From a virus, in the IMG/VR virus record IMGVR_UViG_3300009506_000080, positions 1-41,484 of that record: a stretch of DNA of 41,484 nucleotides. One strand, given 5' to 3'. A model generated the notes under the pieces. It saw only the letters and a program-made list of their open reading frames with translations. It had not been told where the DNA came from and ran no database searches. Of the stretch, positions 1 through 41,484 are shown piece after piece. Position numbers and translations under genes: made by a program. The first letter of the stretch is position 1. Every line of letters begins with the position of its first letter.

Positions 1-109
1 TACGTGCGTTGGACAGTTTGATGGTAGACGTGTCGGCGTAGTCATCGACGACGTAGCCGAAAAACACACCTTGATGGGTCGTTGTTACTACTACTGGTTG
101 CATTTTCAC
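1..109 (-). CDS. DUF6948-like small protein, cut by the window edge
   Basis: This is the N-terminal 36 residues of a leftward gene that continues past the left edge. The read includes VVVTTTHQGVFFGY and, near the edge, IKLSNAR. That spacing is typical of the DUF6948 phage family, whose members usually open with V-V-V-T-T-x-H-x-G-V-F-F-G-Y and carry a L-x-N-A-R motif about 25 residues in. The function of the family is unknown. I chose the GTG start at 109 because AGGAGG sits four bases upstream, exactly as before the ATG of the gene ending at 939. An in-frame ATG lies two codons later. It is the last visible gene of the small-gene leftward unit. Confidence 0.75.
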   Translation of the reverse strand, partial: MKMQPVVVTTTHQGVFFGYVVDDYADTSTIKLSNAR

Positions 110-140
110 GATACCTCCTCTCGTGTCATGATGTAATCGG

Positions 141-318
141 TCAGGTCCTGTCAGGTATCCGGTACCGAGTCTCGATCCAGACGCGCCGCTTGCACCGCAG
201 CACCCTCCCATAAGGATAGTCATCGACCAGGTATGCCGACTCCTGGCTCCGGTGGATCGGGGGAAGGATGATCTTGACGTCCAGGTCACTCTTGTTTGTG
301 ATCTCTCGATGTAGTCAT
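141..318 (-). CDS. Small phage protein apparently needing a +1 frameshift
   Basis: An open frame from 314 to the TGA at 141-143 reads like a real protein (DLDVKIILPPIHRSQESAYL, then a basic stretch with LRCKRRVWIE). It has no canonical start in frame. An ATG at 316-318 overlaps the stop of the upstream gene as ATGA, the coupling used throughout this genome. It reads only ten codons before a TGA at 286-288 followed by C. A +1 slip there would join the two into a protein of about 58 residues. Programmed frameshifting and a sequencing or biological indel are both possible. I know no function. I recall similar small proteins in environmental phages but cannot confirm this. Confidence 0.5.
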
Positions 319-563
319 AGATCAATGCCGAGAGCCAGGCGCACCCTGGTCTCGCGATCTGCTGGTTCGGTGTCTCCAAGCACCGAGCTACCGCAGACGT
401 CGCACACCACGTCATCGTGCCGCCCACGGACCACGTCTGAATACTCGTGCCCATGTGCGTCTCGGTACCAGGTACCGTGATACTTAGCAGCTCGACGGCA
501 TTCCTCACAGATCCTCAGACAGAGTCCCGCACTCGCTCGGTAGGTGATGACAGTTACGCTCAT
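315..563 (-). CDS. Small CxxC zinc-binding-like protein (82 aa)
   Basis: The protein has two CxxC pairs (C-E-E-C near residue 20 and C-D-V-C near residue 53), the pattern of a small zinc ribbon. It ends in a charged tail. Function is unknown. The ATG at 563 is preceded by the leader cassette GAGAGGAGAGGCATCGATC, which recurs almost unchanged before the gene starting at 1814. This makes it a better start than in-frame positions upstream. Its stop overlaps the ATG of the next gene as ATGA, suggesting translational coupling. Confidence 0.75.
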   Translation of the reverse strand: MSVTVITYRASAGLCLRICEECRRAAKYHGTWYRDAHGHEYSDVVRGRHDDVVCDVCGSSVLGDTEPADRETRVRLALGIDL

Positions 564-596
564 GATCGATGCCTCTCCTCTCGATGGGGTTAGCGG
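560..596 (-). repeat. Duplicated gene leader cassette, copy 1
   Basis: On the minus strand this segment holds the stop of the upstream gene, a CCCATCGAGAGGAGAG box and the start of the next gene. It is identical to 1811-1846 except for one base. Related shorter versions (CCCATCGA-A/G-AGGAG-A/G) precede the starts at 904, 1169, 1552 and 2037. It supplies a strong ribosome-binding site. Confidence 0.8.
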
Positions 597-904
597 TTGT
601 GGTCGTTGAGTTGGACAGGTGGCCTCCACCCTCCACGATCATCTCGTCGCCACTGACGGCCATCGGCCGATATGCCAAGCTGGTAGTTGGCTAAGCCAGG
701 GCCTCGCGTGAGGATCGGCCCCCATTGGATCGAGGGCACCTCGTGATGGACGCATATCGGCTGTCCGGCCTCGCCCCACGTGTAGTCGATGCAGTCAGGG
801 CAGTACAGCTCCCCATCATCTGACGTATCCCAGCCGTTCGCTCTGGGATCGGTGCTAGTCGCGTCACAACGGGGGCAATGGCACTCGATTCTTTCCGCAT
901 CCAT
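590..904 (-). CDS. Small zinc-ribbon-like protein (104 aa), paralogue of the gene at 41060-41263
   Basis: The N-terminal half carries C-H-C-P-R-C and C-P-D-C pairs about 30 residues apart, as in a zinc ribbon, followed by CVHHE. The C-terminal half is Trp/Arg rich (GRQWRRDDRGGWRP). The start at ATG 904 follows CGAAAGGAGAGAAAGTA, a good ribosome site; longer reading frames to the right have none. Bases 782-879 are 94 percent identical to 41141-41238, so the zinc-ribbon part is a recent duplicate of the gene near the other end of the window. The two proteins diverge on both sides of this block. Function is unknown; nucleic-acid or protein binding is possible. Confidence 0.75.
   Translation of the reverse strand: MDAERIECHCPRCDATSTDPRANGWDTSDDGELYCPDCIDYTWGEAGQPICVHHEVPSIQWGPILTRGPGLANYQLGISADGRQWRRDDRGGWRPPVQLNDHNR
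782..879. repeat. 98-bp near-identical repeat, left copy
   Basis: This block matches 41141-41238 in the same orientation with six mismatches by eye. It encodes the zinc-ribbon core of two small leftward genes near opposite ends of the window. Confidence 0.85.
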
Positions 905-938
905 TACTTTCTCTCCTTTCGATGGGTGATGGGGCGGA

Positions 939-1169
939 TTAGTTGGTCGGGTCGTCCAGGAGCCATTCTTCGGCGTTGCTATGGTCGATGTAGAAGCACT
1001 TCCGAAGACCATACTTGACCGGCAAACGCCATTCTTGCGGGCGCGTCTTCCATGTTTTGATCGGCCCGTTGACGCGACACCGTAGCGCTGTTCCATCAGC
1101 GTTGCGTTCGGTGGTGTGGTAGAGTTCTTGTCGGTAACGTAGCAGTGTCGCCTGTTGCTTTGTGATCAT
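939..1169 (-). CDS. Small conserved-type phage protein (76 aa)
   Basis: This is a basic, Trp- and Arg-rich protein with motifs LRCRVNGPIKTWKTRP and PVKYGLRKCFYI. I recall this pattern from many small phage proteins of unknown function, with an N-terminal TKQQA segment, a middle RNADGT-x-LRCR strand and a C-terminal W-x-x-D. No catalytic motif is visible. The ATG at 1169 has AGGAGG four bases upstream in the CCCATCGAGAGGAGG leader. It sits 34 bp upstream of the next gene of the leftward unit. Confidence 0.75.
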   Translation of the reverse strand: MITKQQATLLRYRQELYHTTERNADGTALRCRVNGPIKTWKTRPQEWRLPVKYGLRKCFYIDHSNAEEWLLDDPTN

Positions 1170-1213
1170 GATACCTCCTCTCGATGGGTGATGGGGCGGG
1201 GGTTAGAGATTGG

Positions 1214-1552
1214 CTACTGAGGAACGCACCAGTGCTCTCCATCCCAGCAGTCATATCGGCCGCTGGGGAGCTTGAGCTTGACAGTGCTGCCCCGAGGGTC
1301 GCCTTGAAACGTAACGACGATCTTCGGGTCGATCTGCTTGATGAGAGCCACGATGCGGCGCTCGACGTGGAGTTCTCTGGCTTCCTCGGTAGGAGATAAC
1401 TCTCGGTTGCAACGTGTCTCTTGGATATGCCCGTGCGTTGTGGCTAGTCTGCATATCTTCGAGCACGTCTCGATGAAAGACTCGGTTACCGGCCCATAGT
1501 CGGCCACCAAGCCTAAAGCGAGTTCTAAACCCTTTTTTGTTGCACTGCTCAC
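1214..1552 (-). CDS. Small phage protein (112 aa)
   Basis: The N-terminal half is helical, with FIETCSKICRLATTHGHIQE. The middle is charged. The C-terminal third reads VTFQGDPRGSTVKLKLPSGR and ends in a Trp-rich tail (YDCWDGEHWCVP). The F-Q-G-D-P-R-G-x-T-V-K-L signature is familiar from phage proteins of unknown function; I cannot name a domain. The start is a GTG at 1552 preceded by GAGAGGAGAGGAACC. Confidence 0.75.
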   Translation of the reverse strand: MSSATKKGLELALGLVADYGPVTESFIETCSKICRLATTHGHIQETRCNRELSPTEEARELHVERRIVALIKQIDPKIVVTFQGDPRGSTVKLKLPSGRYDCWDGEHWCVPQ

Positions 1553-1589
1553 GGTTCCTCTCCTCTCAACTAGGTGATGGGGTCAGGCG

Positions 1590-1814
1590 TTACCGATCGT
1601 GGCCGTCGTACCACGAGATCAGATCGTGGTCGACGATGTCACTGAGGCTCGCATCCATCCATCGCTTCGCCATAAACAACCACAATCGGATCCCTCCATG
1701 AGTGGTACGCAACAGCCACAGTGGCTTGCCGGCCACGTAGCCAGGCTGCGCTGTGATGACGGGGATGAGTTTGTCCGGCACCACCACGTCGTGACCACGT
1801 ATGATGACATTCAT
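1590..1814 (-). CDS. Small hypothetical protein (74 aa)
   Basis: This small beta-type protein opens MNVIIRGHDVVVPDKLIPV and ends with an acidic Trp/Tyr tail (DLISWYDGHDR). No known motif is visible. The ATG at 1814 is chosen because the duplicated leader cassette (GAGAGGAGAGCATCGATC) lies directly upstream. The longer frame to 1895 lacks a ribosome site. Confidence 0.65.
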   Translation of the reverse strand: MNVIIRGHDVVVPDKLIPVITAQPGYVAGKPLWLLRTTHGGIRLWLFMAKRWMDASLSDIVDHDLISWYDGHDR

Positions 1815-1846
1815 GATCGATGCTCTCCTCTCGATGGGGTTAGCGG
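1811..1846 (-). repeat. Duplicated gene leader cassette, copy 2
   Basis: It is identical to 560-596 apart from one base and carries the same ribosome site and start-codon arrangement. Confidence 0.8.
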
Positions 1847-2037
1847 GCATCGCTCGCGTGCTCGGCGCGCTCGAGGCTTTTGAGACAGTGGGCATGGAGT
1901 ATGCGGAGGACTCGACGCGCTACCTGTGCGTCGGAGTGCATCTGCTCGAACCCGCACCATGGGCAGATAGCGTAGTTGAGGCCGCGTGAGTAGATCACCT
2001 CGATACGTGGCTCGCGCGTCTGGTTGTTGGTAGGCAT
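1840..2037 (-). CDS. Small C/H-rich putative zinc-binding protein (65 aa)
   Basis: The protein has a CPWCGF knuckle near residue 25 and an HAHC cluster about 20 residues later, a spacing that could form a single CCHH/CCHC zinc site. An Arg-rich helix lies between them (AQVARRVLRILHAHC). The ATG at 2037 follows GAAAGGAGAGATC; upstream codons in the same frame lie in the previous leader. No function can be assigned. Several neighbours in this unit are also small metal-binding-type proteins. Confidence 0.65.
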   Translation of the reverse strand: MPTNNQTREPRIEVIYSRGLNYAICPWCGFEQMHSDAQVARRVLRILHAHCLKSLERAEHASDAR

Positions 2038-2065
2038 GATCTCTCCTTTCGACTGGGCGATGGGG

Positions 2066-2179
2066 TCAGGCGTTATGGATGCCTGGAAATCGATACGGAT
2101 CAAGTCGACACTGACACCAGCCGGACAATGCGGCAGTGGGGTTGGGCAGATCTACCTCACCATGCCCATTTTGACCCAC
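2066..2179 (-). CDS. Possible very small gene (37 aa)
   Basis: A GTG at 2179 opens a 37-codon frame that overlaps the end of the preceding gene by 28 bp and fills the otherwise empty stretch before the next leader. It contains a CQC pair (GWCQCRLDPYRFP). The only upstream ribosome site is a weak GAGG. It could be a chance frame. Confidence 0.3.
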   Translation of the reverse strand: MGQNGHGEVDLPNPTAALSGWCQCRLDPYRFPGIHNA

Positions 2180-2364
2180 ACGGTAATCCTCGCCATGGCG
2201 AGCCGATCGAGCGCGCCAGAGCTCATCCCGGCGTGCCCGACACCGCCACAGTCGGTCCACCAAGTGCATCCCACCGGGCGCGCATAGGCGTGCCAATCCC
2301 TGTCACCGTCGCGGAAGCACCGTCTGCCATCGTATCCCTTCGGAGCCTTGATTATGACATCCAT
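2152..2364 (-). CDS. Small hypothetical protein (70 aa)
   Basis: The ATG at 2364 has GGAGGAAAAGAG directly upstream. The protein opens MDVIIKAPKGYDGRRCFRDG and has a Trp/Cys-rich middle (VGCTWWTDCGGVG). No domain is recognised. It is the second gene from the start of the leftward small-gene unit. Confidence 0.6.
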   Translation of the reverse strand: MDVIIKAPKGYDGRRCFRDGDRDWHAYARPVGCTWWTDCGGVGHAGMSSGALDRLAMARITVWVKMGMVR

Positions 2365-2417
2365 CTCTTTTCCTCCGCCCCGTGGGCCCCATTGCCCGAC
2401 AGGGAATATTATCCTCC

Positions 2418-2702
2418 TCAAAGCCACACGATCCGGTATTTGCCAAACCGAACCCGGCCAGTTCTCTTGAGCCTGGCCATTTTCCGCCCATCGGCGGCAT
2501 CGGCTATGGCGTAGCAGACATAACGCCATGCCGACCTGATCGATGGGCACTCGGCAGTGTCGATCAGACGGCCATGATGGTAGATCTTGAGATGTTGCGG
2601 CCGGCGGTCCGGACGTGCGTCATACGGCACGTGTCTCGCATGGCCCAACACCGGCACCAACGCATCGGTGGCCATGATCGACGGGGCGGATGGTTCCCGC
2701 AT
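2418..2702 (-). CDS. First gene of the leftward small-gene unit, hypothetical (94 aa)
   Basis: The ATG at 2702 follows ACAGGAGGATACC, a strong ribosome site, and no gene lies upstream on this strand for about 1.6 kb. The protein is basic; its C-terminal half (LIDTAECPSIRSAWRYVCYA, then KRTGRVRFGKYRIVW) looks like a small alpha/beta fold. No motif is recognised. As the leader gene of an early-type unit next to the operator cluster, it is likely expressed early; that is inference from position. Confidence 0.65.
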   Translation of the reverse strand: MREPSAPSIMATDALVPVLGHARHVPYDARPDRRPQHLKIYHHGRLIDTAECPSIRSAWRYVCYAIADAADGRKMARLKRTGRVRFGKYRIVWL

Positions 2703-2908
2703 GGTATCCTCCTGTCCCGTGATAGTGTCTCCCGCGCATAAGCTGCGGGTGATCGCGTGAGATCAATCAGATTGTCACAGATCGATTGCGCGGCATCTGT
2801 CAGCCGCCGTCCCTCGCGGACGTGACACCATAGTGCAATCGACAGTCCACACGGTGAGGAAAAATGTAGATATCATCTAACCCGTTGACTGTTAGTATGT
2901 TATGACAT

Positions 2909-2925
2909 TGAGACAATAAGTCTCA
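2909..2925. promoter_or_regulatory. Operator-like 17-bp dyad, copy 1 (perfect)
   Basis: TGAGACAATAAGTCTCA is a perfect inverted repeat with 6-bp arms and a 5-bp AT spacer. It is the best of four related sites in the divergent region. The size and symmetry fit a dimeric helix-turn-helix repressor. The XRE-type protein at 9711-10022 is the only regulator seen and could be the ligand (inference). Confidence 0.6.
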
Positions 2926-2944
2926 CACACCAAACCAGCCTGAT

Positions 2945-2961
2945 TGAGACAATATGTCCGA
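2945..2961. promoter_or_regulatory. Operator-like 17-bp dyad, copy 2
   Basis: TGAGACAATATGTCCGA keeps the left half-site and spacer of copy 1, with a degenerate right half. Its centre is 36 bp from that of copy 1, so both could be bound from similar faces of the helix. Confidence 0.5.
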
Positions 2962-3016
2962 GTGATATTTCCCGTTGTCCGCACAATATTCCACAGTTTG
3001 TGAAGATGTATAGAGA

Positions 3017-3038
3017 TCAATCCGTCCATCCGGATTGA
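3017..3038. repeat. Inverted repeat (8-bp stem, 6-nt loop)
   Basis: TCAATCCG and CGGATTGA are perfect arms around TCCATC. No T-run follows, so it is not an obvious terminator. It may be a protein-binding site or structural element of the control region. Confidence 0.55.
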
Positions 3039-3056
3039 CGGATGCATGGTACAACC

Positions 3057-3072
3057 TTGACGTGGACGTCAA
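3057..3072. promoter_or_regulatory. 16-bp palindrome TTGACGTGGACGTCAA
   Basis: Perfect 7-bp arms (TTGACGT/ACGTCAA) flank a 2-bp centre. It differs in sequence from the 17-bp dyads and may bind a different dimeric protein. Confidence 0.45.
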
Positions 3073-3247
3073 AGTCGGCTAGCGTCACATAAGGCCGTCG
3101 AGGACCGCTTTGTCCGAGATGCCACGCAGAACAGCTAAAATCCCGCCTATAATCGACGTAAACCTCTCCCACGGTGTACCACCACCACCAACGACTAGAG
3201 TCCCTTAGATGACAACGTCGGGCCTGTAGCGACGTCCACCCTTGAGG

Positions 3248-3264
3248 TGGGACTTATTGTCCCG
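3248..3264. promoter_or_regulatory. Operator-like 17-bp dyad, copy 3 (inverted orientation)
   Basis: TGGGACTTATTGTCCCG has the same 6-5-6 architecture as copy 1, with the reverse-complement spacer TTATT and a compensating A-to-G/T-to-C pair change in both arms. Paired changes that keep the symmetry support a real binding site. Confidence 0.5.
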
Positions 3265-3593
3265 TTGCAAGTGGCAGAAATCCCCTATCCGGAATCCAAA
3301 TGCCTATCTGTACAATCTGTACAACATGGATGATTTCGCTGACATAGGAAACGATGGGCGGTGGGGGGCCCACCCTCCCCAAAAGTGTGCAGAATCGGCA
3401 CACTTTCCCAAATGTTCGGGTCCTACCCTGAAATCGCCGACCAGGAGCTCCACCCCATGACGGCCCATCCCCTACCTGGAGCCCCCTACCCATCGGCATC
3501 CCATGCCAGATCATCCCCACGGTGCTGGACCTCCTACCCCTCCAGGCCACGATCGCACCACCACAGCCATGCCCAGGCCCATCATCATCACAT

Positions 3594-3610
3594 TGAGACA
3601 ATATGCCCCA
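3594..3610. promoter_or_regulatory. Operator-like 17-bp dyad, copy 4
   Basis: TGAGACAATATGCCCCA matches copy 2 over the left 12 bases, with a weaker right half. It lies inside the pyrimidine-rich section. Confidence 0.4.
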
Positions 3611-3626
3611 CCTATCCACCTACCTA

Positions 3627-3642
3627 TGGATATACATATCCA
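3627..3642. repeat. Palindrome TGGATATACATATCCA
   Basis: Perfect 7-bp arms flank a 2-bp centre. It is AT-rich within an otherwise C-rich tract, so it could be an unwinding or binding site. Function is unknown. Confidence 0.4.
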
Positions 3643-3738
3643 GTGGGACAACATCACATATGCCACGGGCCAATCCATATCACCATGCCACTATCCACCA
3701 TGATCGATGGAACGATCCACGCCACCACTATGGGGATG

Positions 3739-3858
3739 CCTTCCCCTCTTCCTCCTCACCATATCCCCAAGTCTATGTCTCATCCTCTCCCTCATCCTAT
3801 CCCTAATCCTCTCCCTCTCCCTCCTTCTAAGTCTACATCTTCATCTCAATCTCCATGT
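3739..3858. repeat. Pyrimidine-rich low-complexity tract
   Basis: The plus strand here is almost free of G and contains repeated CTCATCCTCTCCCT-like units. All three forward frames give low-complexity Leu/Ser or Pro/Ser runs, which argues against coding. Such strand asymmetry can favour triplex or unwound DNA; it is also a common feature of phage control regions. Confidence 0.6.
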
Positions 3859-3870
3859 TTGGCTATGGTC

Positions 3871-3965
3871 TTGGCTGAGCGTTAGCGAAGCCTCTTCTCT
3901 TGGCTTTGGGCTTAGGATATTGGCGTAGCGCAGCGGAGCCTCTTGGGTTGAGCGAAGCGAGACCC
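3871..3965 (+). repeat. Three tandem hairpin-forming repeats
   Basis: Units at 3873-3892, 3922-3940 and 3945-3965 share the plan GGC-or-GGGT, GAGCG-like core, AGCGA-like core, then GCC-or-ACCC. Units 1 and 2 are followed by TCTT and unit 3 by CCTCT. Each can fold on itself: unit 1 as GGCT-GA-GC-GTTA-GC-GA-AGCC, with tandem G-A mismatches and a four-base loop. They look like structured RNA modules or protein-binding DNA elements. Confidence 0.6.
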
Positions 3966-3980
3966 CCTCTCCAGGGATAG

Positions 3981-4003
3981 GCTGCGCGCCGCTTGAGCGC
4001 AGC
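3981..4003 (+). repeat. 7-bp perfect stem-loop after the tandem repeats
   Basis: GCTGCGC and GCGCAGC pair around a 9-nt loop that contains GCTTGA. It directly follows the three tandem hairpins and shares their GAGCG core. No T-run follows, so it is not an obvious intrinsic terminator. Confidence 0.55.
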
Positions 4004-4073
4004 TTGTCATGTACCAGGTAACATATAGGTAGGATGTATGGGGTAGGAGCGCGCGCGCGAGGAGGTGGCCCTC

Positions 4074-4226
4074 ATGGTCCAGTGGGGGGCGATGGTATAT
4101 TTGGCCGGCCTGTTCAAGCAAAAGAATAATCTTTGTCATGTTTTACAACTCAGGTTGGTGTTTGGACCTAAGTTGGTGTGGGGGGTTGAGTTGGGTCCCA
4201 TATGGGACTGCAAAAAAATTTTCTAG
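4074..4226 (+). CDS. Possible small gene (50 aa)
   Basis: An ATG at 4074 follows GAGGAGGTGGCCCTC, a very good ribosome site at normal spacing, and opens a 50-codon frame ending at a TAG at 4224-4226. The product is hydrophobic and Trp/Leu rich (MVQWGAMVYLAGLF at the start). It has no known motif. The frame runs through G/T-rich repeats and the palindrome at 4195-4208, so it may be chance coding over regulatory DNA. Confidence 0.3.
   Translation: MVQWGAMVYLAGLFKQKNNLCHVLQLRLVFGPKLVWGVELGPIWDCKKIF
4195..4208. promoter_or_regulatory. 14-bp perfect palindrome GTCCCATATGGGAC
   Basis: The palindrome lies 120 bp upstream of the first rightward gene. Its GTCCC/GGGAC arms are those of dyad copy 3 (GGGAC...GTCCC) in reversed order. 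It may be a control site for the rightward unit. Confidence 0.45.
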
Positions 4227-4327
4227 GAAAGGTTTTGAGTCTGGTTGAGGGGTTGGTAGGGTGTCTTTAGCTACTGTTCAACAAAGACCCCTAGAAATGC
4301 CTCTTGTGGGAGGCAGAGGAGGGCAAG

Positions 4328-5059
4328 ATGAACGATTGTTCAGATAAGCAGACTGAGGAGGATGTGGCAACTCAGTACTTCACAACTGGGTGTGTCGATG
4401 CAAGGGATGACATCGAGGGGTTGAAGATTAGGGTCATGGGGATCAGGCGGATGTTTCATGCAACTCATAAGTTTCCTGAGATGGCAGACGCGCCTGAGAT
4501 GATTGCCAATGTTGTGTTGGCTTACCGGCATCTCGAGGATGCTCGGATGAGGTTCGGGAAGGCGATCCAGGCGTGCAATGGTGGTGTGAGTATCTACGAC
4601 TCCACCGAACAAGGTGCCGATGTCAAGAAATCCCTTCAACAACAGTCCAATAATGCTCTGGAGATGATGAGATTTGTCACTAAGAAAGGGCGTGATAGGC
4701 TCATGAAGGCTGGTTACGTTGAAGTGGTGGTGAGAGCCATTCTCGCGATCATCTTGGACAAAGACGTAGAGCAGATCGACGAATGGCTCGACAGCGAGGG
4801 TGGCGTGAGTTGCTACGACAAGAAGCCGAAGATGGTTTCTGCCGCTGGCACAATCTATGCACCAGAGTTCTTCGAGACAATCGAGGATGGTACATACTGG
4901 ATGTTGGTTTGGAAAACGCGCAGGTGGGAGCTGCTGGAGTTGAAAGATGGGCGCGGATCATTGATTGGTTCGGGCATGCCGATATCCATGGAGGAGATGA
5001 AGATAGAGATTGGAATGATTGTCGGTCCGATCCCGGTCCCATCCGGGACAATAATGTAG
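4328..5059 (+). CDS. Two-domain accessory protein; N-terminal Acb2/Tad1-like helical part (tentative)
   Basis: First gene of the rightward unit (243 aa). ATG 4328 has GAGGAGGG five bases upstream; the TTG at 4304 has none. Residues about 25-85 are helical and contain HLEDARMRFGKAIQ plus GGVSIYD, a signature I associate with small phage proteins. Its helix pair resembles the Acb2/Tad1 hairpin, which sequesters cyclic nucleotide signals of CBASS and Thoeris defence. That link is tentative. The last 60 residues (EDGTYWMLVWKTRRWELLEL, then EIGMIVGPIPVP) match a small beta domain of the form G-x-Y-W...W...IG...P, also common in phage accessory proteins. The middle is of unknown nature. Position in an accessory block next to a control region fits an anti-defence or host-takeover role, but this is inference. 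Confidence 0.55.
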   Translation: MNDCSDKQTEEDVATQYFTTGCVDARDDIEGLKIRVMGIRRMFHATHKFPEMADAPEMIANVVLAYRHLEDARMRFGKAIQACNGGVSIYDSTEQGADVKKSLQQQSNNALEMMRFVTKKGRDRLMKAGYVEVVVRAILAIILDKDVEQIDEWLDSEGGVSCYDKKPKMVSAAGTIYAPEFFETIEDGTYWMLVWKTRRWELLELKDGRGSLIGSGMPISMEEMKIEIGMIVGPIPVPSGTIM

Positions 5060-5080
5060 GCAATCAAGGGCTGAGAACAA

Positions 5081-5392
5081 GTGAGTACTAAGGTTTGCCA
5101 CGTTCCATGGTGGGCTGTCTGGATCACCCAGGACAAGGATGGCAGGGTCTTTGTCTGGGACTCTGAGCCTGTCTGTGTGGGGCCGTGCTGGATCGGAAAG
5201 CCAAGGGTGAACAGGAGGGGCATGATTCCCAAGACGTCCATTCCTGGGGAACACGGCTCTCCCAGGTATGTTTTCGTGGCATGGGGCAGAGAAAATCTAC
5301 AGTGGCCTGAGTTTATCCGAGAGCTTACTGATGAGGAGAGGACAAGAGAAGAAGTCATTGTCAGGGTAGACAGCTGCATCCAAGCAGCTTGA
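5081..5392 (+). CDS. Trp-rich small protein family, tandem copy 1 (103 aa)
   Basis: It opens with VPWWAVWITQDKDGRVFVW and continues to a W-PEF-I-REL-T-EER segment. The genes at 5439 and 5772 share the plan (V/I)P-x-W-A-x-W/Y-(I/V)-(S/T)-QD-x-(D/N)-G-x-(I/V)-x-(V/A)-W, then a basic (R/K)-(K/E)-L-T helix. These are paralogues by tandem duplication. A shorter, divergent relative is encoded at 40352-40594. The GTG at 5081 follows a TGA in the same frame and has only a weak AAGGG upstream. Function is unknown; the aromatic strand-rich N-terminus suggests a small beta domain. Confidence 0.65.
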   Translation: MSTKVCHVPWWAVWITQDKDGRVFVWDSEPVCVGPCWIGKPRVNRRGMIPKTSIPGEHGSPRYVFVAWGRENLQWPEFIRELTDEERTREEVIVRVDSCIQAA

Positions 5393-5438
5393 GGAGAGCA
5401 ACGATGCCTGACACCGACAAGGCGAGTGAGGATGAGTG

Positions 5439-5702
5439 ATGACGAGAGTAAGAGGAATGAAGAAGACCGTGCCGATACCGCACTGGGCAAGATACATCAG
5501 CCAGGACCCTAATGGTGATATCTACGTCTGGAGCGAGAAGCCGGACAAGTGGGACGAATGGCTGTCAGACTTCGTTAACTTCCGATTCATTGCCCACGGG
5601 AACCCAAATCCGCAGTGGAAGAAATACTGCCGCAAGCTCACCTATGCCGAACGGACAGCCTGCAAGGTTCTGATCCGCATCCGCAAGAAGGAGAAGCCAT
5701 GA
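5439..5702 (+). CDS. Trp-rich small protein family, tandem copy 2 (87 aa)
   Basis: The protein contains IPHWARYISQDPNGDIYVW and ends WKKYCRKLTYAERTACKVLI, matching copies 1 and 3 at both ends. The ATG at 5439 has GAGG seven bases upstream. An 11-codon frame (5404-5439) with its own GAGGAG site ends on the same base as TGATG and may be a leader peptide. At the 3' end, an ATG overlapping the stop (5699) opens an 18-codon frame that I do not count as a gene. Confidence 0.65.
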   Translation: MTRVRGMKKTVPIPHWARYISQDPNGDIYVWSEKPDKWDEWLSDFVNFRFIAHGNPNPQWKKYCRKLTYAERTACKVLIRIRKKEKP

Positions 5703-5771
5703 CTGACATTCCGAGACTCGGCATCGATCCAACGCCGCTATCAACATCACCTTGACCTTGGGGAGGAAAAC

Positions 5772-6053
5772 ATGAGTATCACAACAGTGTATATCCCATG
5801 TTGGGCTCGGTGGGTTACTCAAGACAGAGATGGAACAATCAAAGCCTGGGGAAAAAAACCTATCCAATCATTGCCGGGTGTTTCTCGAGGAATGATTTGG
5901 GATCCAGACTATTTGGGAACTCCAATCCCTCACCCAAGAATAGAAATAGGTATTGGCAACCCAAATGATGATTGGAAGAAATACATTCGCAAGTTGACTC
6001 TAAAAGAAATCAGAACAGGCAAGGTTAGAATCAAGGTAAGGAATAACAATTGA
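5772..6053 (+). CDS. Trp-rich small protein family, tandem copy 3 (93 aa)
   Basis: The start ATG follows GGGGAGGAAAAC, a strong ribosome site. It carries IPCWARWVTQDRDGTIKAW and ends WKKYIRKLTLKEIRTGKVRI, very close to copy 2. The third copy is clearly more A/T-rich at silent positions than copies 1 and 2, and this bias continues into the next gene. That suggests this copy arrived with the glycosidase-like gene or has a different history from its siblings. Confidence 0.7.
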   Translation: MSITTVYIPCWARWVTQDRDGTIKAWGKKPIQSLPGVSRGMIWDPDYLGTPIPHPRIEIGIGNPNDDWKKYIRKLTLKEIRTGKVRIKVRNNN

Positions 6054-6166
6054 TCAAACCAATGCCGGAGGCTTCGGTGTGGAACGTAAACTTCCCGAGG
6101 AGGCTAGTCGGACACCACGGATCTTGCCTCATCGAGGCCTTCGGCTTTTTACTTGGAGATATCTAC

Positions 6167-9100
6167 ATGAAGCGTATCCTTGTGCTCCTTCTCCTGGGCT
6201 TTCTGGCAAACGTGGCCACCAGCCAGGTTCCAAAACCAAGTGATGACCCGATCCATTTTCCTAGGTTGTTCCGACAGTCACAGATGCCGGAAGGAAGGAA
6301 TGCAACAAGTCACTCTCAAGGAACGAGGCTTGAGTGGAATTCGAAATATGATGTTGTCATCATGCGTCCATCGTTTGCAAACGGGTTTATTGATGAGCTG
6401 AAAGTAATGAACCCAAATATCAGGGTTCTGGCTAGTCTCGGGTACTTTTGCAAGTATGAGAGTGGTATTTGGAATTGTGACAGTGATTATGTTCTCAGGT
6501 ATGCCGATGGATCGAAGGTCAAGATTCAGAATAATCCAGAAGCTTATGCTCCGGACATGTTCTGGAACAAAGGGGGCGTTCTTGGGAATGCTTACTTTGC
6601 CTCCTGGATGATCGCCAATATGGATCTGGTCAGTAATGACTGGGATGGCTTCGGATCGGATGATCTGTCGGTCAGCGGAATAGTCCAGGGTGATGTAACA
6701 GTAGATATCAATCAAGTGGACTACGATCGGAATGGATATCCTGATGTAGACAATGATAATGATGGTGACACTTATAGTGATGGGTTTGAAATTGAGGCGT
6801 ATGCCGATGGTGGAACGGCTGGGGTATCAAAATTCACAACAACAGGAAGTTTTGTTTCACAGGGATATGTTGATTACTCTGGCAACAATCTGGTTGCGCA
6901 TATTACTGTCTACGGGTTCTACAACTGGAAAACAAATGGGAGATGGACCATTGATGGTACAAAGACTCATACTGCAAATACTCTCTATGTCATAGATGCC
7001 GGCGATGTCATCATAGACGATCCTTACAATGGTGTGGATCAACAGTGTTATGCAGATGACAGTGATAATGGTGCAACGCCAACTAGCGATGGGGGGGAAG
7101 ATTGGAATCCAGTAAAGAATCAAACGGCCGCCTGGGCTTCCTGGCTTGAGGAAACAAGAACTGCGTATGTTGCTGCAACTTCCAACGAACCACTCGAATA
7201 CTGGAATCCTGGGAGTCCGATCGATCAGGCAAGATCTGATGGTGGAGCCATCTTGATGGAGGCCGAAGATCAGATTTTTGGTGGATCTCTAGCCGCACTT
7301 TACAAGCACGCTCACTATTGGGTCAACAATGATTGGGCCGATGAAGATTCCAAGTGGTTTTGCATCACTACAGAGACATGGAAACAAGCCTATGATACGC
7401 CATTCCATCCAGAGTGGCGACACGATAAGAGAGCCCAATCGAATTTGAAGCTGCTACGCGCCATGTTGGCAACGTGTTGTGTTGCAGGTGCATTCTATGA
7501 CCCTGACTATAACTACTTCCATGAAGGAGGAATTTGGCTGGATGAGCTTGAGACGGATCTTGGGTACTACACCACAAAACCATACGTGATCGACAAGGGA
7601 TTCGGTGCCCATTGGTATGCTGGTGTTGATCCTACTCCTGATGTTCCGACTGGAACAGGTGCTTCAGGAGGTGACTTTGTTGTCAGGTTTTTCGACAACG
7701 GCGTTGTCATTGTCTACATGGGATCCGAAGTTGGGGTAGATTCGGCAAAGCTAACTGACCAGGATCTCCAAGATGCTTGGACTGCCGTTGGTGGTGGCGG
7801 GCCGTATCCAGGTCCATACTACTCTTTCTTAGGCGGACAAGATCCAGAGTGGAACAATGGGCGAGAGTTCACGTCACGAGTGTTTCACGGATATTTCGGG
7901 TCGAACAGAGATGGTAACTCAAGACAGAACAACTCAGCAATATCCTATGGGGATGGATTGATTCTCTACACCACCAGGAAGATTGTTGTCTCCAGCATTG
8001 TTGTCGGGAACGATGATATTCAGGAAACAAGCCCGATGAGTCCAGGGCCTCTATATACCGGATCGTGGACGAATAAGGCAGATATCCAAGACAATGATGA
8101 CAATTGGGATGATAATCCCTACTGGACACAAGGGCCTGTTTATAACACTGAAGTCAACGGTGTCTGGTACTACGGCTACAAGACGGCAGAACCGACAAGC
8201 CATTCATCGGTCGTCTATTCGCCATCAATCGGGGTATCTGGGTATTATGGCGTCTACGAGTGGCATGGCTGGGAAGGGGAATATGAGAGCACGTCGAATG
8301 AAGCAACAAATGCTCCGTATAAAGTTTTCACAGGCCCGAAGAAGGGTCCGTTGACGCTAGTTCTCAGCGGTACGATTGACGATAGAAATGCTACCAAGCA
8401 AGGACAATGGAACTATCTGGGCATGATTCATGCCGACGCTGGAGATCAGGTCAACATTGTTCTCTACAGTTATGGGGCTGATGAGACAGTGATTGCTGAT
8501 GCCTTCAAACTCGAATACAGCGGTCAGTTCAGACCAACAGCCGCCGGTGGTGGGTATGCTCCGGCCTATACAGGCACCGGATCCAGAAAGATTGCTGTCT
8601 TGACGTCTGACTACATGGATTCTTCTGGGATTCCGTGGCTCCATCTTACGACTGGAGGAATGGTTCTCATCCTTGGGTCATACATCGATCAGACAGACTT
8701 GATGACAATCGAATACAAGTTGGATTGGGATGATGGTGGTCAACAAACTACCGGCTGGATGGATCTCTTTGGAACGAGTTGGTTCACAGCGTCAGATGGA
8801 AGACCTTCCTTCTACAACACGGGGAATGCCGTGGATGAAACAAGGATTGGTATCGAACGTCTTGATGATGATTCGGCTATCACGAGATCTGAGTTTTACA
8901 TTCTTGGGTTTGACCCAAAATGGGGTCTATGGGAAGCGGGCATCAAGAACAAGTATGCATGGTGTCCAGGGTACTACGCAGGTGAAGCCGGGTCCTGTGA
9001 CTCTTTGACCAAGTTCGGAGAGTACTGGGTGTCGTCTACAAGCGAGGCTCTAGCGCCATTTCGTTGGTGGGCTGATTCAGACACAGATTGGATAAACCCA

Positions 9101-9202
9101 GGCAACGTTGTTGGCGATGGAATCAACGAATACTTCGTCTCTTTCAAGATCTCTGAGCCAAATGGCGAGACCGGGGTTGCAACCATGAGGGTCTTCAAGT
9201 GA
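6167..9202 (+). CDS. Exported glycoside-hydrolase-like protein with golvesin/Xly-type carbohydrate-binding domain (1011 aa)
   Basis: The ATG at 6167 (GGAG upstream) begins a clear Sec signal peptide: MKRI, a Leu-rich core, then VATSQ as likely cleavage region. Residues about 55-175 look like the start of a TIM-barrel glycosidase of the hypothetical GHL type (YDVVIMRPSF, WDGFGSDD near 160). A block at about 186-208 has repeated D-x-D-x-N/D-G motifs (DRNGYPDVDNDNDGD), typical calcium-binding loops. Residues 380-475 look like the rest of the barrel (AGAFYDPDYNYF, WLDELETDLGY). Residues about 630-790 match the golvesin/xanthan-lyase CBD-like domain (YYGVYEW, ATNAPYKVF, WNYLG, IADAFKLEY). A beta domain ends the protein. 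A phage gene with a signal peptide is unusual; it may attack or remodel surface glycans from outside the membrane. The gene is AT-richer than the virion genes. The upstream in-frame extension to 6050 lacks a ribosome site. Confidence 0.75.
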   Translation: MKRILVLLLLGFLANVATSQVPKPSDDPIHFPRLFRQSQMPEGRNATSHSQGTRLEWNSKYDVVIMRPSFANGFIDELKVMNPNIRVLASLGYFCKYESGIWNCDSDYVLRYADGSKVKIQNNPEAYAPDMFWNKGGVLGNAYFASWMIANMDLVSNDWDGFGSDDLSVSGIVQGDVTVDINQVDYDRNGYPDVDNDNDGDTYSDGFEIEAYADGGTAGVSKFTTTGSFVSQGYVDYSGNNLVAHITVYGFYNWKTNGRWTIDGTKTHTANTLYVIDAGDVIIDDPYNGVDQQCYADDSDNGATPTSDGGEDWNPVKNQTAAWASWLEETRTAYVAATSNEPLEYWNPGSPIDQARSDGGAILMEAEDQIFGGSLAALYKHAHYWVNNDWADEDSKWFCITTETWKQAYDTPFHPEWRHDKRAQSNLKLLRAMLATCCVAGAFYDPDYNYFHEGGIWLDELETDLGYYTTKPYVIDKGFGAHWYAGVDPTPDVPTGTGASGGDFVVRFFDNGVVIVYMGSEVGVDSAKLTDQDLQDAWTAVGGGGPYPGPYYSFLGGQDPEWNNGREFTSRVFHGYFGSNRDGNSRQNNSAISYGDGLILYTTRKIVVSSIVVGNDDIQETSPMSPGPLYTGSWTNKADIQDNDDNWDDNPYWTQGPVYNTEVNGVWYYGYKTAEPTSHSSVVYSPSIGVSGYYGVYEWHGWEGEYESTSNEATNAPYKVFTGPKKGPLTLVLSGTIDDRNATKQGQWNYLGMIHADAGDQVNIVLYSYGADETVIADAFKLEYSGQFRPTAAGGGYAPAYTGTGSRKIAVLTSDYMDSSGIPWLHLTTGGMVLILGSYIDQTDLMTIEYKLDWDDGGQQTTGWMDLFGTSWFTASDGRPSFYNTGNAVDETRIGIERLDDDSAITRSEFYILGFDPKWGLWEAGIKNKYAWCPGYYAGEAGSCDSLTKFGEYWVSSTSEALAPFRWWADSDTDWINPGNVVGDGINEYFVSFKISEPNGETGVATMRVFK

Positions 9203-9552
9203 ACACAGATCGGATTGTTGCTGTCTGGTCATCCATGTGGCTGAGACAGTATCCAGGTGAGAAGCTGGAGATGCCGTTGCCGGCGTCCCTCAAAGAGTTT
9301 CTCGTGGAGGCCATGAACGATGACGAGATACAGGGATGGGTACTCAGAGAGATCGATCGAAGATATCGAAGCAGCCAGGGAGAGACGAGAAAGGAGATTA
9401 CTAGCTCTGCCGAGACGCAGAGAAATGATCGATCACCTCCGGAAGCTGTGGGATCAGATTCCGGAAACAGAGAAGGCCGAGAAGAGGATCCAGTACCTGG
9501 GTGCTCTCATGATTGTCGAAGATCCAAGAGCAAGCGTGGCTCAGCTACGTGA
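9199..9552 (+). CDS. Putative first frame of a small-terminase-region protein
   Basis: The GTG at 9199 overlaps the preceding stop as GTGA. Residues 1-60 look like a real protein (PLPASLKEFLVEAMNDDEI, helical). From about residue 70 the sequence becomes Ser/Arg/Pro-rich and looks out of frame (SSAETQRNDRSPPEAVGSDS). At the same place the +1-shifted frame (gene at 9320) becomes protein-like. Either the two genes overlap by 233 bp, or a frameshift around 9350-9400 fuses this N-terminus to the downstream frame. I cannot decide which from sequence alone. Confidence 0.45.
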   Translation: MNTDRIVAVWSSMWLRQYPGEKLEMPLPASLKEFLVEAMNDDEIQGWVLREIDRRYRSSQGETRKEITSSAETQRNDRSPPEAVGSDSGNREGREEDPVPGCSHDCRRSKSKRGSAT

Positions 9553-9736
9553 GGCCACCAAGATGATCGGAGAACTGGTCGGCCTGTATCGTCAGAAGAT
9601 CGATCTCACGGCCATCAGGGATGATAGCGAGCTGGATCAGACAAAGCTCATCGATGACCTTGCGGCCCTCCCGGACAACATGAAGCAGGCCATTGTGGAG
9701 AGGATGACAAATGACGGGCAGGAAAGTAGCGAGTGA
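9320..9736 (+). CDS. Putative small terminase subunit (138 aa)
   Basis: A charged, mostly helical protein (REMIDHLRKLWDQIPETEKA, then LREATKMIGELVGLYRQKID) lies two genes before the large terminase. Its position, size and helical, probably oligomeric make-up fit a small terminase, which binds the packaging site and recruits the large subunit. No diagnostic motif is visible. Its ATG has GGAGG nine bases upstream. The first 25 residues are less protein-like than the rest, which again hints that translation may enter from the 9199 frame. The last 26 bp overlap the regulator gene. Confidence 0.5.
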   Translation: MTRYRDGYSERSIEDIEAARERRERRLLALPRRREMIDHLRKLWDQIPETEKAEKRIQYLGALMIVEDPRASVAQLREATKMIGELVGLYRQKIDLTAIRDDSELDQTKLIDDLAALPDNMKQAIVERMTNDGQESSE

Positions 9737-10022
9737 ACTGAACATCAACTTCTCGGTGATCATCAAGGCACTCCGAGAAGAAGCTGGGTTGAAACAATCC
9801 GAGGCAGCCAAGAAGGCCGGGATCAATCCGTCTTATCTTTGTCTCATTGAGACAGAGAAATGTGGCATCCCCTCAGAGCCCGTTCTTCAGTGCTTGGCCA
9901 AGGTCCTTGATGTGGATGGAGATTGGCTTTGCCTTGTGTCCGGGAGATGTCCTGATGACTTCATGCGGCGTTTTCTGAAGGATCCAAAGAAAGCCTGTGA
10001 GGTTGTCAGAGAATGTCTGTAA
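9711..10022 (+). CDS. XRE/Cro-CI family helix-turn-helix regulator (103 aa)
   Basis: Residues about 14-70 form an HTH_3 domain: IKALREEAGLKQSEAAKKAG is helix 1 to helix 2, followed by INPSYLCLIE as the recognition helix segment and a G-x-P-S-x-x-x-L-x-x-L-A-K-V-L end. The tail is short and has no peptidase or oligomerisation domain that I recognise. The start at 9711 has GGAGAGG upstream. It lies between the small and large terminase genes, an odd place for a repressor, and would be expressed with the late genes. The 17-bp dyads in the divergent region are plausible targets (inference). Confidence 0.85.
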   Translation: MTGRKVASELNINFSVIIKALREEAGLKQSEAAKKAGINPSYLCLIETEKCGIPSEPVLQCLAKVLDVDGDWLCLVSGRCPDDFMRRFLKDPKKACEVVRECL

Positions 10023-10687
10023 AGGACTTGGCAAGCCTTTCTGAGAGACTCCAACGATTGGCCTGGAAGGAAGCCAGGAAGGATCCATGTGTCTTTCTCA
10101 GGACATTCGTGAAGACCCTGGACGAGCATGACGCCATCACTCCTGTCAAGCGATTCCCCTATCTGCCCGTGTTTGAGCATCTCACGGCCAAGTGGCGAGA
10201 TCTTCTTCCAGGACAGCACCTCATCATCGCCAAGTCCAGACAACTCATGGCATCCTGGTGGGCCATTGCCATGGTTCTCCACGAATTGATGTCGAAGCCT
10301 GGCCGGCTCGTCGGGGTAGTTTCCAAAAAGGAGAGTGATGCGGCCAAGCTCATCGGGGAGACCAGGATGGGCGTGATTGCGAGAAACCTGCCATATTGGT
10401 TGCAAGAGTCCTATCCGATCGAGGAAACCAAGACGGCTGTTACTGTACGCCATGGAAGACGGGACCCGCCATCAGTATGCCTGGCAATGCCCCAGGGAGC
10501 CCACCAGGCCCGAATGCACACGTTCTCCATGCTGTTCTTCGATGAGGCTGCTTTTCAGGATGCTCTCGAAGATGCCATCGTAGGGGCTAAGCCTACGCTC
10601 CATGGAGGTGGGAGGCTCCTGGTGGTTTCATCGGCATCTCCTGGTACGTTCGAGGATATATGGCGAGGTAAGTGGGGTGGTCAGTAG
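10013..10687 (+). CDS. terL: Large terminase, N-terminal ATPase half (224 aa, split gene)
   Basis: This is the packaging motor ATPase domain. Visible motifs are the adenine/Walker A-like segment AKSRQLMASWW (residues 73-83), Walker B with catalytic Glu in MLFFDEAAF (DE at 177-178) and the coupling motif SSASPGTFE (206-214). A whole TerL is usually 450-600 residues; here the frame stops at 10687 soon after the coupling motif. The missing nuclease domain is in the same reading phase at 12641-13636, after three unrelated genes. The product may work as a two-polypeptide enzyme, or the halves may be rejoined by splicing; no intron signature was recognised. Starts at ATG 10013, overlapping the previous gene by 10 bp. 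Confidence 0.85.
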   Translation: MSVKDLASLSERLQRLAWKEARKDPCVFLRTFVKTLDEHDAITPVKRFPYLPVFEHLTAKWRDLLPGQHLIIAKSRQLMASWWAIAMVLHELMSKPGRLVGVVSKKESDAAKLIGETRMGVIARNLPYWLQESYPIEETKTAVTVRHGRRDPPSVCLAMPQGAHQARMHTFSMLFFDEAAFQDALEDAIVGAKPTLHGGGRLLVVSSASPGTFEDIWRGKWGGQ

Positions 10688-10928
10688 AGCGCGAAGGAAG
10701 CACCGAAAGCATGTGTACCGTATCCAGCCATGTTCCGTCTGTGGAGAAACTGTGGCAGCTCATCTCAACAGGGAAGAGATGTCCTGGTATCAGTACGATA
10801 AGGTTGGACGATCGTATACCAAACACAAACACCACATCGAATATATCGATCCATGGGAATTTGAGAAGCTGATGAAGCCGTATGTTGTGGTTCCGAAGTG
10901 GGTTGTTGATGGGAGGAAACGGAGATGA
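10677..10928 (+). CDS. Small Cys/His zinc-finger-like protein inside the split terL (83 aa)
   Basis: The GTG at 10677 has GAGG eight bases upstream and overlaps the end of the terL ATPase half by 11 bp. The protein is basic at the N-terminus (RARRKHRKHVYR), then has CSVCGE and, 25 residues on, KHKHHIEYIDP, a pattern that could bind zinc. It faintly recalls HNH endonucleases (C-x-x-C...H-H-I), but the later N/H of the HNH core is not evident. A homing-nuclease relic would explain the split gene; a plain zinc-binding protein is equally possible. Confidence 0.55.
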   Translation: MVSRARRKHRKHVYRIQPCSVCGETVAAHLNREEMSWYQYDKVGRSYTKHKHHIEYIDPWEFEKLMKPYVVVPKWVVDGRKRR

Positions 10929-11761
10929 ATACCGAGCTGATTCTTGAAGGGGATGACCTTCTCAGGGCCTGCTGGTTTCAAGATCCAAAGAAGAACTACT
11001 CAGAAGCAGAACATGTCTTTTTGGAAAGTGCCGAGAAAATCAAAAATGCCATGAGAGATGCTGGTGCAAAAATTCTCTCCGAGATGCCGAAAGACATGTT
11101 CAAAGAAAAACCAGTAAGGATTGTTGGTTCTGGTCCGACACATTCAGAAACAACCAGCATTTATGAATATGTTGAATCGGTTATAGGATGCAACGCGGCC
11201 CCGATGGAAAATCCTTCGCGTTATCACTATGGAGTAACCGGTGATCCTTCGATGTCTTTGGCAATCCTGAAAGATACGAGTCTCAGCGTGCCGTATTTCT
11301 TTAGAATGGATGAAGTCAGGACTGAAGAGGCTGTGAAGGCCATAAAGAGGATCAGGAGAAGAAGAAAGTACGTGACTCCTATCCTGGTAGACGAGCCTCT
11401 CGATTCTGTTCAGATAACGATGCACAATGGAGATCAATTTATTTCGAAGGCAAGAATGACAGGCACTGTGGCCATTATTGTTGCATGCTACTTTTCGTCT
11501 CCGATTATCACTCTTTCAGGTATCGATTATGTACCGTACTCGTCCACAAAGATGAGTCGGTATGATGTTACTCCATGGTATACTCCTCCTCCGACGCAAG
11601 ATGAAAATACGGTCATGTTCCGTGGGTATGAGATACCTGCCCATTGGGAGATTGAAGTCCATACTACGGAGTATCTAGCCAAGCTCTACTACAACATGGG
11701 TCTTGGATCAATCATGCTGGCTAAGAGGGCTGGTGTTCTCAATCTGCCTTCATGGAGATAG
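10925..11761 (+). CDS. Rossmann-type protein resembling GT42 sialyltransferases / MptE-like (DUF115) proteins (278 aa)
   Basis: Residues about 64-75 read VRIVGSGPTHSE, the N-terminal glycine-rich motif of GT42 and MptE-like families. Residues about 177-205 read MTGTVAIIVACYF then ITLSGIDYVPYSS, matching the S-G-x-x-A...L-S-G-I-D-(F/Y) block of these enzymes. GT42 members transfer sialic acid from CMP-sialic acid; MptE-like proteins are often linked to surface sugar pathways. Which reaction applies is not clear. It overlaps its neighbour by 4 bp (ATGA), and the GT-B gene follows at once, so the two likely act together on a glycan. It is AT-richer than the flanking terL halves, supporting transfer. 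Confidence 0.5.
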   Translation: MNTELILEGDDLLRACWFQDPKKNYSEAEHVFLESAEKIKNAMRDAGAKILSEMPKDMFKEKPVRIVGSGPTHSETTSIYEYVESVIGCNAAPMENPSRYHYGVTGDPSMSLAILKDTSLSVPYFFRMDEVRTEEAVKAIKRIRRRRKYVTPILVDEPLDSVQITMHNGDQFISKARMTGTVAIIVACYFSSPIITLSGIDYVPYSSTKMSRYDVTPWYTPPPTQDENTVMFRGYEIPAHWEIEVHTTEYLAKLYYNMGLGSIMLAKRAGVLNLPSWR

Positions 11762-11763
11762 AC

Positions 11764-12759
11764 ATGAAAGTTATCAATCTTGCCATCACCCCCTGTGCCG
11801 GGTCTCCAATCGATCTCAGCTCGGCTATCAATGATTATCTTGATGGATGGGAGTCAGAGCTGTACCAAGAAAAGGTCGCGTACAACGATGGGAGAGTCTT
11901 TGAAGGTGACATCAAACCATTGGATAGAGAAAATGTATGGGGCCAGATCAAAGATGCAGATGCCTTCATTCTTCACAATAATGGACCATGCCCACCGTGG
12001 GGTATGGGGTTCCAGGAACAATTACTTCCAGACGATAATCGTCCGAAGATCTGGGTGATTCATTCCCCCTACTACTGGTGGGATGCCACTTCATGGGGAA
12101 GGATGAAAAACGTTAGTCTTGTTACTTGGTGTGGTCTTCATTCCATTCTCTGGAAACGGAGCATGGCAATCCCTATCAATGCAATGCCGCAGATAATTAG
12201 GTGGGAAAAATATCTGGCAAAAGATCGAGATCGAGAAGGGCTTCCTGTTATTGTGTTTGCACCATCAACGAAGAGATGGCAAGATCCTTTCCATACCAAG
12301 GGATTTCCGATTGTTGATCGGCACCTGAAACAGCTAGAGGTTGACGGAAAGATTGACTACCATCTCGTTCACGGGAGAAGTCATCTTGAATGTTTGGAAG
12401 CAATATCTAAGGCTGATATCTGTATCGATGACATCATCACCGGAGAATACCATAGAGTCTTCCTCGAGTCCTGCGCCAGTGGGGTCATGGCAGTCACTGG
12501 CATGACGTCTGAAGTGAAGTCTACCATGGCAAGATGTATTGGATGCCAGATGGATGAGATCCCAGGAATCAGGCTCAACCCAAGGTCGTTCATCAACTGC
12601 TTTGAGTCGATCGTAAAAGACCGAGAAATGACGAGGAAGTATGGACAGCAAGGACGCCGATTTATTGAAGAGCATTGGCATCCAGCCAAGATCATCGAGC
12701 GATTCGTCCGGCCCCTCCTTGAGCGATCTGGGAAAGTCTGTCAAGCACGAGTACCATGA
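11764..12759 (+). CDS. GT-B type glycosyltransferase inside the split terL (331 aa)
   Basis: The ATG at 11764 has GGAG six bases upstream. The N-terminal half is a Rossmann-like acceptor domain (MKVINLAITPCAGSP, then a DADAFILHNNGPCP segment). The C-terminal half carries IVFAPSTKRWQDPF, HTKGF, then YHLVHGRSHLECLEAISKAD and a Glu-containing EYHRVFLESCASGVMAVTG. The last is the donor-site E-x-x-x-G/A-x-x-x-G pattern of GT4-like enzymes. The C-terminus reads on into the 5' edge of the terL nuclease half (overlap 12641-12759), so its natural tail may be altered. Its substrate is unknown; candidates are a virion protein, DNA base or host surface glycan. Confidence 0.75.
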   Translation: MKVINLAITPCAGSPIDLSSAINDYLDGWESELYQEKVAYNDGRVFEGDIKPLDRENVWGQIKDADAFILHNNGPCPPWGMGFQEQLLPDDNRPKIWVIHSPYYWWDATSWGRMKNVSLVTWCGLHSILWKRSMAIPINAMPQIIRWEKYLAKDRDREGLPVIVFAPSTKRWQDPFHTKGFPIVDRHLKQLEVDGKIDYHLVHGRSHLECLEAISKADICIDDIITGEYHRVFLESCASGVMAVTGMTSEVKSTMARCIGCQMDEIPGIRLNPRSFINCFESIVKDREMTRKYGQQGRRFIEEHWHPAKIIERFVRPLLERSGKVCQARVP

Positions 12760-13636
12760 CGTACCTGGATACTGGGAAGAAGAATTTCCGAACGGATGGG
12801 TTTCCGTCTGGTACCACTACTCATCACACCCGGATAAGAGATCTCCTGAGTGGAAGGCTGAGATGTCCAAAGGCTACCCTGGAGGAGTCAATGGCTCCCC
12901 ATGGATGGCCGAGATGGAGATCGACTTCGGGGCTAGGTCTGGGTCCCTTGTCTGTCCCTCCTGGAGACGTGAAGTACATCTGGTCAAGCCGTTCGATCTG
13001 AATCCTGACTGGCCTCGCTATAGGGCTATCGATCCAGGTCTTCACAACCCCTTTGCCTGCCTGTGGGGATGCCTCAGCCCGGACAAGATTCTCTACCTCT
13101 ACCGAGAGCACTACAAGGCTGGTTGGACCATCAGCCAGCACGCTCAGTACATCCGAGGAGCTACTGGGAGGGAAAGGATAGACTGGACCGTTATCGACCC
13201 TTCTGCCACGGCCAGAACCCTTGCATCACCCCGTTCAATTAGTGATCAACTAGCAGAACAAGGAATCATCTGTGTCCCTGGGGACAATCGCATCGAGGAT
13301 GGCCTGGAAGCCATCAATGAGTGGCTTCTGGTCAAAGACGTGGGTCTTCCCAATGTCCTCGTTTTCGACAATCTCCATCACTTCATCAGCGAGATTGAGG
13401 GCTATCGGTTTGAGATCCAGACCCCCGAACAGGCAGCCCACCGGGACCCCAGGGAAATTCCCATAAAGAAAAATGACCATCTCATGGACGCATTTAGGTA
13501 TATGATTATGTCTATGCCCGAGTATTCCAAGACGGCAAGGATGATCGGGATCAAGAAGCTGAGCCACGTCGATCGAGCCATGAGGCAGATCAAGAGGACG
13601 AGAGGCCCAGAAGATGACGACGACCTTTCAAACTAG
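12641..13636 (+). CDS. terL: Large terminase, C-terminal nuclease half (split gene)
   Basis: The RNase H-like nuclease domain that cuts concatemers: RAIDPGLHNPFACLWG (Asp near residue 131 from 12641), TVIDPSA (Asp 186) and KKNDHLMDAFRYM (Asp 279 and 283) supply the acidic residues. Family-like terL sequence starts only at about 12735 (VKHEYHDVPGYW); codons before that lie over the glycosyltransferase gene. The true start could be ATG 12641 (GAGG four bases upstream) or TTG 12719 (no site). The phase is the same as the ATPase half, so removal of the intervening DNA could restore one frame. Confidence 0.85.
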   Translation: MDSKDADLLKSIGIQPRSSSDSSGPSLSDLGKSVKHEYHDVPGYWEEEFPNGWVSVWYHYSSHPDKRSPEWKAEMSKGYPGGVNGSPWMAEMEIDFGARSGSLVCPSWRREVHLVKPFDLNPDWPRYRAIDPGLHNPFACLWGCLSPDKILYLYREHYKAGWTISQHAQYIRGATGRERIDWTVIDPSATARTLASPRSISDQLAEQGIICVPGDNRIEDGLEAINEWLLVKDVGLPNVLVFDNLHHFISEIEGYRFEIQTPEQAAHRDPREIPIKKNDHLMDAFRYMIMSMPEYSKTARMIGIKKLSHVDRAMRQIKRTRGPEDDDDLSN

Positions 13637-13645
13637 GAGATCGGA

Positions 13646-13984
13646 ATGGCTGCCGCGACCATGACTTACTCGATGACGAGCCGGACCGCCTTTGGGGACC
13701 GCTTTGTCTGGATCGGGACCATAACTCCAACGGATACCTATGCCACTGGCGGGATTGCAGTCGATGTGCCGGCCATCTTTGGCATGAGGACCATCAACTT
13801 CATCCTTTGCGAGTATGGAGCCTACAGGCTCCACTACAATGTGGCTACGGGTAAGATCCAGATCTATACTTTCACGACAACCAGTACAGCCCAGCCGGCT
13901 GTGGCTGATGCCATCGAGGAGCTGGACAATTCCACGGACCTGACCAATCTTGGGGCCATTCCGGTCATGGTGATTGGCCAGTGA
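13646..13984 (+). CDS. Putative small structural/decoration protein (112 aa)
   Basis: The ATG follows AGGAGATCGGA. The protein is a small Thr/Ala-rich beta protein (FGDRFVWIGTITPTDTYATG, then GGIAVDVPAIFGMRTINFIL). It shares its layout (x-x-GRI-T...Y..G...I.P..L...I.F) with the gene at 21283-21636 next to the capsid, so the two may be distant paralogues. Such proteins in phages often decorate the head or neck. No function is proven. Confidence 0.55.
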   Translation: MAAATMTYSMTSRTAFGDRFVWIGTITPTDTYATGGIAVDVPAIFGMRTINFILCEYGAYRLHYNVATGKIQIYTFTTTSTAQPAVADAIEELDNSTDLTNLGAIPVMVIGQ

Positions 13985-14142
13985 CATCACCAGGTGAGAT
14001 TCAGACCAGTACAGATGAGGTTCTCAGAGAGATCCGGGACTTGCTCAGGCAGATCTTGGCAGAGATCCGGATGTCTTTGCATCTCATGACGGAGGGGTTC
14101 AACGAGGACCTCTCCGGAGAGGATGAGGAGGATGGCGGGTGA
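13981..14142 (+). CDS. Small coiled-coil protein (53 aa)
   Basis: The GTG start overlaps the previous stop as GTGA. The middle is an amphipathic helix (VLREIRDLLRQILAEIRMSL) and the end is acidic (EDEEDGG). Very small helical proteins of this type are common in phage structural blocks. Function is unknown. It is too short to appear in a 60-residue ORF screen but is flanked by coupled genes on both sides. Confidence 0.7.
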   Translation: MTSPGEIQTSTDEVLREIRDLLRQILAEIRMSLHLMTEGFNEDLSGEDEEDGG

Positions 14143-14708
14143 GAATTGAAGGCAATAGCGGCAACAAGCTCGAGGTGGACTCAGGGAAGCGTGCTTGGGT
14201 CGAGGCCACGGTCATACCCATGACGGCTTTTTACTGCCGTGACGGGCTGGCCTATGTTGTCACGATGGCTGACGACGGACTGGTGACACTTCCAGCGGCC
14301 TTGGGTCATATGCTCTACCTGAAAAACACGGGCTCGCTGTCTGAGTTTCACATCCAGAAGATCTGGGCCACGTCCGATTCTGCCGCCACCTATACCAATG
14401 TCCAGGTTGGAGCTTCTGGGGCTCCAACTGGTGACAATACATCTGACCAAGTATTCTCCTTGAGATCTGGAGACACGGCCACTCCTGATTGTCTTGCCGA
14501 GATCTGGGATGCTACCGGAACTGGTATCACAGGACTGACAGCAGGATCAATCATCAAGACATTCGGTCACGCTGCCGGTTATCATGAGCTTGCCATCGAT
14601 GGTGGCATTATACTCAGGCCTGGGGCGGCATTGCTCCTTGAGGCGACCGATGGTGCTGGGGCGGCAAGTTATGCTTGTGGGGTTGAGTTTGTCGAGGTGA
14701 AGAAGTGA
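14139..14708 (+). CDS. Putative structural protein (189 aa)
   Basis: The GTG start overlaps the preceding stop as GTGA. It is a Gly/Ala/Thr-rich beta protein (YLKNTGSLSEFHIQKIWATS, then GGIILRPGAALLLEATDGAG) resembling small fibre or neck beta domains. No motif fixes a role. It belongs to a tightly coupled block of structural genes between terminase and portal. Confidence 0.55.
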   Translation: MRIEGNSGNKLEVDSGKRAWVEATVIPMTAFYCRDGLAYVVTMADDGLVTLPAALGHMLYLKNTGSLSEFHIQKIWATSDSAATYTNVQVGASGAPTGDNTSDQVFSLRSGDTATPDCLAEIWDATGTGITGLTAGSIIKTFGHAAGYHELAIDGGIILRPGAALLLEATDGAGAASYACGVEFVEVKK

Positions 14709-14908
14709 TTCCTCTTCCTGACAAAACAGCGATGCCTGCGGAATACAAGGCAACTCTTTGTCTGAATGTTCTGGAGGCTATCCCTTCATTTCTTTCCACT
14801 ACAGACAAACAATCTCTAGCTCCTGATTCTGGAACGATGTGGGACAGGGCCATGGATCTCTACAACAAGGCAGTCAAGGCATTGATTGCCGAAATCGCGG
14901 GGTTGTGA
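14705..14908 (+). CDS. Small hypothetical protein (67 aa)
   Basis: It has a GTG start with the GTGA overlap. The protein is mostly helical (TLCLNVLEAIPSFLSTTDKQ, then RAMDLYNKAVKALIAEIAGL) with no known domain. It is coupled to both neighbours in the structural block. Confidence 0.6.
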   Translation: MIPLPDKTAMPAEYKATLCLNVLEAIPSFLSTTDKQSLAPDSGTMWDRAMDLYNKAVKALIAEIAGL

Positions 14909-14909
14909 C

Positions 14910-15542
14910 ATGGGATTTCCGGTCAACATCAATAGTGTCGATGGTGACTACAGATGTGATCCGTCTGCAGGAGGCGTCCTTCCCGTGGGGCTTACGGGAG
15001 ATACGCTCGAAAACCTTGGCCAAGCATCCACTATCAGAATGCCATATCTTGATCTATTCAAGAATGGTGGATCGTCTGACATGAGGGTCAATGGATCTGT
15101 CACCCCGGTTGTTTTCTCTATTGATGCAACCTCGTTGAAGGTGATTCTTGTCAAGCGTGTTGTCTTCATCATGATCTCTACCCAGGCAAGTACAATTGCT
15201 GGCGAAGGAGCCATGTTTGGTGGTATGGGAGCTGCGATCACGAATGGTCTTGAATTTGAGGCATCCATTGGTGGCGTAACTTACAACATTGCCAACAGCT
15301 CGACAATCCCGATCAAGAAGATTGAGGATTTTGTATCTGCTGGATTTTCACAGAACATGGTGGCAAATTGGCAGCAGACAGGCACGGATTATTGTGCCTT
15401 CACATTCGACTTTTCTGAACCTATCCAATTATGGTCGGGAACTTCTGACAAACTCATCTGGCGCGTGAACGATAACCTTCCAGCCATCAACTTCACGACT
15501 CTCAAGGCCATTGCTATCGGAATGCAGGAGGTTCATACCTAA
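14910..15542 (+). CDS. Putative structural protein (210 aa)
   Basis: I chose the ATG at 14910, two bases after the previous stop; in-frame codons before it overlap that gene. The protein is a beta-rich, Ser/Thr/Gly-rich chain (MGFPVNINSVDGDYRCDPSA, later FDFSEPIQLWSGTSDKLIWR). It looks like a tail or fibre component. No specific family is recognised. Confidence 0.55.
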   Translation: MGFPVNINSVDGDYRCDPSAGGVLPVGLTGDTLENLGQASTIRMPYLDLFKNGGSSDMRVNGSVTPVVFSIDATSLKVILVKRVVFIMISTQASTIAGEGAMFGGMGAAITNGLEFEASIGGVTYNIANSSTIPIKKIEDFVSAGFSQNMVANWQQTGTDYCAFTFDFSEPIQLWSGTSDKLIWRVNDNLPAINFTTLKAIAIGMQEVHT

Positions 15543-16087
15543 TGCCCGTTGCAGGATCCATTGAGAGAGTGCCTTTCTGGTTCATCAGAGATGGTGACGG
15601 CGTACCGTATTTGTCTGTCTATCTTCGTATCAGAAAGGAATCTACTGGACAGTACCTGCAACTTGATGGCCTGTCATTCGGATCCATAGCTGCTGACATC
15701 TTGATGACAGAGGCTGATCCGTCAGGGATGCCTGGGTACTATTACTATCTCTTTGACCAGGGCACGTCAGACCCAAACTCCGGGAAGGAGACATACACAC
15801 TGAGATTCAGTGTCTATACAAGCTCTGGTATCAACGAGGAAACGTTCCGGCAGATCACCTTTGAGGCCGGAGGATCAGCGGCAGCTATCACCAGCGAGGA
15901 CTTCGGAGGTATGATAGTCAGATCCACCTATGATCGGTCTTCTCGTGGCTACAAGCCTCTGTTCAAGGACTCCGTTGGCATGACAAGGCTGAATAGGACC
16001 AAGAAGCTCATTTCCAATCAGAGGGAAACCAGGAACCCACTTCAGGGCGCGGCCGAACAGGCTGGTGGGATGAACAAGGCGGTGTAA
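15542..16087 (+). CDS. Putative structural protein (181 aa)
   Basis: The start overlaps the previous stop as TAATG. The N-terminal two thirds look like a beta-sandwich (VPYLSVYLRIRKESTGQYLQ, then YTLRFSVYTSSGINEETF), as in proteins that carry repeated strand-rich fibre or neck domains. The C-terminal 50 residues are basic and polar (RSTYDRSSRGYKPLFKDSVG). Role unknown. Confidence 0.55.
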   Translation: MPVAGSIERVPFWFIRDGDGVPYLSVYLRIRKESTGQYLQLDGLSFGSIAADILMTEADPSGMPGYYYYLFDQGTSDPNSGKETYTLRFSVYTSSGINEETFRQITFEAGGSAAAITSEDFGGMIVRSTYDRSSRGYKPLFKDSVGMTRLNRTKKLISNQRETRNPLQGAAEQAGGMNKAV

Positions 16088-16088
16088 G

Positions 16089-16265
16089 GTGCCAAGCAAG
16101 TCTGAAAAACAAGCCAGAACCATGAGGGCGGCTGCTCACGACAAGACCTTTGCTAAGAAGATGGGCATACCACAGAAGGTTGCCAGGGAGTTTGTTGCCG
16201 CAGATGAAGCCAAGTCTCATGGTAAATCAAAAGCACATGGTGGAAAGCACAAGGGGAAGAAGTGA
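16089..16265 (+). CDS. Small basic protein, common phage type (58 aa)
   Basis: This GTG-started gene (PSKSEKQARTMRAAAHDKTF then AKKMGIPQKVAREFVAAD) matches a small, highly basic protein I recall from podovirus-like genomes, where it sits near the portal. Its Lys/His/Gly-rich tail suggests nucleic-acid contact. Function is not known. It is coupled to the next gene through TGATG at 16263-16267. Confidence 0.7.
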   Translation: MPSKSEKQARTMRAAAHDKTFAKKMGIPQKVAREFVAADEAKSHGKSKAHGGKHKGKK

Positions 16266-16630
16266 TGGAAGAGTTATTGAAGGCCTATCTTCCATCGATG
16301 CTCCTCTTTGTTGTGCTTTGTATCATGCTCTGGAAGAACAGCGTCAACACAAAGAACATCCTGGACTACTACGGAAACCAGCTCGAGGCAGAGAAGGCTT
16401 CAAGGCTACTCATGCAAAGACGATCGGATGAGATCATCTCTGACAAAGAGGAAACTATCAAGGAGCTGAATATGAGGTTTTACTCCTTGATTACACAGAT
16501 GCCCTCCATGAGAGTAACTCATGCGGGTGGAAACGGGCAGAGCAAAGAACCCGTAGCCACCGAGGAAGAGATGGAGCCAATGATGGCTGACGCGACCATG
16601 AGTGCCTCAGAATATCCGGACGGGAGTTGA
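16265..16630 (+). CDS. Single-TM protein with coiled coil, spanin/holin-like layout (121 aa)
   Basis: The ATG overlaps the previous stop (TGATG). Residues about 5-24 form one hydrophobic segment (LKAYLPSMLLFVVLCIMLW), followed by a charged helix of about 45 residues (NQLEAEKASRLLMQRRSDEI), then an acidic tail. An N-in membrane anchor followed by a coiled coil is the layout of inner-membrane spanins, but no paired lipoprotein gene is seen. It could equally be a virion-associated membrane protein. Confidence 0.5.
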   Translation: MEELLKAYLPSMLLFVVLCIMLWKNSVNTKNILDYYGNQLEAEKASRLLMQRRSDEIISDKEETIKELNMRFYSLITQMPSMRVTHAGGNGQSKEPVATEEEMEPMMADATMSASEYPDGS

Positions 16631-16632
16631 GC

Positions 16633-16911
16633 ATGGGGCAACATACAGAGAGAGTCATCTTTGCCGGGAAGATGTTTCACTACGGATTTGAGGTTATTGA
16701 TCTCGGATCCGCATCGACAGTGGATGTCACTTTTTCGACAGCCTACAACTTCACTCCGGCAATCTATGTGGTCACTCCAAGAGGCGCTGCTGGCACCTAC
16801 AGTCATCAGAATGAATCTGCTGGAGGCTTCCAGATCGTGGTGTCGAGCGAAACGGATGCCGACTTTCAGAGTAAGAAGATTCCTCTCTTCTTCTTCTGCC
16901 ATGAGAGGTAA
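16633..16911 (+). CDS. Small structural beta protein (92 aa)
   Basis: GGGAG lies upstream of the ATG at 16633. The sequence is a compact beta domain (FEVIDLGSASTVDVTFSTAY, then AIYVVTPRGAAGTYSHQNES and FQIVVSSETDADFQSKKIP). The layout resembles H-type lectin-like or fibre tip domains, but this is only a visual impression. It ends two bases before the portal gene. Confidence 0.5.
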   Translation: MGQHTERVIFAGKMFHYGFEVIDLGSASTVDVTFSTAYNFTPAIYVVTPRGAAGTYSHQNESAGGFQIVVSSETDADFQSKKIPLFFFCHER

Positions 16912-16913
16912 GT

Positions 16914-19037
16914 ATGCCTGTCACTCCGACAGTCGTTGTTGAGAAGAACAAGCAGAAGCGGCAGCTCAAGCGGTCGTCATACCAGCCATCCAGGGATGAC
17001 ATTGCAGCGACTACCTTCATCGATGAGAGGATTGTTCCGGCTCTTGCTTCTGCCAGAGCTTACCATAAGCAATGGTTCATCTCGGCTGCCTTCTTGGCTG
17101 GGTATCAGTTCCATAAGTGGTCAGACTATTATGGTGGTTTGATCTACGCTTCCAATGTCCCTCGCTGGAGAGTCCGTCAGCCTTTCAATAAGATCATCGA
17201 GTATGTCGAGACCAGACAGAGTACCCTCATGTCCTTCATGCCTGAGATGAGAGTCAGGCCCAAGAGGAATGATGAGGACAGCATCAGATCTGCCATGCTA
17301 GGGGACAACCTTCTCAAGTCAGCCTGGGAAGAGCAGAACATGGATGAGATCCAACATGATTTCATCCGGTATCTAGTTACCCTTGGGAATGGGTTTCTCA
17401 AGGTTACCTGGGATGCTGACGCTGGAGAAACAGTCAAGATCCCCATGGGTGATCCAAGGACTGGAGAACAAGCTTATGACAAAGACTATAATCCAGTCTT
17501 CATTGAGGCTTCAGAAGGCAACATAAGAACAGAGGTGATCTCTCCTCACAACATCATCTTACCGGAAGTCCCAAGATGGGGAGATGTGACCTGGATCGGT
17601 CAACAAACAGAGAGACCTCTGTCATGGGTTGGAATCAACTATCCGATGATCTACGACTACATCGGAGAGGCCGATCTCAATCATGGCTATGCGGATGACA
17701 AGTACGAACGAAGCCTGATGAACCTCGTTGGACCATCGGGTTACAAGTTTGGTATCCAGGAATCTGATGAGGGAACCGTCACTGTCACGGAATTCTGGTC
17801 TTTGCCTGATGGAGATCCGGACTTCCCCAATGGTCGAAAGATTGTCAGGATTGGCAGTGTCATCGCGGAGAATGATGAGAATCCATATGGAGATATTCCG
17901 TATGTCCATGTGGCTGATATTCTCATTCCTGGTAGAATTCTGGGTCAGGGCATACCTGAGCATCTCATACCGGAGCAGAAGGTCCTCAACCGGGTGATCG
18001 GGAAGTTTGTTGAGTGTCTCATTCTTCACGGTCAGCCGAAGATGACTGTTCCAACATTGGCGGGTATTCCAGACAGCGCATTGACATCAGAACCGGATGA
18101 AAGACTGGAATATCACGGACCTACTCCTCCTGCCTACATGAACCCACCACCTTTTGCCCAGGAAGCGTACAACTGGGCTCTCATGAGGACGATGGAGGCA
18201 ATGGACCACACGTCCATATCGTTCTCAGCTTCTCGAGGAATGGCTCAACAGAGCATGTCGGGTATTGCCTTGGCCCAGATCATTGAGCGTGACGTTCAGG
18301 ACATGACACCGGTCAGCAAGCGTCTGGCCAATGGTTACAAGCGGTGGGGATCGCTGGTTCTGAGACGATATGAGCAGTTTGTTGGCACGCAGAGGCTCAT
18401 GCGTTGGATGGGTCCGAACAAGAGGTGGGAGGTTCAAGCCTGGACTGGGGCCGATATCGATGGTCACCATGATGTCTATGTGGATCCTTCATCGGCTGTA
18501 CCGAAGAACAAGGCCCTGGCTCTGACCTGGGTCAAGGAACTTGTGGCTTCTGGGATCAAGAACCCCATGGATCCACAGGACCGCGCCTGGATCCATAAGT
18601 TCCTTCAGATCGAAGATACTACCCTCGACCAGGATATGGGTGAGGTTGATGAGCGTTTGGCCAGACAGGAAAACCAGGCCCTCCAGAACGGCTTTCCTGT
18701 GAGGCCGGCACTCTGGCACGAGAATCACAACATGCACATCGGCATTCATCGTACGGCGATGCAGACGGACTCCTTCAGGGACAATCCGATGATTCTCCAG
18801 ATGGCAGAGCAACATCTGCAGTCGCACTACATGTATTTGATGCCGATGATGGGCCAAGGTTCACCTCAGTACGAGAAGCCTGGCCAAGGAGGAAAACGAC
18901 AGGACCGATCTGTCAAACCAGGAGAAAGCAACCCATCAGGCGCAGTTCCAGGGGCCGCCCCGGCTCCAGGACCTGTTGGTCCTATGCCCACGGGGCCAGG
19001 TGCTTCGATGGATATGTTTTTGGGCGCAAACGAATAG
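16914..19037 (+). CDS. Portal protein (707 aa)
   Basis: The portal is the dodecameric head vertex channel through which DNA is packed and ejected. Length, position (after terminase, before scaffold and capsid) and sequence support it: an aromatic and basic N-terminal region (NVPRWRVRQPFNKIIEYVET), the segment RRNDEDS-like with EEQNMDEIQHDFIRYLVTLG, NGFLKVTWD, IPYVHVADILIPGRILGQG and a long helical part with FSASRGMAQQSMSG. The C-terminus is Pro/Gly-rich (PGAAPAPGPVGPMP), typical of a disordered tail. The start has GAGAGGTAAGT upstream. It looks like podovirus-type portals with a long C-terminal barrel helix. Confidence 0.85.
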   Translation: MPVTPTVVVEKNKQKRQLKRSSYQPSRDDIAATTFIDERIVPALASARAYHKQWFISAAFLAGYQFHKWSDYYGGLIYASNVPRWRVRQPFNKIIEYVETRQSTLMSFMPEMRVRPKRNDEDSIRSAMLGDNLLKSAWEEQNMDEIQHDFIRYLVTLGNGFLKVTWDADAGETVKIPMGDPRTGEQAYDKDYNPVFIEASEGNIRTEVISPHNIILPEVPRWGDVTWIGQQTERPLSWVGINYPMIYDYIGEADLNHGYADDKYERSLMNLVGPSGYKFGIQESDEGTVTVTEFWSLPDGDPDFPNGRKIVRIGSVIAENDENPYGDIPYVHVADILIPGRILGQGIPEHLIPEQKVLNRVIGKFVECLILHGQPKMTVPTLAGIPDSALTSEPDERLEYHGPTPPAYMNPPPFAQEAYNWALMRTMEAMDHTSISFSASRGMAQQSMSGIALAQIIERDVQDMTPVSKRLANGYKRWGSLVLRRYEQFVGTQRLMRWMGPNKRWEVQAWTGADIDGHHDVYVDPSSAVPKNKALALTWVKELVASGIKNPMDPQDRAWIHKFLQIEDTTLDQDMGEVDERLARQENQALQNGFPVRPALWHENHNMHIGIHRTAMQTDSFRDNPMILQMAEQHLQSHYMYLMPMMGQGSPQYEKPGQGGKRQDRSVKPGESNPSGAVPGAAPAPGPVGPMPTGPGASMDMFLGANE

Positions 19038-19093
19038 GGACCAACCGGAAGGAGTCCCTGATTTCTTGGACCAACCCGAAAGGAGTGTCTGAT
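19038..19093 (+). repeat. Duplicated ribosome-site region before the scaffold gene
   Basis: Two imperfect copies of GGACCAAC-C-GAA-GGAGT-x-CTGAT lie at 19038-19062 and 19068-19093. The second copy provides the ribosome site and ends at the start of the scaffold gene. The first has an equally good AGGAGT and CTGAT but is followed by TTC, not a gene. A local duplication is the likely origin; doubled sites could enhance ribosome loading on an abundantly made protein. Confidence 0.75.
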
Positions 19094-19979
19094 GGCCAGA
19101 AACCCAAAGATCGTTGCAGAGGAGAACGAGAAGATTGCTGCCTTGGAGGCTGTAGAGGCCGGTGAAGCTGATGAAATTGACGAGGAGGAGTCCGAAGAGG
19201 AGCCGACCACCCAGGTAGACGAGCCTGAAAAGGCGAACGTCTTCGGAGTCGAGCTGACCAAACAGGACTTTGATGAGCTCGTCAAGGCCAGAGATAACCT
19301 CAATGGCATGGTTGCGGCGCATACCCGGAGAAGCCAAGAGCTTGCCGACGATCGCCGTGCCCTTGAGCGAGAGCGGTCTGAGATCCAGGAGAGACTACGT
19401 GAAGTTGATCACATCAGGGAGATTGCCAAAGCCGGTGGGCCGGAAGCTGTTTCAGCATACCTTTCCGGCGAGGAACTTCCCGATGAGGTCAAACTCACAA
19501 CCGACCTGAAAGATATCCGGCAGCGACTTGACAGGCTCGATGAACGAGAGAGCGCCAAGTCTCAGAGTGATGCTATCGCCGAGGTAAGGCACTTCGTGAG
19601 AAGCCTTGTCAATGGTGAGAAGATCTTCAATGGAACGGAAGACTTTGTAACTTCCGAGGTTCAGGGGATCTTGTTCACCCTTCCAAACTCCGAAGTAAAC
19701 GAGACAAACTGGAGAGAAAAGGCCAAGGAAATCGTCTCGAAGAAGGCTGAGATCCAGGAGAAGATCATTCGGGATCGGCTGGATGAAATTATTGGCAAGA
19801 CGAACAAAGGACGGAAAGCGACAGTTCCACCATCCTCTGGTGCCCCGGCTCCAAGACCAAAGCCAAAGGGTGAGGTCAAACATCACTGGGTCAAGGGCAT
19901 GGAAAACAAGGAAGTTGACTTCGGTGCCTACGAAATGAAGGCTGAGAAGTGGCTTAGAGAGGTTGGTGGCCTGCCGTAA
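19092..19979 (+). CDS. Capsid scaffolding protein (295 aa)
   Basis: It lies directly between portal and capsid genes. The N-terminus is very acidic (EIDEEESEEEPTTQVDEPEK), followed by a long coiled coil (RRSQELADDRRALERERSEI) and a Pro/Lys-rich C-terminal segment (PAPRPKPKGEVKHHWVKGM) that would contact the capsid. This make-up and location are standard for internal scaffolds, which shape the procapsid and leave. No protease domain is visible. The start has AAAGGAG upstream. Confidence 0.75.
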   Translation: MARNPKIVAEENEKIAALEAVEAGEADEIDEEESEEEPTTQVDEPEKANVFGVELTKQDFDELVKARDNLNGMVAAHTRRSQELADDRRALERERSEIQERLREVDHIREIAKAGGPEAVSAYLSGEELPDEVKLTTDLKDIRQRLDRLDERESAKSQSDAIAEVRHFVRSLVNGEKIFNGTEDFVTSEVQGILFTLPNSEVNETNWREKAKEIVSKKAEIQEKIIRDRLDEIIGKTNKGRKATVPPSSGAPAPRPKPKGEVKHHWVKGMENKEVDFGAYEMKAEKWLREVGGLP

Positions 19980-19990
19980 CGGAGGCTTAA

Positions 19991-21271
19991 TTGGCCAGCA
20001 CTCTTTCGACTTTTGATGCTGTTCTGAAAGAGGTCTACACCATCGGTATTGTAGACCAGTTGAACAGCAAGGTCACCGCGATGAACCTTCTTGACAAGAA
20101 GGATGATCCTGGTGGTCGGTATTTGAGAGTACCGGTCCGTAAGGGCCGAAATCAGGGTCATGGTGCGATTTCCAGTACGGGCACGATTGCCGCGGCTGGA
20201 TCTCAGCAGTATGACGAAGTGAAGGTCCCGCCCAAGTATCACTATGGGCAGATCAAGATTCGCAAGGAGGTCATTGAGCAGAGCAAGGCTTCGGCCGCTG
20301 CGTTTGCCAGGGCTGTCAATACTGAGATCGAGGGGCTTCCCACGGACATGCGTGATGATGCCAACCGAGAGTTTCTCAGTGATGGTTCAGGTAATCTCGC
20401 CCCTGGTGGAGTGACAACCTTTTCTGGCACGTCGATCGTTTTGACAAGCATTGGCGATGCCAGGAAATTTGGCGAGGACATGCTTCTCGACATTTGGGAC
20501 AACGGTGGCGATGCGACTGATTCCACGGTAGACACGTTGCTCTATCAGGGAGTGCCTGTCACAGCCGTTGACCCTGACACCAAGACGATCACGGTCTCTG
20601 GGGTTTCTCTTTCGGGTACAGCCGCTCAGATCATGATCAACCGTTCTGGAGCGAGGGCTAGGGACATCCGTTATGAGACGCTTGGTATCGTTGCCGCCGT
20701 CGATGACGGGAACCCTTATCTCGCTACTTCAGCGAGCATCAGCTACGTTCAGGGAATCAACAGGACCTCGAATGGGTTCTATCGTTCTGTTGTTCTTTCC
20801 AACAGTGGAACCAACAGAGACATCTCTGACACGCTGATCCAGCAAGCTCTTGACTCCGCAAACATCCGAGGCGGTGGCAAGATCAACTTCTTCATCACTA
20901 CGTTCGGTGTGCGTGATGCCTACGAGCAGACCCAGCTTCCTTTGAAGCGCTATCCCAACACAAATGTTCTCCCCGGAGGTTTCTCCGAGGACATCGACAT
21001 GGGTGACTGGGTTCGTGGTCCTGGCAACACGCCGATTATCCCGGACAAGTATGCACCCCAGAACACCATGATTGGCGTGGACAAGAGGTATCTCTTCATT
21101 GCACGTCTGTCTGAGTGGGACTGGATGCAGGATGATGGTCAGATTCTCCACCTTTGCGCTAACAACGAGCCGGCGTACTTCGCGAACATGTTCTGCTTTT
21201 ACGAGCTGATGATCACGAAACCGTCTGCCTGCGTGAAGATCGAGGATCTCAACGGCACGGATCCCGCGTAA
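19991..21271 (+). CDS. Major capsid protein, HK97-fold candidate (426 aa)
   Basis: The TTG start is preceded by GGAGGCTTAA. Length and position after the scaffold identify it as the main head protein. Sequence features fit podovirus-type HK97-fold capsids: an N-terminal arm (LSTFDAVLKEVYTIGIVDQL), an E-loop-like region (DPGGRYLRVPVRKGRN), the P-domain helix (RKEVIEQSKASAAAFARAVN) and a C-terminal A-domain (FFITTFGVRDAYEQTQLPLK). A TTG start on the most abundant virion protein is notable, though the ribosome site is strong. It is followed at once by a decoration candidate. Confidence 0.8.
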   Translation: MASTLSTFDAVLKEVYTIGIVDQLNSKVTAMNLLDKKDDPGGRYLRVPVRKGRNQGHGAISSTGTIAAAGSQQYDEVKVPPKYHYGQIKIRKEVIEQSKASAAAFARAVNTEIEGLPTDMRDDANREFLSDGSGNLAPGGVTTFSGTSIVLTSIGDARKFGEDMLLDIWDNGGDATDSTVDTLLYQGVPVTAVDPDTKTITVSGVSLSGTAAQIMINRSGARARDIRYETLGIVAAVDDGNPYLATSASISYVQGINRTSNGFYRSVVLSNSGTNRDISDTLIQQALDSANIRGGGKINFFITTFGVRDAYEQTQLPLKRYPNTNVLPGGFSEDIDMGDWVRGPGNTPIIPDKYAPQNTMIGVDKRYLFIARLSEWDWMQDDGQILHLCANNEPAYFANMFCFYELMITKPSACVKIEDLNGTDPA

Positions 21272-21282
21272 GGAGGTATGAG

Positions 21283-21636
21283 TTGGCTACACCTACTGTG
21301 GCTGTTACTGCCGCGACTGCCTACGCGACAGGAAGTAGGCTTGTCATGGGCAGGATTACCGGGGTGGGTACCTACTCGTCTTCTTACGGGCATGGTATCC
21401 GCATTACTCCTGCCGATTTGGCCATGAGTAACATTCAGTTTTTCTTTGTCGGTGCTCCTGAGCCTTTGAATGGCTATTCGGCCATTGCTCATTTGGAGAA
21501 CTGGCAGGACACTAACGGAGATTCAACAGGTCAATGGGTCATCAAATTGTATTCGTCAGCCAATACGGAAGTTGCTGTTGGCTACGATTGTTCCAATGTT
21601 GCGATGATGTCATTCTTCGCAATCGGTGACCCGTAA
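21283..21636 (+). CDS. Putative head decoration protein (117 aa)
   Basis: The TTG start has AGGAGGTATGAG upstream. It is a small Ala/Thr/Gly-rich beta protein placed right after the capsid gene, where decoration or head-stabilising proteins usually lie. Segments such as TAYATGSRLVMGRITGVGTY and IRITPADLAMSNIQFFFVGA resemble the gene at 13646. A strong terminator follows its stop, so capsid and decoration mRNA may end here for the most part. Confidence 0.6.
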   Translation: MATPTVAVTAATAYATGSRLVMGRITGVGTYSSSYGHGIRITPADLAMSNIQFFFVGAPEPLNGYSAIAHLENWQDTNGDSTGQWVIKLYSSANTEVAVGYDCSNVAMMSFFAIGDP

Positions 21637-21647
21637 CAACAATGGAT

Positions 21648-21674
21648 GGGGGTCGGGCAACCGGCCCCCTTCTT
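21648..21674 (+). terminator. Intrinsic terminator after the capsid genes
   Basis: GGGGGTCGG and CCGGCCCCC form a 9-bp stem (one G-T pair) with a GCAA loop, followed by TTCTT. It lies 11 bp after the stop of the decoration gene and before the adaptor genes. The T-run is short, so some read-through to the tail genes is expected. The next gene may start inside it (see 21678). Confidence 0.8.
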
Positions 21675-21677
21675 ATC

Positions 21678-22106
21678 ATGATTTCTACAGAAGAACTGGA
21701 ATTCTACGATCGCAACCATCCCTATGCGGCCATTGATGAGGAGATGCGTCGTAAGGATGATCAGCTACGCCTTGTCTTCAACCGAAGATGGAAGTTCTGG
21801 CAGGTTGTGAGAAGGATTTCCACGGTCCCAGCTACCTGGACTGATGTGATCAACAGCGTTTGGAGTGGCTTTGAGACCGTTCCTCGAGATCCAGGAATGT
21901 GGCTTCTTCACGCCATGTTTGACCATGGTATCCAGATCAAGACCAAGGAGGATGCCATCGAGTTCAGGCAGAGAAAGAACAAGATCAGAAACGAGAAAAT
22001 CAGGCAGGAGAAGATCCAGAAGAGACGGACTGTCTATGAGATTGCCAAGGAGGCTTATCCGTCCATGGAGCGTGAGGTTGTGACTGTGGATGGGTTGAAG
22101 CGATGA
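21678..22106 (+). CDS. Hypothetical connector-region protein (142 aa)
   Basis: The protein is acidic at the N-terminus (MISTEELEFYDRNHPYAAID) and then Trp- and Arg-rich with a basic helical C-terminus (RKNKIRNEKIRQEKIQKRRT). An ATG at 21642 in the same frame would put the start inside the terminator stem. Neither that ATG nor 21678 has a clear ribosome site, so I take the one after the hairpin. It precedes the adaptor gene with an ATGA overlap and may be a neck or chaperone component. Confidence 0.6.
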   Translation: MISTEELEFYDRNHPYAAIDEEMRRKDDQLRLVFNRRWKFWQVVRRISTVPATWTDVINSVWSGFETVPRDPGMWLLHAMFDHGIQIKTKEDAIEFRQRKNKIRNEKIRQEKIQKRRTVYEIAKEAYPSMEREVVTVDGLKR

Positions 22107-22792
22107 AGTTCTCTCAGATCATCACCCAGGTCAACAACTTCCTTGGTCGCACCACATCGTCTCCAGGACTTTGGTCTGACGACGAGATCAAGGATGCTGT
22201 CAACAGTTCCCTTGATGATGCCGTTGCCGACATTGAGGAAGCCTACGAATACTACTTCCTTTCCTGGGCAGTGATCAGCGAGGTATCTGGAGAGTCCATC
22301 TATTCACTCCCGGACGACTGTAACAGAGTGGTTGAGCTTTCGAGACAGTCTTCTTCGTCAACGGACAAGCCATACTTCCTCAGCAAGATCGGATGGGCCA
22401 CCCAGGAGCAGGAGTTCTACCAGTGGGTGAACTCTGTGCTCATCTCGAGTTATGGATTTGTTGCCGAGGCTTATCAGCAGATGGGCAACAAGATACGGCT
22501 GATCAATGCAAGTCAGGCTGGGAATCTCGGGACACTCATCATTGTCTTCACGAGGGACGTTCCTCACATAATTGATAACGATGAGACTCCAGCGATTCCC
22601 TCAAGGGATCATGGATTTCTTGTATGGCGTGCCCTCCAGTATCTCCTTCCCAAGGAGGAAGAGGGTGGTCCTAGAATGGACATGGTGAATCGTCTGGCTG
22701 ACGAGAAGAGGATTCGGATGATTGCCAGCATCCGGAGCAAGAATGTTCAGGCACCGAAGCATATCAACTTCATCGATTCTGGAGGAATCTGA
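22103..22792 (+). CDS. Head-tail adaptor protein (229 aa)
   Basis: The start overlaps the preceding stop as ATGA. The fold signature is that of phage adaptor proteins (Gp11/P22 gp4-like): an N-terminal helical segment (QVNNFLGRTTSSPGLWSDDE with a DAVNSSLDDAVADIEEAY helix), a beta strand region (SIYSLPDDCNRVVELSRQ) and a terminal helix (RLADEKRIRMIASIRSKN). The D-E-I-K-D-A-V-N-x-S/A-L pattern is typical. It joins the portal to the tail. Placement before the nozzle-like gene fits the podovirus order. Confidence 0.75.
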   Translation: MKFSQIITQVNNFLGRTTSSPGLWSDDEIKDAVNSSLDDAVADIEEAYEYYFLSWAVISEVSGESIYSLPDDCNRVVELSRQSSSSTDKPYFLSKIGWATQEQEFYQWVNSVLISSYGFVAEAYQQMGNKIRLINASQAGNLGTLIIVFTRDVPHIIDNDETPAIPSRDHGFLVWRALQYLLPKEEEGGPRMDMVNRLADEKRIRMIASIRSKNVQAPKHINFIDSGGI

Positions 22793-23316
22793 TGGGTGTT
22801 ACCAAGTGGGTCCATATCTGGAATGGATCGGATGGCGCAAACAGTGTGGCCACTGCATCTATTGATCTTGGAGCCGAAAAGTATGAGAACGCATTCATTC
22901 AGTTTGGAGTATCTCATCCTGCTGCAGGGCCGAGTCTCGGCACAGCAACTTATGCTGCTCTCAAGGCCGAGTTTCAGGCATTCGATGGTGGCCCGTGGTC
23001 AACCATGTTTGCTGGTTGGTTTTCCGCAGGTGGATCTGGATTGATGCTTTGTACACCTAGCATTATTGAGAATGCCGGCGGTCTTATCGCTCCTGTAAAA
23101 AACCACCCACTCATACTTCCGTTGATCTTTGTGAATGCGTTGAAAACAACTCCTGGTGCCACACTTGTATCTGGAACGCCTGTTGTTCCTACAATGGGCA
23201 ACCAGAACATTCTTGATTTTGCCAGGAAGATGAGATTCCGATGGATTTCTGATGGCGCTATAGACACGGCTCCGAGCATCTGGGTTGGCCTTGTCAAGGC
23301 GAGGCACATGGTCTGA
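22792..23316 (+). CDS. Tail-region structural protein (174 aa)
   Basis: This Gly/Ala-rich beta protein (YENAFIQFGVSHPAAGPSLG, later APVKNHPLILPLIFVNALKT) lies between adaptor and nozzle genes and shares one-base overlaps with both. Its role is unknown; a tail collar or small fibre component is plausible from position. Confidence 0.55.
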   Translation: MGVTKWVHIWNGSDGANSVATASIDLGAEKYENAFIQFGVSHPAAGPSLGTATYAALKAEFQAFDGGPWSTMFAGWFSAGGSGLMLCTPSIIENAGGLIAPVKNHPLILPLIFVNALKTTPGATLVSGTPVVPTMGNQNILDFARKMRFRWISDGAIDTAPSIWVGLVKARHMV

Positions 23317-26300
23317 TGGGCAATTGGTCTGACAACCAGAGTATCGTTCCGCTTGGCGGTCTGAACACGAAGGCCCCTCCAGATCTCATTGATGAGTCTG
23401 AAGCGGTTGAATTCGTCAACATCGATACCAGCAACATGACGATGAAGAAGCGAGGTGGCACTACCAGGGTGACACCTACGGCTCTTCCCATGTCATCCTT
23501 GGTTCTCGATCGCAAACATGCTCTGTCCATCAGCCATCACCCAATTGGGCAGTTGTCTGTTGATGGAGATCTCACTCTCACGGATTACTGGACCATCGAA
23601 TGTGTGATTCGCATCGATGCCACGGATATTGGTTACCATGCCGTTGATGAGACAGGAATTGGATCAGATCCTGACCAGAATGGTGTGGTCAAGATGTCCT
23701 TGCTACAGAAGGGTGGTTTTGGTGGTGCTGGCAACTACCGGAACAACTACTACCTCTATGTCACTAATTCTGACAATGGTGGCAACACTCAGTCTCAAGC
23801 TCCTGGTGCCAGCGAGGGTTCAGAGGGGACATGGAAGGTCTGGCTGGACTACCATGAAACCGGGGGCACGGAGCGACACATTCACCCAACCGAATCGAGC
23901 CATGCCGGTGGATATGTTTCTCTGAACCCTGGCACCACTTATCACATTCTGGTCAGCAAGTACACAGCAGGCGTCAGTGATACTGTTAGCATCTGGGTCA
24001 ATGGGCTGAAACATGGCCAGATTACCGGTGTCACTCTTGGAGCTATCAATTCTCCAAAGTCAAATTCGTTGAAGATTGGATGGCATGCCTACAACTCGTA
24101 CTTCTACAACAGCTCCTACCCACAGTCTCGTCCGAGACGTCCGTTCATCGGCAGGATCTGCGAACTCAGAATCAGAAACAGTACGGGGATGAGAGATGTC
24201 AACATTTCGACATACTACTCAGATCTTGGCACGAGAGGATTGCTTTCAACGGACGATGCCGATTACACCCAGTTTGATGACGAGAGCGGGGGGCAGCTCT
24301 CTGTATGGTCGTCTCTCTCGGCCTACATCAGATTGAATGAAGGATCTGGAACACCGGCTTTCACCAAAGGATGTGGGAATCCTGCCGGGTCTGAGGTGGC
24401 AGTCTATTCCTACTACAAGACTTGCTCATGGGCTGATGGGATAGGGTCTGGGGATGCCTCGGTCAGGTTTGACGAAGGCATGAATGGCATCTTTGTGCCC
24501 AATGGAGCATCATACCGGGACCTTGGCCTATCAGGACTTGGAGAAGAGACCAGAGAGGTTCCAGACCTGTCTACCTACAGGATCAGATTTCACACCCCGA
24601 AGGAGTTTTTCGATGACTCGTCAGTCAGTGCGAACAACCCGCACAAGACCTTGATGTTTGCATCAACGGTGTCATTTGCGACCAAGGATACTCCGAACAC
24701 CTACAATGCCACTGACAAGGCCAAGATCTGGTTCTGGCTTCGTCTGAGGCAGCACAGCACTGCAGGCGATCTAGAGTTGATTGTTGGGGACTATACCTCT
24801 GGAGGTACTCAGCGTTCCAGGAGCACGAGTCTAGGGCCTCTGACGGCCGACAAGGATTACTGTGCCATCTTCACCTTGGACTATACAGGCACTGATCCTG
24901 GTGGTGCTGATCCTTATGTCATCAAGCTCTGGGTCATCGAGGATCCAGAAGGAACACCGGTTGTCACCACGGCTACAAACACCAATGCTCTTGGCAAGCC
25001 AAAACCTGCTGTAGGTGATGACTATGTGAACAAGTATCCCATGTTCATCGGGGGATTACCGGTATCAACCGTGCCACTCGTGAAGGCATTGGATGAGGAT
25101 GTTTCATTTTCAACAGAGGATCCCAACGCCATAGGTGCTGGTTGGGATTTCCAGGACAACACGGATCAGATCTCTGTGGATGAGGTTTCGATCTGGAATG
25201 ACTTGGCGGTTTCTTCTGACAGCGAGGCCAAGGCCCTGGCCATCCCCTTGACTGGATATGTGATTTCGAGCTACGGATCGTCTCTGCTTTCTCATTGGGC
25301 ATTTACCAAGGGCAGTGGCAACTTTGTTGAGGACAAGGGTGCTCTTGGGAATCATTTATCAGATTCTGTCTCGATTCTTGATGTCATCTCTGTGAACACA
25401 TCGGAAGGCAGCAAATACTGGGGAATGAGAGAGTCTTTCTTTGCTGACAATGACATCCGATGGGGTACGGCTCTTGTTGACTACGAGACCAGCGGATCGA
25501 TCCTTATGTTGAAGGATTATCGCAGGAGGGTCGGTACGAGATCTATTGTCGTGGGAGGTCCTGGTGGGCTCTACGTGGTTGATGAGTCTACCGGGGTATA
25601 CAGCAAGATCTTTGATGGCTTCGCGGGAGCTTCAAACCACTGGCAGTCATTTGTCTTCGGAGACTATCTGTTTGCAATGACAGGAGGCAGTTCAGTTTTG
25701 AAGTTGGTTGGTGACGTGGGATTCTTCGCAGGGATTGATCCGCCGGTCTATCTTGCTGATGTTCCTGATATGGCACCAATTGCTGGTGTTGGTGTCATGT
25801 CGAAACGCATCAAGACTTATCTTATTGGTGGAAACCTTGAGAAGAGTAGCAGCTATCTCTACACCTTTACCTACTTCTCTGCATCATCTGCTGTCGAGAG
25901 TCCTCCTGGCCCTATCATGCAGGTGCAGACAGGAGGTGATCTGATAACAAATGGGGTCTTGTTTGGATGGGATGGAAGCATAGGCTCGGGATCTCATTTT
26001 TTCCCGAAGCCTACTGACAAGCAGGTCACTCATGTCAGGATGTATCGATCCGTTGCCGGTGGATCCACGTTATTTTTTGAGGAACAGTTTCCGATAGGGT
26101 CTGACGAATTCATCTCCATCAAGGCGGATTCTGATCTTGGTGATCCGATCGATGCTTTCTTCAACAACAAGCCTCCCAAGGTTACGATGGGAACGATCTA
26201 TCGTGGGAGGGCATACTATTCCGGAAATCCTGACAACCCCCAGAGACTGTATGCCTCTAGGGTGGGATTCCCGGAGTATGTTCCAACCACGTACTTTGTG

Positions 26301-27446
26301 GATCTTGTTGATGACAATGGCAACGGTATTCCTGTTCGCATGATCAAGGCTTACCGAGACCGTATTGTTGTGGCTACGGATCAAGGAACGTATTTGGTGG
26401 TCGATCGGGGTGGGGACATATCTCTTGACTCTCCTCAAGATATGCCCATCTCGATCGTCCCCATTCAATTTGATGATGGGTGTGTTGGTAGATCGGCTGT
26501 CTGTGAGATTGGTGGCAGGGGGATTCTCTTTGCTGGTCAGAACAACATCTACTCGACCCAGGGAGAAGACATCTCTGACGTCAACGGCAAGATCCAGCCG
26601 ACCTATGATGCATTCTCGGTCCAGAATGCTGATGCCTGGATTGCGGCTCACTGGAGGGAGAAGAAGTATGCCATCTTCGCAATATCCAGTGGTGGAGATA
26701 CCACACTTGACCGATTCATCGTAGTCGAGTACGACAAACCCGGATTTGCTTTTGGAGTATGGGAGATTCCTGATTTCACTGTTGTGGCTCCGGTACGTAG
26801 ATCGACAGATGACAAGGAGGAGATCTGGATTGGCGACGGGCTTGGGTATCTGTCCAAGTTCAATGAGTCTGCATGGGATGGGTACATCTCAGGTGCCACT
26901 TCTTCCGGCACCGCAACGGGTGGTAGTACAACCACCGCTATCCTCGGGACTGACCTGAGTGGATTGTCTGGAGACGGGGTGAGAGGTCTGCAGATTGCTG
27001 TTTTCCATGCCAGTGGAACACTTGAGAGACGAATCATCTATTCTCATTCCACGGTTGGTGGCAACACCACAGTGACGGTGTCTGAGGCATTCGACAACGC
27101 TGTGACTGCTGGAGACACATGGTTTCTTGGGCTTATCCGGTGGTCATGGGAGACCGGGTATCTGTTGCTTGGATCGACGGCAGAGAGGACAAAGAAGCTC
27201 CATCACTTGAACGTTGAGCAAGCTGTGCCGGCAACGTCTGGGTCCTATGTGTTTGGTTATGCATGGTTTGGAGAGAACTACAACGAGTTTGCCATGTCGA
27301 ACCAGGTGGCCGCTCTCTCTCTTGGTCCTTTTTATGGATCTGGTACCAGGTTGAGTCTGAAGGCTTACGGTGAGACAAACACTCCGGCTGAGATCAAGTA
27401 TGTTGATCTCGGTTTCTTCGTGAAGGCAAGGCGGAACTACGCATGA
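23316..27446 (+). CDS. Large tail protein, nozzle-like with LamG-type insertion (1376 aa)
   Basis: The N-terminus (IVPLGGLNTKAPPDLIDESE, then VNIDTSNMTMKKRGG) and the C-terminal half (VVGGPGGLYVVDESTGVYSK, FVFGDYLFAMTGGSSVLKLV, YLIGGNLEKSSSYLYTFTYF) have the beta-propeller-like features of podovirus tail nozzle proteins (T7 gp12 type). T7 gp12 has about 800 residues. The extra length is mostly in residues about 70-650, where ALSISHHPIGQLSVDGDLT, WTIECVIRID and SVRFDEGMN-like strands look like one or two concanavalin/LamG-type domains. Such domains may bind glycans on the host. This is a probable fusion or insertion of receptor-binding modules into a nozzle. Confidence 0.65.
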   Translation: MGNWSDNQSIVPLGGLNTKAPPDLIDESEAVEFVNIDTSNMTMKKRGGTTRVTPTALPMSSLVLDRKHALSISHHPIGQLSVDGDLTLTDYWTIECVIRIDATDIGYHAVDETGIGSDPDQNGVVKMSLLQKGGFGGAGNYRNNYYLYVTNSDNGGNTQSQAPGASEGSEGTWKVWLDYHETGGTERHIHPTESSHAGGYVSLNPGTTYHILVSKYTAGVSDTVSIWVNGLKHGQITGVTLGAINSPKSNSLKIGWHAYNSYFYNSSYPQSRPRRPFIGRICELRIRNSTGMRDVNISTYYSDLGTRGLLSTDDADYTQFDDESGGQLSVWSSLSAYIRLNEGSGTPAFTKGCGNPAGSEVAVYSYYKTCSWADGIGSGDASVRFDEGMNGIFVPNGASYRDLGLSGLGEETREVPDLSTYRIRFHTPKEFFDDSSVSANNPHKTLMFASTVSFATKDTPNTYNATDKAKIWFWLRLRQHSTAGDLELIVGDYTSGGTQRSRSTSLGPLTADKDYCAIFTLDYTGTDPGGADPYVIKLWVIEDPEGTPVVTTATNTNALGKPKPAVGDDYVNKYPMFIGGLPVSTVPLVKALDEDVSFSTEDPNAIGAGWDFQDNTDQISVDEVSIWNDLAVSSDSEAKALAIPLTGYVISSYGSSLLSHWAFTKGSGNFVEDKGALGNHLSDSVSILDVISVNTSEGSKYWGMRESFFADNDIRWGTALVDYETSGSILMLKDYRRRVGTRSIVVGGPGGLYVVDESTGVYSKIFDGFAGASNHWQSFVFGDYLFAMTGGSSVLKLVGDVGFFAGIDPPVYLADVPDMAPIAGVGVMSKRIKTYLIGGNLEKSSSYLYTFTYFSASSAVESPPGPIMQVQTGGDLITNGVLFGWDGSIGSGSHFFPKPTDKQVTHVRMYRSVAGGSTLFFEEQFPIGSDEFISIKADSDLGDPIDAFFNNKPPKVTMGTIYRGRAYYSGNPDNPQRLYASRVGFPEYVPTTYFVDLVDDNGNGIPVRMIKAYRDRIVVATDQGTYLVVDRGGDISLDSPQDMPISIVPIQFDDGCVGRSAVCEIGGRGILFAGQNNIYSTQGEDISDVNGKIQPTYDAFSVQNADAWIAAHWREKKYAIFAISSGGDTTLDRFIVVEYDKPGFAFGVWEIPDFTVVAPVRRSTDDKEEIWIGDGLGYLSKFNESAWDGYISGATSSGTATGGSTTTAILGTDLSGLSGDGVRGLQIAVFHASGTLERRIIYSHSTVGGNTTVTVSEAFDNAVTAGDTWFLGLIRWSWETGYLLLGSTAERTKKLHHLNVEQAVPATSGSYVFGYAWFGENYNEFAMSNQVAALSLGPFYGSGTRLSLKAYGETNTPAEIKYVDLGFFVKARRNYA

Positions 27447-27973
27447 GCCCGATCAATCAAACCGGGAAACCTCACATCATTGTTCCTCCTGCTCCACCAC
27501 CTCCAGGGAGGTCTTACAACTTGCCCATAACTCAGATAACTTCAAGGGTATCCCAGTTTGGAACCCCGATGGGGGCTGACAGGGTTACCAGACCAAAGGA
27601 TCCGATAGAGTCGAAGCGACATGAAGACTTGAGGGTAGACCTGGATGCTTTGCAGCAGGCTATCGAGCTGGTCAATGCCTACGGAGCCCCAGCATTTCCT
27701 TCCTACGTGCTCAAGGCTGGTCAGTTTGACGGGACAGTATCTGGGTGGAAGTACAAGAAGATCGAGCACAACCTCGGGTTTACGCCCGACAGGTGGATTC
27801 TCTCTGATGCCAATTCTCCTGGGTGGGGTGATATCTTTGCCCTGAAGGGGACATTTGGTGGGACAACCTTTTCGTGGTCTGATGTGGCTGTCTACATGGC
27901 ATGGCCTGATGGTGGTACGTTCGATACTGCTGGTGGCCATGTCAGGCTTACTTTCTTCAGAGGCTCATCATGA
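27443..27973 (+). CDS. Tail-associated protein (176 aa)
   Basis: It overlaps the nozzle gene by four bases (ATGA). A Pro-rich N-terminus (IIVPPAPPPPGRSYNLPITQ) leads to a helix (KRHEDLRVDLDALQQAIELV) and a C-terminal beta domain (WKYKKIEHNLGFTPDRWILS, then DVAVYMAWPDGG). The layout of a helix followed by a small beta tip resembles short tail spikes or fibre tips. No catalytic motif is visible. Confidence 0.6.
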   Translation: MSPINQTGKPHIIVPPAPPPPGRSYNLPITQITSRVSQFGTPMGADRVTRPKDPIESKRHEDLRVDLDALQQAIELVNAYGAPAFPSYVLKAGQFDGTVSGWKYKKIEHNLGFTPDRWILSDANSPGWGDIFALKGTFGGTTFSWSDVAVYMAWPDGGTFDTAGGHVRLTFFRGSS

Positions 27974-28791
27974 GTAACAGATGGACTGGGGCGGGCATTG
28001 GTAGCCTGATAGGAGGGCCAGGTGGTGCAGCTCTCGGATATTACGCTGGCAGCCGCTTTGGCGGAGGTGGAGACAATGGTCAGGAAGGGGTTGGTTTTGG
28101 TTCTTACAAGCAGAGGAAGAATGCCAGCAATCAATACTGGTACAACATGGGTGGTGCTCCTCCACCTCAATGGGCCAGTGGTTCTGACTTCATGTCTCAG
28201 TTGAGGAGTGATCCAGGCAACTTTGGAGTAGCCGGATATCCTCACTGGCTTCAGTTCATGGGAGCTGCCCAGAATGCCGCCTTGAACAATCCTGTGCTCT
28301 CTGGTGTCAGGGGCGAATATCAGGGCAACAACATCGAGAACAAGATGAGTTCGATTGCCAGGAACAACTTTGCCCAGGGTATGAGAGACGTGGCTGAGAC
28401 GGCTAGTGGCGGGTATGCTGCCGGTAGAAGAGCCTTGGCAGATGCTTCGAACAGATCTGGTGGTGGTGGGTTTGGAGCCACGGCAGATCTGATCAACAGG
28501 TCCACAAACAGGCAGGCTGCCGCTGGGGCTCAGGCGGATTTGAGGAAGGCTCTCAGTGATGCTTTGAGTCAGTCCTATTTATCAGCTCTTGGTGCCAAGT
28601 CATCGTTTGGCTTCCAGGATGCTGGTCTTCAGAGTGGCATGTGGAGCAAGATGGCAGACATGATGATGAACGAGGTGTTGCAGAGGTACGCCATCAGCAA
28701 GAACAAGAATCCAAGTGGTTGGTCACAGTTTGCTGGTGGTCTTGGTCAGGGTCTTGGTGGGGCTGCTGGTGCTCTGATTGCGGCTGCCTGA
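27970..28791 (+). CDS. Glycine-zipper internal virion protein (273 aa)
   Basis: The N-terminal part is a glycine zipper (GAGIGSLIGGPGGAALGYYA), typical of proteins that insert into membranes. It continues with Ser/Ala/Gly-rich helices (RRALADASNRSGGGGFGATA) and ends in a second Gly-rich hydrophobic segment (AGGLGQGLGGAAGALIAA). This is the pattern of ejection (pilot) proteins that leave the head before DNA and form a channel across the envelope. It overlaps the gene upstream as ATGA. Confidence 0.65.
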   Translation: MSNRWTGAGIGSLIGGPGGAALGYYAGSRFGGGGDNGQEGVGFGSYKQRKNASNQYWYNMGGAPPPQWASGSDFMSQLRSDPGNFGVAGYPHWLQFMGAAQNAALNNPVLSGVRGEYQGNNIENKMSSIARNNFAQGMRDVAETASGGYAAGRRALADASNRSGGGGFGATADLINRSTNRQAAAGAQADLRKALSDALSQSYLSALGAKSSFGFQDAGLQSGMWSKMADMMMNEVLQRYAISKNKNPSGWSQFAGGLGQGLGGAAGALIAAA

Positions 28792-28806
28792 TCTGGGAGA
28801 CTGGAG

Positions 28807-29610
28807 ATGAGCAAGTTCTGGAATGCTTTCCTTGCCGGGGCTGGATCTGGTCTGGCTCAAGGATTCTTTGGCCAGATAGTAAAGAGTCGTGAGGATGAGA
28901 AGAAGCGTCTGGAACGAGAGAAGGAGAGGGAACAGGAGCATCGCTACCAGGAGAACATGGCTAACATTGAGTGGGCTAGCAAACGGGTTGAGAATGATCT
29001 CACTAGGCGCACTCAGATGGAAATTGAAAGGATGCGCGAGAAATCTCTTGGTCCTGGTAGAGCTGCTCAGGCTGAAGCTGCTCGTGCTTTGGCAGAAAAG
29101 TATCGGTCTTCGGCTACAGGTCGTCCCTCTCCCATGAGCAAGGAAGGTAAGCAAGTTGCTGACTACAACAACTTCTTGTCTGATCCGTCTACCAGGGCAT
29201 GGGCAGACCAGTTGGACAGGATCATACGCACAGATTCTTATGGTGCTGTGGGTCCTTCTCCTTTTGGTGCCAGAAGCATGGATACCAGCGGTGTCGGCGC
29301 TGAGGCTCCTTCTGGGAGTCGTTCGAGGCTTGTTCCGTCAGCCCCTGATATACCTGTTAGCCCCAACATGTTCAGGGATTCGATTGATCGGCAGGTTCCA
29401 CGGGAAGGTATCCAGCTTCCTCAGCTTCCAGGCAATGACATGAGGGACCAGCTTGGCGTTTTAGAACAGAAGCTCAGGGCCACAGGCCAGCATGAGGCTG
29501 CTAATGAGTTGCAGGGATTGATCCAGGTTCTCATGAACGGTCCTACGGATCCTGGATATCAGGAGGCTGCTAGCCGTCTTGAGGTCATCATGCAGGCCAT
29601 GGGAGGTTGA
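28807..29610 (+). CDS. Putative internal virion/ejection protein (267 aa)
   Basis: A short hydrophobic N-terminus (MSKFWNAFLAGAGSGLAQGF) is followed by a long charged coiled coil (KSREDEKKRLEREKEREQEH) and a Pro/Ser-rich flexible part. The C-terminus has a helix (RDQLGVLEQKLRATGQHEAA). The make-up and location between two other ejection candidates suggest a second internal protein. RBS GGAG upstream of the ATG. No enzymatic domain is seen. Confidence 0.6.
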   Translation: MSKFWNAFLAGAGSGLAQGFFGQIVKSREDEKKRLEREKEREQEHRYQENMANIEWASKRVENDLTRRTQMEIERMREKSLGPGRAAQAEAARALAEKYRSSATGRPSPMSKEGKQVADYNNFLSDPSTRAWADQLDRIIRTDSYGAVGPSPFGARSMDTSGVGAEAPSGSRSRLVPSAPDIPVSPNMFRDSIDRQVPREGIQLPQLPGNDMRDQLGVLEQKLRATGQHEAANELQGLIQVLMNGPTDPGYQEAASRLEVIMQAMGG

Positions 29611-29611
29611 G

Positions 29612-32600
29612 ATGGGCTACCCCAATCAAGAGGTAGGTCTCCACAATCCTCTCGATGATGCCATTGTCAACATGATCAAGGAGAAGATGAAGGCCAGGGA
29701 CAGGATATCCCATGCCAAGCAGGATGCCTTGCTTTCAGGGGTACCTGGTTTTGTTGATTCTGGGCTTTTCAGATCGATCGTCTCGGGAACCTATGGGATG
29801 ACCAAGGGGGTTGGGGCTGAGCCCTTGTTGCCCGAGGATGTGCGAAAAACAGGTCGATATGAAGCCAAAAAGCATCCCATCATCTCTGGGGCGGCTGAGT
29901 TTGGGTCATGGCTCATTCCTGCTACTGTTGGAACCAAGGTTGTTGGCGGAGGGGCTCGGGCTTTAGGGGTAGGAGCCAATTTTCTGAGAGGTATGCTTGG
30001 TAGGACTGCCGTGGCTGCTGCAGGTGCTGGTGCTGCCGAGATGGCCAAGGAAGGTGTGAGGGCTGCTGTTGGTGAGAGCTACGTGCCGGCCAGGACCCAG
30101 ATTTCTCAGCCGTTCCAGGACCCATATACCGAGTCAGACTTCCGTTCCTGGTACTCCGAGCTGGCCCAACAGTATGCGTTGCCTCCAGATCCAGATGCCC
30201 AGAAGTATGACTACCGGGCGCTCTGGTTTGACCTTTCTCGCGGGTGGACCCGCCCGGACGAAATCCCGACGCCAGGGTCTGACAAGCCATGGCCTCTCGA
30301 CTACACGGTTGAGGGGCATCCTTTGTATGAGCAATCGGCTGGGGCCATGAGGCCGGCTGAGACGGCCACGGAGATTGGCAAGAACATCCTCAAGGCTGGC
30401 GGAACGACGGCAGCTACCATGGCAGTCATAGGCCCTCTCCATGAGGCTGCAGGAGCCCTTGGGGGGGCCGCTGTGAGGCGCTACCTCCCAGACGTGCTCC
30501 AGGAGCTGGCCTTCTCCAAGGTGGCCAGGAAGCTGATAACAGAACCCGCGCAGGCTGGCATGATCAACGTGGGGCTCCATGCCGCTCATGGCCAGACCGA
30601 GGACCTGCTCAGAGCCTATTTGGTTGGGCACATTGGTGGGGCTGTTTCGGGCATTGCTCCGTTCAGGAAGGACAATGCCAGGGATGAGGCAATCAGCGAG
30701 GCGATGGGAGATGCCATCAGGGAGGGGAGCCACAACGATGTCCTGATTGACCCGTTCTCAAAGGAAGGCAGGAAGGCTCTCAAGGATTCCGTCCAATCGC
30801 GGATAACTGTGGGTCCGAGGCGGTTGACTCCCAAGGAGCTTGGCACCTTGTATGAGGATGCCAGGGAGTTTCATTTCAAGGCTATGGAGGGCGGGGCTGC
30901 TGGGCTGAGGACGTCGATCGACGAATGGACTGGCAAGGCTCAGGCTGCCGAAGCCGCCAGACAGGAGGCTGTCAGGGCTTTTGAGGAGCACGAGGCCACC
31001 AAGCCTGAGAAGGGCAACAAGGCCAGCCAGGTCAAGTGGAAGCGCCGGTGGGTTGAACTGAAGAAGGCCAAGGAAGGTGCCGAGGAGAATATCAAGCAGG
31101 CCCATCAGGAGGTTGTTTCCGCCACCAAGACGCTCGACATGATGGCCAAGGAATCGGCCCGGATGGTCATTGCCTTGAAGGGCAACCGCCGTGCGGTTGA
31201 GTCTCTCCACACGATCGTAGGTGCTGACAGTGAGATGATCCGAAGTGCCTACGAGGGAACACCTTACGAGAGTCTGACCAAGCTGGTGGAAGGTGCCAGG
31301 GATCTGGCCGCGAGTGAGGTGGTAAAACCTGAACCAGTCCAGGAGCCCACACCGGAGGTTGAGGCCCAGGTAGCATGGCAGGCCAAGTTGGATGACCTTG
31401 GGGTAGAATTGGGCCAAATCCAGGGTCAAAAACCGCTTGCTGAACCGGATACGCCACATAAGGCTCGAGGATCGTCTCTAAGCAACGCTTTCTCTTTCTT
31501 GACCAATGGCACTGGGAGATCCAGAAAGTTCTCAGGTGACCAAGTTTCTGCCATCGGTGAACAGGTATCTGCCAAGCTGCCTCGTAGGGTACTTTCCAGG
31601 AAGATTCGGAAGAGAACTGAATGGGAGGTCCAGGCCAATATCGCCGAAGAAGGAAAGCCTGCCCACTGGCGTCCTGTTGCAAGAGTGAAAAACAGGACAT
31701 TAGCCGAGGCTTTGGTCAATGCAGATCCTGCCACTATGGATAGGTTCTGGAGAGTGGCTCGATCCATTATTGGCAAAAGCGGCCGGAGCTATCGGGATCA
31801 AGCCAAGGTTGAGGCTGAGATTGACAAGCACCTGGAAAACAGGCCTCCGGACATGCCGGAAGAGATGGCCAAAGAGGCTGTCAGGATTGCCAAGGCTGTC
31901 AGAGCCAGGCAGAGGGGAGCCATAGATCCACCTTCTCTCAATGAGTTCATGGGAGCTATACGAGAGAAGCTCACCAGGGAGAAGGCTCTCCAGGCCGTGG
32001 AAGACAGGGTCCAGGCAGGGGATATATCAGCTTCCGAGCTGGCATCGATACGTGCCGCCAGAGCGGTATCGGACAAGGCTATGGCTGACTTCCAGGCCGA
32101 AACACAGTCCATGCCGGAGGGTACCAGGGTCCGTAGGGTATTTGCCATGACCGCTTGGCCGGCATCCAACCTGGCCCAGCGGCAAGAAAACATCGGAACA
32201 CCCACCTTCAAGTTTCAGACGTACAGCAAGATCTTCAAACCAGTGACCGATTCCCTGGATGCCATGAACGTGGCCTACAAGAACATGATGTTCTCAAAGG
32301 TCAGGAACGGTATCTATCCCAGGCTGAAGAAGGCAGGTTTAGGAAAGCTCAATGCCTCTGATCGAGAGCAGCTTTTCAATGTTCTTGAAGGGGCCGTGGC
32401 TACAGGGTCCAAGGCTGACAATATCAAGGTCGTGGCTGCCGAGATGAGGAAAGTCCTTGATGAGCTGTTCGTACTCTTCAATGTCCCCAGGTACAGGAAA
32501 AACTACATCACCCACATGAGAGATGTTGGGATCCGGATTCAGCAAGAGATGGGTGATGTCACGGGAATCGAATTCAAGTACGAGAAGCCCAGATCAGAGA

Positions 32601-34399
32601 TTGTGGCTGACTTCGTCCGTGATCCAGCCGAGATCATCGGAAAGTATGTTCGCGCCGGTCTGAAGAAACTCTACCTCAAGGATCCTGTTGCTGCTGCCAA
32701 GACCCAGGTCAGGATGATCCGGAATATTTCTGACAACTCTGGTAGGTACTGGCAGAATTTCCTCAACATGGCCACTGGATCGACCACTGAGTTTGAGCGC
32801 AGGATCAACGAATCTGTCCAAGCAATGGCACAGATGGTCAGAAATGTTACGGGGGCCAAGTGGGCCGCCCGAATGTCAGAAGATCCATACGCCGCCACGC
32901 GCGTATCATCCGCCCTGACACGGTTAGCTTATCTACGCTACCTCGGGTTCAAGCCCGCTTCGGCCCTCCGTAACCTTACCCAAACCAATCTGGCTCTCTC
33001 TGAATTGGGCTTCGCCAATGGGCTGAGAGCCCTGAAGCGAATCACTCGGGATGGATGGCTGCAGACCTTCTCTGAGATGAAGGATCTTGGGATTGGTTTG
33101 GATTACCTGGCTGGAATGGATCTTCCCACAGGTGCCGGTCATGTATCTCACGCCATCAACATGGCCTCGGATGTTTCACTGGCACTGTTCTCGTTTGCCG
33201 ACTTGACCAACCGTGCTGTTACCTACAGAACTTCCATGGTGCGGTTTGAAGATGGCATGAAGAAGTACGCCAAGGCCACAGCTGCCGGTGACAGATCGGC
33301 CCTGGAGGCATTGGCCAGAAAGCTCCTACTCAAAGGAAGGACTCTGTCAGGCAAGACTACAGAACGACAGAGCAATGCTATTAGCCGGATGATCATGGGC
33401 AAGATCAAGGCGGGAGATGTCGAAGGGGCAGCCCATGACTATGCCAAATACTTCGTGGAGAAATGGCAGTTCCGCTACGGTAAGACTGGTACCCCTCAGA
33501 TGTTCCAGAACAGCCTGGGAAGAATCATCGGGCAGTTCGGCACTTGGCCTATCTTCTATGCTCATGGCATGGCCAAGACGATCAAACCTGCCTTTGAGGG
33601 AGACATCGCAGCCCTGAAGACACCCATCTCATGGCTAGTTCAGTCAAACATGATCCTCATGGCAGGGGCCTGGATAGCTGGAGTGGATCTATCAAGCTGG
33701 TTTGGAGGTGATCTCTACAAGAAGCAGTTCACAATCGGAGATGAAGAGTTCTCCGTTGTTCCCCCGACCGGGCCTCTCAACTGGGGACCTGGTCCATTGA
33801 CCAATCCCATCCTCGATCTCATGGACGGGGCCATCGCCATTGCATCCGGCCAGGATGAACGGTTGAGGTACGCAAGTCAGGACCTTGCCAGAAACCTGGC
33901 CGGAAACAACCCCCTTCTCGAGGTTGCGGAAGCCCTGGGAACCCCGGAAGCCCTTACAAGGGCGGTAGACACCTACCTGTCAGTCGGCGCTTCTGGAAAC
34001 CTCATGGACCGTGAGGGAAAGACGGTCACCTTCCTGGAGGCCTATGACAAGGTGCTTCTCGCCATGGGATTCAAGCCCACGAAGGTGACCAAGGCGCTGA
34101 GAGATCGCGAGTCCGCTGACAGGGATCAGAGACTCCAGATCCAGCAGGAAAAGCGTACAGTCAGGACTCAAATCCAGCGAGATCTCGCGAGACAATCCTG
34201 GGTCAAGACGGCTGGCCCTGCTCAAGTCGCGGCGTTCATCAGGAACAACTACCCTACCGCGACATGGCTCATGAACCCGTCATCAATACGGAGCATCATG
34301 GCCAACATCCAAAAAACAACCGTCGAACGTGCTGAGGAAACCAATCGTCGGTACCTCAGAAATCCCAGGAACACGCAACTACGAGGAATGCTTAGGTGA
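29612..34399 (+). CDS. Very large internal virion protein (1595 aa)
   Basis: The ATG at 29612 has GGGAGG upstream; upstream in-frame codons belong to the previous gene. Early residues hold a hydrophobic Ala/Gly segment (AVAAAGAGAAEMAKEGVRAA), then a long Ala/Glu-rich coiled-coil region (AEAARQEAVRAFEEHEATKP). The C-terminal third has hydrophobic stretches (WLVQSNMILMAGAWIAGVDL) and FGTWPIFYAHGMAKTI. Size, alternating helix and membrane segments, and position at the end of the virion genes are those of large ejection proteins (T7 gp16-like). I saw no lytic transglycosylase motif. It may be the main channel protein. Confidence 0.65.
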   Translation: MGYPNQEVGLHNPLDDAIVNMIKEKMKARDRISHAKQDALLSGVPGFVDSGLFRSIVSGTYGMTKGVGAEPLLPEDVRKTGRYEAKKHPIISGAAEFGSWLIPATVGTKVVGGGARALGVGANFLRGMLGRTAVAAAGAGAAEMAKEGVRAAVGESYVPARTQISQPFQDPYTESDFRSWYSELAQQYALPPDPDAQKYDYRALWFDLSRGWTRPDEIPTPGSDKPWPLDYTVEGHPLYEQSAGAMRPAETATEIGKNILKAGGTTAATMAVIGPLHEAAGALGGAAVRRYLPDVLQELAFSKVARKLITEPAQAGMINVGLHAAHGQTEDLLRAYLVGHIGGAVSGIAPFRKDNARDEAISEAMGDAIREGSHNDVLIDPFSKEGRKALKDSVQSRITVGPRRLTPKELGTLYEDAREFHFKAMEGGAAGLRTSIDEWTGKAQAAEAARQEAVRAFEEHEATKPEKGNKASQVKWKRRWVELKKAKEGAEENIKQAHQEVVSATKTLDMMAKESARMVIALKGNRRAVESLHTIVGADSEMIRSAYEGTPYESLTKLVEGARDLAASEVVKPEPVQEPTPEVEAQVAWQAKLDDLGVELGQIQGQKPLAEPDTPHKARGSSLSNAFSFLTNGTGRSRKFSGDQVSAIGEQVSAKLPRRVLSRKIRKRTEWEVQANIAEEGKPAHWRPVARVKNRTLAEALVNADPATMDRFWRVARSIIGKSGRSYRDQAKVEAEIDKHLENRPPDMPEEMAKEAVRIAKAVRARQRGAIDPPSLNEFMGAIREKLTREKALQAVEDRVQAGDISASELASIRAARAVSDKAMADFQAETQSMPEGTRVRRVFAMTAWPASNLAQRQENIGTPTFKFQTYSKIFKPVTDSLDAMNVAYKNMMFSKVRNGIYPRLKKAGLGKLNASDREQLFNVLEGAVATGSKADNIKVVAAEMRKVLDELFVLFNVPRYRKNYITHMRDVGIRIQQEMGDVTGIEFKYEKPRSEIVADFVRDPAEIIGKYVRAGLKKLYLKDPVAAAKTQVRMIRNISDNSGRYWQNFLNMATGSTTEFERRINESVQAMAQMVRNVTGAKWAARMSEDPYAATRVSSALTRLAYLRYLGFKPASALRNLTQTNLALSELGFANGLRALKRITRDGWLQTFSEMKDLGIGLDYLAGMDLPTGAGHVSHAINMASDVSLALFSFADLTNRAVTYRTSMVRFEDGMKKYAKATAAGDRSALEALARKLLLKGRTLSGKTTERQSNAISRMIMGKIKAGDVEGAAHDYAKYFVEKWQFRYGKTGTPQMFQNSLGRIIGQFGTWPIFYAHGMAKTIKPAFEGDIAALKTPISWLVQSNMILMAGAWIAGVDLSSWFGGDLYKKQFTIGDEEFSVVPPTGPLNWGPGPLTNPILDLMDGAIAIASGQDERLRYASQDLARNLAGNNPLLEVAEALGTPEALTRAVDTYLSVGASGNLMDREGKTVTFLEAYDKVLLAMGFKPTKVTKALRDRESADRDQRLQIQQEKRTVRTQIQRDLARQSWVKTAGPAQVAAFIRNNYPTATWLMNPSSIRSIMANIQKTTVERAEETNRRYLRNPRNTQLRGMLR

Positions 34400-34653
34400 G
34401 TAGGATCAAAGACAAGCTCAATGGGTGGTTGACTCCGAGTCTGTTTGGTATGGTCATCATCTCTATTGTCTCGGCATCTTGGATCATGACAACCCACACC
34501 TATGCCACGGTGATGGAGGTTCACAGGTCTGACATGGAGCAGTCCAAAGAACTGCTACACAATGCCAATGTCCAGGTGGCCCATGAGCTTGACTTGATCC
34601 ACAAGGAGATTACCTCCCTGCATGAGTTGATCTTACGGAAGATCGGGGGATGA
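34396..34653 (+). CDS. Single-TM small protein at the end of the late unit (85 aa)
   Basis: The GTG overlaps the previous stop as GTGA. One hydrophobic segment (LFGMVIISIVSASWIMTT) is followed by an amphipathic helix (ELDLIHKEITSLHELILRKI). This layout is shared with holin-accessory or spanin-like proteins. Its 3' end overlaps the end of the convergent leftward zinc-ribbon gene by 21 bp. It is the last gene of the rightward unit. Confidence 0.6.
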   Translation: MSRIKDKLNGWLTPSLFGMVIISIVSASWIMTTHTYATVMEVHRSDMEQSKELLHNANVQVAHELDLIHKEITSLHELILRKIGG

Positions 34654-34782
34654 AGACCGACGCTTGATCTTGCCACTAAGCCTGCCCATGTTACGTTTGA
34701 ATTCCAGATACTCGTCACATGAAGCACAATAGGTGGCATGGTTGTGAACGAGACATCCACACCGTTCACACCTCAAACGCAC
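34633..34782 (-). CDS. Zinc-ribbon protein at the end of the leftward unit (49 aa)
   Basis: The protein has CERCG and CASCDE pairs 12 residues apart (RLRCERCGCLVHNHATYCAS), a typical zinc ribbon, followed by a basic tail (KRNMGRLSGKIKRRSSS). I chose the GTG at 34782, just after the stop of the nuclease gene, with AAGG upstream. The same frame stays open to 34998, but that part overlaps the nuclease gene. Starts at 34845 or 34869 cannot be excluded. Role unknown; possibly binds DNA or a host protein. Confidence 0.5.
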   Translation of the reverse strand: MRLRCERCGCLVHNHATYCASCDEYLEFKRNMGRLSGKIKRRSSSPDLP

Positions 34783-34789
34783 ACCATCC

Positions 34790-35230
34790 TTACTCTGCTT
34801 TGGGCCACCAGGCTGGTTTCGCACCACACGCCTCGGGGGTTTCATCGGTAAATCGGTGATAGGGAGCATCCGTCCAGACTGTTTCTGCTCTGTATTCCCA
34901 TCTTCCGTTTGATTGTTTTCTCCAGCACCAGAGTTCGATTCCTCTGGAGGGGGCGTCGTCCCATCGTCTGGCTTTTTCATTTCCGAGGATCTTTTCATAG
35001 TGAGCCTTCCTTTGTGCCCTGGTTGTCACCTGGATGGCTATCGCCCTGTCACAGTCCCAGGCAATCATGTCAGCAAACCCACCAAAATCTTTCCTGACAC
35101 CTTTCTTGCCTTCCTTGTCGTCTTTGTTCGCGAATGACTGCCAATGCTGGGTGTTTTCGACAATCCATCCATTCTTCTCGAGAATCTCAGCCGTCTTCTT
35201 CCTCAGAGTCGAATCCTTCGTTCTGGTCAT
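34790..35230 (-). CDS. PD-(D/E)XK-type nuclease candidate (146 aa)
   Basis: The core reads RKDFGGFADMIAWD (Asp 48 and 54) followed by RAIAIQVTTRAQRKAHYEKI, where I-Q-V-T-T takes the place of the E-x-K strand. Asp then Q-V-T/K is found in VRR-NUC and Holliday-junction-resolvase-like enzymes. Some catalytic Lys positions are not conserved, so activity is not certain. A resolvase would process branched replication DNA before packaging. The ATG at 35230 has GGAGG upstream and overlaps the previous gene by 44 bp. Confidence 0.6.
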   Translation of the reverse strand: MTRTKDSTLRKKTAEILEKNGWIVENTQHWQSFANKDDKEGKKGVRKDFGGFADMIAWDCDRAIAIQVTTRAQRKAHYEKILGNEKARRWDDAPSRGIELWCWRKQSNGRWEYRAETVWTDAPYHRFTDETPEACGAKPAWWPKAE

Positions 35231-36149
35231 ACATGGCCTCCTCTATGCCAGATCGTTCGAATGACACCACCACACCTTCCTCCTTGAGGAGACCAATGGC
35301 ACCCTTGGGGTTACCCTCGACGAGCCTTCTCAAGGCTGAGGTTGCTGCCCCGCCATCGATCTTGCCATCTCTAGCCATGGACTCGATCGAGGTTGCCAGG
35401 GCATCAGATCGCATCTTGTGTAGCAAGCCACGATAGTTGCACATTCTCTTGCAGGCTTCCAGCCAGGCCCTGATAGTAACCTGGCCGGCCATATACCAGG
35501 CCTTTCCAGACGGATCTTTCCAGGACGAAGTCTGACCCATGAGGACAGCTTTACCAGCCCTGATAATGATCTCCTTGGGGAATGTGCATACTTCACCAAG
35601 CCATGTCATATCGTTTTTGAAGTTGCTTGGGTGATAACTTACATCGCTGTCCGTGTACTGTCTGGTCACCTTCTGGTAGCTCAACAGCCACCAATCCCAG
35701 AGCATCCGGATCAGATCTCCTGTAGGTTTCCATCGTTTCTTCTCGTCAGGCTCGGTGAACTTGATCACGTTGCAGGCCTTCCTGGCAGCAAGCTCGAACG
35801 GATCCTGTTCCTTTACATCTTTTCCCCACCATCGACCATACTTGCTCATGGAGATCTTCAAGGACTGGTTTTCCAGGTCGAACAGAAGTTTGGTCTTGTC
35901 CTTCCTTTTGACTTGTTTTTCATCCTCCCTTACTATCCAGAAGTGATTGATAGCCCCCATCGATAGGATTTCATCCAGTCTCTCCCAGGACAACCCAGTT
36001 GACTTACAGAGAGACCGATGTGAGATCTTCACAATGTGGGCCTCACAGATCGATCCCAAGAAGGTGGCCAGGTAGAGGAGGTCCCTCTCCTGGTCCTTCT
36101 CGAGACCGCAAGCCTGCACGTCTGCCAGGAGCTTAGACGGATCAGGCAT
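35187..36149 (-). CDS. Putative replication organiser / helicase loader (320 aa)
   Basis: The N-terminal third looks like a winged helix (KISHRSLCKSTGLSWERLDE, then LSMGAINHFWIVRE). The middle (GDLIRMLWDWWLLSYQKVTR) and C-terminal parts are helical with aromatic residues; the tail is acidic (EGFDSEEEDG). This plan resembles phage replisome organisers, which bind origins and load helicase, but no family motif is certain. The start ATG 36149 lacks a clear ribosome site and may be coupled to the upstream stop. The phage shows no polymerase, primase or helicase, which fits reliance on host replication proteins. Confidence 0.5.
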   Translation of the reverse strand: MPDPSKLLADVQACGLEKDQERDLLYLATFLGSICEAHIVKISHRSLCKSTGLSWERLDEILSMGAINHFWIVREDEKQVKRKDKTKLLFDLENQSLKISMSKYGRWWGKDVKEQDPFELAARKACNVIKFTEPDEKKRWKPTGDLIRMLWDWWLLSYQKVTRQYTDSDVSYHPSNFKNDMTWLGEVCTFPKEIIIRAGKAVLMGQTSSWKDPSGKAWYMAGQVTIRAWLEACKRMCNYRGLLHKMRSDALATSIESMARDGKIDGGAATSALRRLVEGNPKGAIGLLKEEGVVVSFERSGIEEAMYDQNEGFDSEEEDG

Positions 36150-36153
36150 GACA

Positions 36154-36603
36154 TCAGAACGGAAGCTCAGGAGGATCAGAGATCTCAATGCCAACGCCCG
36201 CCTTGGACCGATCGACGTCTTCATATGCCATGAAGATCGGGTTGACGTAGATCTTATCTCCCTCAGGGCTTGCCTTCTCTTCTGTGGTCACTGTGGCGAA
36301 GATGCCTCTCAGATCTTCGCTATTGATCTCGCGCTCGCCGTCGAGCTGTTCTCCCAGGAGTCGGCAGAGGATAGCCTTGGTCCTGCGCATGGATGAATCG
36401 TTGTCCCATTCGAATCGAAGCCAGTCCCAGATTTCCCGGTGTTGGTACTCTCCTTCGGTGACCTTCCAAACCAATTTCCATCGGTCACCCTTGTCTCTTG
36501 ACTCCTCCTGAACTGAATACAGGTAGCACCTGTAGGTTCCGGCCGGGACGCGAGGTTGGCTATCCCAAGATTTGTTGCTCCAGTTAGCTCTCTGCTTCGA
36601 CAT
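36154..36603 (-). CDS. DUF669-like protein, probable single-strand binding role (149 aa)
   Basis: The sequence follows the DUF669 pattern: PRVPAGTYRCYLYSVQEESR, then GDRWKLVWKVTEGEYQHREI, then WDWLRFEWDNDSSMRRTKAI. It ends with a strand containing YVNPIFMAYEDV. DUF669 genes regularly lie next to AAA/Sak4 recombinases and are thought to bind single-stranded DNA. Here it follows the ATPase with a 20-bp overlap; the ribosome site AAGGAG is inside the ATPase gene. The two probably form a recombination/replication module. Confidence 0.7.
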   Translation of the reverse strand: MSKQRANWSNKSWDSQPRVPAGTYRCYLYSVQEESRDKGDRWKLVWKVTEGEYQHREIWDWLRFEWDNDSSMRRTKAILCRLLGEQLDGEREINSEDLRGIFATVTTEEKASPEGDKIYVNPIFMAYEDVDRSKAGVGIEISDPPELPF

Positions 36604-37543
36604 TAGATGTCTCCTTCCTGACTACCTGTGTGATGAGTTGACAGATTTCCTTGGCCTGAGCGTAGCTGAGATCTCCGGGGGATTGGACATTGGCTGCCTT
36701 GATGAGCTTGACCACTTCGGGGTCGGCCGTTGCTCCTCTATCGTGGTTGTACCAGTAGTCTTGGATATACTTGATTTGCATGTCAGCCGGCTTTCCGTTA
36801 CCTTCCGTTGCAGGTGGTTTGTCTTCGATGGTTTCATCCTCTGGAACCTCGGTTATGGGCTTTGCCTTGGCTATCAGAATGTCTCCATACTTCCCGGCCA
36901 AGAAGTCAAAGTCATTGACCCATGTATGAGGAAGCTGACGAGTCCTGTCCTCCTGGGTCAGAACCATGTATTTCTCTTCCCTCCGGTACAACCTCAAGAT
37001 AATATCGAAGGGATACTCTGTGTTTTTTTCACAGTCGTAGGTAGACCCGATGACCTGGGTATGGTTCCCGTCGGCATACTCCTTCTTTGCTCTGCATGTG
37101 ACAACAACGTTCATATCCATCTCGATCAACAGGTTGATCAAGACCTGAAAGTCAGCCTTGATGGTCATCCAGTCCCTAACCTGGAAGTCATAAAACTCGA
37201 TCTTGTGGCCGGCAGTTCCAGCCCGACGCTTGAGGAAGATGTCAGACCACTTCCTCTGCAAGGACTGCCAGTAGATGGTCAAGGGGTCGATCACCAAGGT
37301 CCGGTACTCGTGGTCATTTGTGGCCAGCCACCGGACGGCCTTGAGGGCTTCATCCCATGAGGTTGTCTTCATGACATCGAAGCCAAGCTCGCCGTAGTGA
37401 TCTGTGCCATTTTCCATGTCGATGACGACGGCTTGAGGAAACTTGAGAGCGAACAGCGTCTTGCCTACCCCACTCTCACCCCACGCTAGGATCTTGAGAC
37501 GTTTGTGGTACAACGATGCTTTCTGAAATGGGCTCTTCGGCAT
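36584..37543 (-). CDS. RecA-fold ATPase, Sak4-like single-strand annealing/recombination protein (319 aa)
   Basis: Walker A is GESGVGKT (residues 22-29), followed by FPQAVVIDMENGTDHYG (acidic D-M-E-N-G strand), and Walker B is YRTLVIDPLT (83-89). Together with size and the neighbouring DUF669 gene, this is typical of the AAA_24/Sak4 group used for phage recombination. The C-terminal 70 residues are a linker (EDETIEDKPPATEGNGKPAD) and a small helical domain. The start ATG 37543 sits in TGGAGGAGAGTCAATG, which is also the coding sequence for W-R-R-V-N-A of the gene upstream (overlap 68 bp). Confidence 0.75.
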   Translation of the reverse strand: MPKSPFQKASLYHKRLKILAWGESGVGKTLFALKFPQAVVIDMENGTDHYGELGFDVMKTTSWDEALKAVRWLATNDHEYRTLVIDPLTIYWQSLQRKWSDIFLKRRAGTAGHKIEFYDFQVRDWMTIKADFQVLINLLIEMDMNVVVTCRAKKEYADGNHTQVIGSTYDCEKNTEYPFDIILRLYRREEKYMVLTQEDRTRQLPHTWVNDFDFLAGKYGDILIAKAKPITEVPEDETIEDKPPATEGNGKPADMQIKYIQDYWYNHDRGATADPEVVKLIKAANVQSPGDLSYAQAKEICQLITQVVRKETSNVEAES

Positions 37544-37745
37544 TGACTCTCCTCCAAGATGTGGAACAGTAAGCACAGTAGTTTTCAAGGGGAACACCAT
37601 GGACGCAGCGAGACTGAAGTACCGCGTACCAATGAAATCCAAAGAAAATCATTCTCTCTTTCTTGTATTCATCTTTGGTCCACCTGCATGGAGACTCCAA
37701 CAAAGGGTAGATCTTGGACTCAATATCAATCGGATTCTCTGGCAT
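37476..37745 (-). CDS. CxHG...CxYC zinc-finger paralogue 2 (89 aa)
   Basis: The core QSRCVHGVPLENYCAYCSTS is matched in the gene just upstream (QSRCAHGTDLNLACSYCSET). Both follow it with W-R/K-x-V-N-A. The rest is basic and aromatic (CRWTKDEYKKERMIFFGFHW). These are tandem paralogues with a likely C-H-C-C metal site. The start ATG 37745 lies in GGAGAAAGGTCAATG, within the coding sequence for W-R-K-V-N-A of paralogue 1. The last 68 bp overlap the ATPase gene. Function unknown; may regulate or assist the recombination module. Confidence 0.65.
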   Translation of the reverse strand: MPENPIDIESKIYPLLESPCRWTKDEYKKERMIFFGFHWYAVLQSRCVHGVPLENYCAYCSTSWRRVNAEEPISESIVVPQTSQDPSVG

Positions 37746-37956
37746 TGACCTTTCTCCATGTCTCAGAACAGTAGGAACAGGCCAGGTTGAGATCAGTGCC
37801 ATGGGCACACCGAGATTGATTGATGGCTCCCCACAGGTAGCTATGAAGAATGGCCCTCTGATCACCCTGACGGTCATCAATCCATCTAGTGTGCATCATG
37901 ATTTCAGGAGATAGAACAAACCCTCCATCATGAGGCTTCTGTTTTCTCACAGTCAC
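37726..37956 (-). CDS. CxHG...CxYC zinc-finger paralogue 1 (76 aa)
   Basis: The GTG at 37956 overlaps the stop of the nuclease gene as GTGA and has AAGG upstream. The protein carries TRWIDDRQGDQRAILHSYLW, then the CAHG and CSYC motifs, ending W-R-K-V-N-A-R-E. It shares about half its core residues with paralogue 2. ATG codons further upstream in the frame overlap the nuclease and lack a spaced ribosome site. Confidence 0.65.
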   Translation of the reverse strand: MTVRKQKPHDGGFVLSPEIMMHTRWIDDRQGDQRAILHSYLWGAINQSRCAHGTDLNLACSYCSETWRKVNARESD

Positions 37957-38729
37957 ATCCCACATCCTTCCTGGCCGAAGCCACCACCAAATGGGCAGAG
38001 CTTCCACCACCCACACCACTTTTCACCACACCACCATCCATTGGTGTTGGGCACGTAGGCATCAGACTGAACCATGGCACATACTCGACGGATCAGACCC
38101 ATGGTCTGGTTTCTCTGAGTGGCGGTTCTGTTGGTTCTGATGCGAACGGCTTCTGGCTTCTTCTTCTTGACTACAACGTCAAGGCTGATTTCTGGGGATG
38201 GAGGAAGGCCCATCATCTCTCTGGCCAGGTCATAGATTGAGAGCTGCCAGTCGTGATCTACGTCGGCCTGGCTTGGAGCTCTGGCCTTGTGCTTGGTATC
38301 CCGAAGAGAGCCGTCCTGCTCCAGGAGATCAATATATCCACGGATGTTGAAGTCCTGGAGTTCGATTGCAAAGGCCGCCTCAACGGATGATGGTCTGACC
38401 TGTGGAGCAATGCCTCGCATGTAGGCTTCCACGAGCTGTACGCCCTGGTCCAAGGCCCCAGAGAAGGGCATAGCATCGAAGATGACTTGCTCCTTCTCAC
38501 ATCTTTGCTTCAGTTCGTTGGCAAAAAATTCCTGGGCCTGACTGACAGAAAACCCAGGTGATCCATCAATGACATGTTTGTAGTGCGTCTCGTAGGAAGC
38601 ATGGGCCGCCCCTCCCTGGATCAGCACTATGGAGGGTGGCACGGGGCCAAACTCCTGATAGAGCTTGAGCTGGTACGGACAGCGGGTAGCCATGCCAACC
38701 CGGTTGGCACTCAAAGGAATCTTTTCCAT
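37953..38729 (-). CDS. Cas4/RecB-like PD-(D/E)XK nuclease with Cys cluster (258 aa)
   Basis: N-terminal SANRVGMATRCPYQLKLYQE has the first Cys (17) of Cas4-like proteins, and GGAAHASYE holds the conserved His (43). The catalytic core is RGYIDLLEQDGSLRDTKHKA with Asp 134, Asp 144 and Lys 146, followed by the Q-x-x-x-Y motif (WQLSIYDLA). Three Cys near the end (234, 239, 245 in WWCGEKWCGWWKLC) would complete a 4Fe-4S cluster as in Cas4 and AddB. Phage Cas4-like enzymes work as 5'-3' exonucleases in recombination. The ATG has GAGGAGAGTC upstream. It opens the recombination gene run. Confidence 0.8.
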   Translation of the reverse strand: MEKIPLSANRVGMATRCPYQLKLYQEFGPVPPSIVLIQGGAAHASYETHYKHVIDGSPGFSVSQAQEFFANELKQRCEKEQVIFDAMPFSGALDQGVQLVEAYMRGIAPQVRPSSVEAAFAIELQDFNIRGYIDLLEQDGSLRDTKHKARAPSQADVDHDWQLSIYDLAREMMGLPPSPEISLDVVVKKKKPEAVRIRTNRTATQRNQTMGLIRRVCAMVQSDAYVPNTNGWWCGEKWCGWWKLCPFGGGFGQEGCGM

Positions 38730-38737
38730 GACTCTCC

Positions 38738-39028
38738 TCAGTGTTTTCTTGCCGCGATCGTATCTATGACAACCTTGGTCATAAACGCCAGAGATTGGAG
38801 TAGTTTCTCACGCTCCTTTCTACCTTTCCTATCCAGTTCAACGCTTTCCAGAGACAGCTTCATGAAGATGAGGCCAAGGTGGGCCATCTGTTCATCTTTC
38901 AGAAAAACCCTGGTCTTCTTTCCAAGCATGAGACTCTGGTTGGTTTGGTTGGTCCCATGATCCCACACCTCGAGTTGGACTTCCCTGAACGGTCCTAGTT
39001 CCCGAGGTGGTGACAGATCATAGACCAT
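38738..39028 (-). CDS. Hypothetical protein before the nuclease (96 aa)
   Basis: The first half is beta-like (REVQLEVWDHGTNQTNQSLM, KKTRVFLKDEQMAHLGLIFM) and the second half is a charged helix (ELDRKGRKEREKLLQSLAFM). I chose the ATG at 39028, which overlaps the end of the holin-like gene with AAGG just upstream; upstream in-frame codons lie inside that gene. No known motif is seen. Confidence 0.6.
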   Translation of the reverse strand: MVYDLSPPRELGPFREVQLEVWDHGTNQTNQSLMLGKKTRVFLKDEQMAHLGLIFMKLSLESVELDRKGRKEREKLLQSLAFMTKVVIDTIAARKH

Positions 39029-39218
39029 GATCCTTGCTCGAGATGAAACCGAGGGCAATCAAAATTCCGGCAATGGCTGTGTTCCAGTCAGGAACGGTTG
39101 CCGGGTTACCATCCAGGGCTGCACCGAGCTGTTGGATCATGACAATGATAGCTGTCCCGATTCCAAAGGCTGAGGTCTTCCAGTTGGTGAAGACAGCGTT
39201 TTTCACTTTCTCTCCCAC
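39018..39218 (-). CDS. Holin-like membrane protein (66 aa)
   Basis: The GTG at 39218 has AGGAG seven bases upstream. A basic, amphipathic start (VGEKVKNAVFTNWKTS) leads to two hydrophobic segments, AFGIGTAIIVMIQQLGAAL and WNTAIAGILIALGFISS, joined by DGNPATVPD. This N-W-K-T-s...D-G-N-P-A-T layout is well known from small phage holins with two transmembrane helices, which form lesions for lysis. No endolysin is adjacent. Confidence 0.65.
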   Translation of the reverse strand: MGEKVKNAVFTNWKTSAFGIGTAIIVMIQQLGAALDGNPATVPDWNTAIAGILIALGFISSKDHGL

Positions 39219-39229
39219 GTTACGTCTCC

Positions 39230-39349
39230 TTATGACAGAGCGATGATGATTCCAAAGCAGACGAACATCAAGACACATGCAATCAGAAAAGACAAGGGGA
39301 TAGGCTCCTGATTTCCCTGTCTTTTCATCATGATTTTGTCATGTGCCAC
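39230..39349 (-). CDS. Small membrane protein (39 aa)
   Basis: After a short polar start (VAHDKIMMKRQGNQEPIP) the chain is one hydrophobic helix (LSFLIACVLMFVCFGIIIAL). The GTG at 39349 has GGAGGGG five bases upstream and overlaps the gene before it by 11 bp. ATG 39331 is an alternative. It could be an anti-holin, pinholin-like or host-directed peptide. Confidence 0.5.
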   Translation of the reverse strand: MAHDKIMMKRQGNQEPIPLSFLIACVLMFVCFGIIIALS

Positions 39350-39578
39350 ACCATCCCCTCCCATCAAGTCTGATTCCCTCAATGGCGTAGTGGTAGGCTT
39401 CACGTACCTTCTTGACGGCTTCCCAGCTATCAGGCCCACATGGAACTTCATCAGCAATGGCGTTTATCATGATAATGGCAGCACATCTGATTACTTTGGC
39501 ACTGTGTAACTGCCCATCATGCATGCCTTCAAACGCAAGTATCGAAAACAGTTCGTCTCCTTTTGTGATTCCTTCCAT
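39339..39578 (-). CDS. Small helical protein, Acb2/Tad1-hairpin candidate (79 aa)
   Basis: ATG 39578 follows GAGAGGAAAAGTC. The second half (IIMINAIADEVPCGPDSWEA, then VKKVREAYHYAIEGIRLDG) has the spacing of the Acb2/Tad1 hairpin: helix, P-x-x-x-x-S-x-E/W-x-A turn, then K-x-R/E-E-A-x-x-x-A-x-x-x-I. Proteins of this group, about 70-95 residues, trap cyclic nucleotides and block CBASS and Thoeris immunity. The match was made by eye. Location in a run of small accessory genes is consistent. If correct this is an anti-defence gene. Confidence 0.5.
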   Translation of the reverse strand: MEGITKGDELFSILAFEGMHDGQLHSAKVIRCAAIIMINAIADEVPCGPDSWEAVKKVREAYHYAIEGIRLDGRGWCGT

Positions 39579-39589
39579 GACTTTTCCTC

Positions 39590-39706
39590 TCACTTGAAAA
39601 TGACGGCAACGATACACGCCACGCCCACCATCACGCACGCCATGAACAGCCACATTGAGACCTTGGCGTCGAGAAGGTCACGACCCTGTCCTGACTGAAG
39701 AATCAT
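39590..39706 (-). CDS. Small membrane protein (38 aa)
   Basis: ATG 39706 follows AAAGGAGCATGGATC. A polar N-terminus (MILQSGQGRDLLDAKVS) is followed by a single hydrophobic helix (MWLFMACVMVGVACIVAVIF). It overlaps the end of the upstream gene by 29 bp. Function unknown. Confidence 0.5.
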   Translation of the reverse strand: MILQSGQGRDLLDAKVSMWLFMACVMVGVACIVAVIFK

Positions 39707-39926
39707 GATCCATGCTCCTTTCCATACCAACCGCCACTTCAAGAGCAGCGCAAGCCTCGATGATCTGGTCGCGGATCTGCTGAAAGATCTCCAGTTCATG
39801 GGGATGAACCATCAAGGTGATTTCATTCCCATTCTTTCCGCAGATGTCAAACGCAAGAAAGTTGTGTTCTGTGAAATACTTCCACGACGCATGGTCAATG
39901 CCATAAAGATGTGCGATGAATGACAC
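39678..39926 (-). CDS. Hypothetical protein (82 aa)
   Basis: The GTG at 39926 has GAGG six bases upstream, just after the structured segment 39951-40033. The protein is acidic with a helix (LEIFQQIRDQIIEACAALEV). No domain is recognised. Its mRNA leader includes or follows the nested inverted repeats, which could control it. Confidence 0.5.
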   Translation of the reverse strand: MSFIAHLYGIDHASWKYFTEHNFLAFDICGKNGNEITLMVHPHELEIFQQIRDQIIEACAALEVAVGMERSMDHDSSVRTGS

Positions 39927-39950
39927 CTAACACCTCATTTCTGTAGCAGC

Positions 39951-40033
39951 AGGTGGCGGCGCGTCATGGCGTCAAACTTGCCATCTATGGCTAGACGCTT
40001 CGGCCTAATGGCAAGCGCTCCCATCCGCCACCT
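39951..40033. repeat. Nested inverted repeats, putative structured RNA
   Basis: Outer arms AGGTGGCGG (39951-39959) and CCGCCACCT (40025-40033) pair over 9 bp. Inside, CTTGCCAT (39977-39984) and ATGGCAAG (40008-40015) pair over 8 bp. A competing stem ATGGC (39966-39970)/GCCAT (39980-39984) and a CGCTT/AAGCG pair are also possible. The segment is non-coding, between two leftward genes. It is not a canonical tRNA: no proper T-arm or anticodon arm fits. It could be a riboregulator, protein-binding RNA or processing site. Confidence 0.6.
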
Positions 40034-40047
40034 TGCTATGATATCGT

Positions 40048-40173
40048 TTACACCGTGTTATGCCTCGGCGTGGGCCGAGGAAGCATCTGCCCAGGGCCAG
40101 GCCCGTATATCCACCGGCACGGCGCGCACGGGCCCCATGGCACACCAAACAACCAGATCAGAAAGTAAATCAT
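40048..40173 (-). CDS. Small Trp/Pro-rich hydrophobic peptide (41 aa)
   Basis: The ATG overlaps the previous stop as TGATG and has AAGGAG eight bases upstream. The first 10 residues (MIYFLIWLFG) are hydrophobic, followed by VPWGPCAPCRWIYGPGP. It is too short for family assignment and may be membrane-active. It is the last gene before the 39951-40033 structure. Confidence 0.5.
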   Translation of the reverse strand: MIYFLIWLFGVPWGPCAPCRWIYGPGPGQMLPRPTPRHNTV

Positions 40174-40349
40174 CAGGAAGACTCCTTGCGAGAATGCCAG
40201 TACTCGTCAACGTGACCCTGCTTGTAAGCCAGGTACCTTTCCAGTTCCTCCAGATACCCCTGCGTGTACCCCCTGCGCCGCGCCACCGGCCATACCGCCA
40301 CGGCGCCGCACAACGCACAAGCCACACACAGAAAGATGATCTCGATCAT
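40173..40349 (-). CDS. Small single-TM protein (58 aa)
   Basis: ATG 40349 has GGAGGTGTAGTC upstream. Residues 3-22 form a membrane helix (IIFLCVACALCGAVAVW), followed by an arginine cluster and an amphipathic helix (YTQGYLEELERYLAYKQGH). The layout suggests an inner-membrane anchor with a cytoplasmic helix. It is one of five small membrane proteins on this strand between 39018 and 40349. Confidence 0.55.
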   Translation of the reverse strand: MIEIIFLCVACALCGAVAVWPVARRRGYTQGYLEELERYLAYKQGHVDEYWHSRKESS

Positions 40350-40351
40350 GA

Positions 40352-40594
40352 CTACACCTCCATGATCGCCTCGCGCCAGCGAGGGTTCGGTCTCTCTCTG
40401 CCGAGGACGTGCCCATAGGGGCCAGACCAGGAGTACCATATCCCATTTTTGTACTCTGGCTTGTTGGCATACCACCAGATCGCCCCGCTCTCGTCCTGAG
40501 CCACAACCGTGGCATGATCCGACACCGCAAGCCTCAATACCTCCTTGCGGTCATCCTCCGCGATCATCCGCACCTCGAGATTGATGATCTTCAT
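40352..40594 (-). CDS. Divergent Trp-rich small protein, relative of the 5081-6053 genes (80 aa)
   Basis: The central VVAQDESGAIWWYANKPEY and terminal RERPNPRWREAIMEV follow the plan of the three tandem genes (QD-x-x-G-x-I-x-x-W/Y-x-x-KP, then a W-x-x-x/K-x-x-helix). The N-terminus differs. The ATG at 40594 has GGAGAGG upstream. Its presence in the other transcription unit shows the phage keeps several versions of this domain. Function unknown. Confidence 0.55.
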   Translation of the reverse strand: MKIINLEVRMIAEDDRKEVLRLAVSDHATVVAQDESGAIWWYANKPEYKNGIWYSWSGPYGHVLGRERPNPRWREAIMEV

Positions 40595-40641
40595 CTCAGC
40601 AACCTCTCCGCCAGACCCAGCAAAACGCAATGATAATGGTC

Positions 40642-41076
40642 TCACTCATGATATTTTTCCAGCTCTTGTCCCAGATCGGAAAGAAGTTGTCCAGTCCTTG
40701 AGTGGTGAGCCCTAGCCTCAGTCAAAATGGATGCCATGGATTCTACCCCACTGGTTGTGGCCACTTGCCTCTTGGAGGCCATCTCGTCGGCATATCTTGT
40801 GGTTAGCAATTGCATGATGGATGATAAATTGGAATCTATTTTTGCTCTAGTCTTGATGGTGGCGATGGAGTTTATGACCGTTGAGTGATGACGGTTCAAA
40901 TATCTGGCAATGTCTTTCAGGGTGTAACCCGTAACTCGTCTTGCCAACCAGCATACTAGATGTCTTGCTTCTGATGGACCGGGACTGTGATCATTGGCCA
41001 TGATATCCTGCTTGGCAATCTTAGTTTCCTCGCTGACGGCAGTCACAATCCAATCCATGTTAGCTTTGATGTTCAC
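40642..41076 (-). CDS. DnaA domain IV-like DNA-binding protein (144 aa)
   Basis: Residues about 38-75 (RHLVCWLARRVTGYTLKDIA then RYLNRHHSTVINSIATIK) carry the DnaA signature H-(S/T)-T-V-x-x-(A/S) with the preceding helix-turn-helix, the part of DnaA that reads the DnaA box. There is no ATPase domain. The N-terminal 35 residues are a short unrelated segment and the C-terminal 60 are a coiled coil. It may bind the phage origin or compete with host DnaA. The GTG start 41076 has GAGGAG upstream. It may act on the divergent region at 2703-4327. Confidence 0.75.
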   Translation of the reverse strand: MNIKANMDWIVTAVSEETKIAKQDIMANDHSPGPSEARHLVCWLARRVTGYTLKDIARYLNRHHSTVINSIATIKTRAKIDSNLSSIMQLLTTRYADEMASKRQVATTSGVESMASILTEARAHHSRTGQLLSDLGQELEKYHE

Positions 41077-41263
41077 TGGAGTATCTCCTCTTCATCGCGT
41101 CGTGGTGCACGCATAGTGGCTGTCCACCGGCATCTACCACGTAGTCGATGCAGTCAGGGCAGTACAGCTCCCCATCATCCGACGTATCCCAGCCATCCGA
41201 TTCGGGATCGGTGCTAGTCGCGTCACAACGGGGGCAATCACGCCGTGTATTCTCCTCAGCCAA
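41060..41263 (-). CDS. Small zinc-ribbon-like protein, paralogue of the gene at 590-904 (67 aa)
   Basis: CPRC and CPDC pairs are spaced as in the left-end paralogue, with an identical stretch GWDTSDDGELYCPDCIDY. It ends soon after CVHHD, so it lacks the left paralogue's Trp/Arg-rich tail. The start is uncertain: TTG 41263 overlaps the upstream stop by 8 bp, with TTG 41281 and 41302 as alternatives, none with a strong ribosome site. Confidence 0.6.
   Translation of the reverse strand: MAEENTRRDCPRCDATSTDPESDGWDTSDDGELYCPDCIDYVVDAGGQPLCVHHDAMKRRYSSEHQS
41141..41238. repeat. 98-bp near-identical repeat, right copy
   Basis: It pairs with 782-879 in the same orientation, 92 of 98 bases identical by eye. 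Confidence 0.85.
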
Positions 41264-41484
41264 GCGGCACTTCGCGGACAAAGTATCGTTCTGTCGCGGC
41301 AAGCTTATTCGACTCGACCGTCACGTCTCCGTGCAGGTCCACCAGCCATAATCGAGACCCACTCCATCGGCCATCAAATGGCGTGGACGTGGCGTGCAGG
41401 GATTTGTCGGTACATGGAACCGCTACATCAGCCCCGGTCCTCTGCGACAGCCCCTCGTGTGCCACGACGTCTCGCGTGCCACCA
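41256..41484 (-). CDS. C-terminal part of a leftward gene, cut by the window edge
   Basis: The frame is open from the right edge to the TGA at 41256-41258 (75 residues). It includes GGTRDVVAHEGLSQRTG and DVAVPCTDKSLHATST and ends SRLWLVDLHGDVTVESN then VREVPLG. The first in-frame start codon (GTG 41465) has no ribosome site, so the real start is probably beyond the window. A possible zinc-knuckle remnant (G-G-T-R..PC) hints at another small metal-binding protein. In a direct join of the two ends, its frame would differ from that of the gene cut at 1-109. Confidence 0.5.
   Translation of the reverse strand, partial: GGTRDVVAHEGLSQRTGADVAVPCTDKSLHATSTPFDGRWSGSRLWLVDLHGDVTVESNKLAATERYFVREVPLG

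Follow-up and report, generated by a model that had tools for sequence, protein, structure and literature searches.

A large terminase gene divided at a single site in an uncultured bacterial virus and its relatives

Interruptions of the large terminase gene (terL) are known from several phage groups. These interruptions are group I introns or inteins. Introns occur in terL of Jug phages, where metatranscriptomes revealed splicing (PMC12363816), and in that of Bastillevirinae (PMC11878797), terL of Campylobacter phage IBB_35 contains an intein plus an intron (PMC3322345), and cyanophage Mic1 provides a further case (PMC7156551). When the open-access literature was searched for a two-cistron large terminase (subscription literature being outside the search), only such intron and intein cases were found. 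The DNA analyzed here, hereafter the window, is the complete 41,484-base stretch of a virus record from an uncultured bacterial virus. Similar to T4 gp17-type large terminases, its terL has all ATPase and nuclease motifs and lies upstream of portal and capsid genes, but it is divided into two proteins cut inside the ATPase domain, and its Walker A motif is deviant, with the lysine first (KSR). As in intron- and intein-bearing terL genes, some of which include an endonuclease, a conserved core gene is hit and found in pieces. Unlike these, however, no intron or intein was detected here, the pieces can overlap by 1–4 bases, the cargo between them is not a splicing element, and the protein is expected in two chains.

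Two further genomes encode terL as two coding sequences within other TerL families, namely Podoviridae sp. ct2G2228 (MW202785, positions 2923–4564 of locus L019), also cut right past motif C, and Podoviridae sp. ctLwi270 (MW202554, positions 17006–19543 of locus L014), cut before the nuclease domain. By eye, the N part of ctLwi270 terL looks intein-bearing, and its nuclease part is a separate gene located after a 62-aa ORF; this phage is a portal and capsid relative of the window with terL broken at a different place. The phages most closely related to the window by capsid and portal (Shocker, DS1, Casserole, and ctLwi270) were considered and set aside, as their TerL type and site differ from those of the window. 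Fragments of this kind have been clustered before, since PHROGs includes short, half-length “terminase large subunit” families (phrog_7579, phrog_5653, and phrog_10250), for which we found no description as halves of one two-gene terminase.

Two terL parts and an intervening cassette in the window

The terL region of the window includes five genes, all on the same strand:

10013..10687, + strand: terL-N, ATPase subdomain I, 224 aa (PHROG and family-profile matches)
10677..10928, + strand: basic 83-aa protein, zinc-finger-like (CxxC and His-rich stretch in the sequence; no family match)
10925..11761, + strand: 278-aa protein, no family match (Pfam, PHROG, NCBIfam, PDB sequences)
11764..12759, + strand: 331-aa GT-B-like putative glycosyltransferase (distant relative in phage LR756508)
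12641..13636, + strand: terL-C, last ATPase part and RNase H-like nuclease, 331 aa as called from ATG

The first of these matched TerL ATPase profiles (phrog_2, 5e-9; phrog_5989, 3e-8) and carries a deviant Walker A (KSRQLMASW), a Walker B (MLFFDE), and a motif C (SSASPG), 12 residues past which it ends at a TAG stop codon (10685–10687). The last matched TerL nuclease families (phrog_5653, 3e-13; phrog_2, 4e-10) and, under the cut-off, Pfam Terminase_3C (4.5e-4); it carries the subdomain II strand HYSSHPDKRSPEW and, when aligned to intact TerLs, the nuclease motifs AIDPG, VIDPS, and DHLMDAF with their conserved acids. In the same alignment, the two parts are complementary and jointly provide the full motif set with no obvious loss or duplication. 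On profiles built for the family, whose seeds include the window itself, terL-N covers positions 5–221 of 223 (E 6e-78) and terL-C positions 4–286 of 287 (E 4e-91). The two domains normally expected on one TerL chain are thus found in two ORFs located 2 kb apart, and the original prediction of a terL in two parts, with the ATPase part stopping at 10687 and a three-gene cassette before the nuclease part, was borne out by these TerL-profile matches. A split or contiguous intein was considered and rejected, as terL-N ends 12 aa past motif C and terL-C adds only a short leader, which leaves no room for one.

The true start of terL-C is uncertain: an ATG at 12641 is preceded by GAGG, with an alternative TTG at 12719, and both the ATG and the best Shine-Dalgarno (SD) sequence fall within the out-of-frame 3′ end of the glycosyltransferase-like gene. 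Homology is recognizable only from about 12750, while the ORF is open from 12641, so that the resumption first placed near 12735 holds for the homology and not for the ORF itself. Similarly, the two parts do share the same phase in the window as initially proposed, but this is uninformative given that the phase differs among relatives.

The cassette genes are tightly coupled, with ends overlapping or nearly abutting, and the first has a GTG start with an upstream SD (GAGGT), its first 11 bases still lying within terL-N. The insert is also AT-richer than the terL halves (GC of 0.465 vs 0.554 and 0.532), both features being as originally described. Promoter-like and terminator-like matches in this region were in no excess over shuffled sequences, and no tRNA was found in the window. 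The zinc-finger label of the 83-aa ORF is consistent with its CxxC and His-rich stretch, with no significant match to Pfam, PHROG, or NCBIfam in either its long or 83-aa form, and the ORF has neither an HNH motif nor an HNH family match. For the 278-aa protein, first labeled GT42/MptE, comparison with Pfam, PHROGs, NCBIfam, and PDB sequences gave no match to DUF115, MptE, or GT42, and a direct search of IMG/VR and phages yielded no relatives. For the 331-aa protein, the GT-B label is weakly supported: along 157 residues, it is 26% identical to a protein without annotation from phage LR756508 (two-sequence E 4e-17), and it gave a weak match to the WcaI family (E 0.22), with no match to a curated glycosyltransferase and no other relative in a direct search of IMG/VR and phages. 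AlphaFold models computed without an alignment were unusable (pLDDT of 34 for the 278-aa and 36 for the 331-aa protein). A glycan-related role of the 331-aa protein is supported indirectly, as its LR756508 relative is encoded near GT29 and GT25 genes, and the window cargo is probably concerned with host-surface or virion glycans. The surroundings of that relative (positions 294–5464 of locus L145) include genes for a GT29-type sialyltransferase, a GT25, and sulfotransferase-like proteins. Separately, the packaging genes of the window are directly preceded by a 1050-aa ORF (6050–9202) without Pfam match, which by eye resembles large carbohydrate-active proteins.

A shared split site among relatives

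Relatives of the window were collected using the joined sequences of the window and of L008, followed by profile-guided scans, yielding about 100 loci; a first genome scan with the joined query and a plasmid search returned no matches. L008 is a 75-kb contig, first found by a search with the N half, with terL cut at the same place as in the window. HMMs of the N and C parts were then run over all ORFs of these loci and, once repeated records were removed, both parts were identified on 74 contigs. terL lies in two ORFs in 37 of these, including the window, and the remaining 37 are relatives with both parts in one ORF, i.e. the intact counterparts that the original prediction had proposed looking for. 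All 37 splits fall in the same linker, just past ATPase motif C at the junction of ATPase subdomains I and II: split N parts end at N-profile position 217–222 of 223, plus 0–12 residues, and split C parts begin at C-profile position 2–8 of 287 (21 in one). The profile seeds (11 sequences for N and 15 for C) were mostly split members, so that profile ends are not independent of the seeds; most split members (27 or so) were found after seeding, and these obey the same site. Based on these sequence comparisons, breaks free to occur along some 500 codons would not coincide in this way by chance.

The distance between the two parts varies widely. They overlap by 4 bases (ATGA) in seven contigs and by 1 base (TAATG) in two, with other overlaps in several, while other split contigs include a gap of 0.1–0.5 kb with one or two small ORFs, and twelve, including the window, have long gaps of 1.3–4.2 kb with several genes. 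Five of the split contigs are from bacterial MAGs (L133–L137). Sequencing indels may account for some of the adjacent splits, but they would hardly all fall at a single site. For L059 and L070 (IMGVR_UViG_3300045970_000272, 50,884 bases), terL-N is near one contig end and terL-C near the other; the genome is probably circularly permuted, with the split region running across its ends. Among cultured matches to the family, the three inspected (Rollin, Hodr, and Mwe-JY08) encode terL as one ORF, and no cultured phage with a split terL was found.

Overlapping frames, observed in about 15 relatives, could also yield a single TerL chain through programmed frameshifting or stop read-through. We consider this exceedingly unlikely, as gaps reach 4 kb, and frameshifting is evidently not the rule given that the relative phase of the two ORFs varies among split relatives and that only one overlapping pair has a slippery heptamer. 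In the window, the frame past the TAG meets a TAA some 35–40 codons on, and this extension looks un-TerL-like by eye. Within terL-N of L008 itself, the frame changes at Walker B (6340–6380, at TTT CTT TGA C). The CTTTGAC string is identical to that of the RF2 +1 frameshift site, and a +1 shift at this point would yield a Walker B of normal length; a simple indel or sequencing error may equally account for the change.

Splicing, the other possibility initially raised, would instead require the 2 kb insert to be, or derive from, a group I or II intron with ORFs, yielding a full TerL after splicing. Although the published terL introns of Jug phages (PMC12363816), Bastillevirinae (PMC11878797), and Campylobacter phage IBB_35 (PMC3322345) provide precedents, and an HNH gene is found right after terL-N in L008, this scenario is quite improbable. 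No Rfam family was detected in the window, nor any conserved group I/II catalytic RNA core, and there was no intron match in the window insert (E up to 5), in L008 (E up to 1), in the ct2G2228 locus at lax thresholds, or across 12 loci at the gathering score. In addition, relatives with overlapping terL ORFs have no room for an intron, and the window insert is packed with overlapping genes, the first of which begins before the terL-N stop. A divergent or unfamiliar self-splicing element may still be involved in the long-gap cases. With 36 other contigs split at the same site, some with parts overlapping by 1–4 bases, the two-part terminase, which the original prediction had put forward alongside splicing, is the best reading of this locus.

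History of the split and cargo at the boundary

The distribution of split and fused terL was mapped on a tree built from 63 sequences after dereplication, of which 35 are split and 28 fused. The split/fused label requires about 11 changes on this tree, at least 7 of which cannot be avoided given the well-supported branches, and labels are more clustered than in shuffled data. The family has thus switched repeatedly between one and two cistrons at a single site, and a cut that keeps recurring at one position seems more likely to be a functional arrangement than a chance event.

Several genes were identified in or beside the gaps of split relatives:

L008 gap: HNH gene (phrog_2255, 4e-8) immediately 3′ of terL-N; HldE-type adenylyltransferase domain (TIGR02199, 1e-19, under its cut-off); FkbM methyltransferase (2.5e-16)
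L030 gap: FkbM methyltransferase and two-domain GT2
L117/L118 gap: cell-wall hydrolase and FkbM
L070: C5 cytosine methylase beside or after terL-N
L027, L030, L059, and L060 gaps: mutually related zinc-finger proteins

Upstream of terL-N in L008 (4567–5668) are genes for a cupin and for a protein similar to sugar kinases, by eye of the HldE kinase type; with this sugar-kinase-like gene upstream and the HldE-type gene downstream, ADP-heptose-type genes flank both sides of terL-N. Overall, sugar-related cargo is recurrent (L008, L030, L117/L118), yet it is neither universal nor the cause of the split.

The order of events can be approached through one group of the tree, in which L008 and L117, both with long gaps that include FkbM, have as their sister L144, a contig whose two cistrons overlap. 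The FkbM proteins of L008 and L117 are 37% identical and their TerLs 48% identical, and this grouping fits cargo arriving at a pre-existing boundary, as read from sequence relationships. The window itself is a long branch with weakly supported placement (92/83). There, we infer that the split came before the cargo: the cassette probably entered an existing cistron boundary, because relatives are split without any cassette. For the same reason, the glycosyltransferase cassette most likely did not make the split, as had first been supposed. Emphasis therefore shifts from the cassette to the fixed split site, the split being real, recurrent, and unusual.

The split may alternatively have originated with a free-standing homing endonuclease that broke terL at a conserved site and brought or attracted cargo, the one in the window having since decayed to the zinc-finger-like ORF. 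This concerns how the split arose and is compatible with a two-chain product. In L008, an HNH gene directly follows terL-N, and ct2G2228, cut past motif C in another TerL family, has between its terL parts a 46-aa ORF that by eye resembles the AP2-type tail of an HNH endonuclease. However, no homing endonuclease was identified in the other long gaps scanned (Pfam, PHROG) or in overlapping splits, and the zinc-finger-like ORF of the window does not resemble the HNH of L008, so that we regard this origin as rather unlikely.

A putative two-chain packaging motor

Nearly all of the split members examined retain the lysine-first Walker A (KSR......W), the Walker B, and the acidic residues of the nuclease, and, in relatives for which dS was computable, dN is far below dS in both terL halves, i.e. 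both are under purifying selection. This bears on whether the window, a single metagenomic contig, could represent a dead terL destroyed by insertion or two phages joined in assembly. Both are very unlikely, since all catalytic residues are retained, the same architecture is found across many independent metagenomes, both junctions consist of overlapping same-strand genes, and relatives show selection on both halves.

Profile comparisons indicate where the cut falls relative to solved structures. The N profile matched T4 gp17 (E 3e-17), on which it begins in the ATPase and ends some 20 residues beyond motif C, and the C profile matched the solved terminase nucleases 2wbn and 5oe8. In T4 gp17, the coupling motif (motif C) has been placed at the junction of NsubI and NsubII (PMC3012670). 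The cut thus leaves subdomain I on one protein and subdomain II with the nuclease on the other, so that a full ATPase is present in neither. Taken together, we propose, with a probability of roughly 0.8, that the large terminase of these phages would be made as two polypeptides, each encoded by its own cistron within a single operon, with a boundary that tolerates variable cargo.

Under this proposal, the terL-N protein would bring ATPase subdomain I with Walker A, Walker B, and motif C, and the terL-C protein would bring subdomain II and the nuclease. The two chains would be translated independently and, because neither holds a complete ATPase, would be expected to associate non-covalently as one motor subunit and package DNA. 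A cut in a variable linker right past motif C may come at little cost, and once terL forms two cistrons, their boundary would be an ordinary intergenic site at which cargo genes could be gained or lost. In the window, this cargo would be the genes for the zinc-finger-like, 278-aa, and GT-B-like proteins, which would have entered after the split.

More broadly, and with less confidence, we favor the view that these terminases may represent a widespread, unrecognized class of packaging motor, in which a non-covalent heterodimer split inside the ATPase toggles with a one-chain form at one hinge and its gene boundary serves as a late-operon cargo site. Tailed phages are recognized by TerL, which serves as a marker gene and is taken to be a single chain, and a two-gene terL would explain short “terminase” fragments that tend to be missed or called truncated in annotation. 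A motor in which nature has separated the ATPase engine from the transmission subdomain would also provide a probe of the coupling between ATP hydrolysis and DNA movement. Finally, the terL boundary may mark a place in the late operon for genes modifying the host or the virion.
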